64,000 bases of DNA from Tychonema sp. LEGE 06208. GTDB taxonomy: Bacteria; Cyanobacteriota; Cyanobacteriia; Cyanobacteriales; Microcoleaceae. How positions within the stretch are numbered: position 1 is the stretch's first letter; every line of letters begins with the position of its first letter. The stretch is from contig NZ_JADEWT010000003.1 of NCBI RefSeq assembly GCF_015207505.1, positions 1 to 64,000 of the forward strand, written 5' to 3'. Positions 1 through 64,000 of this stretch are shown piece by piece. The position numbers were made by a program, and so were the translations under genes. The notes beneath the pieces were generated by a model. It worked only from the letters and a program-made list of their open reading frames with translations, was not told the DNA's origin and searched no databases.

Positions 1-76
1 GCATAGGGCATAGGGTATAGGCCTCCGTGGGCATAGGGCATAGGGCATAGGGCATAGGGCATAGGGCATGGGGCAT
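1..76. repeat. heptanucleotide tandem repeat (GGGCATA)n
   Basis: A 7-base unit GGGCATA (written GCATAGG in the other phase) is repeated about nine times, with one interruption around 20-30. Short tandemly repeated heptamers are typical of intergenic regions in filamentous cyanobacteria. The repeat continues to the window edge, so its full length is unknown. Confidence 0.85.
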
Positions 77-118
77 ACCTCACTTTTTTGATAATCGCTA
101 TAGCGCGTCGCGTGAGAA

Positions 119-138
119 CCCCGGTCAATAAGCCGGGG
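119..138 (+). other. left-end subterminal hairpin of the IS200/IS605 element
   Basis: Six-base arms CCCCGG and CCGGGG are separated by an eight-base loop. In this family TnpA recognises such imperfect palindromes as single-stranded hairpins at each end. The role here is inferred from position and family. Confidence 0.6.
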
Positions 139-179
139 ATGAAACGCAGTTACAGCCTTAAGGCTGCCAGTATTTTATA

Positions 180-632
180 TTATTTGTTTCTTTGTTCTTC
201 TATATATTTGCTGACGGTTTCAGTGGACAGGTTCCCGACACTGCCAACAAAATAACTAGGAGTCCACAAAGTAGGCAATTTCAGCAATTCGGGAAACTCT
301 TTCCTCAAATAACTGGATGCCCTACCCTTAACTCTTTGCATGATGAAACTGGCGGAGTCTGTTGGCTTAATGTTAAGCAATCAATGGACACGATCCGGCA
401 CGATCTCTAAAGCAATAACTTTCCACCTGTTTTCGGTGACTACCTCAAAAATAATTTCTTGCAGCCGTTCTGCAATTTTGCCGACCAGAACGGCTTTACG
501 GCGTTTTGGGATAAAAACAAAGTGAATATTGATCGGCGAGACAGCGTTGCTCTCGTGCCAATACTCTAAATCTTTTTTTGACAAACTCGCCCTAAGACTA
601 TTGACTCCTTTAACAATGGGTGTATGATCCAC
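180..632 (-). pseudogene. tnpA: TnpA transposase (Y1-HUH, IS200/IS605), inactivated
   Basis: The reading frame from 632 down to 180 encodes a near full-length IS200-type Y1 transposase. It has the typical N-terminal block INIHFVFIPKRRKAVLVG and the C-terminal block FVGSVGNLSTETVSKYIEEQ with the nucleophile tyrosine. Two lesions are visible. The HUH metal-binding motif, normally DHVH, reads DRVH because the first histidine codon is CGT instead of CAT (390-392). An in-frame TGA at 381-383 follows immediately. Both halves are in the same frame, so this is a nonsense mutation and not a frameshift. The protein would lose both metal coordination and its catalytic tyrosine. The start (GTG at 632) is uncertain. 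It is divergent from the intact tnpB next to it. Confidence 0.9.
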
Positions 633-657
633 ATATTACATCAACAAAAAGAATTTT

Positions 658-1908
658 GTGTTTGGATGTCAACAAGTCTTGATTAAGCCTGACAAAAAGT
701 TAAAAGCAGTTCTAGAATATATTTGCCAAGAGTCAAACAAACTACACAACTGTGCTGTTTACTACGTTCGTCAAATATACTTTAAGTGTCATATTTTTGT
801 CCGCCCGTTTGACATAATCAACGAGTTAAAACGCAATCCTCATTACGGAGCTTTATGCGCTCAAGCGGCTCAACAGACTTGTGGTGCTGTCGGTGAGTCG
901 GTAAAATCTTTCAAAGGATTGATGAAATTGTTTCGCGAAGGAAAGCTTGAATCTAGACCGAAATTCCCAAATTACCGTACTCCTGGCGGGCTTCACTTAA
1001 TTGCCTACCCGAAACAGGCGCTTGGCAAAAAGTTGATTGATGGTCGAATTTCTATCCCTCTTGGACAAAAAGTCAAGGCTTGGTTCGGATTGAAGAACTT
1101 TCAAATTCAAATGCCTTCTAATCTGGATTATACCGACATCCGAGAAGTGAGAATTCTTCCTAGAAATGGCTGTTTTTATGCCGAATTTGTCTACAAGTTG
1201 GTCAGCATTCAAGTCAATACTGACGATCAAAAAGTTTTAGGTATCGATCGCGGTATTGATAATTGGCTAACCTGTATCAGCAATGCAAACACAAGTTTTA
1301 TTGTTGACGGAAAACATTTGAAGTCTTTAAATCAGTGGTACAACAAGCGAGTAGCTGCGTTGATGGATGGAAAGCCTAACGGATTTTGGTCGCATCAGTT
1401 GGCACGTTTAACCGAAAAACGCAATCGTCAAATGCGTGATGCGGTAAATAAGGCGGCTAAAATAGTTATTAATCACTGCCTAGAAAACCAAATTGGTACT
1501 GTTGTTTTTGGTTGGAATAAGGGTCAGAAAAATAGCGTAAATATGGGATTAAAAACTAATCAAAAATTCGTACAAATTCCTACTGGTAGATTGAAAACTA
1601 GAATCTCTCAGCTCTGCGAAAAATATGGAATTAGATTCATCGAAACAGAGGAAAGCTACACATCAAAAGCTTCATTTGTTGACAGTGACTTCCTGCCTGC
1701 AATCGGTGCAAAACCCGATGGGTGGAAAGAGTCTGGTAGAGGAATTAAGCGTGGACTGTATCGAACTAATTTACAAAATTGGTACATTAATGCAGACTGT
1801 AACGCAGCGGGCAACATCATACGAAAAGTAGCAACAATGCTAGGTCTTGACCTTAGTGGAGTTGGTAGAGGTGCCTTGACAGCGCCCTTAAGAATTGCCG
1901 TTTGGTAG
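658..1908 (+). CDS. tnpB: TnpB-family RNA-guided nuclease, variant RuvC without zinc finger
   Basis: This 416-residue protein belongs to the TnpB family, ancestral to Cas12 nucleases. Family members cut DNA using an omega RNA made from the element's right end. RuvC-I is GIDRG (Asp197) and RuvC-III is INADCNAAGNI (Asp380). The canonical RuvC-II glutamate (usually in V-x-E-D-L) is absent: the equivalent strand reads TVVFGWNKGQ around residue 285. A conserved block with glutamates, ETEESYTSKASF (329-340), follows and may supply the missing acid, as described for TnpB groups with rearranged catalytic sites. The four-cysteine zinc finger of ordinary TnpB is also missing. The start is a GTG at 658 without a clear ribosome binding site. 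The ORF is otherwise intact, unlike the neighbouring tnpA. Confidence 0.88.
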   Translation: MFGCQQVLIKPDKKLKAVLEYICQESNKLHNCAVYYVRQIYFKCHIFVRPFDIINELKRNPHYGALCAQAAQQTCGAVGESVKSFKGLMKLFREGKLESRPKFPNYRTPGGLHLIAYPKQALGKKLIDGRISIPLGQKVKAWFGLKNFQIQMPSNLDYTDIREVRILPRNGCFYAEFVYKLVSIQVNTDDQKVLGIDRGIDNWLTCISNANTSFIVDGKHLKSLNQWYNKRVAALMDGKPNGFWSHQLARLTEKRNRQMRDAVNKAAKIVINHCLENQIGTVVFGWNKGQKNSVNMGLKTNQKFVQIPTGRLKTRISQLCEKYGIRFIETEESYTSKASFVDSDFLPAIGAKPDGWKESGRGIKRGLYRTNLQNWYINADCNAAGNIIRKVATMLGLDLSGVGRGALTAPLRIAVW

Positions 1909-1920
1909 TTTTTTAAGAAT

Positions 1921-1949
1921 CCCCGTCGCTTTAGCGCGGGGAGTGTCAA
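1921..1949 (+). other. right-end hairpin of the IS200/IS605 element, likely omega RNA scaffold end
   Basis: A hairpin with CCCCG/CGGGG arms (1921-1941) is followed by GAGTGTCAA. In TnpB elements the omega RNA covers the 3' end of tnpB and this right end, and the guide is the flanking DNA, here starting with TAATTAAAAAG. This assignment rests on family knowledge and position. Confidence 0.55.
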
Positions 1950-1997
1950 TAATTAAAAAGATATACTATAAAAAATTGCTACAAAGCGCCAGAAATT

Positions 1998-4900
1998 ATG
2001 CATCCCCACCTCCAGCGCCAACTCGAACAACTCGGTTTAGCCGGCGAGTCCCCTCCCAACGCACAGCAGTGGCAGCTATTTTTAGAGCAGGTAAGTTGTA
2101 GCTATGACGAAACTCAGAGTCAGCAAGAACAGGTGGCTTTGCAGGATGCGTCCCCCTCGCCCCAGTCCCCCCCAGATTCTCCAACAGCTTCAGAATTCGA
2201 TCGGCTGCGATCGACTTTCAACAGTTTGGGCGCGGGATTGTGTATCCTCGATCGAAACGGGTTTTTCCTCTCCTGGAATCCCGAAGCCGAACGCTTGCTG
2301 GGGTGGCGGGAGTCAGAACTTAGGCGTGTTTCCCTGCTGTCTCGCATCAACAGCAACCAAAACAAGGGCCAAAAACCCCAAGTTTTGACGGCCGGGAAAC
2401 AGTCAGCAAGCAAAAGCGAACATGAACCGATCGCACCTACACTATCTTTACAACAGGCGATCGCCCAACGTCAACCTTGTAGTAATTGGGACGACGAATT
2501 TCTGTGCAGCGACGGCAAAAAATTACCAGTTTCCTATTTTTTCAATCCCGGAATGGACGGGAGCGAAATATCAGTATTGGTGTTTTTTGACATGACAGAA
2601 CACAGGCGATCGCTCTCGATGCTGCAAGCAGTTATAGAATCTACAGATGCCGGAATTCTCGCCGTTGACAGCAACGGCAATATATGCAATTTTAATCATA
2701 AAATTATCGAAATGTGGGGCTTGTCTCAAGCAGCAGGAAAGTTGAGCCAGTCGGCGCTAGGTAAGGTCAAAAGCTCTGTCGCAACATGGTTTACCTTCGC
2801 AGCACGCCAATTAAAAAAATCCCCAAATATTCTTCAAAATCTCATAGAACTGTCGGCAAATCCAGAGGCTCAAATCAGCCAATTATTAGAACTTAAAGAC
2901 GGAAAAATCCTCGAATTAAATTCGCTACCCTCAAAAGTCGGAGCAAACACAGCCGGCAGAGTCTGGAGCTTTCGAGACGTTACCGATCGCCAAAAAGTAG
3001 AACGCTCTTTGCAGCATCGAGTAGAATTAAATCAGTTGATTGCCAGTTTGTCAATCAATTTCATCAGCCAGCCAAGCTCGGAAACTGGTAAATTTATCGA
3101 TCGCACTCTCGAAGCAATCGCCCGATTCACCGGATTTGACCGCAGTTACATCTACCTGTTATCAGCAGACCAAACCAGCGCCGAAAAAACCTACGAGTGG
3201 TGTAGCGACGGCATTTTGGAAATAGAAGAAGACAGCAGCCGCCAACAAATAGACATCGCCAGAATTCCTTGGATTGCCCAAAAGCTCGATCGCGCCGAAG
3301 ACCTCCACATCACAGAAATCGACTCCCTCCCTCCCCCCGTTCAGACTGAAATTGCCTACTTTCAAGGCAAGAATTTACCAGAAATCCTGACCGAGTTCCC
3401 ATCCCAAACAACCGAAAAAGTAGCAACCTCCTCAACAAATGCGATCGGACATTCCCCAGAAACACAATTAAATACACCTCAAAAAAATCTACAATCCCTG
3501 ATAATTATTCCCCTAACTTGTAGTGAAAACCTAATAGGATTTCTCGGATTCGAGAGCTTCCAACCCGCAACAGGTCGATCGACCGAAATATTAACTCCTC
3601 TAAAAATGGTAGGGGAAATGCTCGCCAATGCCCTAGAACGCCAGCGGGCAGAACTAGCCTTGCAGCAAGAGAAATCAAGCTACCGCAGCATCTTTGAAAA
3701 CGCAGTCGAAGGCATATTTCAAACCACCCCCCAGGGGCGATTCCTCAAGGCAAACCCCGCACTAGCCGAGATTTACGGCTACGAAACAGTTGAGCAAATG
3801 TTCGCCGAACTCGCAAACCTCAACCGCCACATTTACCTAAACCCCAACCAGCGCGCCGAATTTATGGCGCAATTGAACTCCGGCCGCCAAGTCTCAAAAT
3901 TTGAATCGCAAATATACCGCCGAGACGGCACCACAATCTGGATTTCGGAAAACGCCCGCAGCATCTGCGACGAAAGCGGCCAGGTTTTGTACTACGAAGG
4001 CACAGTCGAAGACATTACCGATCGCAAACAGGCAGAATCCGCCATGCAGTCGGCCCTAGAAGCAGCAGAATCGGCAAACCGGGCAAAAAGCACATTTCTC
4101 GCCAACATGAGCCACGAACTGCGAACGCCCCTCAATGCCATCATCGGCTACAGCGAAATGCTCAAGGAAGAAGCCGAAGAATTGGGTGCCGGCGAATCCG
4201 TCTCTGACCTCGAAAAAATCCGCAGCGCCGGCAAACACCTGCTTTCCCTGATCGACGACATCCTAGATATATCGAAAATAGAAGCAGGTCGAATGGATCT
4301 CTACTTAGAAACCTTCGACATCCATACCTTAATTGAAAGCGCTGTCGCCACGGCCAAGCCGCTAATCGAGAAAAATGGCAACATCCTAGAAGTGTACTGT
4401 CGCGACAATCTCCACACGATGCACGCCGACATGACCAAAGTCCGGCAGGTGCTGCTGAACCTGCTGAGCAACGCTGCCAAGTTTACTAAAAATGGGAAAA
4501 TTGCGATCGCAGTCGAAAGCATTAAAAATGAACAATTAAGAATGCAAAATCAAGAGGAATCTTCCCAAATTTTAATTGCCAACTCCGAATTTATCAGTTT
4601 CCGCGTCACCGACACCGGCATCGGCATGACAACAGACCAATTGCAGCGAGTTTTCCAACCTTTCACCCAAGCAGATGCCTCAACTACCCGCAAGTACGGC
4701 GGCACGGGTTTGGGGCTAGCTATCAGCCAGCGCTTCTGTCAGATGATGGGCGGCAGCATTGAGGCCTGCAGCACCTTGGGCGCAGGCACCACTTTCACCG
4801 TACTTTTGCCCAGCGCCATCCAACAGCCGTCCGTTCCCAGCCCAACCCGCGACAGCACTAAAACGGAGGACGCACCCGCTGTCGGCACGGTGCTGGTAGT

Positions 4901-5678
4901 TGACGATGACCCCATCTCCCAGGATTTGATCCAGCGCGCCCTGGCCCGCCAAGGACTGCACATAGAAGTCGCCGGCGGTGGCGAGGAAGCTCTCAGGCTG
5001 GCCGAGAAACTGCGGCCAGATGCGATTACCCTGGATGTGATGATGCCGGGAATGGACGGCTGGGCGGTGCTTTCGGCGCTGAAGGCAGATCCAGAGCTTG
5101 CCGAGATTCCCGTAATCCTGCTATCCTTTGTGGGCAACAAAAGCCTCGGCTTTGCGTTGGGCGCTTCGGACTACCTCACCAAACCGGTGGACGGCAAACG
5201 GCTGGCTGCTTTGTTGAATAAGTACCGACGCGATCGAGACGGCGTTGTGGCTAAAAGTTTGCCCTGTCAGATATTGATTGTGGAAGATGACGGTGCCACT
5301 CGCAACATACTGCGGCGCATACTAGAAAAACAAGGTTGGGCCGTGGCGGAAGCTGACAGCGGACAGGCGGCTCTCGAACAGCTAGAACTTGCTCGCCCGC
5401 ACCTGATTTTGCTGGATTTGATGCTGCCAGAAATGGATGGTTTTGAATTGATCGCCGAACTTCGCAAGTCGCATTCTGAAGATCCTATACCGATCGTCGT
5501 TATTACTGCTAAAGACCTGACTACCGCCGAAAGGGAGCAGCTAAACGGCTATGTCGATCGGGTTTTACAAAAGGGAGTCTACAGTTGCGATACTTTGCTG
5601 CGCGATGTTCGCTCTATAGTAAATGAAAGGCTCGATCGCAGGTACGACTCGAAAGGCAAGGAGAACACCAATGGCTAA
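1998..5678 (+). CDS. hybrid sensor histidine kinase: PAS-PAS-GAF-PAS-HisKA-HATPase-REC-REC
   Basis: A 1226-residue soluble hybrid kinase with no membrane segment. Domains in order: PAS near 66-180 and 208-330, GAF 340-560, PAS 570-690, HisKA with phospho-acceptor His706 in [11 protein letters not shown], HATPase with DTGIGM and GGTGLGLAI, then two receivers with phospho-aspartates at Asp1013 ([10 protein letters not shown]) and Asp1140 ([10 protein letters not shown]). A short hydrophilic insert ([12 protein letters not shown]) interrupts the ATPase domain and resembles an in-frame AT-rich repeat. The ATG at 1998 has no clear Shine-Dalgarno. A TATACT box at 1962-1967 lies between the IS right end and the gene and may be its -10 element. 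The stop overlaps the next gene by 8 bases, so the three signalling genes here probably form one operon. Confidence 0.93.
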
Positions 5679-6045
5679 AATCCTGTTGGTCGAAGACAAC
5701 GAAATGAATAGAGATATGCTGTCTAGGCGTCTGGCCCGCAAGGGACACGAGGTCTTTATTGCTGTGGACGGTGCCGAGGGAGTGTCGATGGCGATGGCGA
5801 AAGTACCGGATTTGATTCTAATGGATATGAGTCTGCCAGTGCTCGACGGGTGGCAAGCAACCCAGCAAATTAAGGCGGCCCCAGAAACTCAGACAATTCC
5901 GGTGATTGCGCTGACGGCTCACGCCATGGCGGGCGATCGTGAAAAGTGTCTCGCGGCCGGCTGCGACGACTACGACACCAAACCAGTGGAGTTTCCCCGA
6001 CTCTTGAGCAAGATTGAAACGCTTCTGAAAGAGGCCATGAAATGA
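5671..6045 (+). CDS. single-domain response regulator (CheY-like receiver)
   Basis: A 124-residue stand-alone receiver with the acidic pocket VEDN near the N-terminus, phospho-acceptor Asp52 in LILMDMSLPVLDGW, the switch Thr in IALTAHAM, and the conserved lysine in DTKPV. It has no output domain. The start at 5671 is chosen because AAGGAG lies 6-8 bases upstream and the protein then begins directly at the first receiver strand. A longer frame from 5623 would extend into the kinase gene. It overlaps the upstream kinase by 8 bases and the downstream cyclase by 4 (ATGA), so it is probably a phosphate shuttle between the hybrid kinase and the cyclase (inference). Confidence 0.93.
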   Translation: MAKILLVEDNEMNRDMLSRRLARKGHEVFIAVDGAEGVSMAMAKVPDLILMDMSLPVLDGWQATQQIKAAPETQTIPVIALTAHAMAGDREKCLAAGCDDYDTKPVEFPRLLSKIETLLKEAMK

Positions 6046-7100
6046 AAGGTGATGAGGGCAATGTACTGGTTGTTGACGACAATGAGGTGAACCGCGATTT
6101 GCTGGCTCGCCGACTTCAGCGTCAAGGCCACGCAGTGACTGTTGCTGAGGATGGTCTCCAAGCTCTGGAAATGATGCGTAGCGAGCCTTTTGATTTAGTT
6201 TTGCTAGACATTATGATGCCGCAAATGAACGGCTATCAGGTGCTGGAAAATCTCAAGGCTGACGAGAATTTGCGCCACATCCCGGTGATTATGATTTCGG
6301 CGGTGGACGATATCGACAGTATTGTGCGCTGTATTGAGTTGGGGGCGGAGGATTATCTTTCTAAACCTTTCAATCCGGTATTGCTCAAGGCTCGGATTAG
6401 TGCTTGTCTGGAAAAGAAGCGGCTGCGCGATAAGGAGCAAACTTATTTGCGGGAGTTGGCACAGGAAAAGGAAAAGTCGGAACGTTTGCTGTTAAATATT
6501 TTACCAGCTCCGATCGCCCAGCGCCTCAAAGAAGGGGAAAGCACGATCGCCGACAGTTTTGCTGAGGTAACAGTCATGTTTGCCGATTTGGTCGGTTTTA
6601 CGAAGCTTTCGGCTCATTTGTCGCCGGCCCAGTTGGTAGAGTTGCTCAACGAGATTTTTTCAGCTTTTGACGAGTTGGCCGATCGCTACGGGCTTGAGAA
6701 AATTAAGACGATCGGGGATGCTTATATGGTGGTTGGCGGTTTGCCTAAACCGAGCGACAACCACGCCGAAAGCATTGCCGAAATGGCGATCGACATTCAA
6801 GCAGCCATCGCTAAGATGCAAACCAAGGGAGGTCAGCCGCTCAGCATCCGCATCGGCATCAACACGGGCCCGGTGGAAGCTGGGGTAATCGGTACTAAAA
6901 AATTTACTTATGATTTGTGGGGAGACACGGTAAATACAGCTTCGCGGATGGAATCTCAAGGGGTACCGGGCGGCATTCAGGTGACAGTTGCTACCTACGA
7001 ACGCCTGCAGGACAAGTACGTTTTCCAAGAGCGCGGCGTGATTCCAGTGAAGGGTAAAGGCGATATGATGACTTATTTGCTTGTGGGCCGAAAGGCTTAA
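6042..7100 (+). CDS. receiver-class III adenylate cyclase
   Basis: A 352-residue protein with an N-terminal receiver (Asp56 in LVLLDIMMPQMNGY, lysine in LSKPF) joined by a coiled-coil helix (about 125-165) to a class III nucleotidyl cyclase domain (about 170-350). The two metal-binding aspartates are in VMFADLVGFT and KTIGDAYM. The purine-specifying pair looks like adenylate cyclase: Lys in EKIKTIGD and Asp in YDLWGDTVN. The transition-state residues are in NTASRME. It should make cAMP under control of phosphorylation. The ATGA start-stop overlap with the upstream receiver argues for translational coupling. The match to ATP over GTP is read from family motifs only. Confidence 0.92.
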   Translation: MKGDEGNVLVVDDNEVNRDLLARRLQRQGHAVTVAEDGLQALEMMRSEPFDLVLLDIMMPQMNGYQVLENLKADENLRHIPVIMISAVDDIDSIVRCIELGAEDYLSKPFNPVLLKARISACLEKKRLRDKEQTYLRELAQEKEKSERLLLNILPAPIAQRLKEGESTIADSFAEVTVMFADLVGFTKLSAHLSPAQLVELLNEIFSAFDELADRYGLEKIKTIGDAYMVVGGLPKPSDNHAESIAEMAIDIQAAIAKMQTKGGQPLSIRIGINTGPVEAGVIGTKKFTYDLWGDTVNTASRMESQGVPGGIQVTVATYERLQDKYVFQERGVIPVKGKGDMMTYLLVGRKA

Positions 7101-7184
7101 TTGGTCATTAGTCATTAGTCATTGGTCATTGGTCATTGGTCATTGGTTATTGGTTATTGGTTATTGGTTATTGGTTATTGGTTA
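7101..7184. repeat. heptanucleotide tandem repeat (TTGGTCA / TTGGTTA)n
   Basis: About twelve 7-base units follow the cyclase stop codon directly. The unit drifts from GGTCATT to GGTTATT along the array, suggesting two rounds of local expansion. Confidence 0.85.
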
Positions 7185-7257
7185 CTTGCTACGAATTCCC
7201 AATCCCTCCACAACGCTAGAGCCCACTTCTCAATTCCCAATAACAACTAACAAATAA

Positions 7258-7325
7258 CAGTCAACAGTCAACAGTCAACACTCAACTGCCAACAGTCAAC
7301 AGTCAACAGTCAACAGTCAACAATT
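7258..7325. repeat. heptanucleotide tandem repeat (CAACAGT)n
   Basis: About nine units of CAACAGT, with minor variants, end 14 bases before the ycf51-like gene. The unit differs from the neighbouring array at 7101-7184. About 70 bases of unique sequence separate the two arrays. Confidence 0.85.
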
Positions 7326-7338
7326 AGATAATTCTCAA

Positions 7339-7857
7339 ATGAACGTAAATTCTAACCTATTAATGTATGCCCAATGGGCAGGAATTCTGACAGCGGCTTT
7401 GTTTGTTTTAACGATCGTAGCATTTATATTCAAATGGGGTTTTCGCTTCCGTTTGGTCGGAGTGACTAGCTTTATGGCCGTAATTGCTGCGAGTATATTT
7501 GGTCTTGGTTTGGGACTGTTTGCGCGCACGGAAATTCCCGGCGCGGTGCGCTATTCTTTAGTTTACGATACTGGCGGCGCTCAAACAGTTGTTACGGTGC
7601 CGCCTTCGATTACTGAATCGGAGTTAGAAGCAACGATGCAGCAAGCGGCGGCGGATTTGTACTCTCCAGGGCGTTCTGGACGCGGAAGAGACTACATGAC
7701 TATCCGCGTTCGGACGATCGTACATCCAGAGCCGGGGCTGTCGCAGCCGCTGTTTTTGGGCGAGGTGAGGCGATCGCTCGCGACTCGATATGATGACAAA
7801 ATGGCGATCGACATCTACCCCGAAAAAGTTGCTATTCTGAAAAAGTATCAAGCCTAA
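7339..7857 (+). CDS. ycf51: Ycf51 family membrane protein (DUF2518)
   Basis: A 172-residue protein with two N-terminal membrane helices (about 12-32 and 40-62), then a soluble domain containing the family-typical block RTEIPGAVRYSLVYDTGGAQ and the stretch PPSITESELEATMQQAA. This matches Ycf51, a conserved protein of cyanobacteria and some plastids with no established biochemical role. Length and architecture are those of the family. The gene stands alone between repeat arrays. Assignment is from remembered family features and cannot be confirmed by a search here. Confidence 0.82.
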   Translation: MNVNSNLLMYAQWAGILTAALFVLTIVAFIFKWGFRFRLVGVTSFMAVIAASIFGLGLGLFARTEIPGAVRYSLVYDTGGAQTVVTVPPSITESELEATMQQAAADLYSPGRSGRGRDYMTIRVRTIVHPEPGLSQPLFLGEVRRSLATRYDDKMAIDIYPEKVAILKKYQA

Positions 7858-7870
7858 AAATCAATTATTC

Positions 7871-7923
7871 GGCGATTGAAATCGCGTCTAAACAAACAAA
7901 GTCAGCGCAACGCGAGACTAAGA
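7871..7923. repeat. dispersed palindromic repeat, copy 1 (GGCGATTGAAATCGC type)
   Basis: GGCGATTGAAATCGC, then CAAA-rich sequence, then a GACTAAGA end. A second copy with the same head and tail is at 8631-8681. The head is itself a small inverted repeat (GCGATT/AATCGC). Confidence 0.7.
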
Positions 7924-7931
7924 AACTACTT

Positions 7932-7976
7932 GTTACCAGGCTCTGCCTGGTAACGCAGATCCAGAGGCTCTGCCTC
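7932..7976. repeat. double hairpin repeat
   Basis: Two adjacent hairpins: GTTACCAGG-CTCTG-CCTGGTAAC (7932-7954) and GAGGC-TCT-GCCTC (7964-7976). No T-run follows, so this is more likely a mobile palindromic repeat than an intrinsic terminator. Confidence 0.7.
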
Positions 7977-8000
7977 CAATTTTAGGGATAATTTAAAAAA

Positions 8001-8603
8001 ATGATTGCAATCACGAAACAAAAATTAAAATTTAACGAATTTATTACAATTTGCCCGGAAGATGGTGTTTATGAATTGGTGAACGGAGAAATTGTCAAAA
8101 TGGCAACTACCAGAAATCACGATGATGTTGCTGAATTTGCAGATAGACAGTTTTATCAAGAGTGCGATCGGCTAAAACTCAACTATGTAGTAAAACGAGG
8201 CATCACGATCCAAACTACCACAAAAGAAGGTATAGAGCAAGGACGAGTGCCTGATGTCAGTGTTATCGATCGCACTTTGTGGCGTGCCGAACGCAAATCC
8301 TATACCGCACTCGAATCGCCGATTCAGTTAGCTGTGGAGGTAGTATCAACTAATTGGGAAGATGATTATGTTGACAAGCTAGATGAATACGAACGCTTGG
8401 GCATTGCTGAATACTGGATTATTGATTATTTAGCCATTGGCAAAAGAGAGTATTTGGGAAATCCGAAAATTCCGACGGTATTTGTGTTTTCGCTAAATGC
8501 TCAAGGGAAATATCAGCGTACTCAGTTTAGAGGTGACGAACAAATTGTTTCGCCCACTTTTCCAGAATTAGTGCTGACTGCCGATCGGGTATTGTCAGCT
8601 TAG
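8001..8603 (+). CDS. Uma2 family endonuclease-like protein (DUF820)
   Basis: A 200-residue protein of the Uma2/DUF820 family, a PD-(D/E)xK-fold group greatly expanded in cyanobacteria. Visible family marks are the N-terminal YELVNGEIVKM, the PDVSVID block, and AVEVVSTNWEDDYVDKLDEY followed by GIAEYWIID, which carry the expected acidic and lysine active-site residues. No biological target is known for most members. It stands alone between two copies of a dispersed repeat and has no partner gene. Full family length and no lesions. Confidence 0.88.
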   Translation: MIAITKQKLKFNEFITICPEDGVYELVNGEIVKMATTRNHDDVAEFADRQFYQECDRLKLNYVVKRGITIQTTTKEGIEQGRVPDVSVIDRTLWRAERKSYTALESPIQLAVEVVSTNWEDDYVDKLDEYERLGIAEYWIIDYLAIGKREYLGNPKIPTVFVFSLNAQGKYQRTQFRGDEQIVSPTFPELVLTADRVLSA

Positions 8604-8630
8604 TTGTGTTAGTTATTCCCTGGATTGTTT

Positions 8631-8681
8631 GGCGATTGAAATCGCTTCACCTCAAACGAAGTCCGCCTGCGCGGACTAAGA
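8631..8681. repeat. dispersed palindromic repeat, copy 2
   Basis: Same head (GGCGATTGAAATCGC) and tail (GGACTAAGA) as the copy at 7871. It contains a clean hairpin, GTCCGC-CTGC-GCGGAC, at 8661-8676. The pair flanks the Uma2-family gene. Confidence 0.7.
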
Positions 8682-8727
8682 CAGCCAACAAACAAAGACT
8701 TTAAAATTATCAAAAAACTATCTAATT

Positions 8728-9870
8728 ATGACTCAAGAATCTGAAAAAAGGCAGCCTGCTTCGGAAAGATGGAATCAAGAAGATTATTTAGCTTTGACCG
8801 AAGCACGGAAACTCGAATTGGTGAGGATTCAAGGTTTAATTGATGAGGATGGGCAAACACCTGAACAAAAAGCTGAATTGTTTTTAGAACAAAGTTATTT
8901 ATATATCTATGCTGAAGAATACGCAAAGGCGATCGCCTCCTTCGACAAAGCCTTAGAATTCAAACCCGATAAACACGAAGCCTGGATAAATCGGGGCTAT
9001 GCACTGGGTAATTTAGGCAGGCTAGAAGATGCGATCGCCTCCTACGACAAAGCCTTAGAATTCAAACCAGATTATCACGCAGCCTGGAACAATCGGGGCT
9101 ATGCACTGGGTAATTTAGGCAGGCTAGAAGATGCGATCGCCTCCTACGACAAAGCCTTAGAATTCAAACCAGATTATCACCAAGCCTGGTATAGTCGGGG
9201 CTACACACTGAATGATTTAGGCAGGCTTGAAGAGGCGCTCGCCTCCTACGACAAAGCCTTAGAAATCAAACCAGATTATCACGAAGCCTGGTACAATCGG
9301 GGCATTGTACTGGGTGATTTGGGCAGGCTTGAAGAGGCGCTCGCCTCCTACGACAAAGCATTAGGAATTAAACCAGATAAACACGAAGCCTGGTACAATC
9401 GGGGTGTTGAACTGCGTAATTTAGGCAGGCTTGAAGAGGCGCTCGCCTCCTACGACAAAGCATTAGGAATTAAACCAGATAAACACGAAGCCTGGATTCA
9501 TCGGGGCATTACACTGGGTAATTTAGGCAGGCTAGAAGATGCGATCGCCTCCTTCGACAAAGCCTTAGAATTCAAACCAGATTTTCATGAAGCCTGGAGC
9601 AATCGGGGCCTTGCACTGAATAATTTAGGAAGATTTGAAGAAGCGATCGCCTCCTACGACAAAGCCTTAGAAATCCAACCAGATTATCACGCAGCATTTT
9701 ATAATAAAGCTTGCTGCTATGCGTTGCACAGTCAGATCGATAGAGCGATTCAGAATTTGCAGCAAGCCATCAATCTGAATCCTGACACATACCGAGAAAT
9801 GGCCGAAACTGACTCGGATTTTGACAGCATTCGATCGGATATTCGGTTTCAAGCCTTGATTCAAGGATAG
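8728..9870 (+). CDS. tetratricopeptide repeat protein with TPR end-of-group tail
   Basis: A 380-residue protein. After a charged N-terminus it contains about eight consecutive 34-residue TPRs (roughly residues 50-350) of the form EAWYNRGxALGNLGRLEEALASYDKALEx, ending in the tail AINLNPDTYREMAETDSDFDSIR typical of cyanobacterial TPR end-of-group proteins. TPRs form superhelical protein-binding scaffolds; no enzyme domain is present. The 102-base DNA repeats are nearly identical (for example 9030-9180), implying recent unit duplication or gene conversion. It has no signal peptide, so it is probably cytoplasmic. The partner is unknown. Confidence 0.93.
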   Translation: MTQESEKRQPASERWNQEDYLALTEARKLELVRIQGLIDEDGQTPEQKAELFLEQSYLYIYAEEYAKAIASFDKALEFKPDKHEAWINRGYALGNLGRLEDAIASYDKALEFKPDYHAAWNNRGYALGNLGRLEDAIASYDKALEFKPDYHQAWYSRGYTLNDLGRLEEALASYDKALEIKPDYHEAWYNRGIVLGDLGRLEEALASYDKALGIKPDKHEAWYNRGVELRNLGRLEEALASYDKALGIKPDKHEAWIHRGITLGNLGRLEDAIASFDKALEFKPDFHEAWSNRGLALNNLGRFEEAIASYDKALEIQPDYHAAFYNKACCYALHSQIDRAIQNLQQAINLNPDTYREMAETDSDFDSIRSDIRFQALIQG

Positions 9871-9889
9871 GGATTTGCCGTCCAAGTGC

Positions 9890-9944
9890 GGGCGGGTTTA
9901 TGAAATTGTCGGTTTGAGGCAATTATTGTTGGTGAAACCCGCCC
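9890..9944. repeat. long hairpin, possible terminator
   Basis: Arms GGGCGGGTTT (9890-9899) and AAACCCGCCC (9935-9944) are perfect inverted repeats with a 35-base loop. It lies 20 bases after the TPR gene. There is no T-run, so it may be a dispersed repeat that also acts at the RNA 3' end. Confidence 0.6.
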
Positions 9945-10019
9945 TTACAGCATCACAAATACTCTTCAGCCGAAGCTAGCGGACACGATATGATAGAAGA
10001 ATTAGTAGCGAGGTAAAAG

Positions 10020-10382
10020 ATGACTCAACTAAATGTAACCGTAACCAATGACAGATTTCCCGAACTCATCGCCCATGTCGAGGATACTGGAGCACGAATC
10101 GTCATAGAACAGGAAGGAAAGGCGATCGCTGCTATCATTACTTATGCAGACCTGAAGCGATTGGAAGCACTAGAAGCAGCCCTAATTGACAAAGCAAAAC
10201 TACAAGAACATGAATGGCTAAAAGCTACGATCGCAAATCCAGCATTTGATTCCCTAAGAGACTCAGCGGAAGATATCTACACTTTAGCTGATGGCTTGCC
10301 CTTCCACGACTCAGAATGGATTAAAACAGTAGCGATAAAGCCTAATTTTGGCTCGATTCTCGACCCTGAAAAAGACATTTAA
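10020..10382 (+). CDS. Phd/YefM-type antitoxin-like protein, orphan
   Basis: A 120-residue protein with an N-terminal Phd/YefM-like fold: TQLNVTVTNDRFPELIAHVEDTG, then RIVIEQEGKAIAAIITYADLKRLEAL. These proteins usually bind promoter DNA and neutralise a RelE- or VapC-type toxin. The middle ends with EDIYTLADGLPFHD, which looks like the usual end of this antitoxin type. Here it runs on about 26 residues more. A GAGGTAAAAG ribosome binding site precedes the ATG at 10020. No toxin gene follows, since the next 260 bases are AT-rich and non-coding, so it is an orphan or a solitary regulator. The family call is moderately sure. Confidence 0.65.
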   Translation: MTQLNVTVTNDRFPELIAHVEDTGARIVIEQEGKAIAAIITYADLKRLEALEAALIDKAKLQEHEWLKATIANPAFDSLRDSAEDIYTLADGLPFHDSEWIKTVAIKPNFGSILDPEKDI

Positions 10383-10646
10383 ATCTTGGGTGAGGTTTGT
10401 GATACCTGAGTGCGATCGCCCTTTTTGCGCTTCTACGCAATTTATTTAAAAAAAATAGTATTAATCTATACCTAGAAACAACAAACTTGCGTATAGATTA
10501 GAAAAAGTTGAAAAAATTGCAGAGTTACTATAAAATTGCGATAAATAACCAAATATAGGCGATCGATCAATTGCGATCGACAGCGAAAACTTAATCAATA
10601 TAAAGAAAAAACGACAATTTTACAAAAAATAATGAGGTGAAACCCC

Positions 10647-11849
10647 TTGCAAAAATTAGCCAGCATAGAAAAGCCGATCGACTCCGTGGAAAAATTCAGA
10701 TCGGTCAACGCCCAAAAAGCTCAAACACTGTACGATCGCGGTAACGCCCTAGAAACAATGGGACGCTTGTCAGCCGCGCTAGAATCGTGGTCAAAGGCGA
10801 TCGAACTCGAACCAAAATTTTACGAAGCCTGGTACAACAAAGGCGTAGCCCTCAGAAAATTGGGACGGCTACCCGAAGCCATATTGGCCTACAACCAATC
10901 TTTAAAAATTCAACCAAACAATCCAGAAGCCTGGTACAACCGGGCCAACATTTTGCGGAAGATCGACAGACTCTCAGACGCCATCACCTCCTACGAACAG
11001 GCGATCAAACTCCAGCCAAACTATCACGAAGCTTGGACGAACCGCGGCAACACCCTGGTAAATTTGGAAAAATTATCAGAAGCGATCGACTCCTACAACA
11101 AAGCGATCGCCATCAAAGCAGACTACTCCGAAGCTTGGTACAATAGAGCGCTAGCCCTGAAAACCTCCGGCCAAAACACAGCGGCGATCGCCTCCTACGA
11201 CAAAGCAATAGAACTAAAACCAGACTTGCATCAAGCCTGGTACAACCGCGCCGTCGCCCTAGCCGACGAAAAACTCTACCCAGAAGCCGTCGCCTCCTAC
11301 GACAAAACCCTGCAACTGCGGCCAGATTCCCCCGAAGTGTGGAACAAACGCGGCACCGCGATCGCCCAAATGGGAAAATTTGAAGCAGCCATTGCATCCT
11401 GGGACAAAGCCCTCGCACTCAAGCTAGAGGATAGCGAAACCTGGTACAACCGCGGCCTGGCCTTGGCCAACTTACAGCGGTTTGAAGAAGCAATCGCCTC
11501 TTGGGACAAAACCGTAGAGTTGCAGCCAGAAAACACCGAAGCCTGGTACAACCGCGCCGTCGCCCTCAAAAAAATCCAACGATTTACCGAAGCCAGAGAG
11601 TCCTACGATAAAATCATCGCACTCAAACCCGACGACCCAAATCTTTACTATCAAAAAGCTTGCATTTACCTCCTAGAAAAAGCAGCAGGCGATGGTACAA
11701 ACAACCCCGAAGCTTTAGCAACCATCACCAGCAAGGCGATCGAAAATCTATCAAGGGCGATCGAGCTCAATCCGAAGAAATACCGTGAACTCTGCCAGAA
11801 TGACTCGAAATTGCGTACAATACGGGAAGAAGTGCGGTTTTTAGCTTGA
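10647..11849 (+). CDS. tetratricopeptide repeat protein
   Basis: A 400-residue protein made of about ten 34-residue TPRs (residues 20-350), consensus EAWYNRGxALxxLxRxxEAIASYDKAIELKPD, with the same type of C-terminal tail as the TPR gene at 8728 (AIELNPKKYRELCQNDSKLRTIREEVRF). The start is TTG at 10647, supported by GAGGTGA centred about 10 bases upstream; no ATG is available in frame near the N-terminus. Units are more diverged here than in the gene at 8728, so the array is older. It is probably a cytoplasmic scaffold. The M32 carboxypeptidase gene begins 79 bases downstream on the same strand. Confidence 0.9.
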   Translation: MQKLASIEKPIDSVEKFRSVNAQKAQTLYDRGNALETMGRLSAALESWSKAIELEPKFYEAWYNKGVALRKLGRLPEAILAYNQSLKIQPNNPEAWYNRANILRKIDRLSDAITSYEQAIKLQPNYHEAWTNRGNTLVNLEKLSEAIDSYNKAIAIKADYSEAWYNRALALKTSGQNTAAIASYDKAIELKPDLHQAWYNRAVALADEKLYPEAVASYDKTLQLRPDSPEVWNKRGTAIAQMGKFEAAIASWDKALALKLEDSETWYNRGLALANLQRFEEAIASWDKTVELQPENTEAWYNRAVALKKIQRFTEARESYDKIIALKPDDPNLYYQKACIYLLEKAAGDGTNNPEALATITSKAIENLSRAIELNPKKYRELCQNDSKLRTIREEVRFLA

Positions 11850-11928
11850 TTTCAGGGTAGCAATGATTGATGGATACCAATGCCGCACTGTAACCTTTTT
11901 AGGCAAAACAGTACCTCCAACGCCAATC

Positions 11929-13452
11929 ATGCAAACCCTAGACAAAACTCAAGCAAAATTTGCTCAACTTGCAGCCCACCTCAGAGAAGTTACTGACATC
12001 GAATCAGCCTCGTCGCTGCTGCATTGGGATCAGGCGACTTATATGCCCGCCAAAGGTGCAACCGCCAGAGGCCGCCAGTTGGCCACTCTCAAACAAATAT
12101 CCCACGAAAAATTTACTGACCCCAAAATAGGCGAACTCCTAGAAGACTTGCGTTTCTACGAACAAGCCCTCCCCTACGACTCCATCCCAGCCAGCCTGAT
12201 CCGCATCGCCCGCAGAGACTACGATCGCGCCGCCAGAGTCCCCGCAGCCTTCATGTCCGCACTCTGCCGCCACCAAGCCGACTCCTACGAAGCTTGGGCC
12301 AGGGCCAAAGCAGACAACAACTTCGCAACCGTCGAACCCTATCTCGAAAAAACCCTAGAATTAAGCAGGCAATACGCCGACTTTTTCCCCGGATACGAAC
12401 ATATCGCCGATCCTTTGATCGATCGCAGCGACTACGGCATGAAAGTATCCCTGCTGCGCCCCCTATTCGCCCAACTGCGTCAAGAATTAGTCCCCATAGT
12501 CGAAGCGATCGCCTCTCAACCCGCCGCCGACGACTCCTGCTTGCATCAATACTTCTCAGAAGCCCAGCAACTAGAATTCACCCGCACAGTCGTAGAACGG
12601 ATGGGGTATGATTTCCAGCGCGGACGGCAAGACACCACCCTCCACCCCTTCATGACCAACTTCTCCATAGACGACGTGCGAATCACCACCCGCGTCTACG
12701 AAGATCACTTGGATCAAGCTTTGTTCAGCAGCATCCACGAAGCCGGACACGCCCTCTACGAACTCGGCAATTCCCCAGAATTTGAAGGTACGCTTCTGGC
12801 TGGCGGCATTTCCTCCGGCGTGCACGAAAGCCAGTCGCGGCTTTGGGAAAATTTGGTCGGGCGCAGTCGCGGTTTTTGGGAATGTTTTTACCCGCAACTC
12901 CAAGGCGTATTTTTGCGACAGTTGGGACAGGTATCCACTGACACATTTTACCGGGCAATTAACAAAGTATCGCGATCGCTCGTCCGCACCGACGCCGACG
13001 AAGTAACCTACAACCTCCACGTCGCCATCCGCTTTGACCTAGAATTGGCAATGGTAGAGGGCAAACTAGCAGTGCGAGACCTCCCGGAAGCCTGGAACGA
13101 ACGTTATAAAACAGACCTCGGCGTTGTCCCCGCCACCGACAGCGATGGTGCGATGCAGGATGTTCACTGGTACGTCGGGACGATCGGCGGAATGTTCCAA
13201 GGTTACACCCTCGGCAACTTGATGAGCGCTCAATTCTACGAAACCGCAGTCAAAAGCAATCCCGAAATTACCGTACAAATAGAACAGGGAAACTTTACTC
13301 TACTCCACGACTGGCTCAAACAAAACATCTACCAGCACGGCCGCAAATACACTGCCGTTGAATTGATCGATCGCGTGACCGGTTCACCTTTAACTATCGA
13401 TCCTTTTGTCCGCTACATTCGCCACAAATACGGGGAATTTTATGTCATTTGA
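11929..13452 (+). CDS. carboxypeptidase Taq, M32 family metallopeptidase
   Basis: A 507-residue zinc carboxypeptidase of the M32 (thermostable Taq) family. The HExxH zinc motif is SIHEAGHALYELG, followed by the family-typical GISSGVHESQSRLWEN, which contributes the third ligand glutamate, and later RTDADEVTYNLHV. It removes C-terminal amino acids and is cytoplasmic, with no signal peptide. The start at 11929 (MQTLDKTQAKF) is preferred to an upstream ATG at 11863 because the family begins with this helical segment (ESASSLLHWDQATYMP follows). A strong intrinsic terminator is 58 bases downstream. Length is normal for the family. Confidence 0.95.
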   Translation: MQTLDKTQAKFAQLAAHLREVTDIESASSLLHWDQATYMPAKGATARGRQLATLKQISHEKFTDPKIGELLEDLRFYEQALPYDSIPASLIRIARRDYDRAARVPAAFMSALCRHQADSYEAWARAKADNNFATVEPYLEKTLELSRQYADFFPGYEHIADPLIDRSDYGMKVSLLRPLFAQLRQELVPIVEAIASQPAADDSCLHQYFSEAQQLEFTRTVVERMGYDFQRGRQDTTLHPFMTNFSIDDVRITTRVYEDHLDQALFSSIHEAGHALYELGNSPEFEGTLLAGGISSGVHESQSRLWENLVGRSRGFWECFYPQLQGVFLRQLGQVSTDTFYRAINKVSRSLVRTDADEVTYNLHVAIRFDLELAMVEGKLAVRDLPEAWNERYKTDLGVVPATDSDGAMQDVHWYVGTIGGMFQGYTLGNLMSAQFYETAVKSNPEITVQIEQGNFTLLHDWLKQNIYQHGRKYTAVELIDRVTGSPLTIDPFVRYIRHKYGEFYVI

Positions 13453-13509
13453 GGGATAGTAATTTCTGATTGCAAACTTTACAATGAGATTAAAAAAAGT
13501 ACCAGCCCC

Positions 13510-13550
13510 AAAAAATAGGGCGATACTCAGATAGTATCGCTCTATTTTTT
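13510..13550 (+). terminator. intrinsic terminator after the carboxypeptidase gene
   Basis: The stem GCGATACT-CAGAT-AGTATCGC is extended outward by ATAGG/TCTAT and an A6/T6 pair, and ends in a run of six T. This is a well-formed Rho-independent terminator, potentially bidirectional because of the symmetrical A/T flanks. Confidence 0.9.
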
Positions 13551-13573
13551 AGGTCAAATAAAAAAAAATCAAA

Positions 13574-14073
13574 TCAGGGGAGTGCGGCTTTCCAAAAGCC
13601 TGTCCGGCGAAATCTACCGGGTAATTGCCGACGGCCAAGGTATATTTGTTCAGCCAGCCTTATTTGAAGCTTTTGGCTTGACAATTCTCGAAGCAATGAT
13701 TACCGGTATTCCGACTTTTGGGACTCAGTTTGGCGGCCTGCTGGAAATTATTCAAGATGGGGTCAATGGGTTTTATATCAACCCGACAAACCACCAGAAA
13801 ACTGCCCAAAAGATTCTCGATTTTTTATCGAAATGCGAACAAAATCCTAACTATTGGTATGAAATTTCAACGCGAGGAATTGACCGAGTTTACAGCACCT
13901 ATACCTGGAAAATTCATACTAGCAGGCTGCTGACTCTGGCCAAGACTTACGGTTTCTGGAACTACTCGTCTCAGGAAAACCGCGAAGATATGCTCCGCTA
14001 CATAGAAGCGCTGTTTGATCTAATTTACAAGCCGAGAGCGAAGGCTTTATTGGCAGAACACGCGAACCGATAA
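13574..14073 (+). pseudogene. sus: sucrose synthase, 3' remnant
   Basis: The frame from about 13574 encodes only the C-terminal 165 residues of a sucrose synthase (retaining GT4 glycosyltransferase). Recognisable blocks are GVRLSKSLSGEIYRVIADG, GIFVQPALFEAFGLTILEAM, IIQDGVNGFYINPTN, YSTYTWKIHTSRLLTLAKTY and LRYIEALFDLIYKPRA. Complete enzymes are about 800 residues, so some 80 percent is gone. The homology starts abruptly 24 bases after the upstream terminator region, indicating a deletion joining the two. The C-terminus appears intact. Without the N-terminal domain and most of the catalytic domain it cannot be functional. Confidence 0.88.
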
Positions 14074-14453
14074 GTGGCGATTTGGGATTTGTAGGGGCCG
14101 GTTGAGAGAAAAAAGTTGACCTCGGAGCGATCGACTTTGTACAAAACTCCCTAGTAAAGATTTGTGAAGGAGAGTCGGTTTTGTACCATAGGACTATTGC
14201 TAAGAAACCCAGTTTCTACGAAAATATTGACTCTGGTAACGAAACATCTCCTCAGAAACCCGGTTTCTAAGGAATAGCGCGAAACGGCCCCTACTTTCAA
14301 TTCGTAACTTCCAACTAGCAACTTCTGACTGCTGCTGTCCCATTACCTAATTTCTAAAGGCCTGGAAAGATATTTCTTAGAAAGCGATCCGGGTAATACA
14401 ATGAGATTGAGAAACATGAAAACAGGGAAACCTTGTCAAACTTTACCAACAGG
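14074..14453. other. intergenic region with AGAAACC/GGTTTCT repeats
   Basis: No gene is seen. Two copies of a small dispersed motif occur: AGAAACCCAGTTTCT near 14203-14217 and AGAAACCCGGTTTCT near 14255-14269. The same motif family recurs near 15258 and 17027. A promoter for the downstream gene may lie around 14380-14420 but no convincing boxes were found. Confidence 0.6.
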
Positions 14454-15191
14454 ATGAAACTTATGCGTTTAACTACTGTTACGATTTTTAGCTTGCTAGC
14501 TCTGTTCGCTCCTGGGTTGACCAAAAAGGCAAATGCAGCCTTCGACTCCAAACCCTTTGTGCAGGAACAATACCGCAGAGACTTTGTGAGTCCCGCCGAT
14601 CCTGGTGCGTCTACACAGCCGGAGGCAAATTCTCAAGGAGGTATGTTTAATAAGCCTTTTTATTCAGGGGAGCAGCAGCCTGTGAGAAAGGAAAAAACTA
14701 TCTCGGCGGGAGCAGATGGGCCTGAAGTTGCGGCCATACAGCAGCGGTTGCAAGTTCACGGTTTTGCGATCGGGACGATCGACGGTTCCTATGGTTCTCG
14801 CACCAAATCGGCTGTGAGTGCTTTTCAGAAGTCTCAGCGTTTGAATTCCGACGGTATTGTGGATAAACAAACTTGGACGGCTTTAGCAGCAGATCCGGTG
14901 TCAGCTCCTGAAAGTTTGCAAAGCAATGCTGCACTTCCAAGCGACGATCGAGTTCAGAAGAGTGCTTCGGTTCCGACAAATCCTGCAACTGCTCTGACTA
15001 AAGGCGCGGCGGGTTCTAAGGTGAAGACGCTACAGGTGCGTTTGGAAATGCAGGGTTACGATCCGGGCCCGATCGACGGGATTTTTGGCGCTCGCACTGC
15101 TACGGCTGTCAAGAGCTTTCAGGAGTATAAGGGTTTGACGGCTGACGGCGTGGTTGACGAAATCACTTGGAAGGCGATCGGGCAAAACTAA
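14454..15191 (+). CDS. exported protein with two peptidoglycan-binding (PG_binding_1) domains
   Basis: A 245-residue protein with an N-terminal signal peptide (RLTTVTIFSLLALFAPGL, then KKANA before the likely cleavage at A-F). Two PG_binding_1 repeats follow: about residues 80-135 (VAAIQQRLQVHGFAIG, IDGSYGSRTKSAVSAFQK) and 185-243 (VKTLQVRLEMQGYDPG, IDGIFGARTATAVKSFQE). These three-helix modules bind cell-wall peptidoglycan. No catalytic domain is attached, so a structural or targeting role in the periplasm is likely. ATG at 14454 and ATG at 14463 are both possible; AGGA at 14451-14454 is better spaced for the second. Confidence 0.9.
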   Translation: MKLMRLTTVTIFSLLALFAPGLTKKANAAFDSKPFVQEQYRRDFVSPADPGASTQPEANSQGGMFNKPFYSGEQQPVRKEKTISAGADGPEVAAIQQRLQVHGFAIGTIDGSYGSRTKSAVSAFQKSQRLNSDGIVDKQTWTALAADPVSAPESLQSNAALPSDDRVQKSASVPTNPATALTKGAAGSKVKTLQVRLEMQGYDPGPIDGIFGARTATAVKSFQEYKGLTADGVVDEITWKAIGQN

Positions 15192-15239
15192 GTGACGAGT
15201 CAAATATACGGAAATTCCTGTGGCCATAACTCATGATTG

Positions 15240-15266
15240 AACCCGGTGTCCAAAAATAACCGGGTT
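15240..15266. repeat. AACCCGGT/ACCGGGTT hairpin
   Basis: Perfect 8-base arms with an 11-base loop lie 48 bases after the peptidoglycan-binding gene. It belongs to the same AGAAACCGGGTTTCT-type repeat family seen near 14260 and 17030, and lacks a terminator T-run. Confidence 0.55.
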
Positions 15267-15320
15267 TCTGGATCTTGACGCATGGCTTTGTGCTGTGCTA
15301 TGTTAGTTCGGTGTCAAAAT

Positions 15321-15402
15321 GCGGATATGGCGAAATTGGCAGACGCGCCAGATTTAGGTTCTGGTTCCGAAAGGAGTGAAGGTTCAAGTCCTTTTATCCG
15401 CA
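15321..15402 (+). tRNA. trnL-UAG: tRNA-Leu (anticodon UAG)
   Basis: The 82-base sequence folds as a class II tRNA. The acceptor arms GCGGATA and TATCCGC pair perfectly, with discriminator A. The anticodon stem CCAGA/TCTGG encloses loop TTTAGGT with anticodon TAG. A long variable arm is present, and the T arm contains GGTTCAAGTCC. CCA is not encoded. No intron is seen. Confidence 0.97.
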
Positions 15403-15408
15403 CTAAAG

Positions 15409-15657
15409 TCAATGCTTTGTTCCGGCGCGAACATCTTCCCAAATTCGATCGGGATTTAAGCTCAATTCGTGAACTTGATATTTTTCCAGAAATGCACCGA
15501 GAGATTCTCCAAAGCTAAGTTCGAGATACTGCGGTTGTTTGCGGCGTTGAATGTATTCGCGCAAGGCGATTTCAACTAAGGTTTCCAGCGAATTTTCTCG
15601 TTGTAGTTCGATCGCCTCTTGTAGCAGTGCCGTATCCACATTCAGGCTGGTCATCAT
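15409..15657 (-). CDS. VapB-like antitoxin (type II), orphan
   Basis: An 82-residue protein beginning MMTSLNVDTALLQEAIELQ and continuing with SLETLVEIALREYIQRRKQPQYLEL, the pattern of VapB antitoxins (DUF2191 type): a short DNA-binding N-terminus, then a helical toxin-binding tail. Such proteins normally precede a PIN-domain VapC toxin in the same direction. Here the gene ends seven bases from the 3' end of tRNA-Leu on the opposite strand, so no toxin follows and it is an orphan. Integration or recombination at the tRNA 3' end could explain the missing partner (inference). Confidence 0.75.
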   Translation of the reverse strand: MMTSLNVDTALLQEAIELQRENSLETLVEIALREYIQRRKQPQYLELSFGESLGAFLEKYQVHELSLNPDRIWEDVRAGTKH

Positions 15658-15726
15658 TGGCTTTCATCTTTTAACCGTTGTTTTAATCATACGATCGCCA
15701 CTCGGAAGAAATCGATCGTATTATTA

Positions 15727-15870
15727 TTGATGCAGTTAATCGACAAAGCGACGGATGAGGGCGAGACAAAATTGGATTTGCCGAGTTTGGAGTTGGAGGA
15801 ATTGCCGCCGGAGATTGGCAAGTGCACTGGGCTTGAGACTTTGGTGTTGGGGGAAATTTGCTATGATAGT
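15727..15870 (+). pseudogene. LRR/ROCO N-terminal fragment, truncated
   Basis: The frame from 15727 reads KLDLPSLELEELPPEIGKC followed by TGLETLVLGE, nearly identical to the N-terminus of the ROCO gene at 17295 (QLDLSGLDLEELPPEIGKC). Similarity stops near 15860 and the frame then runs into unrelated sequence. It is a decayed duplicate of the N-terminal cap or first leucine-rich repeat, left 1.5 kb upstream of the intact gene. Confidence 0.75.
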
Positions 15871-15911
15871 TTGAGCGATCGCACTATTCTACATTGCGTA
15901 AATTATCAGCT

Positions 15912-16229
15912 ATGAACATTCAGTTGGTTGACTCCTTAATTCAAGTCATTGAGTCGCTGACACCTGAAGAGAGTTTGCTGTTTCAAGAAAAACTCTGGGC
16001 TAGGGCGATTCAGAGTACGCCTGGAGTGTGTGGAGGATATGCCCGAATTCGCAACACCCGCATTCCTGTTTGGACGCTGGTTTCGCTTCACCAACAGGGG
16101 GCTGATGAGGCTGAATTACTTCGGAATTATCCAGGTTTATCCGATCGCGATTTAGAGAATGCTTGGCGTTATTACGATCGCCACCGCGCAGAAATCGATC
16201 GCATTATAGTTTCTCATCAAACCGAATAG
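15912..16229 (+). CDS. DUF433 family protein (antitoxin-like)
   Basis: A 105-residue protein. After a helical N-terminus (VDSLIQVIESLTPEESLLF) comes the DUF433 winged-helix-like core: GVCGGYARIRNTRIPVWTLVSLHQQGADEAELLRNYPGLSDRDLENAWRYY, typical of VapB45-like antitoxins. The ATG at 15912 is chosen because the family pattern starts here; an upstream in-frame start at 15894 lies in sequence without coding character. Many DUF433 genes precede a DUF5615 PIN-like toxin. Here a second DUF433 gene follows first and the toxin-like gene lies beyond it, all on one strand. Confidence 0.85.
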   Translation: MNIQLVDSLIQVIESLTPEESLLFQEKLWARAIQSTPGVCGGYARIRNTRIPVWTLVSLHQQGADEAELLRNYPGLSDRDLENAWRYYDRHRAEIDRIIVSHQTE

Positions 16230-16264
16230 TAGAATAGTAGATAGCTAAAAGAGGGATTTTAGAT

Positions 16265-16603
16265 ATGGAAATGAATCAGTATTTTAATTTCTTAGCACCG
16301 GATGATATTCGGATTAAAGGACATCGTATCGGGATTGAGACCGTGCTGTATGAATATTTGCATCGGGAACGCACCCCAGAAGAAATTCAGCAATTCTATC
16401 CATCTCTAACTTTAGCAGAAGTTTACACAACTATTTTGTATTATTTACAAAATCAAGAATCAGTAAGTAGATATTTGCAAGATTGGTTGGAATGGTCGCA
16501 TCAGCAGCGAAAAATGCAAGCAGCAAATCCGCATCCGGCTGCGGAAAGATTGCGAAAATTGAAGGCTGAACGGGAAAGTAAAACTGCAATCCAGGATACT
16601 TGA
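16265..16603 (+). CDS. DUF433 family antitoxin-like protein
   Basis: A 112-residue protein with the DUF433 core DIRIKGHRIGIETVLYEYL, then RTPEEIQQFYPSLTLAEVYTTILYYLQN. Its C-terminal tail is long and charged (HQQRKMQAANPHPAAERLRKLK), as expected for a toxin-binding region. It is separated by three bases from the DUF5615 gene at 16607, so the two are almost certainly co-translated as an antitoxin-toxin pair. It is only distantly related to the DUF433 protein at 15912. Confidence 0.88.
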   Translation: MEMNQYFNFLAPDDIRIKGHRIGIETVLYEYLHRERTPEEIQQFYPSLTLAEVYTTILYYLQNQESVSRYLQDWLEWSHQQRKMQAANPHPAAERLRKLKAERESKTAIQDT

Positions 16604-16606
16604 GAA

Positions 16607-16969
16607 ATGGCGCTCAAATATTTAATGGACGAGAATGTTACGCCCATTTATGCTACACAACTTCGGCGAGAATGCCCTGATTTAGTAGTTTGGGCAGTGG
16701 GCGAAATTGGTACACCCCCAAAAAGCACTCTCGATCCGGAGATTTTGGTTTGGTGTGAGGATCGTAACTTTATTTTGGTGACAAACAATCGCAAGTCAAT
16801 GCCGGTACATTTGGTAGATCATCTGGCTCAAGGTGGTCATATTCCAGGGATTTTCGTTTTGAATCAGGATTTAAGTATTGGGCAAAATATTGAGGAATTG
16901 ATTGTGATTGTTGATGGTTCGTTTGATAACGAATACCAAGACCGAATCATTCATCTCCCTTTAACATAA
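16607..16969 (+). CDS. DUF5615 PIN-like protein (putative toxin)
   Basis: A 120-residue protein of the DUF5615 PIN-like family. Acidic residues at expected nuclease positions are in YLMDENVTP (N-terminal DE), in STLDPEILVWCEDRNFILVTNNRKS and in the C-terminal IVIVDGSFDNEY. PIN-fold toxins are Mg-dependent ribonucleases. Pairing with the DUF433 gene three bases upstream supports a VapBC-like toxin-antitoxin role, although DUF5615 biochemistry is little studied. Full length with no lesions. Confidence 0.87.
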   Translation: MALKYLMDENVTPIYATQLRRECPDLVVWAVGEIGTPPKSTLDPEILVWCEDRNFILVTNNRKSMPVHLVDHLAQGGHIPGIFVLNQDLSIGQNIEELIVIVDGSFDNEYQDRIIHLPLT

Positions 16970-17294
16970 ATCTACTAAACAAAAAATGTGTAGCCTTTTT
17001 CCTCCCCAGATTCCTCGCGGGTGGCAAGAAACCGGGTTTTTGCTCAGAAGACGGGTTACAGTCGTAGAAACCCAAAAAACCCGGTTATGAAGGTTTTGAT
17101 GCGTAGGCCACGGAGGACACGGCAATGCCGTTTCCCTACCCCAAAATAATCGACGATCGCCCTCCCTCGGATATAATCATCGCCAGATTAATTTTCGGGA
17201 AACGGCACCGCGTCGTGTCCTGATTCCTGCTGGCTTTCCCCACCCAACAAAAATCCTGTCACAATAAACTGAATCCTACCAAGAGACAAAGGGC
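16970..17294. other. intergenic region with MITE-like inverted repeat
   Basis: No gene is seen. It holds AGAAACCGGGTTTTT-type repeats near 17028 and 17080. It also holds a long inverted repeat with arms 17115-17136 and 17197-17220 (outer GGACACG/CGTGTCC, inner GCCGTTTCCC/GGGAAACGGC) enclosing about 60 bases. AAAGGG just before 17295 is the probable ribosome binding site of the ROCO gene. Confidence 0.65.
17115..17220. repeat. 106-base inverted-repeat element
   Basis: The 22- and 24-base arms match at both ends: GGACACG with CGTGTCC outside and GCCGTTTCCC with GGGAAACGGC inside, differing only in the middle. No ORF lies between the arms. Size and symmetry resemble a MITE or a large palindromic repeat. 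The outer arm is related to the palindrome at 20537-20554. Confidence 0.6.
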
Positions 17295-20249
17295 ATGACG
17301 CGAGAGGAAGCAGTGCGGCGAATTCACCGGGCAGCCGAGGAAAAATTGACTCAACTGGATTTGTCGGGGCTGGACTTGGAGGAATTGCCGCCGGAGATTG
17401 GCAAGTGCACGCAGCTTGAGAAGTTGGTGTTGGGGAAGGTAGAAAGGTGGCAAGGGTTTAATGTTAACCCGAGTCTGAAACTAATAATCCCGAATCAATT
17501 AAGAACACTGCCAGAGGAATTGCGATCACTCGTAAATTTGCGATCGATTGACCTCAGCAGCAATCCATTCGGAACGATGCCAGAATTGCTGCTGGAAATG
17601 AAGCAATTAGAGAGTTTAAATTTAACCAGGATTGGTTTAACAGCCATCCCAGAGGATCTCGGCCAACTGTCGAATCTGACACGGCTTTACCTCAGTGAAA
17701 ATCAGATTACAGCAATCCCAGAGGATCTCGGCCAACTGTCGAATCTGACACAGCTTAACCTCATGAGCAATCAGATTACCTCCATCCCAGAGGATCTCGG
17801 CCAACTGTCGAATCTGACAGAGCTTGACCTCCATAACAATCAGATTACATCCATCCCAAAAGTCATCGGCCAACTGTCGAATCTGACACGGCTTAGCCTC
17901 AGTGACAATCAGATTACATCCATCCCAGATGATCTCGGGCAACTGTCGAATCTGACAAAGCTTGTCCTCAGTTACAATCAGATTACCTCCATCCCAGATG
18001 ATCTCGGGCAACTGTCGAATCTGACACAGCTTTATCTCACTGTCAATCAGATTACCTCCATCCCAGAAGATCTCGGGCAACTGTCGAATCTGACACGGCT
18101 TTACCTCTGGGACAATCAGATTACCTCCATCCCAGAAGCGATCGGGCAACTGTCGAATCTGACACAGCTTGTCCTCAGTGGCAATCAGATTACCTCCATC
18201 CCAGAGGCGATCGGGCAACTGTCGAATCTGACAGAGCTTTCCCTCAGTAGCAATCAGATTACCTCCATCCCAGAGGCGCTCGGCAAACTGTCGAATCTGA
18301 CACGGCTTGACCTCGGTGGCAATCAGATTACCTCCATCCCAGAGGCGATTCGTGGCATGGAGAAGCTGGAAAAACTGGATTTGCGAGGTAATCCGATACC
18401 AATTCCGCTGGAAATATTGGGCGGAAAACAATCATCTCAACCAGGCGATTTACGTACCATCCTCGATTTCTACTTCCAAACCCGCGACCCCGACGCTACC
18501 GAAGAACTCAACGAAGCCAAACTTTTGATTGTCGGCGAAGGCGAAGCGGGAAAAACGACCCTTGCAAACAAACTCCTCAACCCCAACTACGAACTCAAAG
18601 AACGAGAACCCTCCACCGAAGGCATCGACGTGATGCGCTGGGAATTCACGCAAGCCAACGGCAAACCTTTCCGCGTCCACCTCTGGGACTTTGGCGGACA
18701 GGAAATCTACCACGCCACCCACCAATTTTTCCTCACCGAACGTTCCCTGTACGTCCTCCTCGTCGATAACCGCCGCCAAAACCCCAACCTCTGCTACTGG
18801 CTGAGTGCCGTCGAACTCCTCAGCAACAGCAGTCCCGTCTTCCTCGTCCAAAACGAAAAACAAGACATCCGCTGCGAAATCAACCTCTCCCAACAGCGGC
18901 GCGACTTTGCCAATTTAGAAAAAGATTTCGCTACCAACCTCGCCAGCAATCGCGGACTCGCAGAACTCCAACGCGCCCTCCAAAACCGCATCGCCACCCT
19001 CGACCACATCAGCACGCCCGTTCCCAAACGCTGGGCAAGCGTCCGCCACATTTTAGAAAACTATTCCCAACGCCAAACCCACATCGCAGTCAGCGAATTT
19101 TTCGACATCTGCGCCAGCCAAGGCTTTCAAAAATCCGATAAACCCGCCATGCTGACTCTCAGCAAATACCTTCACGACTTGGGAATTATCCTCCACTTCC
19201 AAAAAGACCCCATCCTCAAAAACATAGTCATTCTGCGTCCCGAATTGGCAACCAATGCTGTTTACAAAGTCATCAGCAAGAAAGAAATTACTGACGAAAA
19301 AGAAGTCGCCGACAACGCAGAAGTCATCGCCAACTGCGGGTATTTCACCCAGGAAAACCTCAAACAAATCTGGTGCGAAAGAGAATACCGAGACTTGCAG
19401 GACGAACTACTCCACTTGATGAAACACTTCAAACTGTGTTACGAAATCCCCTGCCAACCCAGACGCTACATCGCCCCGCAACTTCTCCCCCTGGAAACGC
19501 CCGATTACACCTGGGACGACACCGATAACCTGATTTTGCGCTACGAATACGACTTCATGCCCAAAGGCATCATTACCCGTTTTATCGTCGAAATGCACTT
19601 GTTAATCTACCGCCCTCAACCTTCTTTACCAAAGGGTAGGGGAGATATCGTGTGGCGCGATGGAGTCATCCTCGCCGACAATTACGCCAAGGCCGAAGTT
19701 ATCGAGAATTACCACCAACGAGAAATCCGCATTCGAGTTTCCGGCAACCACAAAAAATCTCTTTTAGACCGCATCCGCCACGAACTCTGGAAAATTCACG
19801 CGACTTACGACAATCGCCTCAAATACCAAGAATTCATCCCCTGCAACTGTACCGAATGCAAAGGCAGCCAAGACCCTCACCTCTACAATTTTGAGTCTTT
19901 GCGCCGCCGTTTGGCCAACCGCCGCTACGAAGTCGAATGCGACAAATCTTATCAAATGGTCAACGTGCGCGGCTTGATGGAAGATTTCCCGGATAATTTG
20001 CAACAATGGGAAGAGAAAGAGCGAATTTCTGGAATCGATCGCCCCGATTTTGGAGATTCTTCTAGCATTCAATTCAATATCAACGTTAACGGTAAAAAAA
20101 TGACTCAAGATTCTTCCAAAACCAACAACTTCAACGGCCCGATGTCTGGTGTGATTGGCAGCGACAACACCACAGTTAGGAATAACGCATTTATCCAAAA
20201 CAATAACAAATACCGCCGAACTTCTGAAACAGATTGCATCAATGCGTGA
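17295..20249 (+). CDS. LRR-Roc-COR (ROCO family) GTPase
   Basis: A 984-residue ROCO protein. Residues about 20-380 are leucine-rich repeats: an N-terminal cap, then some eleven 23-residue units of the form QITSIPEDLGQLSNLTxLxL, encoded by near-identical 69-base repeats. The Roc GTPase follows: P-loop GEGEAGKTT near residue 413 and switch II DFGGQE near 465, with a degenerate base-specificity motif (QNEKQD). The COR dimerisation domain covers roughly 590-790. Bacterial ROCO proteins are GTP-dependent dimer switches of mostly unknown output. The C-terminal tail SSKTNNFNGPMSGVIGSDNT ends in frame at 20249, but the next frame encodes what looks like its true continuation to 20496, suggesting a frameshift near 20205. 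The first 40 residues are duplicated as a fragment at 15727. Confidence 0.9.
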   Translation: MTREEAVRRIHRAAEEKLTQLDLSGLDLEELPPEIGKCTQLEKLVLGKVERWQGFNVNPSLKLIIPNQLRTLPEELRSLVNLRSIDLSSNPFGTMPELLLEMKQLESLNLTRIGLTAIPEDLGQLSNLTRLYLSENQITAIPEDLGQLSNLTQLNLMSNQITSIPEDLGQLSNLTELDLHNNQITSIPKVIGQLSNLTRLSLSDNQITSIPDDLGQLSNLTKLVLSYNQITSIPDDLGQLSNLTQLYLTVNQITSIPEDLGQLSNLTRLYLWDNQITSIPEAIGQLSNLTQLVLSGNQITSIPEAIGQLSNLTELSLSSNQITSIPEALGKLSNLTRLDLGGNQITSIPEAIRGMEKLEKLDLRGNPIPIPLEILGGKQSSQPGDLRTILDFYFQTRDPDATEELNEAKLLIVGEGEAGKTTLANKLLNPNYELKEREPSTEGIDVMRWEFTQANGKPFRVHLWDFGGQEIYHATHQFFLTERSLYVLLVDNRRQNPNLCYWLSAVELLSNSSPVFLVQNEKQDIRCEINLSQQRRDFANLEKDFATNLASNRGLAELQRALQNRIATLDHISTPVPKRWASVRHILENYSQRQTHIAVSEFFDICASQGFQKSDKPAMLTLSKYLHDLGIILHFQKDPILKNIVILRPELATNAVYKVISKKEITDEKEVADNAEVIANCGYFTQENLKQIWCEREYRDLQDELLHLMKHFKLCYEIPCQPRRYIAPQLLPLETPDYTWDDTDNLILRYEYDFMPKGIITRFIVEMHLLIYRPQPSLPKGRGDIVWRDGVILADNYAKAEVIENYHQREIRIRVSGNHKKSLLDRIRHELWKIHATYDNRLKYQEFIPCNCTECKGSQDPHLYNFESLRRRLANRRYEVECDKSYQMVNVRGLMEDFPDNLQQWEEKERISGIDRPDFGDSSSIQFNINVNGKKMTQDSSKTNNFNGPMSGVIGSDNTTVRNNAFIQNNNKYRRTSETDCINA

Positions 20250-20496
20250 AACCGCCGCCCAGTTTCCCGAAGACATTCGCGAGGGTGTAATTATCGATAT
20301 TGAAGATGTTGAATCCGAAATCAAGAAACCGGAAAACGAAAGGAATCCAGCTAGATTAAAGAAAAGTTTAAAAGCTATTTTAGCGACGGCAACTGCGATC
20401 GCAATTCCGATCGCAGGCGTGACTGATTTTGCTGATAAGGCGATCGATGTCGGTCAAAAACTGGGTATCGAACTCAAGCTACCATCGGCACGGTAA
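20206..20496 (+). pseudogene. frameshifted C-terminal module of the ROCO gene
   Basis: In the +1 frame relative to the ROCO gene, the sequence continues as NTAELLKQIASMRETAAQFP, then EDIREGVIIDIEDVESEI, then KKSLKAILATATAIAIPIAG and ADKAIDVGQKLGIELKLPSA before a stop at 20496. It begins exactly where the ROCO frame turns into low-quality sequence (YRRTSETDCINA). Removing one A from AACAAATACC near 20203-20210 would join the frames as NNNNTAELL. There is no start codon with a ribosome binding site, so it is more likely a displaced domain than a separate gene. The helical module looks like C-terminal regions of other cyanobacterial NTPases (recollection, not searched). Sequencing error or programmed frameshift are alternatives. 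Confidence 0.65.
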
Positions 20497-20531
20497 ATTA
20501 TTTGCAATTTTCGCGATATTCATATTACCAC

Positions 20532-20559
20532 AGTCAGGACACGGCGCCGTGTCCGACTG
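20532..20559. terminator. palindromic hairpin between convergent genes
   Basis: The perfect palindrome GGACACGGCGCCGTGTCC (20537-20554) is extended by CAGTC/GACTG with a one-base bulge. It lies in the 73-base gap between the convergent ROCO and transglutaminase-like genes, so it could terminate both. There is no clear T-run. The core is related to the arms of the element at 17115. Confidence 0.55.
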
Positions 20560-20569
20560 AGAATTTATA

Positions 20570-22939
20570 TTATCTTAGCTTTTTGAGTTTCTTCAAGTGC
20601 GATCGCCTCAAATTGTCCACCAACTGTCGCAACTGACTCAAATTTCCCGCTTCGCCGCCATACTTCCAGCGCACGTAAGCTTGCGAAACTTCCTCAATTA
20701 CCTCAGCTTCATCGGTTTCGTGGTGGCCGCGCATTGTCTCAGCATACTCCAAAGGCGTTTGAGCTTTCTGCTTGGCAAATCCGCGACTTGCCAAATCCTT
20801 CAGCATTTGCTGATAAACCCCCTCCACCGGCGGCAACTTCGCCAGCCAGCGGCGGTAGCGCCACTTGCGCCACCCTTGCCAAATTAACCAGCCAATAAAC
20901 CCAAAGGCGATCGCGCTAATCAACCCAGTAAATAACCCCACCCAACCCCTAGCAAACTGTCCCAGAAACCAACCCAGAATCAAACTGATCCAGCCAATTA
21001 CAAAACCTATAACTGAATCCAGCCCGCTTCTGAGAGGAGTCGGTAGCCAAGCCGCGATCCACTTCCAAAACGATTCCAGCGCGCTAAAAGTCTGGTTGTC
21101 TTCCACCGAAGCCGGAATCAGCGGATAACCTGGAATCGGATTAAAACCAAACCACCCGTATCTGGGAAAATATACCTCCGTCATCAAGAAAGCGTCGGTA
21201 TTTCTCACCACATACAAACCTGTAAACGGGTTGAATTCTCCCGTATCGAAACCGCCAGCCACTCGCGCCGGAATCCCGATCGATCTCAGCATAATTGTCA
21301 GTACCGTCGAAAAATGGTCGGGATATCCGCCTGTAACTTTTTTGCCGTCTTGCGTGTTTTGATAGCCAAACAAAAAACCCTCGACTAAATCTTCACTTTC
21401 TTCTAAATAAGGCAAAGCTTTGACAAGTTTGTAATTAGGATTTTGTTTCAAATATTGAGCTAAGTACAAAGCTTTTTCGTAGGGAGAATCGATCGCCCTG
21501 TCCGACTTAGCCACTCTTGTTCTCCCCAACAAGATTTCTTCAGTTTTTTCTCGCACTTTCTGGGCAATTTCTGGCGGCACGTCCAAATAGAATTTGCGAA
21601 TATTTTTCGGGTAATTAGTACCAGTTTGCCCCAACAAGGAGCGATCGCGAAACGGCACGTTAGAAATCACCGTATAAGTCAAACCTTCCGCCAATTCCAC
21701 AGGCGATCGCAAACCTCCCTCCGCATCAATCGCCACTTCCTGCGTCGGAAAATAAAGTTCCTTCGGCTTGTTTAAAGCCGGAATCAAATTCGGTAACTGA
21801 GCAAGAATAGTATAACTTTGAATCACCTCTTGAGTGCGGGGCGCATTCGGATACGGATTCAGATAAAATTGATAAGACCAGCGAGGTCGATTCACCTTAA
21901 AAGCGTCGTCGTTGCGCGAAACTTCCCAACCCTGACCGGTATATTTGTCAAAGCCCAACACTCGCCAAAAACCCGCCGCCTGCGATCGCACCCGCATCAC
22001 CACTTGAGGTTTTAATACCCCCCGCAAATTTTGATTGATGCGCTGGTTGAAACCGTAATAAAAAGTAGAGTCTACCTCTCCTGGCCCTTTGTCTGGGTTT
22101 CTCCCCTTCCCTCCGCCAGTTCCTTTTTGATTTCCCCCCCTGACATACCCCGGATTCAGAATGCTGCGCGAGTCAAACTCCCCCTGATATTCAATAGGAG
22201 CACTCACGGGAAAAGTCCGCAATTGATAGCCTGGAAGGCGCGGCAAAAACGCAAAAATAGCCAGCCCCAACCCTACAGTTATCAACAGCAACAAACTAAA
22301 ATACTTGGGGGATAAAGTAGCAGCAAATAGGGATAAATTGTTGTTTTTACTTCTACTTTCTGTCGCCGGATTGATGTTTTCTAGCTTCGAGAGTCCCAAG
22401 CGCGATCGGTAATCCAGCACCAAAGTCGGCAGCACTAAAGCCAAAAATACCAACAGCAGCGGCCCAAAAGTCAGCGTTTGACTGATGGTCGCCGCTACAC
22501 TCAACAAAATCAGCCCGATGACGACCGAATAGCCCAAATCCTTGCGGCGGGGCAAATCGAAACTGTGCAACACTTGAATGTTAATTAACAGTTGCGCCAA
22601 AACTAACCGCGTATCGTTTAATTCTCCCACCAAGCGGGTAAAAAAGGCGAACAGCGCCACCAGCATTCCAATAGCTATGCAGAATTTAGCGGCTACATTG
22701 CGATCGCGGCGGCGGTACCAACTCCAAGTTGCTCCCACAATACTAACAGGCACAGCCCACAGGTTCAGGCTTTCTTCAGAAGCAACATCAGTAGCCACAA
22801 TTCCCACAATTACCAACAACTGAACTAGGATTCGCAGCAGTAAAGAATCCTCAGTCACCGGCGGAGGCATTGCCTCTATCCGCTCCCACAGTTTACCCAA
22901 AACAGGTATATTTCGCAGGTTATCAGTTGTCATGTGCAC
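20570..22939 (-). CDS. transglutaminase-like membrane protein (TgpA/DUF3488 type), catalytic triad absent
   Basis: A 789-residue protein. About six N-terminal membrane helices (residues 30-230) include VIGLILLSVAATISQTLTFG and LLLLITVGLGLAIFAFLP. A large extracytoplasmic region holds a transglutaminase-like core (about 480-640), then a C-terminal helix pair (IGWISLILGWFLGQF, FGFIGWLIW) and a cytoplasmic DUF4129-like tail. In active relatives the core has G-x-C, H-A-W and F-D-P motifs. Here they read GGYPDHFSTVLTIMLRSIG, AFLMTEVYFPRYGW and GFNPIPG, so Cys, His and Asp are all replaced although the fold is otherwise well kept. It is probably a binding pseudoenzyme. The start at 22939 is supported by a following hydrophobic segment; an ATG four bases inside the frame is equally possible. 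Confidence 0.87.
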   Translation of the reverse strand: MHMTTDNLRNIPVLGKLWERIEAMPPPVTEDSLLLRILVQLLVIVGIVATDVASEESLNLWAVPVSIVGATWSWYRRRDRNVAAKFCIAIGMLVALFAFFTRLVGELNDTRLVLAQLLINIQVLHSFDLPRRKDLGYSVVIGLILLSVAATISQTLTFGPLLLVFLALVLPTLVLDYRSRLGLSKLENINPATESRSKNNNLSLFAATLSPKYFSLLLLITVGLGLAIFAFLPRLPGYQLRTFPVSAPIEYQGEFDSRSILNPGYVRGGNQKGTGGGKGRNPDKGPGEVDSTFYYGFNQRINQNLRGVLKPQVVMRVRSQAAGFWRVLGFDKYTGQGWEVSRNDDAFKVNRPRWSYQFYLNPYPNAPRTQEVIQSYTILAQLPNLIPALNKPKELYFPTQEVAIDAEGGLRSPVELAEGLTYTVISNVPFRDRSLLGQTGTNYPKNIRKFYLDVPPEIAQKVREKTEEILLGRTRVAKSDRAIDSPYEKALYLAQYLKQNPNYKLVKALPYLEESEDLVEGFLFGYQNTQDGKKVTGGYPDHFSTVLTIMLRSIGIPARVAGGFDTGEFNPFTGLYVVRNTDAFLMTEVYFPRYGWFGFNPIPGYPLIPASVEDNQTFSALESFWKWIAAWLPTPLRSGLDSVIGFVIGWISLILGWFLGQFARGWVGLFTGLISAIAFGFIGWLIWQGWRKWRYRRWLAKLPPVEGVYQQMLKDLASRGFAKQKAQTPLEYAETMRGHHETDEAEVIEEVSQAYVRWKYGGEAGNLSQLRQLVDNLRRSHLKKLKKLR

Positions 22940-23293
22940 CCATCCAACGATTTGAGATTTGAGATTTGAGATTTGAGATTAAATCCACAGATCGATCTGG
23001 GTTTTAACTAATATCTAAATCTTATTTCTGTGCCACTCGATTTGAGATTTGAGATTAAATCCACAGTTCGATCTGGGTTTTAACTAATATCTAAATCTTA
23101 TTTCTCTGCCATTCGATTTGAGATTGAATCCACAGATTAACTTCACAGATGAATCTGGGGGCTTTAATTCGTCTCTAATTTTTTTGGCTTTCCGCGACAG
23201 AAATCAGCAGATTGTATCTGTTTTTGTGTGAGGTCAAACCGCAGAGTAAAAAACGCAGTTAACTACTCTAATTTTACCTCGATAGTTGCTGTT
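22940..23293. other. intergenic region of 76-base and heptamer repeats
   Basis: No gene is seen. TTTGAGA heptamers (22949-22980) lead into two 76-base tandem copies (22963-23038 and 23039-23114) that differ at a few positions. A truncated third copy starts near 23115. The rest is AT-rich without ORFs. Confidence 0.8.
22963..23114. repeat. 76-base tandem repeat, two copies
   Basis: Each copy begins GATTTGAGATTTGAGATT and continues through AAATCCACAG, CGATCTGGGTTTTAAC and CTAAATCTTATTTCT. The copies differ at about four positions. A partial third copy (GATTTGAGATTGAATCCAC) follows. Confidence 0.85.
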
Positions 23294-24358
23294 TTATCCA
23301 GCCAAAGTTGGACGAATAGCAAACATCAGAGGTCTGGTATCGAAGTTTTGGAATTTGACTTCTAGGGCATAAGTCTTGTCAGGTTGCGGGTCAAACAACT
23401 CCACACTTAAATGCCCGGAATTCGGACGCTGTGCAGTTGCTTCGGCATCTCCTCCCTTGAGTTCCAAACTTCCTCCCCCTGGAAATTCGCACTCAACTCT
23501 TAAACACGGCCTTGGTGGTTCTGTGTTGCGGTTCGACAGGTATTGAGCTGAGAGAGTCAGGGAGCCCAAAGCAGTCAGCCACTCCCGCGAAATAGGGGGC
23601 TGGTTTACAGGACAATTCAAAGTTAGAGACTCAATGATTTCTCGGGCGGCCAACAACGACATTAGCATTTGTTGATCGATAGTTGCCTCGGAGTAATTCG
23701 GTAAATCTTCTACTTCTAAACCTGTAATTCCTCTGGTAGCACCTCTGAGTACTAAACCAGCTAATTGGTTGAGTTCCTCAGACTGGCCCGGAAACAAGCT
23801 ATCTACAGCGCGAACTAATTTCGAGCCTTCCCGCAGCGACGACATTACCAATTGCTGACAAGGTTCTAGCAGTTGAGCAAAAACCCCTTGGGCGATCGGA
23901 ATTGGCAGGCGACCCCATCTAATATTTTGTAGTTGGGGAGTCCAGAGGTGCAGGGGTGGAACCCATTGGGGGACTGCATCGTCTGGATAGTCGTGTTCGT
24001 AGCTCTTGAGTTCTGTTTCCCAGGGGAACAGCGGCGGGTTGGCTTCAATTTCGGATCTAAGCCTTTCTTTTAACAAGGTCTGAAAACGGTCTTGCACGGT
24101 CGGTATTTCTCCAATAGTCAGGGGTTGTGCGGGTGAAATGCTCTGCGAGCCCACTTGATAGTCCAGCGGGTCTGGTTCGTCCCATTCCCAGTATTCCACC
24201 CCGGAATACTCTTCTGTTTCGCCCCACTCTTTTGAGGGAAGGGGGTCATTGACGTTTTCCTGCTCTTCGCTAGAGGCATTCGGGATTGGCGCCTGCAATA
24301 TCCAGTCTAAAAAATGGCGCTCGAAAGCCTCTGCATCCCTGTTCGTTTCGTTATTCAT
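23294..24358 (-). CDS. patU: PatU-like protein encoded next to hetZ
   Basis: A 354-residue protein located directly downstream of hetZ, as patU/patU3 is in heterocyst-forming cyanobacteria. Its N-terminal half is acidic and low in structure. The conserved part starts at VQDRFQTLLKERLRSEIEANPPLFPWE and includes WVPPLHLWTPQLQNIRWGRLPIP; the C-terminus looks like a beta-rich domain (PCLRVECEFPGGGSLELKG). In Anabaena, PatU3 influences heterocyst spacing together with HetZ. In organisms without heterocysts its role is unknown. The ATG at 24358 is preferred because it overlaps the hetZ stop by 8 bases; a longer frame to 24409 would lie inside hetZ. The gene name rests mainly on synteny. Confidence 0.7.
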   Translation of the reverse strand: MNNETNRDAEAFERHFLDWILQAPIPNASSEEQENVNDPLPSKEWGETEEYSGVEYWEWDEPDPLDYQVGSQSISPAQPLTIGEIPTVQDRFQTLLKERLRSEIEANPPLFPWETELKSYEHDYPDDAVPQWVPPLHLWTPQLQNIRWGRLPIPIAQGVFAQLLEPCQQLVMSSLREGSKLVRAVDSLFPGQSEELNQLAGLVLRGATRGITGLEVEDLPNYSEATIDQQMLMSLLAAREIIESLTLNCPVNQPPISREWLTALGSLTLSAQYLSNRNTEPPRPCLRVECEFPGGGSLELKGGDAEATAQRPNSGHLSVELFDPQPDKTYALEVKFQNFDTRPLMFAIRPTLAG

Positions 24359-25565
24359 CAGTAGATGCCCCTTCTCCGGAATCTGAACGATTTCGCAATT
24401 CCCAGGCAAGTTCCAGCAATTTAAACCACCGTTTCTGTACCTGGGCTACCGTGCTGCCGAGGGTTTGCGCGATCGCTGACTCTGACAGACCTTGTTGTTT
24501 CAACTGTAACAAACGCTGTCCCTCTGGGCCAATTTGTTCGCCAAAGGACTGCCACTGAGAAGGCAGCAAACCTAAATTTTTGTCTAAGTCTGCTTCCAGC
24601 CACTGGTGAACGAGTTCCCAGCGGTGCGACATGGCGAACCTGAGCAAGTGGTACTTGAAGCGCTGCTGCAAATAGTCTCTTTGGCGGGGAGTTATGCCCA
24701 GGATCGACTCTATTTCGTTAGTCGGCAAGTCTTGCAAGCGCAGCACGAAGTAATCGGCGCATTCTTCTTGGTTGCGCTCTTTTAAGTAGGCCACTAATTC
24801 GTCAATCACGTTTTGCCGCAGAGATTCTGACTCGTCGGCTGGGGAGCGAATTGCAGATGAACCCTGTCCGGCCATTGCTTCCCGCACCGAGTGCACGGAG
24901 GTGTCGTTCCAAGTTTGGTCAGAATCCCAAGCCCCTCCGTCGGCGGCTTGTTCCATATCTACAGAGGTTTCTTTGGGCTGCTGCTGGGAAAAGGTTTGGG
25001 CCCGTAAAATAATTAGTTGCTGGCTGCGGTTCCGAGGTAAGGGAATGCGCCGTTTCCCGAAGCGCTCTACAAAGGCCATGTACTCTGCTAGTTCTAAGCG
25101 AGTGCGGGGGCTGTAGGTGGGTGGTAGTTGGGTTTCGCGCCGGAATGCTTTTAAGGCTTCGAGATAAAATCCTTGCAAGAAATCTCTGATCAGTTCTATT
25201 CGCGCTTGATAGCTAGACTGCAATTGGGGAGGGGTGATGGAGCGATAGACGATCGCGCTGAGAGTGCTTTGCAATTCTACTCGCCCTGGCCCGGATCCTA
25301 AATTTTCATAGTGGAGACATTGTTGCAAGCGGTGCCGGGCGAGGCTCTCGGCTGCACCTTCTATGTCTCCTGAGTCTTGAATCCGCTGGCTTTCTGTGCA
25401 TATCCTGGTGACTTCTACTGCGAGTCGCCCTGCTACATCTTGGCAGTTCTGCTCAGACGCCCGAGTGGACTTTTTGAGTTCGTCTAACAGCAGTTGAAAT
25501 ATGGTTTCCACGCTCTGGCCGATTTCCCGCATGATGGTTGACAGCTCACTTTGAAAGTAGCACAC
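24351..25565 (-). CDS. hetZ: HetZ-like regulatory protein
   Basis: A 404-residue protein resembling HetZ throughout, about its usual length. Conserved blocks include TIFQLLLDELKKSTRASEQN, RVELQSTLSAIVYRSITPPQ, FLQGFYLEALKAFRRE, ELAEYMAFVERFGKRRIPLP, QLIILRAQTFSQQQP and GITPRQRDYLQQRFKYHLL. The C-terminal end, GLSESAIAQTLGSTVAQVQKRW, looks like a helix-turn-helix. HetZ is a DNA-binding regulator of early heterocyst commitment in Anabaena and is also kept in many filamentous species without heterocysts. ATG 25565 and ATG 25532 are both possible starts; the family similarity begins just after the second. A tnpB element begins about 30-50 bases upstream, so the ancestral promoter region may have been displaced. 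Confidence 0.87.
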   Translation of the reverse strand: MCYFQSELSTIMREIGQSVETIFQLLLDELKKSTRASEQNCQDVAGRLAVEVTRICTESQRIQDSGDIEGAAESLARHRLQQCLHYENLGSGPGRVELQSTLSAIVYRSITPPQLQSSYQARIELIRDFLQGFYLEALKAFRRETQLPPTYSPRTRLELAEYMAFVERFGKRRIPLPRNRSQQLIILRAQTFSQQQPKETSVDMEQAADGGAWDSDQTWNDTSVHSVREAMAGQGSSAIRSPADESESLRQNVIDELVAYLKERNQEECADYFVLRLQDLPTNEIESILGITPRQRDYLQQRFKYHLLRFAMSHRWELVHQWLEADLDKNLGLLPSQWQSFGEQIGPEGQRLLQLKQQGLSESAIAQTLGSTVAQVQKRWFKLLELAWELRNRSDSGEGASTDE

Positions 25566-25687
25566 CCTGGGACTTTAAATTTATATTTAAGATTTTATCA
25601 GAAAATTGGGTTTAAAACCCCGTCCTTCTATGGCGACTTTATATTTACTAGCGTTGCATCTGCCACTAAATATGTTAAGGTAGTGGA

Positions 25688-26947
25688 ATGCTAACCATGA
25701 ATTACCGCTATCGAATCTATCCCAGCATCACTCAAGAGCAGTCGCTCAAAGAGTGGATGGATGTTTGTCGCGTTGCCTATAACTACGGGCTGCGCGAGAT
25801 TAAGGATTGGTGCAATAGCCGGAAGTGCATGGTTGACAGATGCTCCATCAGTCATGAATATATCATGGCTGCTGATATTCCTTTCCCTAGTGAAGTGAAT
25901 CAGCTTAATGCTTTGCCAAACGCTAAAAAGGTGTTTCCCCGATTGGGTGAAGTGCCAAGCCAAGTTTTGCAGCAAGCTATTAAACAACTGCACCGAGCCT
26001 GGGATGGGTTTCAAAAAGTTGGGCATGGATTTCCCAGATTTAAAAAATTTGGACAATTCAAGTCTTTGTTGTTTCCCCAATTTAAACAGAATCCAGTGCA
26101 GGGAGTACATATTGCCTTGCCCAAGTTGGGGCCCATTGCAATTAACTTGCATCGCCCGATACCGAGTGGCTTTGTAGTTAAGCAGGTTCGGATAATTAAC
26201 AAGGCTGATATTTGGTACGCTAGCATCAATATCCAATGCGATGTTAGTGTTCCCAATCCTATGCCTCATGGTCATCCAATTGGGGTAGATGTTGGGCTTT
26301 CCAAGTTTTTGGCAACTAGCGACGGAGTTCTTGTAAAGTCGCCTAAGTTCTTGAAAGTGATGCAAAGCAAGCTGAAATTGCTGCAACGCAGACTTGATCG
26401 GAAAAAGAAGCGGTCTAAAAATTACGAGAAACAACGGATCAAAGTTGCTAGACTTCACCACACAATTGATAATACCCGTAAGGATTTCCACTTCAAGCAA
26501 GCTCATGCGCTTTGTGACGCTGGTGATATGGTCTTCATGGAAGACTTGGATTACCGAATTCTTGCCAAAGGGATGCTTGGCAAACAGATGCTGGCGGAGG
26601 GTTTTGGGCAATTCCGAGCTATCACCAAGTACGTGTGCTGGAAGCGTGGTAAGTTCTTTGTGGAAGTCAGGGCCAGGAGGACTTCTCAAGAGTGTCCTGA
26701 GTGTGGTGCAACAGTTAAAAAAGACTTGAGTGTTAGAGTACATCATTGTCAAGAGTGTGGATTCATTGCCGATAGAGATGTAGCTAGTGGTCAAGTAATC
26801 AGAAATAGAGGAATAGAATTAATTAGTACGGCGGGACACGTCGGAATCCAAAACGCCTATGCAGACGGTTTGCCGGGGACTGAAGTATCTCAGTCTAGGT
26901 CAAAGTCGAAAACCCATAAGGGAACAACTAGGAAATCTTTGAAGTGA
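25688..26947 (+). CDS. tnpB: TnpB-family RNA-guided nuclease
   Basis: A 419-residue TnpB with an intact canonical RuvC site: Asp in GVDVGLSKFLATSDG, Glu in VFMEDLDYRILAKGM, and Asp in ADRDVASGQVI. The four-cysteine zinc finger is present (ECPECG...HHCQECG). The N-terminal helix-turn-helix and wedge region begin with MLTMNYRYRIYPSITQEQ. The protein should process or bind an omega RNA made from the element's right end and cut matching DNA. No tnpA accompanies it, so mobility would need a transposase from elsewhere. The ATG at 25688 follows AAGGTAGTGGA, which contains a weak ribosome binding site. Confidence 0.93.
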   Translation: MLTMNYRYRIYPSITQEQSLKEWMDVCRVAYNYGLREIKDWCNSRKCMVDRCSISHEYIMAADIPFPSEVNQLNALPNAKKVFPRLGEVPSQVLQQAIKQLHRAWDGFQKVGHGFPRFKKFGQFKSLLFPQFKQNPVQGVHIALPKLGPIAINLHRPIPSGFVVKQVRIINKADIWYASINIQCDVSVPNPMPHGHPIGVDVGLSKFLATSDGVLVKSPKFLKVMQSKLKLLQRRLDRKKKRSKNYEKQRIKVARLHHTIDNTRKDFHFKQAHALCDAGDMVFMEDLDYRILAKGMLGKQMLAEGFGQFRAITKYVCWKRGKFFVEVRARRTSQECPECGATVKKDLSVRVHHCQECGFIADRDVASGQVIRNRGIELISTAGHVGIQNAYADGLPGTEVSQSRSKSKTHKGTTRKSLK

Positions 26948-26957
26948 TTCAAAGAAG

Positions 26958-26988
26958 CTCCGTACCTTGACAGTCGGAGTCATGTCAC
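26958..26988 (+). other. right-end hairpin of the tnpB element at 25.7 kb
   Basis: CTCCG and CGGAG arms with a 12-base loop are followed by TCATGTCAC. This is the expected position of the omega RNA scaffold end. Guide sequence would be the DNA directly after it. Inferred from family organisation. Confidence 0.5.
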
Positions 26989-27073
26989 AGTGGGCAGTGC
27001 TGGGTATTCACATACTTTAACCTGCACCTGTTACCCTAAAAATTTGAAACTAAAATCTCAAATTAACTGACTG

Positions 27074-27559
27074 ATGGATTTAGACCAACAGATTGAAGCA
27101 CTGATCGACAAAGCTCCGCCCGACGGTTCGACACCACAAATTTTAAAGGCGATCGCCCCGGCGCTGATTTTAATTGCCCAACAGCTACAGCACCTGGAAT
27201 ACTCTATCCTGCAAGCGGTAGACGAAAGTTGGGCGATCGTGGTTTTGAGCAATCTCAAGCAACCGGGACGGGAAAAAAAGGTGATTTATGCTTTTCCCAC
27301 TCTTGAAGATGCGTCCTCCGCAGCGGCGGCTGGGGGCGATCGCGTCAGGCCCGTGTGTTTGCCTGTTACTCACATTTTATTTCAGATGATCGCCCTCGAA
27401 GGTCTAGACAGCATTGTTTTTTTTGAAAATCCCGGCAATCAGGAAGTAGGGACGGAAATCCCTCGCCAGCAAGTGCAGGAATTAATTAACGTTTATTTGC
27501 AACAGTACCGATCGGCTTTACAGTCAAATTCTAGCAATCTCCCACCGGATATCGCATAG
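27074..27559 (+). CDS. conserved cyanobacterial hypothetical protein
   Basis: A 161-residue soluble protein not recognised as a characterised family. It begins [20 protein letters not shown], followed by a helix-rich segment ([20 protein letters not shown]) and a beta-rich half ([48 protein letters not shown]). An alanine-rich linker (ASSAAAAGG) sits near residue 79. No transmembrane segment, signal peptide or metal motif is seen. Codon usage and HIP1 sites match the surrounding chromosome, so it is a resident gene. It is convergent with sds and separated from it by a heptamer array. Confidence 0.75.
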
Positions 27560-27613
27560 TTGGAAATTGGAAATTGGGAGTTGGGAATTGGGAATTGGGA
27601 ATTGGGAATTGGC
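27560..27613. repeat. heptanucleotide tandem repeat (TTGGGAA)n
   Basis: About seven units of GGAATTG or GGAAATTG occupy the gap between the convergent genes at 27074 and 27661. It follows the stop codon directly. Confidence 0.85.
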
Positions 27614-27660
27614 AGCCCCAAGCTGGTAACTAATACCCAGTTCCTTCTTCCTTCTTCCTG

Positions 27661-28632
27661 CTAATAAAGTCGGCTCAAAACGTAATCTGCTAAATCTATC
27701 AAAGCTTGGCGGGACTCTGAATGGGGCAGCGCTGCCAAGTATTCGACAGCTTTCTGCGCGTGATTTGTTGCTAGTTCTCGCGATCGCACTATGCCTTGAG
27801 AATCTGCTACCAATGTCAAAGCCTGTTCTATATCTCCTTCTTGAGCGAACTCGCGTTCTATGATAACTTCCAAATAAGGCTTTTCTTCTAGGGCAAATAG
27901 CGCTGGCGCTGTCAGATTTCCGCCGATCAGATCCGAGCCTGCAGGTTTCCCCAAAGTTTCCGTTGAAGCGGTGAAATCTAATATATCATCTACTATTTGG
28001 AATGCCAAACCAATGTGGCGACCGTAGTTATACAAATCTTCTGCTATTTCCGGTGAAACTTCGCTCAAACATCCCGCTGCTTTGGAACTGTTGGCAATTA
28101 AAGATGCTGTTTTGTAGTAACTTTTTTCGAGGTACGCTTCGATCGACAAACTGGTGTCAAATCCATTTAGTCCCTGTTGAATTTCCCCCTCTGCTAAATC
28201 CATAATCACTTCCGAAAGCAGTTTGACTACTGGCAGGTTGTCCAGATTTGCCAAATGCCACGAAGATTGAGCGAACAGAAAATCTCCCGCCAATACTGCC
28301 ACTCGGTTGTTAAACCGACTGTGTACCGTCGGTACTCCCCGCCGCAAGTCCGACTCGTCCACCACGTCGTCGTGAACTAGACTGGCTGTGTGAATCATTT
28401 CGGTGATTTCCGCGAGGCGGCGGTGTTTTTCTGTGATGGCACCATCGGGCATTGTCGCCTTGGCCATCAACAAGACTATTGCGGGTCTCACCCGTTTTCC
28501 CTTTGTGCCGAATAAGTATTCTGCAGCCGCGTACAAGATGGGATGACGGGCACCCACTAACTGTTTTAAGTTTTCTGTCAACAGTCGCAGGTCTTCTTCA
28601 ACCGAGGAAAATAGGACAGTGCTAGAGATCAT
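27661..28632 (-). CDS. sds: solanesyl diphosphate synthase (all-trans polyprenyl synthase)
   Basis: A 323-residue trans-prenyltransferase. The first aspartate-rich motif is [15 protein letters not shown] and the second is [12 protein letters not shown]. The [16 protein letters not shown] block binds pyrophosphate. Small residues before the first motif (MIHTASLVH) are typical of long-chain synthases. In cyanobacteria this enzyme makes the C45 tail of plastoquinone from isopentenyl diphosphate and an allylic starter. Length and motif spacing are normal, and there is no transit sequence. About 190 bases upstream are AT-rich and could contain its promoter. Confidence 0.95.
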
Positions 28633-29519
28633 GGATACGCCGACTCAAGCCGTAAAGTAACAAAATTTTACATATCATATCTTTATTTTAAGGTAATTCT
28701 TTGCAACAGGGAAGAGAAATTTTGGCGATCGCCACTGATTTGCGATCGGTAGCCCGATCGAAGTCACCCGACTACCTCCAGCCAGTAGCCTGCTGCCAGA
28801 GCCGCTACCCTATTGTAACGAATTGTTAAGTATCTTGTCGAAAAATCTGTAAATCCCAGAAACCCTGTGTTATTATGGGTATTAAGGATTTAAACAATTC
28901 TATACATTAAGTACAGGCTGTGATTAATCCAGGCGGGCAGGTAGCTTGCAGGTGCCTGTAAGAATTTCGTATAACCAGCCTTATTAGTCAGATCGCAGCA
29001 AAAATTTCTGGGACAGATTTTTAGTTCCTTGGGACTAAAAATTTTCAGAAGTTAAGACTAGCGCATCTTATGTGCGCGGTAGCTCAAAGTAGCTAAAGTG
29101 GATGGTTTTACGTTGTTTAAGCACCTGTAAAGCAGTAAATCATTATTGACCCCGCCGAAAAACGGAAGCCACCGACAACAGTCGTGGAGAGATCGAACAT
29201 TTTAGAGGCTAGTGCCTGCTCCGATGATTGATCTGCGAGTGAATCTCAAATCTAAAACCTAAAATCTAAAATCGACAACAGTCGTAGAGAGATCCAACAT
29301 TTTAGAGGCTAGTGCCTGCTCCAGTGATTCATCTGCGAGTAAATCTTTAATCTAAAACCTAAAATCTAAAATCCACTGACCGGGAACGCCTAAATGTTCC
29401 CCCAGCCTTGATATGGAAAAGCAGCCTTCAGAACCAAGTTATTGCCTTGGGTGCTGACTTAATGTCGTAGGTATTGAACTTATCCTTCTCCTCCTCGTCC
29501 TTGACTTTTGGTTATCATT
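28633..29519. other. long non-coding stretch with hairpins and a 100-base tandem duplication
   Basis: No ORF with coding character is seen on either strand over about 890 bases. It holds a stem of about ten pairs, TTTTTAGTTCC/GGGACTAAAAA, near 29019-29042; a CAGG/CCTG hairpin near 28940-28962; and two 100-base tandem copies (29173-29372). It could be the long leader of the small gene at 29520, or contain a small RNA. It does not match tmRNA, 6S RNA or RNase P RNA as far as can be recognised. Confidence 0.5.
29173..29372. repeat. 100-base tandem duplication in non-coding DNA
   Basis: Two copies (29173-29272, 29273-29372) both begin CGACAACAGTCG, include CATTTTAGAGGCTAGTGCC and end in ACCTAAAATCTAAAAT. 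They differ at roughly eight positions. Each copy contains a small CGAC/GTCG hairpin and an AAATCTA heptamer end. Confidence 0.88.
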
Positions 29520-29639
29520 ATGAATTATCACGATATTCCTCTAATTATTCCCGTTCTGGCCGCCGGTTATGTCATGACTATTTATGTAGTCCTGATGTTG
29601 GTCGAACGCAGCTCTAAAATAACTCGATTGGGCGAGTAG
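29520..29639 (+). CDS. 39-residue single-helix membrane protein
   Basis: A short ORF of 39 codons that would be missed by length filters. It begins MNYHDIPLIIPVLAAGYVM, continues TIYVVLMLVERSSKITRLGE and ends in TAG. Residues about 7-27 form one hydrophobic helix, and the positively charged C-terminus would face the cytoplasm. Size and shape resemble small subunits of photosynthetic or NDH complexes, but the sequence was not recognised as psaM, psbM, petN, ndhP or ndhQ. It is preceded by a pyrimidine-rich stretch and no strong Shine-Dalgarno. Coding nature is inferred from the clean hydrophobic pattern. Confidence 0.5.
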   Translation: MNYHDIPLIIPVLAAGYVMTIYVVLMLVERSSKITRLGE

Positions 29640-29752
29640 CGCACTGCTTGGCAGCCGAATCCGCGCTCCGAGCAATGGGCTACTGGCTCTGAATTCCGAA
29701 TACTTAATAATAACCTTGCCTTGAATGCTAGCTCGCAAAAGCAGGGTTATAC

Positions 29753-29806
29753 CATTTTAGATTTTAGATTTTAGATTTTAGATTTTAGATTTTAGATTTT
29801 AGATTT
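29753..29806. repeat. heptanucleotide tandem repeat (ATTTTAG)n
   Basis: About seven uninterrupted units of ATTTTAG end just before the left end of the third tnpB element. Confidence 0.88.
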
Positions 29807-29974
29807 ATCAAAAAAATGGGTTGAAAACCCCGTCCTTTTAGGACGGCTTTAATTCAAGTAGGTTGGTAAAAATTTAACTCATTGAAAAATTAAGAATTGC
29901 GACAATGCTTGAATCAAGTAAGTTTTTAGATTAGACTAAAACAGTGCACTCTTCAAATAAGAGGTGACTCAATC

Positions 29975-31070
29975 TTGCTCACAAACTACGTTTACAAACT
30001 TCGTCCAAATCAAACACAAGACTCAAAGATGTCGAACTGGGTAGATATGTTACGAAGTCACTACAATTGGTGTCTTAACGACAGAATCACCCAGTATAAC
30101 CAACAGTTCATCCAAGGAAATTACTGCTATCTTAGAACTCAAAGCGAAGTTTCGCCATTAACCTGCTCTGTCAGTAAAAATGGTGCAACAGGAAATCCTT
30201 GGAAAGACTCGAAAACCGCTTGCTCAGGTAAGACTAAGAATCCTCGTCGCAGTGCTGGCGACATTCAAATCACATCTTTGCCAGATTTGAAAACAGCTAG
30301 ACCCTGGTATAGTGGTATTGACTCAACAGTTCTACAACAGAATATTAAACGTTTAGATACTGCTTACAAGAACTTCTTTGAAGGCAGAGGTTTCCCGAAA
30401 TTCAAAAATCGGAGTAACTTTACCTCTTTTACTTTTGTAATGGGAATAAAAGTCAAAGGGAATAAAATCTATTTACCCAAATTAGGGTGGATGCGGTTCT
30501 ACAATTCACGTTCAATCCCCGATGGTTTTACTATCAAGGCTTGTGCTGTCAGGAAGCGTCAAAATGGTTGGTATGTGTCCATTAGGATAGAGAATAAGTC
30601 TGTTCCCGATTACATGGCAAAATCTCTCAAGGATGTTGTTAAAGTAATTGGATGTGACTTAGGAATTACAAAGCTCGTTCATCTATCTGATGGATATCAA
30701 ATTGAAAACCCTAATTTTTCAACATCCAAAAAAGCTAAACGCACCCTAAAAATTAGACAGAAAAGAGTTAACCGTAAAGTCAAAGGGAGCAGCAATCGCC
30801 AGAAAGCAGCTAAAAAAGTAGGGCGGTTCCATCAAAAAATCAGTGAGATGCGTCAAGCTTACCAATGGAAGGTAGCTCACAAAATTGGATCTCGAAAAAT
30901 TGATGCTATTGCATTGGAAGACTTGAATATATCTGCGATGAGGGGGTCGCTGTCGGGTAAAAGTCGATGAAAATACGGGAAGATTTCTGAAAAATGGACA
31001 ATCTAGAAAAAAAGGTTTGAACCGTTCTATTTCTGATGCAGGTTGGGGTGAATTGATTTTAAAGATTGAG
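29975..31070 (+). pseudogene. tnpB: TnpB, 5' exon (interrupted by group II intron; one-base frameshift)
   Basis: This is the first 365 codons of a canonical TnpB. The start is TTG at 29975, with AAGAGGTGA about 8 bases upstream. RuvC-I is VIGCDLGITKLVHLSDG and RuvC-II is AIALEDLNISAM. A run of five G at 30942-30946 shifts the frame: removing one G gives MRGRCRVKVDENTGRFLKNG and then QSRKKGLNRSISDAGWGE up to LILKIE, the expected continuation. As sequenced, the frame stops at 30970. The exon ends at GAG (31068-31070), where the intron begins with GTGCG. It joins the exon at 36033 in frame, giving a 461-residue protein if the extra G is ignored. Confidence 0.9.
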
Positions 31071-31700
31071 GTGCGAGTCGTTTAACCTAAAATAAGCTGA
31101 AAGGCTTGTGGGACGGTTAGCCTAACTGCTCAGACAGTTAGTGACAACTGGTTACATTTGTAGGTGAACCGCCGTGTGGCAAGTCCTACCCTCCAAGTGC
31201 AGGAGTGAAAGCATAACCCCTAGTTTAATGGGTAGCAACCAATAGGCTAAAGCGGGGTTAAAAGGCAGAACTGCTAGGAGCCGAACCCGGTAACTGTCGA
31301 GCAAGAGTCCATGCGTAGCGAAAGCAAAGATGTGTTTGAACCATCGTAATCAAAAATGGTGTAACGGCTAAGTCAATGGTGAACCCGTCGAAAAAATACG
31401 GTAAGAATCCCTGACTAACACCAAGCCAAAAGGCAAGGCTAGGGCATAAGTGGTTCTCGATCCAACTTATAAGCACCGCCCACAATCCCGGTGGAAAGCA
31501 TCACAGCTAAAGACTCAACCAATGTGTAATCGGAACGAAGTAACTCTCTTAAATCTCTGAATAGGTCGATGTTCAGTAAGTAGCTAACGAATGGTTTAAG
31601 GGAGAGGGATTGTATCAAAAGCGAATGCCTCACTGTAATGGTGTGGATATGCTGACAGATACACGGTAACTCCAAGGGAATAGAACAAGTAGCAAATCAT

Positions 31701-31911
31701 ATGTCTAATACGCTGAACAATCAGACGGTGGAATGGAAAGACATCAACTGGCGAAAGCTAGAAAGGGTGGCTTTTAAGTTGCAAAAGCGCATATTCCAAG
31801 CGAGTGAACGTGGGGATGTTAAAGCAGTTCGCAAACTTCAGAAGACCCTGATTAGGTCTTGGTCTGCAAAATGTATTGCGGTACGTAGGGTGACACAAGA
31901 TAACCAAGGTA
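31701..31911 (+). CDS. ltrA: outer-intron reverse transcriptase/maturase, N-terminal part
   Basis: Codons 1-70 of the outer intron's protein: MSNTLNNQTVEWKDINWRKL, then KLQKRIFQASERGDVKAVRK up to RRVTQDNQG, the usual N-terminus of cyanobacterial intron reverse transcriptases. The frame is cut at 31911 by the inner intron, which starts GTGCGGC. Joining 31911 to 34416 gives DNQGKNTAGVDGVKSL, the standard sequence of this family. The combined length, 211 + 1496 = 1707 bases, is exactly divisible by three. Unspliced, the protein ends in a stop at 31925 after QGSAAR. Confidence 0.92.
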
Positions 31912-32524
31912 GTGCGGCTCGTTGACGCGCCAAGGAGAAATCCGAAAGCGTCACACCTGCTGAAAGCAGGTCAATAGGGAAGGGTGGCAACACTCGAAAC
32001 CGAGATAACTTAGTTTCCGTGGAGGTGAAAGTCCTCCTTCTGTAAGTGTCCAGGTAACAGCATCACCCCCAGCTATGGAGAGGGTAGCACCGCCAGAACT
32101 GAAGCGGGGTGAAAACCGGATAAGCTACGAGCCTGAAATGTAGTGAAACCGGGAGCATCTGGGGCAGAACAGCGAAAGCGAACTCTCGTACAAACCGTCG
32201 TCATTATCAACTTGCGGAATAAGGCTAATACGCAGGGAGCGAAATAGGCTCACGGGAACGGTAGATAGCAGCTTGCCCTACTGACTATCGGCACTTACCA
32301 AAACCCGGCGGATTGAGAGGTTCTACAACCAGTACCAACGGAAACTCGGAACGAATTAAACCAGGGGAACGGCTCTCCAGAATTGGTCAAACTCTGGAGT
32401 AGTAGCTAGCGTAAGCCACCTTTGGAAGGATTGGGTCAGAAGCCAACGCCCCTCTGTAATGGAGAGGATATGCTGACAGACTCACTGCTGTGTGAAAGAT
32501 ACGTTCGCTTTAGTTCGAGTAAAG

Positions 32525-34285
32525 ATGTCCAAAACGGAGATTACATCACAAGTGGAATGGAAAAATGTGAACTGGCGGAAAGCTGAGTTTGCAGTTTTCA
32601 AGCTCCAAAAGCGGATTTATCGCGCTTCACAGCGTGGAGATGTTCAAACAGTTAGGCGGCTCCAAAAGAGTCTAGCTCAGTCCTGGTCTGCAAAACTAAT
32701 TGCCGTGCGACGGGTTACACAGGACAATAAAGGTCGAGTTACGGCGGGAGTTGACGGGATAAAAGCCTTAAAACCTCCAGCACGATTAGAACTGGCAAAA
32801 AACCTGAAAGTAAACGGGAAATCAGCACCAACTCGAAGGGTTTGGATTCCTAAACCCGGAAAGCCGGAAAAACGAGGACTCGGAATCCCAACAATTGAGG
32901 AAAGAGCAAAACAAACGCTAATCAAGCTGGCGTTAGAACCAGAATGGGAAGCACGTTTTGAATCGGAATCATACGGCTTTAGACCTGGCAGATCTTGTCA
33001 TGACGCAGTTGAAGCAATCCGAACGTACATCGCCCAAAAACCGAAGTATGTTTTGGATGCAGACATCTGTCGGTGTTTTGACAAAATAAACCATACCAAA
33101 CTGTTAGAAAAACTTAATACCTTTCCCATCTTCGAGCGTCAAATCAAAGCGTGGCTCAAAGCGGGAGTAATCGACTTCAGCAGATGGGCAGAAAGGAAGG
33201 GATTTCAAGAGACACAGGAGGGTGTTCCGCAAGGTGGTAGTATCTCACCACTTTTAACGAACATCGCGCTCCACGGTATGCAACAACGCATAGAGGCACA
33301 GTTTCCCAGCGATAAAGCAAACAGAATCCGAAATACCAAAAGGTTATTTGGAAAGGAAGTGAAAGCTCCTACGCTTATACGCTACGCGGATGACTTAGTG
33401 GTAATATGCGAAGAACTTGCCGTGGTACAACAATGTCAGCAAATTCTATCAGAATGGTTAAGCGAATTGGGGCTTGAGTTGAAACCCGAAAAAACTCGGC
33501 TAGTACATACACTAGAAGAACATGGTGGAGAAAAGCCTGGATTTAATTTTCTAGGATTTTCCATTCGCCAATACCCAGTAGGGAAACACCATTCAGGTGA
33601 AACATCGAAAGGTAAAAAGTTGGGTTTCAAAACCATCGTAAAACCCTCCAACGAAAAGCTTCAAGCTCATTACAGAAAGCTCGATAAGTACGTCGAGGAG
33701 AATAACAGCAGCAGTCAAGCTGCTCTAATCAGTTTCCTCAATCCAATCATTAGAGGATGGTGTCATTACCAATCTCCTTGGAACTCAAAGGAAACGTTCA
33801 ATAAACTCGACCACCTACTCTGGAGCAGACTGTATCGATGGGGGAAACGCCGTCACCCTAACAAAGGGAAAAAGTGGGTTGCCAGAAAATATTGGCGAAC
33901 CATCGGTAATAACAATTGGGTCTTTGCAAGCTCGAGGAAAGAGCAGGATTCCTTCAACCTCCTACTCCATGCCGCATTTCCTGCGGGTTTGAGATGGACA
34001 AAGGTACAAGGAACACGCAGCCCCTACGATGGAGACTCGATTTATTGGAGCGCCAGAATGGGCGAAAATTACAAATCCCTAGAACCGCAGAAAGCAAGAC
34101 TGCTCAAGCGGCAGAAAGGTAGATGCGCCCAATGTGGACTGAACTTTAACCCAGGTGATTCAATCGAAAAACACCACCTAAAGCCTAGAGCCAAGGGTGG
34201 AAATAATGCCGACAAAAACCTGATATTAGTCCACCTGCATTGCCACGACCAAATTCACGGGCAATCAGAAACAGAACCGCGCTGA
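32525..34285 (+). CDS. ltrA: inner-intron reverse transcriptase/maturase with HNH endonuclease
   Basis: A 586-residue intact group II intron-encoded protein. The N-terminal RT0-RT7 region includes RRVTQDNKGRVTAGVDGIKA, SYGFRPGRSCHDAVEAI, VLDADICRCFDKI, GVPQGGSISPLLTNIALHG and the catalytic RYADD (Tyr287). The maturase X domain is FLNPIIRGWCHYQ...WGKRRHPNKG. The C-terminal HNH nuclease has CAQCG and EKHHLKPRAKGGNN. It should splice and mobilise its intron by target-primed reverse transcription. The ATG at 32525 is chosen over 32492 because MSKTEITSQVEWKNVNWRK aligns with the outer protein's start. Confidence 0.95.
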   Translation: MSKTEITSQVEWKNVNWRKAEFAVFKLQKRIYRASQRGDVQTVRRLQKSLAQSWSAKLIAVRRVTQDNKGRVTAGVDGIKALKPPARLELAKNLKVNGKSAPTRRVWIPKPGKPEKRGLGIPTIEERAKQTLIKLALEPEWEARFESESYGFRPGRSCHDAVEAIRTYIAQKPKYVLDADICRCFDKINHTKLLEKLNTFPIFERQIKAWLKAGVIDFSRWAERKGFQETQEGVPQGGSISPLLTNIALHGMQQRIEAQFPSDKANRIRNTKRLFGKEVKAPTLIRYADDLVVICEELAVVQQCQQILSEWLSELGLELKPEKTRLVHTLEEHGGEKPGFNFLGFSIRQYPVGKHHSGETSKGKKLGFKTIVKPSNEKLQAHYRKLDKYVEENNSSSQAALISFLNPIIRGWCHYQSPWNSKETFNKLDHLLWSRLYRWGKRRHPNKGKKWVARKYWRTIGNNNWVFASSRKEQDSFNLLLHAAFPAGLRWTKVQGTRSPYDGDSIYWSARMGENYKSLEPQKARLLKRQKGRCAQCGLNFNPGDSIEKHHLKPRAKGGNNADKNLILVHLHCHDQIHGQSETEPR

Positions 34286-34340
34286 GGGAGTTTTCCCTTA
34301 TTGGAGATGTCACAAGCAAAGGTGACAGTCACACACTGAG

Positions 34341-34374
34341 GAGCCGAATGAATAGCGATATTCACGTTCGGTTC
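34341..34374 (+). ncRNA. group II intron domain V, inner intron
   Basis: The 34-base hairpin GAGCCGAATGAATAGCGATA...TTCACGTTCGGTTC contains the catalytic AGC triad near its 5' side and the expected two-base bulge region. It sits 42 bases before the predicted 3' splice site. Confidence 0.9.
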
Positions 34375-34415
34375 TGGAGCCGAGCAGGTAGGGCGACCTG
34401 CCTGCTTAGGTTAAC

Positions 34416-35911
34416 AAAATACGGCTGGTGTGGATGGCGTGAAATCGCTGACACCAAAGCAACGTACTAACCTTGTTGGTAAGTTAAAGTTGGAAGGCAA
34501 GGCAAAACCCACTCGTAGGGTTCATATTCCCAAACCTGGAACAGCCGAAACTAGACCATTAGGAATCCCTACAATAAGCGACCGCGCATTGCAAGCGCTA
34601 TGTAAGATGGCGTTAGAACCAGAGTGGGAGGCAAAATTTGAACCTAACTCTTATGGTTTTAGACCTGGGCGTTCCTGTCACGATGCGGTAGGAGCAATAT
34701 ATAATTGTGTTAGAAGTAAAGCCAAATATGTGCTGGATGCTGACATCGCTAAATGCTTCGACCGTATAGACCACAAAGCGTTACTCACAAAAATAGCCAC
34801 ATTCCCTACCATGAGACAGCAAGTAAAAAGTTGGCTCAAGGCAGGATACTGTGACCAAGGAAATCTCTTTCCTACTAATGAAGGTACACCACAAGGTGGG
34901 GTAATTTCTCCCTTACTTGCGAATATTGCCCTACATGGTATGGAAGCAAGAGTTATGCAGTACGCGGAAACACTAAAAGGGAAAAAACGGGATAACCGCT
35001 ATGCTCTTGGTTTAATCCGGTATGCAGATGATTTTGTGATAATCCATGAGGATTTGAACGTAGTCTTAAAGTGTAAAGAGATAATTGCTGATTGGTTGAG
35101 TGACATGGGATTGGAATTGAAACCAAGTAAAACAAGATTAACCCACACCCTTAATGAAATAGAAGGAAATGTTGGGTTTGAGTTCTTAGGGTTCCATATA
35201 CAGCAGCACAAGGTAGGAATCTACAGATGTGCAAATAACACAAATGGAACTTCACTAGGTTTTTGTACACTAATTACACCCTCAAAAGCCAAAGTCAAAA
35301 GTCATCTATCTAAGATTGCTGAAGTAATAGACGCCCATAAAACCGCCCCCCAAGCTGCTTTAATCAGTAGGCTGAATCCAATCATTAGGGGGTGGTCAAA
35401 CTATTACTCAACAGTCGTTAGCAAAAAAACCTTTAACAAGGTTGATAAACTAACATACGATAAGTTGAAAACTTGGGCAAAAAGGAGGGGAAAAGGGAAC
35501 ATCAATAAAGAAAAATACTGGAGAACAGTAGGCGATCGTAATTGGTGTTTCAGTACCGAGAATGGGTTGGAATTAAAACAGCATTCAGATGCGCCAATCG
35601 TAAGGCACATCAAAGTAAAGGGTGTTGCCACTCCATTTGATGGAAATTGGATTTATTGGAGTAAGCGTAGAGGCGAATACCCAGAAACTCCTAACAGGGT
35701 TGCATCATTAATCAAGCGTCAAAAGGGTATTTGTCCTCACTGTGGTTTGTACTTTACCAGTACAGACATTGTAGAAGTTGACCATATTAAACCAACCTCA
35801 TTAGGTGGAAATGATACTTACGAAAACTTACAACTTCTACACAAACATTGCCATGACACAAAGACAGCAACAGACGGGTCAATATGCTCTAAAGAAGGCG
35901 TTAAAACCTGA
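34416..35911 (+). CDS. ltrA: outer-intron reverse transcriptase/maturase, C-terminal part
   Basis: This is the remainder of the outer protein, beginning in frame with the 5' part as K-NTAGVDGVKSLTPKQ. It contains SYGFRPGRSCHDAVGAIY, VLDADIAKCFDRID, GTPQGGVISPLLANIALHG, catalytic YADD at 35021-35032, maturase domain LNPIIRGWSNYYSTVVSKKT, and an HNH nuclease with CPHCG, EVDHIKPTSLGGND and HCHD. All catalytic motifs are intact. It can only be translated as one protein after inner-intron splicing, because no start with a ribosome binding site lies at this exon's beginning. The full spliced protein would be 568 residues. Confidence 0.93.
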
Positions 35912-35956
35912 CAGTTGGTCTTGAATCGTATCCATAACAAGGATGGAATTATCAAG

Positions 35957-35990
35957 GAGCGGAATGATGCGAAAGTATCACGTTCCGTTC
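35957..35990 (+). ncRNA. group II intron domain V, outer intron
   Basis: The 34-base hairpin GAGCGGAATGATGCGAAAGT...ATCACGTTCCGTTC has the AGC triad and a GAAA-type tetraloop (GCGAAAGT). It is 42 bases from the 3' splice site at 36032, the same distance as in the inner intron. Confidence 0.9.
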
Positions 35991-36032
35991 TGAAGGAGAG
36001 GTAGGAGTGGTAACGCTCCTATCGACTCTAAC

Positions 36033-36323
36033 TATCTAGCTGCGAAGAAAGGAAAAATTGTAATCAAAGTCAATCCTAAACACTCAAGCCAAGAATGCCG
36101 AAATTGTGGTAACATTGACAAGTCCAACAGAGATGGAGAAAAGTTCATCTGTGTGGAGTGTGGCTATTACGAACACGCCGATATAGGTGCTGCTAAAACC
36201 ATCAGAGATCGAGCTTTGAAAATGGTACGTGGGGACTCCGCGAAACCTGGTGCTACGCACCTAAACGCCCAAAATATATCACCACGCTCAAAAAGCAAAT
36301 GTGGTGAGGCAAGGGAACCCTAG
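36033..36323 (+). pseudogene. tnpB: TnpB, 3' exon
   Basis: The last 96 codons of the interrupted TnpB: YLAAKKGKIVIKVNPKHSSQ, zinc finger ECRNCG...FICVECG, RuvC-III aspartate in HADIGAAKTIRDRA, and a basic tail ending before TAG at 36321. In frame with the 5' exon at KIE-YLA. The downstream right-end hairpin (36352-36387) is the expected omega RNA end. The protein needs intron splicing and correction of the G-run frameshift at 30942 to be made. Confidence 0.92.
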
Positions 36324-36470
36324 TAATGGGGATATTAAGGCCGTAATGTCTTAAGAATCCTCGTGCCTTAAGGTCGAGGAGTGTCAAGAAGAATTGATGA
36401 AGCTCGTGGCTTAGCGGTAACAGGCAAGTATCAGAATATTTGGGGCGATCGCTGCGGACACATATCAGCG

Positions 36471-36789
36471 GCTACACTAAATCAAGTTTGGATAAATCTG
36501 ATTCACAATGCTTTACAAGCGATGGACAATTGTGGAGTTTTCAGCATATAGCTGAGAGCTTAAAATCAGAGAATGTTCGTTAGCATCAAATATTCGCAGC
36601 AAGGGAATTGGGCCGGAGGTTTTGCCGCGCATATTTGACCCGTTTTTTACCACCAAACCCGCTGGCGAAGGCTCTGGCTGGGGATTGGATATTGTTAAGA
36701 AAGTTGTCGAAAAACATTCGGCTAAGATAGAAGTAAGATCGGCGATCGGTCAAAGGACGTTTACTGTGTCAATTTCGATCGCCATTTAG
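36471..36789 (+). pseudogene. histidine kinase C-terminal remnant
   Basis: Two pieces of an HATPase domain remain in different frames: LNQVWINLIHNALQAMDNCG (36477 onward, ended by a stop) and [20 protein letters not shown], then GLDIVKKVVEKH, to the stop at 36789. Both align with the intact kinase at 37722 ([32 protein letters not shown]). A frameshift, a stop and a Gly-Leu-Gly to Gly-Trp-Gly change show it is dead. It lies just downstream of the tnpB element's right end, which may have been inserted into the ancestral gene. Confidence 0.88.
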
Positions 36790-37413
36790 CCCGCTGTGCA
36801 CCCGAAATTATATGATGCACGACCAAAAATGCAACTTTAGACGGATGTCATTCGATTTTAGAGTTGAGATTTTGAGATTTACTTGCAATGCCGTGAATCG
36901 CCGGAGCAAATACAGGAGTCTCAATGTTTTGGCTCTAGATGATATCAAATTCTCTCTTCATCGGAATAGTAAATTCACTGTTAACTGTTGACTGTTAACA
37001 GTTAACATCATGTATGAGTGCAACCGGAATTGATAGGACAAGATTGCGTGGCACGGTATCCATTTTTGGGCGGGGTTAAAAAAATGCAAATTTAGGGGCG
37101 CGTTCTAAACCGTTATGCGCTCGGTGATTTCCAATTGTTAATTTTTTAATGAAAAATGTCAAATCAAAAATGATATTAGACGGATGTTAAACTTCGATCG
37201 CGATCGGGCTGTTGACACTGTAAGATGTCAAATTTAAAATAGTATTAATTGTCGGTTCAGAGTAACGTAAACTTTATAATCATGCTGCCTCAACCGCCGA
37301 TCGATCAACTTTCGCAATTCCGAGAGCGGGGTAATAAATAAATAAAGGAAATATTTAATTATTATAGTGTCTTAATTGCAGATTATATCTCCATTTCTAC
37401 CCTTAATTTGCTT
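36790..37413. other. intergenic region between kinase remnant and CBS-kinase gene
   Basis: No gene is seen. It contains ACTGTTA heptamers forming an inverted repeat (GTTAACTGTTGACTGTTAAC region, about 36969-37008), two copies of TAGACGGATGT (36838, 37178), and TTTTGAGA repeats near 36858. The promoter of the CBS-kinase gene is probably in 37200-37400, which is AT-rich. Confidence 0.6.
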
Positions 37414-37671
37414 ATGTCAACCACAATTTATGATAACCAACACTTGCTCGAACAGGCGATCGACCTCAAACCGCCTGTGCTGCCTCCAGACACACCCTTG
37501 AAAGTTGCGATCGCCGCCATGACTGAGGCGAGCGCCAGTTGCGTTTTAATCGCGTTTGAGCGGCAACCGATCGGGATTTTGACGGAGCGCGATGTTGTCG
37601 AAATAACTGCTAGCGAAATACCCCTAGCAGGGCTGACAATTTCTGAGGTAATGACGCAGCAGGATATTTAG
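37414..37671 (+). pseudogene. CBS-domain N-terminus of a frameshifted sensor kinase gene
   Basis: 85 residues containing one CBS domain: LEQAIDLKPPVLPPDTPLKV, ASASCVLIAFERQPIGILTE and ISEVMTQQDI before a stop. In related cyanobacterial kinases two CBS domains precede a coiled coil. Here the second is nearly gone: only its last strand and helix, YLAGIVTQSTLLQVLYPVE, survives, in the other frame at 37665-37721 and joined to the kinase ORF. About 45 residues appear deleted, with a frameshift at the junction. ATG at 37414 is the likely start (a TTG lies at 37408). The fragment may still be translated as a small CBS protein. Confidence 0.8.
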
Positions 37672-37721
37672 CCGGAATTGTAACCCAAAGTACGCTGCTG
37701 CAGGTTTTATATCCGGTAGAA

Positions 37722-39443
37722 ATGCACAATATCGAGCTTTTGCAAGAAACAGTGACCAATAAAATTCAGGAGTTAAAAGAAGTGAACGAACAATTGCAAA
37801 AAGAAGCTGTTCTGAGAAGCGAAGTAGAGGAACAACTGCGACTTTTAAATGAAAATTTAGAAGAACAAATTCAACAGCGAACTTTAGAACTAATTAACGC
37901 TAACAGTCAGTTAAAGCAGGAAATACAAGACCGCGCCACAGCAGAAGAGGAAGTCCGACGCCTGAACACCGAACTCGAACAGCGAGTGCAAGAGCGCACT
38001 GTTCAACTAGCTGCCAGCAACGAAGAATTGCAGCAAAAAATTAGCGAACGCAAATTGCTAGAAGAAAAGTTATATTTTTCTGAAACCAAAGTTCGCGGAA
38101 TTTTTGAAGCCATGACAGATATCGTTCTCGTACTCGACATTCAGGGCAACATAGAAGTTTTGCCGACCAATACAGCAGCCTTTTCTGATCCTGATTGCGA
38201 TACAGTCAGCTTGACTATAGAACATTTTTTTGATGAAGATAACCCAGATGATTGGTGGAAGTTAGTTAAGCAAGTATTAGAAACGCAAGAAACTATCAAT
38301 TTCGACTATAGCTTAACAGTAGCCGATCGCGCAATTTGGTTTTCTGCCTGCATTTCTTTGTTCTCAAAAAATGCTGTGATTTGGGTTGCTCGTAACATCA
38401 GCGACCGCAAACTAGCAGAGTCGGCGCTGCACAAAAAAAATGCGGAATTAGCTCATACGCTGCAAGAACTAAAGCGCACTCAGCAAGAACTGATTCAATC
38501 AGAAAAAATGGCAGCCCTCGGACAGTTAATTGCCGGAGTTGCCCACGAAATAAATTCTCCCTTGGGGGCGATTCGCTCCTCTGTGCAGAACATCGCCGAC
38601 TTCTGGGGCAGACAATTGCAGCATTTGCCGATATTTTTTCAGCAACTATCCCCGGAACGGCAGCAGGATTTCTTTGCCCTACTGCATAAATCAAGCGAGG
38701 AAACAGACAGGTTATCTAGTAAAGAAAAACGTCAGTTGAAAAAACTTGTGCAGCGGCAATTAGAATCAGAAGCAATTGACAACGCAGATAGCCTTGCCTG
38801 TACATTGTTAGATATTGGTATCTGCAATAACGTAGAACCTTTTTTACCTTTGTTGAAAGACCCTAAAAATCTAAATATTTTACAAATTGCCTACGAATTC
38901 GCTACAGTACAAAAAAGCACTAAAAATATTGCTACTGCGACAGATAGGGCTGCCAAAATTGTTTTTGCTTTAAAAAGCTACTCTCGTTACGACCAGTCTG
39001 GCTCCAAGGCGATCGCAAATATTACTGACGGCATTGATACCGTTTTAACCCTTTACCACTACCAAATCAAACACGGTGTAGAAGTAGTAAAAAACTATGG
39101 TACTGATTTGCCCTTTGTGCTATGCTATGCTGATGAACTAAATCAAGTCTGGACAAATTTGCTTCACAATGCTTTACAAGCGATGGGCAACAAAGGGATT
39201 TTAAAAATTGATGTAAAACACCAAAATAACACAATTTTTGTCAGTATTACCGACAGCGGCAAAGGCATTCCTCCTGAGATTATGCCAAGAATTTTTGAGC
39301 CTTTTTTTACAACTAAATCTGCGGGAGAAGGCAGCGGCTTGGGATTGGATATAGTTCACAAAATTATTGAAAAACACCAAGGTAAACTGCAAGTAGAAAG
39401 CGTGCCAGGTCAAACCAAGTTTACTGTATCTTTGCCCGTCTAA
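37722..39443 (+). CDS. sensor histidine kinase (coiled coil-PAS-HisKA-HATPase), N-terminally truncated
   Basis: A 573-residue kinase. Residues 1-125 are a long heptad-rich coiled coil ([20 protein letters not shown]), then a PAS domain (about 125-240), a HisKA with the phospho-acceptor in [13 protein letters not shown], an unusually long dimerisation region ([20 protein letters not shown]), and an HATPase with N-box [11 protein letters not shown]1 DSGKGIP and G2 GEGSGLGLD. The reading frame is open upstream to about 37665 and carries the end of a CBS domain, so the ancestral protein began with the CBS region at 37414. ATG 37722 is the first plausible start. Receiver genes follow 71 bases downstream. 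Confidence 0.88.
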
Positions 39444-39514
39444 ATCACTGAGAGAAATTAAAAATTCGGCGAAATCTTCCTCCCAATTTGAAATTAAAAG
39501 ATGAGTAAAATTTT

Positions 39515-39913
39515 ATGTCCAAACCAGTAATTCTGTGCGTTGACGATGAAATTGTGGTTTTAAATAGTTTAAAAATTCAACTTAAAAAAGAATTTGGCGA
39601 TGCTTACCTGTATGAGGTAGCAGAAAATGCCGATGAAGCTATGGAAATTATCGAGGAACTGAGAGAAGAAGATGAAAGCGATATTTTGGTCATAGTATCG
39701 GACTGGTTAATGCCCGGTATTAAAGGAGATGAATTTTTGATCCAGGTTCACCAAAAATATCCCAAAATTGTGAAAGTTATGCTGACAGGTCAAGCCGACG
39801 AAGTTGCAATAGAACGGGTAAAAAAGCAAGCAAACTTGCACCGATGTTTGTATAAGCCGTGGGATGGGCAAGAATTAGTAGAAACTATAAAATCTGGTTT
39901 GGCAAAAATATGA
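39515..39913 (+). CDS. stand-alone response regulator
   Basis: A 132-residue receiver with the acidic pocket CVDDE, phospho-aspartate in VIVSDWLMPGIKGDE, switch threonine in VMLTGQADE and lysine in YKPWDG. This variant (SDWLMP, MLTGQAD, KPW) is the type found in RpfG- and HD-GYP-associated receivers, but no output domain is attached. The ATG is preceded by AGATGAGTAAA with weak ribosome binding potential. Its stop overlaps the start of the following hybrid kinase by four bases (ATGA), whose own N-terminal receiver is closely similar, implying tandem duplication of the receiver. Confidence 0.92.
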   Translation: MSKPVILCVDDEIVVLNSLKIQLKKEFGDAYLYEVAENADEAMEIIEELREEDESDILVIVSDWLMPGIKGDEFLIQVHQKYPKIVKVMLTGQADEVAIERVKKQANLHRCLYKPWDGQELVETIKSGLAKI

Positions 39914-42900
39914 ACAATAAACCTGTGATTATTTGCGTGGATGACGAACCGATAATTCTTGAAAGTTTGAAAATCGAGTTAAAAAAAGTCTTGGGAGAAG
40001 AACATTTATTAGAAATTGCTGAAGGGGGCGAAGATGCTTTAGAGTTAATAGATGAATTGCTGGCAGATGGCAGCGAAATTGTCGCAGTAATTTCGGACTA
40101 TCTGATGCCGAATATTAAAGGGGATGAATTGCTGAAGCAAATTCACAAAATTTTGCCCAAAACTATCAAAATTATGCTGACGGGGCAAGCAGACCTCGAA
40201 GCAGTGGCGAATACTATTAAATATGCTAAGTTGTACCGCTATATATCGAAGCCTTGGCAGTCAGAAGATTTGAAGTTGACCGTAAAAGAAGCGGTCAACA
40301 GCTATTTTATGGAGAAGCAATTAGCGGAACAAAATGCTCAACTCCAAACGCTGAATCAAGAATTGGAAACTTTAGTGGAGGAACGGACTGCACAACTGCG
40401 ATTGTCTGAGGAAAAGTTTGCTAAAGCTTTTCGTTCTTCTCCTAACCCGATTACTATTACCAGATTTCAAGATGGTAGTTATTTAGAAATTAATGAGGCA
40501 TTTTGCCAGACTATCGGTTATTCAGCAGCAGAGATTCTCGATCGCACGGCGCTCGACTTTAATATTTGGAAAAGTATAGAAGCCCGGTCAAAGTTGTTTG
40601 AAATGTTAGGGGAACAACAAATTGTTCGCAACTACGAATTTGATTGGTACACTAAAACTGGGGAACTCAGAACCGGACTGCTGTCTGCTGAAATCATTGA
40701 AATTCATGGCGAAACCTGCGTGATTTCTGTGATTCAAGATATTAGCGATCGCAAATTGGCAGAAGAAAAACTCCGCGCTTTAGCGGCTTCTTTAGCAGCA
40801 GCGCAAAGAATTGCCCGCCTCGGCAATTGGGAATGGGATTTCTCTGCTAATACAACTACTTGGTCGGAAGAATTATCTCAAGTTTTTGGTCTCGGTTCAA
40901 CTCAGGCTGCGCCAACAGTAGCTGAGTTTTCGCAATACGTGCATCCAGACGATCGACAAAAATGGCAAACTACGATCGACGCTGCTATTGCTAGCGGACA
41001 ATGCTACAGTCTGGAATTTAGAATTGTGCGGCCTGAAGCGACAATTAGTGCGGATAATTTCCCGTCAAAAACAAGTGAAGGCGGCTTCATCCGCTACATC
41101 GAATCCAGAGGAGAAACAGTTGTCAACCAACAAGGGCAAGTGACAAAACTTTTCACAACTTTGATGGACATTACTGCCCGCAAGCTGGCAGAAATAGCTC
41201 TAGCAGAGAGCGAAGAAAAATACCGCCATTTAGTTGAAACTTCCCAAGATATTATCTGGTCTTGCGATGCCCAAGGACACATTACTTTTGTGAATCAAGC
41301 AGTCAAACAAATCTACGGTTACGAAGCTGAAGAAATGCTCGGATGTTCTTTTGGCGATTTCTTGGCGCCCGGACAAATAGACTGGAACAGGGAACTGCAG
41401 CAGCGCTTGTTGACGGGAGATGATGTGTTTCAGTACGAAAGTATAGTAATAGGAAAAGATAGCCGATCGATCGATGTCAATACGAAGGCGATCGCGCGAT
41501 TCGACGCAGACGGAAATATCAGCGGTACAACAGGAACAGCCAGCGATATTACTGAGCGGAAACAAGCAGAAACAGCCCTGAAAAAAGCCAAAGAAGAAGC
41601 CGACAGAGCCAACAGAGCAAAAAGCGAATTCCTCTCGAATATGAGCCACGAATTGCGAACTCCCCTCAACGCAATTCTCGGTTTCACCCAACTGCTTGCC
41701 CGTGCGGCAGTCCTCGATGCCGACCAAAAGCAATACTTAGGAATTATTAGCCGCAGCGGAGAACATTTGCTCGATCTGATCAACAATATTCTGCAAATGT
41801 CAAAAATTGAAGTCGGGCTGGTAACAGTTAATAACAGCACCTTCGACTTGCACAGAATGCTAAAAACTACTGAAGATATGCTGAAGCTGCCAGCCGAAAA
41901 AAAAGGGTTGCAGTTGATTTTTGATTCGACTCCAGACTTACCTCAATATGTAGAAACAGATGAAAGCAAGTTGCGCCAAGTATTGATTAATATGGTGGGA
42001 AATGCGATCAAGTTTACGGCGGAAGGCGGTGTTAATTTGAGGGTTAAACATGAGCTGCTGTCAGACACTAATCGCGGAGAGATTCCGCCGAGTGAGAATT
42101 GCTGCTTGCAATTTGAAGTTGAAGACACGGGTGCGGGAATTTCAGCCCAAGAAATGGATAATTTGTTTAAACCTTTTGTGCAAACAGAAAGCGGGAGAAA
42201 AGCTCAAGAAGGAACTGGTTTAGGCTTGCCGATCAGCCAACAGTTCGTGCAGTTAATGGGAGGAAAAATGACGGTGACAAGCAGTGTCGGTAACGGCAGT
42301 ATTTTTAGATTTGATGTTAAAGTTTCGCTACCAAATGCAGTGGAAATTCAGGTGGCTCAAACAGCGCGTTTGGTTGTGGGGCTGGAACCGGGCCAGCCGG
42401 AATATCGGATTTTAGCTGTTGACGATCGCCTGGAAAGCCGCTTGCTGTTGGTGAGAATGCTGGCATCGCTTGGTTTTGCGGTGCGGGACGCTGAAAATGG
42501 GGTTGAAGCTGTGTCGGTGTGGTCGAGTTGGGAACCTCATTTGATTTGGATGGATATGCGGATGCCGGTGATGGACGGCTACGAAGCTACCAAACAAATT
42601 AAAGCGCATTTGAAAGGTCAAGCAACGGTGATTATTGCTCTGACGGCGAGTGCTTTTGATGAGGAGCGATCGATGATTTTATCTGCTGGTTGCGATGATT
42701 TTGTGGCAAAGCCTTTTCGGGAGCAAGTGATTCTGGAAAAGATGGCTAAGTATCTGGGAGTTCGCTATGTTTACGATCGAGAAGCTGCGCCGAGTTCGGA
42801 TGCTGTCGCACCCGGTGACGTTTGGGCGTCTGAAACTGCTGATGTACCTTTTACGCTGAATGCTTCGTTGTTTGAAGGGATGCCGACCCAATGGGTTGAT

Positions 42901-43065
42901 GAATTGTACGCTGCGGCGGATGCGGTTGATAACGAGGAGATTTTTCGGCTGCTGTCGTCGATTCCTGGGATTAATCTTGGTTTCAGCAGGGCGATCGCCG
43001 ATTTGGCGAATAACTTCCGGTGCGATCGGATTATTGATTTGATTGAGGAGTTTAGAAATCTTTGA
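39910..43065 (+). CDS. hybrid histidine kinase: REC-PAS-PAS-PAS-HisKA-HATPase-REC
   Basis: A 1051-residue protein. Domains: receiver 4-125 (SDYLMPNIKGDE), coiled coil to about 175, PAS domains near 178-300, 305-430 and 435-555, HisKA with [15 protein letters not shown] near 575-640, HATPase with DTGAGI and GTGLGLPI to about 800, receiver 835-955 (IWMDMRMPVMDGYE, VAKPF) and a helical C-terminal tail (LFEGMPTQWVDELYAAADAV) that resembles tails of other cyanobacterial hybrid kinases and may act in phosphotransfer. The ATG at 39910 overlaps the upstream receiver's stop; the longer frame from 39859 lies inside that gene. PAS2 contains an insert (EATISADNFPSKTSEGG) of low complexity. Soluble. Confidence 0.92.
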   Translation: MNNKPVIICVDDEPIILESLKIELKKVLGEEHLLEIAEGGEDALELIDELLADGSEIVAVISDYLMPNIKGDELLKQIHKILPKTIKIMLTGQADLEAVANTIKYAKLYRYISKPWQSEDLKLTVKEAVNSYFMEKQLAEQNAQLQTLNQELETLVEERTAQLRLSEEKFAKAFRSSPNPITITRFQDGSYLEINEAFCQTIGYSAAEILDRTALDFNIWKSIEARSKLFEMLGEQQIVRNYEFDWYTKTGELRTGLLSAEIIEIHGETCVISVIQDISDRKLAEEKLRALAASLAAAQRIARLGNWEWDFSANTTTWSEELSQVFGLGSTQAAPTVAEFSQYVHPDDRQKWQTTIDAAIASGQCYSLEFRIVRPEATISADNFPSKTSEGGFIRYIESRGETVVNQQGQVTKLFTTLMDITARKLAEIALAESEEKYRHLVETSQDIIWSCDAQGHITFVNQAVKQIYGYEAEEMLGCSFGDFLAPGQIDWNRELQQRLLTGDDVFQYESIVIGKDSRSIDVNTKAIARFDADGNISGTTGTASDITERKQAETALKKAKEEADRANRAKSEFLSNMSHELRTPLNAILGFTQLLARAAVLDADQKQYLGIISRSGEHLLDLINNILQMSKIEVGLVTVNNSTFDLHRMLKTTEDMLKLPAEKKGLQLIFDSTPDLPQYVETDESKLRQVLINMVGNAIKFTAEGGVNLRVKHELLSDTNRGEIPPSENCCLQFEVEDTGAGISAQEMDNLFKPFVQTESGRKAQEGTGLGLPISQQFVQLMGGKMTVTSSVGNGSIFRFDVKVSLPNAVEIQVAQTARLVVGLEPGQPEYRILAVDDRLESRLLLVRMLASLGFAVRDAENGVEAVSVWSSWEPHLIWMDMRMPVMDGYEATKQIKAHLKGQATVIIALTASAFDEERSMILSAGCDDFVAKPFREQVILEKMAKYLGVRYVYDREAAPSSDAVAPGDVWASETADVPFTLNASLFEGMPTQWVDELYAAADAVDNEEIFRLLSSIPGINLGFSRAIADLANNFRCDRIIDLIEEFRNL

Positions 43066-43440
43066 AGGAAGTTAGACAAACGAACAATGTACGGGATATA
43101 ACGGATGTAACAGATTTAACGGAGGTCAGTTGAAGTTCGAGGTTCCAGGGGACAGAGGCGGGTTAGGGATGATTGATGATTTAGGTCGATCGACTATTTA
43201 AGTCTGGGACGTAGAACCTAATTATGTATGGTTTGTCCGGTCGCAATTTATCGCTATAATTGGCGCGTCCAACTACTTTTTAACCTTAGTCCTATCCGCT
43301 TATAAAAACCCAATTCTTGGGGTGGGTATTCCTAAGTTTTGTAAACATGAAAGTCCTGGGTTCACGAGCGAGTGCTACAATAACAATTTAATCTATTTTC
43401 ATAATTTCAGTAATTTTAAATTTAACAACAAATAGCATCA
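43066..43440. other. intergenic region upstream of a two-kinase operon
   Basis: No gene is seen. AT-rich with ATAACGGATGTAACAGATT near 43097-43120 and no strong hairpin. The promoter for the kinases at 43441 and 45379 is expected in the last 200 bases, but no convincing -35/-10 pair was found. Confidence 0.5.
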
Positions 43441-45378
43441 ATGATCGGAAATCAAACAGAAGAGAATAAAGGCAACATATTAATTGTTGATGACACTCCA
43501 GAAAATTTGCAAGTTTTATCAGCTACCCTGTCGGATCGGGGGTACAAAGTCCGGGGCGTAATTAACGGCAAAATGGCAATTAGAGCCGCGCGATCGGGTT
43601 CTCCAGATTTGATTTTGCTCGACATTAAAATGCCGGAAATGGACGGCTACGAAGTTTGCACGCAGCTCAAAGCCGATCCGAAGACAGCAGAAATTCCCGT
43701 TATTTTTATCAGCGCTTTAGATGAAGTATTGGACAAAGTAACCGCCTTTCAAGTTGGAGGGGTAGATTACATCACAAAACCGTTTCATATCGCAGAAGTT
43801 TTAGCGCGAATCGAACACCAACTGACCATCCAAAGACTGAAAAGACAATTGCTCGATCGCAATACCGAACTCCAACAAGAAATAATAGAACGCAAAAAAG
43901 CCGAAGAAGCCGCAGCCGCTGCATCCCTAGCAAAAAGTCAATTTGTTGCCAACATGAACCACGAATTGCGGACTCCCCTGAATGCCATCCTGGGTTTCAC
44001 CCAAGTCATGAGCCGCGACTCTTTACTGAGCCACGAAAATCTCGAAAATCTCCGAATTATTAACCGCAGCGGTCAACATTTGCTGGAACTAATTAACGAT
44101 GTTTTAGACTTGTCGAAAATAGAAGCCGGGATAATTGGCTTAGACGAACGCAGCTTTGACCTTTATCAACTCCTCGACACTCTCGAAGATATGTTTCAAA
44201 TCAAAGCTGAAGCCAAAAATTTGCAACTGAGATTTTCCGTGGAGACCAATGTTCCCCAATATATAAAAACTGACGAAAAAAAGCTGCGCGTCTGCTTGAT
44301 CAATCTGTTGGGAAATGCCATGAAATTTACGGAAAACGGCGGCAGCATTTGGCTGCGAGCGAGGGTGGAAGACAAGCAGCATCCCGCAGCATCAGAAATT
44401 TCTCCTAGTTCTTGCAGCGCCGAACAATATTTAATTTTATTTGAAGTAGAAGATACGGGAGTTGGCATAGCAGCGGCAGAAATTGATACTTTATTTGATG
44501 CTTTCGTGCAAACAGAAGCTGGCAAACAAGCGGTTGATGGTACGGGATTGGGTTTGACAATTACTAAAAAATTTGTAGAAATAATGGGCGGAGAGATTGG
44601 GGTAGAAAGTGTTTTAGGCAAGGGAACCTGTTTTAAATTCAACATCCGAGTATTTGCTGCTATTTCGTCGGAAATAACAGTCGCGACTTTGCAGCGGGTA
44701 ATCGGAGTGGAACCAGATAGACCAGTTTATCGGATTTTAGCAGTTGACGACAATCAAGAAAATCGGCTGCTGCTGGTGAAAATACTGCAACCAATTGGTT
44801 TTGAAGTCCGAGAAGCCGAAAACGGCTTCCAAGCTGTGGAACTTTGGGAAAGTTGGCAGCCGGATTTAATTTGGCTGGATACGCGAATGCCAGTAATGGA
44901 CGGTTTTGAAGCTGTCAAACAAATTAGAGCTAAAGAGGAAGCAACTAAGCCGCGAACTGTAATTATTGCTTTGACTGCTAGCACTTTTGAGGAAAGAAAA
45001 GGCGAAATTATTGCTGCAGGTTGCGACGATTTTGTGCGGAAACCTTTTCAAGAACAAATCCTTTTTGATAAGATGGCTTGCTACTTGGGAGTGCGCTATA
45101 TCTATCAAGAGTTGCCCCGACTGGAAGCGGGGGCTTGGCGGCGTTATTTTGCCAGCGAAAAACCCGATTCATTTTTCCTGCCGCTGCTGGCCCAGATGCC
45201 TGGAAGTTGGGTGCAGGAACTCTACGGCGCAGCTAATGATGTTAATGAAGAGCTGGCGATTCAAATTGTCGATCGCATTTCTGAAAGTCATCCAACTTTA
45301 GCTGAGGCTTTAAAAGATTTGCTTGTCGATTATCGGCTAGACAGGATAATGGATTTAACTCAATCGAGTTTAAAATAA
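43441..45378 (+). CDS. hybrid histidine kinase: REC-HisKA-HATPase-REC
   Basis: A 645-residue protein without PAS or GAF sensing domains. An N-terminal receiver (about 13-130; LILLDIKMPEMDGYE, ITKPFH) feeds a HisKA ([15 protein letters not shown], about 170-240), HATPase (DTGVGI, GTGLGLTI) and a second receiver (about 430-550; IWLDTRMPVMDGFE, VRKPF), then the same helical tail type as the kinase at 39910 (LLAQMPGSWVQELYGAANDV). Input must arrive as phosphate on the first receiver or by protein contact. The stop codon is immediately followed by the ATG of the next kinase, so the two form an operon. Confidence 0.92.
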   Translation: MIGNQTEENKGNILIVDDTPENLQVLSATLSDRGYKVRGVINGKMAIRAARSGSPDLILLDIKMPEMDGYEVCTQLKADPKTAEIPVIFISALDEVLDKVTAFQVGGVDYITKPFHIAEVLARIEHQLTIQRLKRQLLDRNTELQQEIIERKKAEEAAAAASLAKSQFVANMNHELRTPLNAILGFTQVMSRDSLLSHENLENLRIINRSGQHLLELINDVLDLSKIEAGIIGLDERSFDLYQLLDTLEDMFQIKAEAKNLQLRFSVETNVPQYIKTDEKKLRVCLINLLGNAMKFTENGGSIWLRARVEDKQHPAASEISPSSCSAEQYLILFEVEDTGVGIAAAEIDTLFDAFVQTEAGKQAVDGTGLGLTITKKFVEIMGGEIGVESVLGKGTCFKFNIRVFAAISSEITVATLQRVIGVEPDRPVYRILAVDDNQENRLLLVKILQPIGFEVREAENGFQAVELWESWQPDLIWLDTRMPVMDGFEAVKQIRAKEEATKPRTVIIALTASTFEERKGEIIAAGCDDFVRKPFQEQILFDKMACYLGVRYIYQELPRLEAGAWRRYFASEKPDSFFLPLLAQMPGSWVQELYGAANDVNEELAIQIVDRISESHPTLAEALKDLLVDYRLDRIMDLTQSSLK

Positions 45379-47286
45379 ATGGATAAAAGCCCAATTAAAA
45401 TATTGGTGGTAGACGATCAACCGAGCAATCTGCGGTTCTTATCTCAACTACTAACAGCCCAGGGATATCAAGTTTACCGAGCTATTTGCGGTAAACTGGC
45501 GTTGAATTCTGCGATCGCCCATTGCCCCGATTTAATTTTACTCGACATTAGAATGCCGGAAATGAACGGTTATGAAGTTTGTCGCCGACTGAAATCGACA
45601 GCGGAAACCGCACAAATTCCGGTGATTTTTTTAAGCGTACTAGATGATATTAACGATAAATTACAAGCTTTTCGAGTTGGCGGCGCGGACTATATTGCCA
45701 AACCATTTCAAATAGAAGAAGTTTTAGCACGCATCGACAAGCAAGTCAGCTTGCAAAAACTGCAACAGCAACTAAAAGAGCAAAATGCTCAACTGCAACA
45801 GTCGCAATCGCTGCTTGCTAGCATCTTAAATAGTTCCTTAGACGGTGTGGTGGCTTATTCTGCTGTCCGCAACAATCAGGGAAATATTGTGGATTTCCTG
45901 TGGCTGTTAGTCAACCGTGCTGCTGAACAAATTTCGGATGTGCCATTAAATGAGATAGTTGGCAAGTATTTGTTGGTAGAAATTGCCGAAATTCGCAATA
46001 GCAAGTTATTTAATTTGTACGTTTCTGTAGTAGAAACAGGAGAAACTGTAGACCAAGAATTTTATTACGAATGCGAGCGAAATTCAGGTGTTTGGCTGCA
46101 CCTTGTCGCGGTCAAATTAAACGATGGTCTGGCAGTAACATTTCGCAATATAACCGATCGCAAAAAAGCCGAAATTGCCCTGCGAGAAAGCGAAGAACGC
46201 TTCCGCGCGATCTTCGAGCAAGCGGCAGTCGGTATAGCGAAAACTGCGCTGTGCGGTCAATTTATCCGGGTGAATCCCGGCTTTTGTCAAATTGTCCGCT
46301 ATACAGAATCGGAATTGTTGCAGCTTCGTTGGCAGGCAATTACTCACCCCGATGACATCGAAGCTGACACGGAATACGTGCGCTTGCTGTTGTCCGGGGA
46401 GATGCAAACTTTTTCTCTGGAAAAGCGTTTGCTCTGCAAAGATGGGGAAGTGCGCTGGGCGAACGTTACTGTTTCGACAATCCGCGATGCTGAGGGGACG
46501 GCGCAGTATTTGATTTGTGCGATTGAGGATATTTCCGAGCGCAAGCTGGTACAAGAATTGCTCCAAGCGAGTTTAGAGACTCAAACTCGCTATGCTGAAG
46601 AATTAACTCGTTCTAATGCCGAACTCGAACAGTTTGCTTACGTGGCTTCTCACGATTTGCAAGCGCCTTTGAGCACGATTGCCGGCTATGCTAAACTATT
46701 AGAAAAGCGCTTTCAGAACCAACTTGATCCCCAAGCAATTAAATTTCTCGACAATATTGTTAATTCTTGCCTGCGGATGCAGGTGCTGATTGATGCTTTG
46801 CTAGAGTATTCGCGGGTTAGTCGCAGTCAGAAACGTTTCGATTTGATTGATTGCAATCTGGTTTTTGAGGATGCTTGCGCTAATTTGCAGTTGGCGATCC
46901 GCGAGAATCAAGCTTCTGTAACTAGGGGCGATTTGCCAAGGATCGCAGGTGACTGTTTTCAACTACTGCAACTGTTTCAAAATTTAATTGGCAATGCCAT
47001 TAAGTACTGCAGCCACAGGATGCCGGTGGTACAGGTGGGCGCTTTGCGTCAGGGGGATAACTGGGTGTTTTCGGTGCAGGACAACGGTATTGGTATTGCC
47101 GAAGAGCACTATCCGCGAATTTTTCAGATTTTTCAGCGCTTGCACGCGCAAAAAGAATATTCTGGAACCGGTATCGGTTTAGCGATTTGTCAAAGAATTG
47201 TCGATCGCCACGGTGGAAGGCTTTGGGTAGAATCAGAACCGGGTCGAGGCTCGACTTTTTATTTTTCTTTTCCTGTAGCTAAGTGA
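45379..47286 (+). CDS. sensor histidine kinase: REC-PAS-PAS-HisKA-HATPase
   Basis: A 635-residue protein. N-terminal receiver (about 7-125; LILLDIRMPEMNGYE, IAKPFQ), coiled coil, PAS near 145-265, PAS/PAC near 270-395, then a phytochrome-type HisKA (FAYVASHDLQAPLSTIAGYA; the His is followed by Asp-Leu-Gln) and HATPase (LIGNAIKYC, DNGIGIAEEH, GTGIGLAI). No C-terminal receiver. The ATG directly follows the upstream stop with no spacing, implying translational coupling. Receiver-first kinases of this type often relay from a hybrid partner, here probably the product of 43441 (inference). Confidence 0.92.
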   Translation: MDKSPIKILVVDDQPSNLRFLSQLLTAQGYQVYRAICGKLALNSAIAHCPDLILLDIRMPEMNGYEVCRRLKSTAETAQIPVIFLSVLDDINDKLQAFRVGGADYIAKPFQIEEVLARIDKQVSLQKLQQQLKEQNAQLQQSQSLLASILNSSLDGVVAYSAVRNNQGNIVDFLWLLVNRAAEQISDVPLNEIVGKYLLVEIAEIRNSKLFNLYVSVVETGETVDQEFYYECERNSGVWLHLVAVKLNDGLAVTFRNITDRKKAEIALRESEERFRAIFEQAAVGIAKTALCGQFIRVNPGFCQIVRYTESELLQLRWQAITHPDDIEADTEYVRLLLSGEMQTFSLEKRLLCKDGEVRWANVTVSTIRDAEGTAQYLICAIEDISERKLVQELLQASLETQTRYAEELTRSNAELEQFAYVASHDLQAPLSTIAGYAKLLEKRFQNQLDPQAIKFLDNIVNSCLRMQVLIDALLEYSRVSRSQKRFDLIDCNLVFEDACANLQLAIRENQASVTRGDLPRIAGDCFQLLQLFQNLIGNAIKYCSHRMPVVQVGALRQGDNWVFSVQDNGIGIAEEHYPRIFQIFQRLHAQKEYSGTGIGLAICQRIVDRHGGRLWVESEPGRGSTFYFSFPVAK

Positions 47287-47876
47287 AGTCAGGAGTTCCC
47301 CTGCTGTCATCAACCATTTGAGATTTGAGATTTGAGATTGGGGAATTGGGGCATTGCGAATTGGGAATAGGTGTCCGGGCTTGGATCGCGGGCCTAGATT
47401 TGGATGCTTTTTTGAAACTGGTTTTACTGGAATTTTAAATAACTTTATCTTGTCTTTACACAAATGCTGGTAAAAGAGTAGCATATTCACTGATGACATC
47501 GAGTTCAAAATCTATCACGATCAATATATTAGCTCGATCCTTATACAACTTAACAATCAGCGGTGCGTGCAAGACTTGTCAGTTTATTTCAAATTTATCC
47601 CGAGCATCTTGCTTTGGGATGCAGTCGTTTCCCTAGTAATTCGCAGACTAGCATTTGTGATGTCTTGGCAGTTGGCCTGTTCTCGGACAGAGTGCCAAGT
47701 GAAACAAGCCGAATTCGCAAAGCTTGGCGCATTATGCAAAGTCTCAAATTGTTGCAACATAATGGCAATTTTTTCAGCTTGGTTGGCCGGATGAGGACTA
47801 GAGATGCTTTGCAGGCGATCGGACACCGCTCCAAGTCCCCCTACTTCACAAAATTTCTTGGTGGTGAGGTAAAGTC
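47287..47876. other. intergenic region with heptamer repeats; no confident gene
   Basis: ATTTGAG and ATTGGGG heptamers occupy about 47315-47366. An open frame of 105 codons (47563-47880) overlaps the start of the next gene by four bases, but its composition (many Ser, Arg, Leu; no recognisable domain) is not convincing and overlapping frames on both strands are equally open. This stretch may be a decayed gene. Confidence 0.5.
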
Positions 47877-48332
47877 GTGAATTATAACAATAAAAGCTTT
47901 ACTCTTCTAATAGCCAACGATGACGAGGACACGCGCTTTTTGATGCAGGAAGCAATGCGAGAAGTGCGATTAACAATTAAAATAAAATTTGTGGAAAATG
48001 GAGAACAAGTGCTAGACTATTTGTACGGTCGCGGTGAATATGCTGGTATCAGCAATTGGCACCAGCCAGACTTGATACTTTTGGATCTGAATATGCCGAG
48101 GCTAGACGGGCGAGAAACACTAACTTCGATCAGAGCTGACCCGGATTTACAACAAATTCCGGTGGTGATTCTCACAACCTCGCACCGCAGCGGAGATATC
48201 TTGCTTTGCTATAGCTTGGGTGCTAATTCTTTCATATCTAAACCAGTCACTTTTGAAGGATTGGTTGAAGTAATGAAGACTTTATGTAAGTATTGGTTTG
48301 AAATTGTTTCGCTCCCGCGTCGGGATCTGTAA
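47877..48332 (+). CDS. response regulator, Rcp1-like
   Basis: A 151-residue receiver of the Rcp1 type, the class of small regulators that pair with cyanobacterial phytochromes. It has the pocket ANDDEDTRFLMQEAM, the loop YLYGRGEYAG between beta strands typical of Rcp1, phospho-aspartate in LILLDLNMPRLDGRE, threonine in VILTTSHRS and lysine in ISKPVTFEG. The start is GTG at 47877, supported by GGTGAGG about 8 bases upstream. Single domain, so it probably acts by protein contact. Its likely partners are the phytochrome-type kinases around it. Confidence 0.9.
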   Translation: MNYNNKSFTLLIANDDEDTRFLMQEAMREVRLTIKIKFVENGEQVLDYLYGRGEYAGISNWHQPDLILLDLNMPRLDGRETLTSIRADPDLQQIPVVILTTSHRSGDILLCYSLGANSFISKPVTFEGLVEVMKTLCKYWFEIVSLPRRDL

Positions 48333-48457
48333 GCTTTAATTGACGTTGAGATGGATAGTGTGATTGTAGGCTACATTTGATAGACCGACATATTGCAGGG
48401 TAAGTATAGATTTCAAAACAAAAAAGTTTCATTCAACCCGCTGCGAACGCTATAGTT

Positions 48458-50116
48458 GTGTTAACACGTCATCAATGTCTGAAAATTTTGTTGGTTGAGG
48501 ATGACCTCGCAGATGCGACGCTGATTGAAGACCTTTTAGGGTCATTCAGCGAGTCTCTGTTTTGCCTTCAAACTGTTAAGTCTCTGGAGAAAGGACTGGC
48601 GTGTTTAGAAGCAGAAAAATTTGATGCAATACTGTTGGATTTGTCAGTGTCAGACAGCTTGGGAGGAAGGCAGGATATTGCCATTTTGAAAGCCCGATCG
48701 CCCACAGTGGCGGTGGTGGTGCTGACGGATATCAATGATGATAATACGGCGCTGTCGCTATTGCGATCGGGCGCTCAAGATTGTTTGGTGAAGGGAAGAT
48801 TTCACAGAACTCTGCTGGTGCGGGCGATCCATTACGCGATCGAACGCCAGCAAGTCGAAGAACAATTGCGACAACAAGCTCTCCGGGAGCGGCTGTTGGG
48901 ACAAATGATCCAACATATTCGATCGTCAATAGACGGGGCAAGCATTCTTCAAAGTACCGTCGCAGAAGTGCGCCACTTTCTGAAAACAGACCGCGTTTTA
49001 ATTTATCGCTGTCACGATTGGGCTTCTCAACTCGACGAGGAAGAGCAACAAGGTGCGATCGCCGCAGGTGATGGTTTGCCATTGGGTTATATTGAAAATC
49101 AAAATATTAGTGCTGCAATGGCGGTGTCATGCTTTGTTTTGGTCGAATCTCAGTCGGTACAAGCAATAGCAGATGTCAGCGCTGCCGAATTGTCTGGCAG
49201 TTACAAAGAGTTGCTGGCAGATTGTGAAATTGCAGCAGTTTTAAGCGTGCCAATTTGGCAATCGAGCGACTGGGAAACGGCAAATAACAGACTAGAAGGC
49301 ACTTTTTGGGAAGCAGAAAAGACACCAGATGCAGTGGAAGATTATATCTCTTGGCAGGCTGCTCAACCGCAGGCGCAGGGTTCTAGTACGCCGGATTTGA
49401 GGAGTGAAAATTGCAATAAATTGTGGGGAATGCTGACAGCATACAATTGCAGTGGTATGAGGGAATGGCAGCAGTGGGAAATAGATTTTTTACAGCACTT
49501 AGCAAATCAAGTGGCGATCGCGATCGAACAATCTCAACTTTACCGCCAGCTCGCAATAGCCAATCAAAAATTGCAGCAACTGGCAACTACTGACGGACTG
49601 ACGGGCATTGCCAACCGCCGCCAGTTCGATCGCGTTTTGATATTGGAGTGGCGCAGATTGGCAAGAGAGGAACTGCCGCTTTCTTTAATTATGTTGGACA
49701 TCGACTTTTTTAAACTTTACAACGAGTTTTACGGCCACGTGGGCGGCGACGATTGTTTGCGCCAAGTTGCCAGCGCGATCGCCTCTTCTACCAAGCGGGC
49801 TGGGGATTTTGCCGCCCGCTACGGTGGCGAAGAATTTGCCGTAGTGCTGCCCAATACCAGCGCCGAAGGGGCAAACGTTGTCGCCCGGAAAATTTGCGAC
49901 GATATCGCCAGTTTGAAAATGCCTCACGCGCGATCGCCGATCGGCTCTTATCTTACCCTCAGTTGCGGAATTGCCACAGCGATGCCTGATTCGCAGGAAT
50001 CTCCCTGCACCCTAATTCGCAGCGCTGACAGCGCCCTTTTTCAAGCTAAAACTGAAGGTAAAAATCGCATTTGTCACGCTAGCAGCAAGTCGGAATCTAC
50101 GCCGATTTTGATGTGA
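48458..50116 (+). CDS. response regulator diguanylate cyclase: REC-GAF-GGDEF
   Basis: A 552-residue protein. The receiver (about 8-125) has phospho-aspartate in AILLDLSVSDSLGG and lysine in CLVKGR. A GAF domain (about 150-365) follows; it lacks the Cys-His bilin motif and is interrupted by a low-complexity stretch (EDYISWQAAQPQAQGSSTPD). The GGDEF domain (about 390-545) has the active motif GGEEF (456-460), DIDFFKLYNEFYGHVGGDDC, and an RxxD inhibitory site (RAGD) just upstream, so product feedback is likely. It should make c-di-GMP from GTP. The start is GTG at 48458. This is the only GGDEF protein in the window. Confidence 0.92.
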   Translation: MLTRHQCLKILLVEDDLADATLIEDLLGSFSESLFCLQTVKSLEKGLACLEAEKFDAILLDLSVSDSLGGRQDIAILKARSPTVAVVVLTDINDDNTALSLLRSGAQDCLVKGRFHRTLLVRAIHYAIERQQVEEQLRQQALRERLLGQMIQHIRSSIDGASILQSTVAEVRHFLKTDRVLIYRCHDWASQLDEEEQQGAIAAGDGLPLGYIENQNISAAMAVSCFVLVESQSVQAIADVSAAELSGSYKELLADCEIAAVLSVPIWQSSDWETANNRLEGTFWEAEKTPDAVEDYISWQAAQPQAQGSSTPDLRSENCNKLWGMLTAYNCSGMREWQQWEIDFLQHLANQVAIAIEQSQLYRQLAIANQKLQQLATTDGLTGIANRRQFDRVLILEWRRLAREELPLSLIMLDIDFFKLYNEFYGHVGGDDCLRQVASAIASSTKRAGDFAARYGGEEFAVVLPNTSAEGANVVARKICDDIASLKMPHARSPIGSYLTLSCGIATAMPDSQESPCTLIRSADSALFQAKTEGKNRICHASSKSESTPILM

Positions 50117-50203
50117 GGGAAGAGGGAAGAAGGAAGAGGGAAGAATGAACAAGGAAGAGGGAAGAAGGAAGAAGGAAGAAGGAAGAGGGCATAAGGAAGA
50201 ATA
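50114..50203. repeat. purine-rich tandem repeat (GGAAGAA/GGAAGAG)n
   Basis: Thirteen or so units of GGAAGAA or GGAAGAG start directly at the stop codon of the diguanylate cyclase gene. Strong purine/pyrimidine strand asymmetry. Confidence 0.88.
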
Positions 50204-50346
50204 ACATTGAATTGAATTGTATACTTTGATTGATATATCTACCCCACATGACAGGTAGATGAACATAGATTAATGCAGATGATTTCATTCCGAGGAAAGT
50301 CAATAAATGCAATTGATCGTCTAATTTTTTATTTCCAATTCCTAAT

Positions 50347-53300
50347 TTATTTTCCCAAACTAGAACTACTACCAGTTAAATTCGATCGCACTGGAATTTC
50401 AATCACAAACTCCGATCCTTCTCCCGGTGTCGAAATACAGCTCAAGCGACCGCCGTGCCGATCGACTACAATCGAGTGAGAAATCGACAGTCCCAAACCC
50501 GTCCCCTTGCCCACTGGTTTAGTCGTGAAAAACGGGTCAAACAGCCTCGATCGCACCGAGTCCGGTATCCCCCCGCCGTTGTCGGCAATAGATACCGCTA
50601 CGAAGCCTGCAGCAGCCGGATAAGTCCGAATCGCGATCGCGCCCGGATGCCGATCGCACTCCTGGATCGTCCGCCTTTTGTCCCGTTCTTCCAAAGCATC
50701 GATCGCATTAATCAAAATATTCATAAATACCTGATTCAACTCGCCCGGAAAACACTCAACTTGCGGCAGTTCCTGGTAATCTTTAATTACCTGAATCGCC
50801 GGACGGCTGCTGTGAGATTTCAACCGATTTTGCAAAATCATCAAAGTGCTATCAATTCCCTCGTGAATGTTGACCGACTTCCCCGCCGACTCGTCCAAGC
50901 GGGAAAAGTTACGCAATGATTTGACAATCTCTACAATGCGCTCGGTTCCTACCTGCATCGAAGTAAACAATTTCGGAAAATCTTCAACAATATAATCTAA
51001 ATCTATCGCATCAATTTTATCCAAAACTTCCGCCGGAGGATTGGGACAGTATTGCTGGTAAACTTGAATCAATTCCAGTAAATCTAAACTGTAACCGCTA
51101 GCCGGACTGATATTGCCGTGAATGAAGCTGACGGGGTTGTTAATTTCGTGAGCAACACCAGCAACTAACTGACCCAAACTCACCATTTTTTCATTTTGAA
51201 CGAGTTGAGCTTGAGTGGTTTTGAGTTTATTAATTGCTGCTTCCAACTCTAGTGCTTTTAAGCGTTCTCGCGCTTCCGATTCCTGCAAAGCTGACTCGGC
51301 TTGTTTGCGATCGGCAATTTCAATTTGTGCTTGCTCGAACAGCGTCGATTGCTGGATCGCGATCGCCAATTGCACGCTAATTTGTTTGAGACACTCCACC
51401 TCAATTTCCAGCCAGTGGCGGCGGCCCGCGCACTCGTGAGCAATCAATAGCCCCCACAAGTTCTCGCCTTGCAAAATCGGCACTACCAAATTAGCTCGCA
51501 CCTGAAATTGACTTAACAAATCAATGTGGCACTGGGAAAGACCGGCTTGGTAAATATCATCGATCGCTACAGTGCGATTATTTTTGTAAGCAGCAGCATA
51601 GCTGGTGGATTTGAAACAAGAATCGTTAATAGTTATTCCCCGAATCGCTCGCCAATTCTCCCCTACAGATTCGACAGTTACAAAACCGCTCCAGTCAGGA
51701 TTAAAGCGACAAATAATTGTCCGGTTTGTATCCAAAAATTGCCGGACTTCAGCCACAGCCTTTGTCAAGATTTCTGCTAAGTTGAGAGAAGAACGAATGC
51801 GTTCCAGCATCCCTACCACCAAACGTTCTCGCTTTAGTTGCTGACGCAAAATAGACTCGGCAAGTTTGCGATCGCTAATATCTTCAATCACAGCAAGTCC
51901 GTAATTCGGTTCCCCAAACTCATCCCGCACTAAAGATACAGTCACGTTCGCCCAAACCAATGAACCGTCTTTGCGTACAAAGCGTTTCTCAAGTGCATAA
52001 TTAAAGATTTCCCCAGCTAACAGTTTTTTTGCCATATCGACATCTGCTGCTATCTCTTCCGGGTGCGAAATATCCCAAAGATTTAGGGCTTGCAGTTCCA
52101 ATGCTGAGTACCCGACAGTATTGCAAAAGCCTGGATTTACATTCAAAAAAGAACCGTCTGGTCGCACTTTAACAATGCCGACGGCCGCTTGTTCAAATAC
52201 AGCTCGAAACCGTTTTTCGCTTTCTTGCAAAGCAATTTCTGATTTTTTGCGATCGGTAATATCCATTTCCGTGCCAAACAGCCGCACCACTTGACCAAAC
52301 TCATTTTTAACAGCTCGTCCTTTACCGTTAACGTGCCGGATTTCTCCTGATGGAAAATAGATCCGGTGGTCAATGTCGTAAGCTGTGCCTTCAGTCACTG
52401 CCTTTTGCACAACTTGTGTAAACTTTTCTTTGTCATCGGGATGAATTTGCTCTAAAAGTTCTTTCATTGTCGGCGGCTGATTCAATTCTCGACCGTAAAT
52501 TCTAAATACTTCCGCCGACCAAGTAATAATTTGTGTCTGAATATCGAATTCCCAATTCCCCATGCGGGCAATTTTTTGCGCTGCTTGCAACTGATCGGCA
52601 AGTTGTTGCAGAGATACGATCAACTCTGTTTTTTCGGCTTCAGCTTCAACGCGGGTGCTGATATCTTTGTGAGCGCCTGTCATCCGCAGCGGCCCACCCC
52701 ATTCGTCATACTCGACCACCTTACCCATCGCCAGAATCCACTGCCAATTTCCAGCTTTGTTGAGCAGCCGAAATTCAACTTCATAGATATCGGTGCAACC
52801 TTCAAAACAGGATTTTAAAGATTCCTTTGCCTTCAGCCTGTCTTCGGGATGCAGCAAATTTTCCCAAGCTTCAAGGTTATTGGCAATTTCAGTTTCTGCG
52901 TAACCGAGCATTGATTTCCAGTGTGCGTCGAAATAAGTTTCGCCAGTGGCTATATTCCAATCCCACAGCCCCAAAGAGCTGCCGGAAACCGCCAACTGCA
53001 ATCGCTCTTGACTGAGTTTTAATGCCGATTCGGTGCGTTTTAGTTCTGTGAGGTCAGCAATTATTGCCATCATTCCTATTGGTTTAGTGTCGCTATCTTT
53101 AATGCAGTCAGCTCGCAATATAGTTTCTATGATTTCGCCATTTTTAGCCTTGAGTTCAATTTCAGTGTTCCAGGACAAACCTTTCCGCAGTACCCTAAAT
53201 AACTTTCTCAAATCTTGAGATTTGGCGTACATTACTGCTGGGCCGCCGGCATTATTTAGTTCATCAACTGTATAGCCGTAGCGCTGAATAAATGCTTGAT

Positions 53301-55368
53301 TGTGATAAATTGAACAACCGTTCAAATCTGCGATCGCGATCGCATCGCTAGCGCTGTCTACAGCTTGAGTTACCAAGCACAGAGTCAGTTCGGCGGTTTT
53401 GCGATCGGTAATATCAAAAATCGCTCCGTCGAGCCACAAAACTAACCCTTCTCGATCGTAAGTCGGTCTACCTCTTTCCGACATCCACCGCACCGCCCCG
53501 TCAGCGCGAACAATCCGGTATTCTAGATTGTACGGCTGTCTCGACTCTACCGCTGCGCTGACTTGTCGATCGACCATTTCCTTGTCTGCCTCGTGGATAA
53601 TGCTAGCAAAACTCAAGCGGCTGTTGTCAGTAAAATCCGCAGCCGGATAGCCGCTAATTGCCTGAATTTCATCGCTAATAAACACCATTGTCCAATCAGC
53701 ATCGTACAAAGTGCGGCAGATAGCGCCGGGAATACTCTCAACGAGCGATCGAAATCTGGCTTCCGTTTCCCGCAAAGCTGCTTCTGCCTGTTTAAAATCA
53801 GTAATATCCAGTATCATGCCTTCCCAAACAATATCCCCTTCCTGCCCTCTTGCTGTCGGAAAATCCACTCGTTCCGGTCTCGAAACCCCTCGCATCCACT
53901 TAACTGTTCCCGAAGGCAAAATCGCACACCATTCCTGCTGCCACGGCTGGATACTTGCCGCTGAAACAGCAATTGATTCGTAAATTTTTGCCCGGTTGTC
54001 TGGAGGAACACAATTGAAAATAAGTTCGGGATTTAGCTGAATATCTTCTGGGGCTAATTCATATAAATCGCGGCAACCAGAAGAAATGTAAGGAAAAGAC
54101 ATTTGGCCGTCGGTTGAAAGTCGAAATTGATAAATTATTCCCGGCAAATTTGCAGCAATTTGCTGCAATCTAGCTTCGCTTTCTTGCAGCGCTAATTGTT
54201 GGCGCTTATCCTGAGTAATATCTCGAATTATACCCACCAAAAATTTACCGCCCTCGGTATTTTCAAAAAGAGTTTTTTTAGTAGACAGAATGTGCTGGGC
54301 ACCGCTGGTGTCCGTAAAAAATTCCTTTGTCTCGTTTTCTTCTCCCGTCCTAAAAACTTGTTCATCTTTATTCCAAAAAAAATCCGCTTCTTCTTTTGGG
54401 AAAAAGTCATAATCCGATTTACCTAGCAGTTCTTCGCGCGGCTTGCCCATCAGCTTGCAAAAAGCATCATTTAACAGTATCCAGCGGTGCTGTTCATCTT
54501 TGACAAAAATTGGATCGGCAACTGCATCGATCGTATAATTCAAAAATCTTTTACTAGCTTCCAGCTCCTCTAATGCTAAAACTTTATCGGTAATATCGTT
54601 AATAGTTCCTGTCGTCCCCAGCGCCTCCCCCTGGCCCAAAATCAAAAAAACCTGCACTTCCACCCACCGAATCTCGCCATTTTTAGTAAGATATCGAATT
54701 TGATAGCAACAAGACGTTCCTTGATTTTTGCTCAGGCTTCTGGACAAATTTAAATATTGAAATTGGTCGTCTGGATGAATGTAACCCAAACAGGAATTTC
54801 CTAAGCTTTCATCAACGGTAAATCCAGTAATTTCCGTCCACGCCGGATTCAGAAAAGTCCAATCGCCAGCAATATTTGTTTCAAAAACAACTTCTTTGAT
54901 ATTGTCAACAAGTTGCTGGTATTTTACTTGACTTTTTTGCCATTGTGCTTGCCGTTTTTCGCGGGCGATCGCGCAGCGCAGCGTCCGCACCAGCAGCCTG
55001 CTGTTTACTTGTTTTTTTACCAGATAATCTTGCGCGCCTGCTGCAATTAACTCAACTGCCATTTCTTCCTCATCGGCGGCTGTCAGAATGACGATCGGAA
55101 TATTGATCCCACAACCTTGCAGCCGGAAAAAAGTATTGAATTTTTGGCTGTCAGGAAGGGTGAGATCTAATAAAATTACATCAAAAATCTTGCAGCTTAA
55201 AATTTCTATAGCATCTTGAAGGCGAACTACATTCGTCGTCTCAATCGATCCTCTCAACCGATACTCAGACAGCAATTCTTGAATGAGTTCTGCATCTTCT
55301 GCACAGTCTTCTACTAACAGAACTTTCAAAGTAGCAAGCGTTAAAGTTGACTCACAAACAGATTTCAT
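50347..55368 (-). CDS. giant sensor histidine kinase: REC-8xPAS-GAF(DXCF)-HisKA-HATPase
   Basis: A 1673-residue soluble kinase. Receiver (about 15-135; [17 protein letters not shown]), then eight PAS/PAC modules to about residue 1140, a GAF (about 1165-1330), HisKA ([13 protein letters not shown]) and HATPase ([15 protein letters not shown]). The GAF carries Cys1251 in the motif DSCF and Cys1280 in QCH, 29 residues apart, followed by [11 protein letters not shown] and [10 protein letters not shown]. This is the pattern of DXCF-type cyanobacteriochromes, which bind a phycocyanobilin-derived chromophore through two cysteines and sense blue-to-green light. Bilin binding is inferred. There is no output receiver, so it should signal to separate regulators nearby. 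PAS2, PAS3 and PAS5 are close copies of modules in the kinase at 57504. Confidence 0.92.
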
Positions 55369-55945
55369 TGCTATTTTTTAGTATTTAATAAAAATGTAGC
55401 AGCGGATGAAGCTACCTAGCTTATTTTTGGATAACTTGAACCGGACGGTTTAGAGTGCGCTGGATGCCTACTGACTCCAGATTTATGTGTAAAATTGAGT
55501 CTATCGCAGCAAATTATATCCTGTCGGGTCAATTATTATAACAAAAACCGTTCGTAGTGTGAACTTTAATCTGCAGTAGGTTATATCAAATCCGGTAACA
55601 TCGGAATTATATAGTGCGGTCAAACGACAGGACACTAGATTATTGACTTCGCACCACACCTAGCGGGCTAAAATTATCATTTTTTTATTGATATTACAAC
55701 TCTACTCTGTTTTAATTTACAACCTTTGACAGGGAAATAGCAAGGGTCAAGGCAAAAAAGCGCGGATTGTCGAGAAAGAGTTGCATTCGTGACTGCGAAC
55801 GTAGGTCAATTACAGTGAATTTACGGAATACGCTAGGAAATTGTCTCGGTTGAATCACTGATAAGTAACGCCGGTTTGTAGTGAGGACTTTAGTCCTCAC
55901 TACGAACCCGATCGAAAACCTAATTGTGAGCTTAACTCTGGTTAT
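55369..55945. other. intergenic region between two minus-strand kinases
   Basis: No gene is seen over 577 bases. It contains the perfect hairpin at 55878-55903 and AT-rich DNA that should include the promoter of the giant kinase starting at 55368. Confidence 0.6.
55878..55903. repeat. perfect 12-base inverted repeat (GTAGTGAGGACT)
   Basis: GTAGTGAGGACT-TT-AGTCCTCACTAC, 43 bases beyond the stop of the kinase at 55946. The stem is strong, but the following T-run expected of a terminator is absent on either strand. The sequence looks like a dispersed cyanobacterial palindrome. Confidence 0.75.
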
Positions 55946-57169
55946 CTAATTGGTCGGTTGAGTTGGCTGCTGTTTGGGCAGCACAACTGTAAATACGCTG
56001 CCTTTACCGAGATTAGTGCTAATAGCAATCTCGCCATTAAACGGTTTTAAAAGTTCAAGGCAAGTATAAAGTCCGAGACCAGTTCCTGTCGGTTCTCCTT
56101 CGGTTTTTTCTTCGCCTTTAGGTGGCTTTGATGTGTAAAAAGGGTCAAATAGTTTTGATAAATCTTCAGGTGTTATACCGCATCCGTTATCTGAAATATC
56201 CATGTATATGTTGGAGTCATCTTGCCGGGTCACTATAGTCAGTTCCCGGATTTTCTTGGCCCACATAGCATCCATTGCATTATTGATTAAGTTATAAAAA
56301 ACTTGAGATATATAGGAATAAATTAAGGGAATGGTGACAATTTCGTCGTCATAAAAATATTTTTTTCTAATCTTATTTTTAAAATACATATTTCCTTCCA
56401 ATAACTGAATTTCTCGTTGTACTAAATCGTTGATATTCACAGGCTGCAAATCTTGCTTTTGCTCTTCTCTGCTTTTCATCATCAGAGTATCCATGATCTG
56501 ATTAATTTTTGTGACAGCTTGAAAAATATATTTTGTGTAACTAAAAAAAGAGTCTTCTTGCATTTCTGTGGCTTTTGTTTCAATCAATTCGACGCTAGTC
56601 TGGATTACTTGCAGCGGACTTCTGAAGTTGTGCACCATGCCCTGAGTCAAACGTCCGATGATTGCTGTTTTTTCCTGGTCGATCAATTGCTTGGTTTTTT
56701 GTTCGACAAGTCTTTCTAGGTTTTGGTTGAGGTGGGCGAGTTCGAGGTTTTTTTCTTCGAGTTTTTTTTGCAAGCTGCGGATTGTCAGGTGAGTTTCAAT
56801 GCGGCTCAATACTTCTTCGTGCTGGAAGGGCTTGGTGATGTAGTCAACGGCTCCTGTCTGAAAGCCTCTTACTTTATCGAGGGTGTCGGAAAGGGCGCTC
56901 ATGAAGATGATGGGAATGTCTCGGGTTAACTGGTCTGCTTTCAAACGCAGGCAAGTTTCAAAACCGTCAATTCCTGGCATCATGATGTCCAAAAGAATTA
57001 AGTCGGGATGAATGTATTCGATTTGCTCGATCGCGCTTTCGCCGTCTAGAGCCACTAATACTTTATAGCCGTAATTCCTTAACAGCTCGAAAAGTACGTC
57101 GAGATTGGTTTGGTTGTCATCTACAATTAGTATGATGCTTCTTGTGGAATTCTGATCTTTCATATTCAA
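55946..57169 (-). CDS. histidine kinase with N-terminal receiver (REC-HisKA-HATPase)
   Basis: A 407-residue protein. Receiver (about 12-130; LILLDIMMPGIDGFE, ITKPFQ), a coiled coil (LEEKNLELAHLNQNLERLVE), HisKA with phospho-acceptor in GMVHNFRSPLQVIQ (Asn after His, as in some cyanobacterial kinases), and HATPase with NLINNAMDAM, DNGCGITPED and GTGLGLYT. A charged insert (KPPKGEEKTEGEP) lies in the ATP lid. It has no sensory domain, so it is likely driven by the receiver. The ATG at 57169 and a second ATG six bases later are equivalent. It lies downstream of the giant kinase at 57504 on the same strand with a 334-base gap. Confidence 0.92.
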   Translation of the reverse strand: MNMKDQNSTRSIILIVDDNQTNLDVLFELLRNYGYKVLVALDGESAIEQIEYIHPDLILLDIMMPGIDGFETCLRLKADQLTRDIPIIFMSALSDTLDKVRGFQTGAVDYITKPFQHEEVLSRIETHLTIRSLQKKLEEKNLELAHLNQNLERLVEQKTKQLIDQEKTAIIGRLTQGMVHNFRSPLQVIQTSVELIETKATEMQEDSFFSYTKYIFQAVTKINQIMDTLMMKSREEQKQDLQPVNINDLVQREIQLLEGNMYFKNKIRKKYFYDDEIVTIPLIYSYISQVFYNLINNAMDAMWAKKIRELTIVTRQDDSNIYMDISDNGCGITPEDLSKLFDPFYTSKPPKGEEKTEGEPTGTGLGLYTCLELLKPFNGEIAISTNLGKGSVFTVVLPKQQPTQPTN

Positions 57170-57503
57170 CGGAAATCTTCAAATTTTTGATTTGTGGGTT
57201 GTCAATTGTGACTTACAATCGGATTCAACTAATGTTCTGCGGCTTTAGAAACCCCGTTGCTTCGTAGATGATTCTATTTGCAACCACCGTTTTAGGGCGA
57301 GAATGTTCAGTTAACAGTGTTTATTTTCTGCTGATCCCCTAAATCCCCCGGATAGTCGGGGGACTTTGATCGCTTAGGGTTCCCCCATTCTTCAAGGGGG
57401 CTAGGGGCGATCGGGTTTAATCCAAGCGTATTGCGTTATTGACAATGACGATCGGGGCGCGAGATTTAACTAATTTTAAATTTTCTCTTAACTACCCTCA
57501 ATG
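57170..57503. other. intergenic region with G/C-run hairpins
   Basis: No gene is seen. Two adjacent hairpins occur: CCCCCGGATAGTCGGGGG (about 57346-57363) and CCCCC-ATTCTTCAA-GGGGG (about 57382-57400). They resemble a dispersed repeat rather than a T-rich terminator, and may end transcription of the giant kinase gene that stops at 57504. Confidence 0.6.
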
Positions 57504-60500
57504 TTAGGACAAATGTTGCTTCAAAAAGTCTCGAATTTGCTTGAGCTGAAATCCTTTAGTAAGTTGCCGCAGGCGATCGACGAAAGGCGCTAATGTCGGA
57601 TCTGAATGTTCGAGTTTAGCAATTTCCTCCAGAATAGCTTCAATATCGCCCATTGCAGCCAATCTTAACAAGACTAAAATTGACTCTGAGCTAGGAGACA
57701 CTATTGTTGAGTCAGCAGCAGCAATCTCAGATGATATTTTGGGAGTTTGAGCTTTCCGTTTTTTGGTTCCTGTTCCGTCTTCGTAAATCCATTCTAGTCT
57801 CAAATGCAGGCGCAATAATTCTAAAAGCTCGTTAGTTTGAATCGGCTTGGTGAGAAAATCATTGCAACCTGCAAGTATACTCTCTTGCCTCGTAATCTCG
57901 TAGACGCTAGCAGATAAAGCAAGGATAACCGCATCTTTTAATTCCGGCAACTGTCGCAGCAGCTTGGTAGCTTCCCAACCGTCCATTACCGGCATCAACA
58001 AGTCCATTAAAATTATATCCGGTAGAAATTCCTGTGCTTTTTGCAAGCAGTCTTCGCCGTCTACGGCTTGGGCGATTTCAAAACCCAAACGAGAAAGCAT
58101 CCTGTTTAGGATGGCGCGATTTACTTCGTTATCGTCCACTATCAGCACTTTCCGCTGGCGGCCGCTAAAACCGACAAGCCGGCGTTTTTCTTGCGGGGCG
58201 GGGAGTTGAGAAGACTCGGCGACTGCGGGCAAGTCTAGATCCAACCAAAATATGCTGCCTTTGTCCGAGGTACTTTGAACGTGAATTTTGCTGCCCATCA
58301 TATTGACTAATTTTTGACTGATGGAAAGCCCCAGTCCGGTACCTTCGACGAAATTGCTACGATCGCCCACTTGATGAAAAGGCAAAAATATTTCTTCTAA
58401 TTTATCCTGCCCGATGCCCATGCCAGTATCTTCGACTTGAAAGCGAATTTTAGCAACTCGTAATTGCTTTTTATTGGCTGCTGAAATTATCGCTTCGCCC
58501 GCTTCTTGTGTTGCCATCGGCGCGGCTAAATTTGTGATTAAATTGTTTTTTTTGGGCGCTAGTTTTGGCTTTAATTTCAATTTTTGGCTGTTAATTTGAG
58601 GAGGTTTTTCTACCGAATTTTCTGCATAACCGACTTTGAATGTTACCCCACCGCTGTTAGTAAACTTAACTGCATTGCTGAGCAAATTAATCAAAACTTG
58701 GCGCAACCTTTTTTCGTCAGCCAAAATTGTGTCTGGCAGCGCTGATACTTGCTCATAATTAAAGGTTATTCCTTTTTGTTGCGACCGCATCTGGAACAAA
58801 TCCACAATACTTTTAACAAAACTGGGAAAATGCACGTCTATCGGTGACAGTTCCATTTTACTAGCTTCGATTTTTGAGATGTCTAAAACGTCATTAATCA
58901 GCGTTAGCAGATGGTTGCCGCACTGGTGAATGCTGTTGAGACTTTCCTGCTGATCTGCCGTTAAATTGCGATCGGTTTTTAGCAGTTGAATGTATCCTAA
59001 AATTCCGTTCAAAGGTGTCCGCAATTCGTGGCTCATGTTGGCGAGAAAGTCGCTTTTAGCGCGATTGGCGGATTCGGCGGATTCGGCGGCTAATTGCAGG
59101 GCAGCTTCTGCTTGTTTGCGATCGGCAATTTCGGTTTGTGCTTGTTCAAATAGGGTCGATTGCTGGATCGCGATCGCCAACTGCACCCCCAATTGTTTCA
59201 GGCACTCTGCCTCCATTTTTTGCCAGGGACGCGCGCCCTTGCAGTGGTGGGCAATTAACAGCCCCCACAAGTTTTGGCCTTGCAAAATCGGCACTACCAG
59301 ACTCGCTCTCACCTGCAACCCAGCCAACAAAGTCAAGTAACATTCGGCGATGCCGGCATTGTAAACATCATCTGTGGCTCTAATTCTACCGTCTTGGTAA
59401 AGAGAAGCGTAGGTTTCTCCAAAACAAGGGTCGTAAATTTCTGTTCCTAGAATTTGTAGGGAATTGTCAGCTACCGACTCCACAGCGATAAACCCGCTCC
59501 AATCCGACTTAAATTGGTAAATAACAGTGCGGTCTACTTGCAAAAAATGTCGCACTTCTTCGACAGCGTTGGTGAGAATTTCTTCGAGATTGAGAGAAGA
59601 ACGAATGCGTTCCATCATGGCTGTTGCCAACTGTTCGCGCTTTAATTGCTGGTGCAAAAGTGCTTCGGCTTCTTTGCGTTGGGTGATATCGGTAATAACT
59701 GCAATTAAGCCGATAGAATGGCAATTTTTATCTTTAATAGTGTCGGCTCGCACCAGGGCGGTAACAGCTTCACCGCTCTTAGTTTGCAGCCGAATTTCGC
59801 CGCACCAAGAGCGACCTTGGCGAATGTTTTTATAGATTTGTTTGTAAGTTTTAGGCCGGACATAAAGGGCTGCGCGATCGCCGAGAGCGTTGAGTTCTTC
59901 TACCCTGTAGCCGTAACGCTGAATGAAGGCTTGATTGTGGTAAAGAGACCGCCCTTTTAAGTCGGCGATGGCGATCGCGTCGCTGGTACTTTCGACGGCT
60001 TGAGTGACTTGCAGCAAAGCTAATTCTACTTGTTTGCGATCGCTGATATCCGTCATCGAACCCACCATCCGCAGGGGGTTTCCGGCTTCGTCCCACACTG
60101 CTTGAGCGCGGGCTAGCACCCACTTGTAGCTGCCGTCTTTGCACTGCAAGCGGTATTCGGCGGCGTAATTGAGGGTTTGGCGATCGAGATAATCTTGGAG
60201 CGCTGCTTGCACTCGCTCGCGATCGTCTGGATGGATGCGATCGATCCATTCGCTGTTGCAACTGTCGATTTCGCCGTCTGCATAACCGATAATTTCTTGC
60301 CAGCGGGCAGATCGAAAAGCTTCATCTGTTTGAAGATTCAGATCCCAAATTCCGTCTTGATTGCCTTTAAGAACTAACTGCCACCTTTCTTCACTTTTAC
60401 GCAATTTTTCTTCAGCTTGTTTGCGCTGAATGTGAGAAGCTAATTGAGTTGCTACCGCCTTGACTAACTCTAGTACGCGCGGCTCCATAATCGAGCGAGA

Positions 60501-63500
60501 ACGCTTGCAAAATAGTAAAACTGCCAGCACCTGAGATTTAGTGCGAATCGGCACTCCGAAACAAGCTTTCAATCCGATTGCTGCCGCCATTTGCGATCGG
60601 GCAAACAACGAATTATTGACGGCAGAAATATCTTCCATCCATTCTACATTTTGGGTTGACCAAATCCGTCCCGGCACTCCCACTCCGGGGGCGAATCTAA
60701 TTTTCTTACTTTCGCGGCCGAATTTATCTAAATCGCGATCGCTAGCATACCAAGTTTTGCTGTGTTCCAAAACACTAGCATTAGCCGCAGGTATCCAAGC
60801 TTCCGCAAAATCCCAGCCGATCGCATTGCACAACAACCGCAAAATATCCGGGAGGGCGCTGTGAAAATCTGCCGACTGACTAATTGCTTGAGTTGCCGCC
60901 AGCAACAGCTTAATTTCATCTTCTGCTTGCTTGCTTTCAGTAATATCAGTTCCCGTACCGAGAATTTGTTTTAACTTACCCTCTGCTGTTTTAGCAAAAA
61001 CAGTATCTCGGCTGAGAATCCAGCGCCAAGAACCATCCTGATGCCTGACGCGGTATTCAATTTCAAATATATCCCCTTCAATGCCAGTTTCGACTTGCTG
61101 TAAATAATCAGGCATTTTGATAGCATCTTCCGGGTGGATGAAACTTGACAGCATCCACGGCCCGAGCGCCAAAATCTCCTCTACCGTATAGCCGAGAATG
61201 TGATAAATAGAAGCATTTGCATAGATATTTTTTTGTTCTATTAAGTCACAAACATACAAAATATTAGGACTTGCCTCAGCAATTCGAGCACCAAACCGCT
61301 TGCTATCTTGTAACTCTGCTTCAGCTTTCTTTTTCGCAGCAATATCGCGAACAATGCAAATTATTTCGCCGTCTGGTAGGGCTGTCAGCGAGATTTCTTG
61401 AGGGAATTTAGATCCGTCGCGGCGGCAGCCTACAGCTTCCGTACTGCAATAACCTTGCCGCGCTAAAGTCGGCATAATTTCCCCCTCAAACCTTGCAAGT
61501 TCTGCGCCTGCATAAAACATTTTCCAACTTTTGCCCAACATTTCTTCGATGGAATTGTAACCGTAGATTTTGAGTTTAGCTGCGTTGGCATAAATCACCT
61601 CTCCGCTGGCATTAACAATGCCGATGCCTTCGGAAGCCGCTGCCATTGCTGCGGCTTGTCGCTGGAGTTTTGACTCGAAACGTTTGCGGTTGGTGATGTC
61701 GCGGACAATCGCGATAATTTCGTCATCCGTGCAGAAGACAATTCTCGCTTCAAAATGGCACAGTGCATCCTGAATTGGCAGTTGATATTCTAGAACTTGA
61801 ACCTCCCCTGTATCGAGGGCTTGTTGATTAGCGGACAAGATTTCTTCAGCAAAAGCAGACGGCAATATGTCTTGTGCTTTTTGGCCAATAAATATGTTTG
61901 CTGGTACTAGAGTCAGGAGGTCTTTTGCGGGTTTAAAGTCTACCAAAGTACCGTCGGCGCGACAGCGAAAAATTATGTCAGGTATCGCGTTTAAAAGAGC
62001 GCGGTTGGTGGCTTCGCTCTTACGTAATTCAGCTTCTGCTTGTTTGCTCAGTGTTACGTCGCGGGCCACTGCATAAATCAAACCTTCTTCGGCAAAGGGC
62101 GATGCCGTCCACGACAGCCATTTATAACTACCATCACGGCAAATATAGCGGTTTTCTAAGTTAATGACGGGGTTGCCATTTTTTAGTGTTTCTACCGCGG
62201 CTGTAGTTATTGCTAGGTCTTCGGGATGCAAGAATTCTAGAAAAGGTTTGGCTATAAGTTGGGCTATGCTGTAACCTAATAGATTTGACCAAGCAGAGTT
62301 TAAGCGTTTGAAATAGCCGTCAAAACCTGCAATGCAAAGTAAATCTAGGGAAATATTAAAGAAGCGATCGCGCTCTTGCTGGGTTTGTTTTAATTCAGTG
62401 ATATCCATCACCAAACCATCCCAAATGATATCGCCGTTGGCTTGTTTTTCCGGTTTGGCAGCGCCTTGCAGCCATTTCACTCGTTCTCCCACAACTTGCC
62501 GCCACTGGTGTTGCCAAGCTTGCTGGGTTGTCGCTGAATTTGCGATCGATCGCTGCAAGTCTGAGATGTCGTCAGGATAAACTGTTGCAAAAGGCAAATG
62601 GGCATTTTTTTCGATTTCTTCCGGTCTTAAATTGTAGAGCTGGATACTACCAGAAGAAACATAGGGAAAAAATGTTTTCCCATCAACAGATAGCCGAAAT
62701 TGATAAATCATTCCCGGCACGTTGGCAGCCATTTTTTGAAATCGAGCTTCGCTTTCCTGCAGCGCTATTTGCTGGCGTTTGTACTCGGTCACATCTCGCA
62801 TTGTTCCGACCAACATTTTAGTACCGTTGGTTTTATTGAAAACCGTCTTTTTTGTAGATATAATCCGCTTTTTTCCTGCGGAATCAGTAAAGGTTTCTTC
62901 TGTTTCTTGAGGCAGGCTTCTTTGAAAAACTTCTCGGTCTTGCTGTTCAAAAAAATTTGCTTGTGCTGCGGGTAAAAACTCGTATCCAGATTTCCCAATC
63001 AGTTCCGATCGCCCTTTCCCCATCAACTCGCAAAAAGCGTCGTTTAATACAACCCACCTGTGCTGCTCGTCTTTGACAAAAATTGGATCGGGAGTAGCAT
63101 CGATCGTGTGATTCAAAAACTCTTTTGATGCTTTTAATTCATCTTCGTAGCGGTAGCGATCGCTCACGTCCAAAATTATTTTAATCATCCGGTCGATCGA
63201 GCCGTCTCTGCCGCGAATACAGCGTAGCGAAACTCTCGTATAAATAGTTTTTCCGTCTTTTTTGCGCCACCTTTTATCTAAAACATAGCCTTCACTTTTC
63301 CCTGTCAGAATTTTATTTAACTGCTCTAAACTGGCAGGCAAATCTTCATAAAAACTCCAATTTTCCCAATTTCCCTGCAGAAGTTCTTGGCGGTTGTATC
63401 CCAGCAAATCGCACAAAGCATCGTTAACTTCCAACCACTCGCATTTGCCGACTAAATCGGGGGAAATTGGAGGAGCAATAATTGCAATTCCGACGAGGGA

Positions 63501-63980
63501 ATTTTCGACTACCGAGCGATATTTTTCTTCGCTTTTTTGCAAAGCTTCTTGGTTGTGCTGCCGCTCGACTGCGTAGCGGAGCGATCGCATTAATAATTCG
63601 CTGTCAATTTTTCGCTTGACTAAATAATCCTGAGCTCCTGCTTGGATTGACTTCACGGCTAGTTCTTCATCGTTGCGGGCAGTCAATACGACGATCGGAG
63701 TATTGAGGCTGTATTCTTGTATCTTGACAATTGTACTCAAGTCTTGGCTGTCTGGCAGGGAAAGGTCTAGTAAAATCACATCAAAATGTTCGTCCCTCAA
63801 AAGTTGCTGCGCTGTGCTGAGACGGTCTGTACAGCTTACAGAAAGCCTTTGCGCTTCTGGTCTCCTGACGTTTCTTTCTAATAATAATTCTTCGATCAGC
63901 TCGGCTTCGGCTTGATTATCTTCGACCAAGAGAACTTTAAAGCCGTTTTTCTTTCCGGTTGAGTTCAAAACTGATATCAT
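57504..63980 (-). CDS. giant hybrid histidine kinase: REC-7xPAS-GAF-2xPAS-GAF(DXCF)-HisKA-HATPase-REC
   Basis: A 2158-residue soluble hybrid kinase, complete in the window. Receiver (about 18-140; VILLDLSLPDSQ, LVKRK), seven PAS modules, a first GAF (about 1000-1170), two more PAS, a second GAF (about 1435-1600), HisKA ([15 protein letters not shown]), HATPase ([15 protein letters not shown]) with an insert (LKLKPKLAPKKNN), a receiver (ILMDLLMPVMDGWE, LTKPI) and a helical tail. The second GAF has Cys1519 in DPCF and Cys1547 in ECY, 28 residues apart, then LQVRASLVVPI and [10 protein letters not shown], as in DXCF cyanobacteriochromes. Tyr replaces the usual His after the second Cys. The ATG at 63980 is followed at once by the receiver (FKVLLVEDNQ). 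Confidence 0.92.
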   Translation of the reverse strand: MISVLNSTGKKNGFKVLLVEDNQAEAELIEELLLERNVRRPEAQRLSVSCTDRLSTAQQLLRDEHFDVILLDLSLPDSQDLSTIVKIQEYSLNTPIVVLTARNDEELAVKSIQAGAQDYLVKRKIDSELLMRSLRYAVERQHNQEALQKSEEKYRSVVENSLVGIAIIAPPISPDLVGKCEWLEVNDALCDLLGYNRQELLQGNWENWSFYEDLPASLEQLNKILTGKSEGYVLDKRWRKKDGKTIYTRVSLRCIRGRDGSIDRMIKIILDVSDRYRYEDELKASKEFLNHTIDATPDPIFVKDEQHRWVVLNDAFCELMGKGRSELIGKSGYEFLPAAQANFFEQQDREVFQRSLPQETEETFTDSAGKKRIISTKKTVFNKTNGTKMLVGTMRDVTEYKRQQIALQESEARFQKMAANVPGMIYQFRLSVDGKTFFPYVSSGSIQLYNLRPEEIEKNAHLPFATVYPDDISDLQRSIANSATTQQAWQHQWRQVVGERVKWLQGAAKPEKQANGDIIWDGLVMDITELKQTQQERDRFFNISLDLLCIAGFDGYFKRLNSAWSNLLGYSIAQLIAKPFLEFLHPEDLAITTAAVETLKNGNPVINLENRYICRDGSYKWLSWTASPFAEEGLIYAVARDVTLSKQAEAELRKSEATNRALLNAIPDIIFRCRADGTLVDFKPAKDLLTLVPANIFIGQKAQDILPSAFAEEILSANQQALDTGEVQVLEYQLPIQDALCHFEARIVFCTDDEIIAIVRDITNRKRFESKLQRQAAAMAAASEGIGIVNASGEVIYANAAKLKIYGYNSIEEMLGKSWKMFYAGAELARFEGEIMPTLARQGYCSTEAVGCRRDGSKFPQEISLTALPDGEIICIVRDIAAKKKAEAELQDSKRFGARIAEASPNILYVCDLIEQKNIYANASIYHILGYTVEEILALGPWMLSSFIHPEDAIKMPDYLQQVETGIEGDIFEIEYRVRHQDGSWRWILSRDTVFAKTAEGKLKQILGTGTDITESKQAEDEIKLLLAATQAISQSADFHSALPDILRLLCNAIGWDFAEAWIPAANASVLEHSKTWYASDRDLDKFGRESKKIRFAPGVGVPGRIWSTQNVEWMEDISAVNNSLFARSQMAAAIGLKACFGVPIRTKSQVLAVLLFCKRSRSIMEPRVLELVKAVATQLASHIQRKQAEEKLRKSEERWQLVLKGNQDGIWDLNLQTDEAFRSARWQEIIGYADGEIDSCNSEWIDRIHPDDRERVQAALQDYLDRQTLNYAAEYRLQCKDGSYKWVLARAQAVWDEAGNPLRMVGSMTDISDRKQVELALLQVTQAVESTSDAIAIADLKGRSLYHNQAFIQRYGYRVEELNALGDRAALYVRPKTYKQIYKNIRQGRSWCGEIRLQTKSGEAVTALVRADTIKDKNCHSIGLIAVITDITQRKEAEALLHQQLKREQLATAMMERIRSSLNLEEILTNAVEEVRHFLQVDRTVIYQFKSDWSGFIAVESVADNSLQILGTEIYDPCFGETYASLYQDGRIRATDDVYNAGIAECYLTLLAGLQVRASLVVPILQGQNLWGLLIAHHCKGARPWQKMEAECLKQLGVQLAIAIQQSTLFEQAQTEIADRKQAEAALQLAAESAESANRAKSDFLANMSHELRTPLNGILGYIQLLKTDRNLTADQQESLNSIHQCGNHLLTLINDVLDISKIEASKMELSPIDVHFPSFVKSIVDLFQMRSQQKGITFNYEQVSALPDTILADEKRLRQVLINLLSNAVKFTNSGGVTFKVGYAENSVEKPPQINSQKLKLKPKLAPKKNNLITNLAAPMATQEAGEAIISAANKKQLRVAKIRFQVEDTGMGIGQDKLEEIFLPFHQVGDRSNFVEGTGLGLSISQKLVNMMGSKIHVQSTSDKGSIFWLDLDLPAVAESSQLPAPQEKRRLVGFSGRQRKVLIVDDNEVNRAILNRMLSRLGFEIAQAVDGEDCLQKAQEFLPDIILMDLLMPVMDGWEATKLLRQLPELKDAVILALSASVYEITRQESILAGCNDFLTKPIQTNELLELLRLHLRLEWIYEDGTGTKKRKAQTPKISSEIAAADSTIVSPSSESILVLLRLAAMGDIEAILEEIAKLEHSDPTLAPFVDRLRQLTKGFQLKQIRDFLKQHLS

Positions 63981-64000
63981 ATACCTTGTTTTTTGTCCTA

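Follow-up and report, generated by a model that had tools for sequence, protein, structure and literature searches.

In Tychonema sp. LEGE 06208, a group II intron lies within a group II intron, which in turn lies within an IS605-type tnpB gene, and empty-site alignments are exact to the base at both joins. The nested arrangement, with the outer intron at 31071–36032 and the inner intron at 31912–34415, is thereby confirmed. We consider it likely that a broken tnpB of the IS605 type was invaded by a group II intron and that the reverse-transcriptase gene of this intron was later invaded by a second one of the same broad kind; the class of both is one that we take to be chloroplast-like. All coordinates refer to the window, that is, the whole 64,000-nucleotide stretch analyzed (contig NZ_JADEWT010000003.1, positions 1 to 64,000, forward strand), which lies within a 118 kb contig (C166) of a 6.55 Mb draft genome in 232 contigs. 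L numbers designate individual loci; L011 and L012 are tnpB paralogues in the same genome. The features are as follows.

29804–36388 (+): IS605-type tnpB element, with left and right ends common to paralogues (joined-flank alignments to L011 and L012)
29975–30970 (+): tnpB 5′ ORF, 331 aa, which stops early (Pfam OrfB_IS605 and HTH_OrfB_IS605)
30964–31070 (+): remainder of tnpB exon 1, read in another frame as VDENTGRF..KIE (translation and paralogue alignment)
31058–31070 (+): outer IBS2 (31058–31062) and IBS1 (31065–31070), by pairing with EBS
31071–36032 (+): outer group II intron (L011 empty site, RF00029, flanks of relatives)
31350–31354 (+): outer EBS2, 4/5 pairs with IBS2 (covariation, 35 copies)
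31456–31461 (+): outer EBS1, 6/6 pairs with IBS1 (covariation, 34 copies)
31701–31911 (+): outer intron-encoded protein, part 1, 70 codons and 1 nt (ORF translation)
31899–31911 (+): inner IBS2 (31899–31903) and IBS1 (31906–31911), by pairing with EBS
31912–34415 (+): inner group II intron (continuous sequence in 98/118 related loci, RF00029)
32204–32208 (+): inner EBS2, 5/5 pairs with IBS2
32274–32279 (+): inner EBS1, 5/6 pairs, its loop placed by eye against L125–L127, L130 and the outer EBS1 hairpin
32525–34285 (+): inner intron-encoded protein, 586 aa from ATG (Pfam RVT_N, RVT_1, GIIM and HNH)
34339–34415 (+): inner domains V and VI (RF00029, 44.2 bits)
34416–35911 (+): outer intron-encoded protein, part 2 (Pfam RVT_1, GIIM and HNH)
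35955–36032 (+): outer domains V and VI (RF00029, 61.2 bits)
36033–36323 (+): tnpB exon 2, with a zinc ribbon (Cas12f1-like_TNB) and, by eye, the last RuvC motif
36329–36388 (+): right end of the element and putative terminus of a guide RNA (omega RNA); 59 nt, 90% to L011

Empty sites and intron boundaries

Outer site: L011 and L012 are uninterrupted and match the 5′ piece of tnpB at 85% and 81%, respectively, at the amino-acid level. Joined at 31070/36033, the outer flanks give an alignment to L011 that is ungapped across the junction and was inspected base by base, while L012 was judged by coordinates only. Across 61 genomes of the family, 34 of the 42 tnpB rows among the matches listed at ≥75% identity run uninterrupted through the outer site, with L011 excluded from the count and at least 10 residues required on each side; the other eight are fragments or short ends, the window's own copy among them. 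Inner site: a query made of the joined flanks is continuous in 98 of 118 related loci (105 sites), some of the 118 being the same contig entered twice; twelve of the remaining loci give a match that does not span the site and eight give no match.

Both introns begin with GTGCG, at 31071 and 31912, and end with AAC, at 36032 and 34415. A scan of the window with the Rfam model RF00029 yields two group II matches at or above the gathering score, at 35955–36032 and 34339–34415. By their domains V and their empty sites, one complete group II intron is contained in another, as in a twintron. A sequence-only reading of this DNA had placed an outer intron across tnpB and an inner one across the outer reverse transcriptase, with all four ends of the form GUGYG...AY and a separate domain V for each, and the alignments and the covariance model bear it out on these points. 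Because the empty sites are base-exact, the order of insertion is legible, and it would have run from the tnpB element through the outer intron to the inner one.

An assembly chimera is a very remote prospect, even though the genome is a 232-contig draft and repeats of such a kind break assemblies: the nest sits inside a 118 kb contig, the inner intron finds only partial matches of 64–85% elsewhere in the genome, and both joins are base-exact, in frame and EBS-paired.

The outer intron

Relatives support the assigned ends, with 38 of 40 5′ flanks starting with GTGCG or GTGTG and 72 of 72 3′ flanks finishing with AAC or AAT. The pairing with the exons was followed through 35 distinct family copies, that of the window among them, that retain a 5′ exon, and the final six bases of this exon were tested. 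The mean EBS1–IBS1 pairing is 0.82 (34 copies), whereas 50 shuffles that reassign the exons to other copies never exceed 0.48, and position by position the pairs form in 25–32 of 34 copies for IBS1 and in 28–32 of 35 for IBS2. The window's own outer pairing totals 10/11, a value of at least 10/11 being reached at 30 of 63,980 window positions. For domains I–III, RNAalifold run on the first ~630 bases of 23 copies predicts 152 pairs, 75 of them with compensatory change.

The exons of these relatives (40 5′ flanks and 72 3′ flanks) differ among themselves, on which grounds we rejected a family specific to tnpB; the outer family inserts at differing sites, and tnpB is thus one target among many.

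The two parts of the outer ORF (211 and 1496 nt) join into 1707 nt that encode 568 aa and a stop, without an internal stop, which is the length the sequence-only reading had given for the spliced frame. As it had also stated, HNH is kept in both reverse transcriptases, and the outer maturase lacks a complete reading frame until the inner intron is removed, the ORF being split at 31911/34416. An alternative start at 34430 would omit approximately the first 76 residues. The dN/dS of the outer ORF is 0.11–0.16 against the 18 relatives listed. This value bears on whether both introns are dead relics that do not splice, which we regard as unlikely, since both long ORFs are also open and domain V and the exon pairing are retained in each. 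What speaks for dead relics is that the host gene is broken, that a close copy of either intron was not found elsewhere in the genome, and that position 7 of the outer intron carries a family-atypical base, which disrupts a pair that 22 of 23 copies retain and may point to decay. A related intron is present on contig C81 of the same genome and might supply a maturase in trans.

The inner intron

The inner intron is without close relatives, the best match reaching ~66% over 1.2 kb, and its structure is for this reason less well supported than that of the outer intron. The nearest relatives with a 5′ end (L125–L127 and L130) all occupy one common site, and a scan of viral contigs found no relative of the inner reverse transcriptase. 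With its EBS loops placed against L125–L127 and L130 and by eye, its exon pairing is 10/11, with one mismatch in EBS1; as 21 of 63,980 window positions also reach at least 10/11, we treat this pairing as supporting evidence only. The inner intron sits in the outer ORF, outside the catalytic core of the outer intron, so that the outer intron could in principle splice with the inner one still present, given a maturase from outside.

The host gene and its frameshift

The alignments of the joined flanks to L011 and L012 start at 29804 and stop at 36387–36388, and similar element ends occur in L150–L152, L156 and L158. The OrfB_IS605 and zinc-ribbon domains, together with the ends common to paralogues, assign the element to the IS605 family, and its right end, the putative location of a guide RNA, is retained. 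IStrons, too, are linked with tnpB. No group I intron was found at the element, with only group II and tRNA families at or above the gathering score within the window.

The reading frame of tnpB shifts between ~30941 and 30966, upstream of the outer intron, in a stretch through which the paralogue L011 is open. The rest of exon 1 (30964–31070) follows in the frame that is in phase with exon 2. The ligated exons still yield 331 aa in this assembly, and the assembled sequence lacks, even after splicing, a single open frame that holds the RuvC motifs and the zinc ribbon. The frameshift could be an assembly error; barring this, no full-length TnpB is expected after splicing, because exon 1 carries its own frameshift. 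The sequence-only reading had made TnpB dependent on the splicing of both introns and had overlooked this frameshift, so that this part of it finds no support here.

The frameshift also weighs heavily on the idea of a working regulatory cascade, in which splicing of the inner intron yields the outer maturase, and the outer maturase in turn yields functional TnpB, such that two steps gate an RNA-guided nuclease. Both introns look complete, the frame of the outer ORF is restored by splicing and TnpB domains lie on either side of the outer intron, all of which would suit a cascade. Nonetheless, we judge it quite improbable: the shift in exon 1 lies upstream of the intron where L011 is open, and the related intron on C81 might provide the maturase in trans, so that the inner step is no longer required.

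Under the reading that we favor, two successive invasions of a broken tnpB, the following events may be envisaged on a single transcript. First, the maturase of the inner intron would cut that intron out, which would make the ORF of the outer maturase whole again. Second, the outer maturase would remove its own intron and bring the two tnpB exons together. As the frameshift lies upstream of the intron, the rejoined product would be a transcript for a truncated TnpB, with the 3′ end where the guide RNA would lie, and not an active nuclease.

Nested introns in other genomes

Plasmid pCRI9333.04 of Crinalium epipsammum PCC 9333 carries a related reverse transcriptase (L179) with an intron in the same glycine codon, 2 nt off the inner site of the window. 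This nest differs from that of the window in that its inner intron, of 949 nt, is ORF-less, and the two inner introns resemble each other only in short stretches. The split reverse transcriptase of Crinalium is annotated as two proteins. A second nest (L186) resides on a 5.3 Mb contig of the same genome; its inner intron is 99.9% identical to that of L179 and the whole 2.3 kb alignment, inner intron included, is 90.6% identical, so that the outer parts must be less alike than the inner ones. In the Thermosynechococcus study, identical inner introns in diverged outer introns are taken as recent independent insertions (Mohr et al. 2010, PMC2882425).

The same codon holds a different, third type of inner intron in L210, which belongs to the genus of the window; this intron encodes a reverse transcriptase of its own (41% identity), and its 3′ end was shifted by eye a few bases from the end given by the model to fit the frame. 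L141 has a similar 3′ end and looks degenerate. Reverse transcriptases have a second landing spot, FRPG^RSC (residues 155/156), which is occupied by an intron in L099, in L096 and in the more distant reverse transcriptase of L134, the 5′ exon being observed only for L099. When 105 3′ exon pieces were sorted by Pfam family, reverse transcriptase came out as the most frequent host, with eight members including the host of the window's inner intron.

A phylum-wide pattern search for the nest matched the window alone among 386 genomes, many of them distant. A looser pattern matched 5 of 388 genomes of the order, namely that of the window, G458 (Crinalium, in two places) and three more, and the reversed control pattern gave three matches. 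L181, L182 and L185 were rejected as chance matches, having no reverse transcriptase upstream.

tnpB as a recurrent host of group II introns

The frequency with which group II introns abut tnpB was estimated from loci picked by reverse-transcriptase similarity, not by tnpB. A covariance model of domains V–VI was run on 180 intron loci and gave 204 matches; 181 of these and the two in the window represent 171 insertions distinct by their 3′ exon. A TnpB profile was built from 45 sequences, and an insertion was counted if a stop-free piece matching the profile directly abuts the intron. This holds for 15 of the 169 insertions outside the window. tnpB lies on both sides of the intron at four loci (L095, L111, L113 and L189), on the 5′ side only at four (L107, L112, L136 and L202) and on the 3′ side only at seven (L098, L101, L123, L131, L190, L212 and L214), one-sided cases being weaker than two-sided ones. 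In L214, nearly the entire TnpB profile, from residue 12, lies downstream of the intron; in L202, the tnpB piece stops at residue 375 of the 409 in the profile; and the 3′ exon of L112 shows no resemblance to tnpB. The phases fit in all five two-sided cases, the window included, and also, by eye, in L101, L107 and L123.

Away from the introns, tnpB covers 3,803 of 433,914 bases (0.88%) of the same loci. Against this background, the binomial chance of at least 15 of 169 insertions abutting tnpB is 4e-11, or 3e-7 when related cases are collapsed to 11 of 165. A control of random positions under the 3′ rule gives 34 of 2,500 versus 11 of 169 insertions (2e-5). Introns thus abut tnpB at roughly 5–10 times the background, with insertions that are not fully independent, as shown by the likeness of the introns in L189 and L190 (95%), L107 and L112 (83%), and L123 and L212 (82%).

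No DDE transposase family occurs among the 25 Pfam families, of 83, listed for the 3′ exons. In the genome of the window, tnpB has 32 matches versus 6 for DDE_Tnp_1 and 7 for DDE_3. A preference for tnpB over other transposases is therefore unsupported, as tnpB is far commoner here than both DDE families tested.

A broader proposal is that cyanobacterial group II introns favor tnpB as a host and have entered it again and again, that some lineages are specialized for conserved tnpB sites, and that such a pair forms a group II counterpart of the group I IStron, with splicing keeping the nuclease, or at the least its guide RNA, expressible. We advance it only tentatively and would not expect it to hold in full. 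Candidates for site specialization are L123 and L212, near the N-terminus, with introns 82% alike; L189 and L190, near profile residue 340, with introns 95% alike; and L107, which adjoins the last RuvC aspartate.

Relation to known systems

The nest is known in kind, and the sequence-only reading was right that group II twintrons occur in cyanobacteria (PMC2882425, PMC4649490, both seen in part). In Thermosynechococcus elongatus, twintrons are described in which an intron has inserted into another's ORF, at a conserved site, and three introns of the F4 family occupy a conserved site in ISEL1, an element of the IS200 family; preferential insertion into introns and insertion elements is named there as a way to spread (PMC2882425). 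Recurrent landing in IS200/IS605-type elements is thus already known in kind, the gene hit in ISEL1 being unstated in the part of the paper seen. The view of tnpB as an unheard-of host is weakened by these ISEL1 introns (PMC2882425) and by the 15 of 169 insertions abutting tnpB. In the open-licence literature, we found no report of a twintron together with tnpB and, judged from titles and abstract openings among the papers listed, no description of a group II intron inside tnpB. PMC7923331 was set aside as a precedent, since the part seen places tnpB beside, not inside, an integron array with an intron.

The inner introns of Thermosynechococcus are described as ORF-less and located between two alternative start codons, such that the outer protein can be started downstream without splicing (PMC2882425). 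In contrast, the inner intron of the window has its own reverse transcriptase and lies 70 codons into the outer ORF, and the three levels are stacked at a single locus. A closer likeness is Tery_4732 of Trichodesmium erythraeum, a group II twintron of ~5.4 kb in a protein gene of a cyanobacterium, where both introns have an ORF and sequential splicing was demonstrated; there, however, the inner intron interrupts domain I of its host intron, and a putatively functional mRNA results from splicing (PMC4649490, in part), whereas here it interrupts the reverse-transcriptase ORF and the host is a frameshifted tnpB. The 2015 Trichodesmium paper, in the part seen, calls its own case the only known bacterial twintron in a protein gene (PMC4649490), and few bacterial twintrons inside protein genes have been published. 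One reason such nests are missed may be that a survey pipeline, by its own account, was unable to detect the outer intron of twintrons (PMC8919778).

Two further systems resemble the nest in part. A nested group II intron of Chaetomium thermophilum controls expression of the protein of the outer intron, although that system, as far as the part seen goes, belongs to a fungal mitochondrion, with a group I outer intron and a homing-endonuclease ORF rather than a reverse transcriptase (PMC4801052). IStrons, which combine a group I intron with an IS element, likewise join a self-splicing intron to a transposable element (PMC4227781, in part); their intron is part of the element, unlike the group II introns of the window, which sit inside the tnpB gene.

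Biological implications

As proposed for Thermosynechococcus, tnpB and reverse-transcriptase genes probably serve such introns as multicopy, expendable and moving landing sites. Splicing within an intact tnpB could add a level of regulation to an RNA-guided nuclease, which does not apply to the broken copy described here. Two patterns emerge from the comparison that can be followed up at scale: first, group II introns that abut or lie inside tnpB in several cyanobacteria; second, two landing spots within intron reverse transcriptases, at codon 70/71 and at the FRPG-RSC motif.

Surroundings of the nest

Three features lie around the IS605-type tnpB element that hosts the outer intron (29804-36388, plus strand):

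25901-26584: a second, distant tnpB upstream of the nest (~37% identity, 422 aa open frame)
29756-29806: a short tandem repeat of TTTTAGA-like units, recognized by eye, immediately left of the element
36420-36790: a candidate C-terminal part of a histidine kinase, judged from likeness by eye, adjoining the element ahead of the ORF at 37722-39443

Introns beside tnpB in other genomes

Among the compared loci, a tnpB piece (a stop-free stretch matching the TnpB profile) directly adjoins a group II intron on one or both sides in 15 (L095, L098, L101, L107, L111, L112, L113, L123, L131, L136, L189, L190, L202, L212, and L214), the one-sided cases being weaker, and several different codons are involved. 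In the Microcoleaceae UBA11344 locus L116, a degenerate relative of the outer intron (5211-7365) is flanked by remnants of another tnpB, and three copies of the IsrR antisense RNA (RF01419) stand close together at 9573-12685.

Introns within introns

Crinalium epipsammum PCC 9333 carries a twintron, annotated as two proteins, on plasmid pCRI9333.04 (L179:1501-4468) and on a large contig (L186); its group II reverse transcriptase is interrupted by an ORF-less intron in the codon that also holds the inner intron of the window. Introns have a second landing spot within intron-encoded reverse transcriptases, the FRPG-RSC motif (residues 155/156):

L099:1051-3579: intron at the motif, the only case with the 5' exon seen
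L096:91: intron at the motif
L134:252, minus strand: intron at the motif of a more distant reverse transcriptase

At four loci (L032:1-203, L089, L099:124-203, and L137), an outer-type intron's 3' end runs directly into a related intron's domain I, an arrangement that is a nest of another kind.
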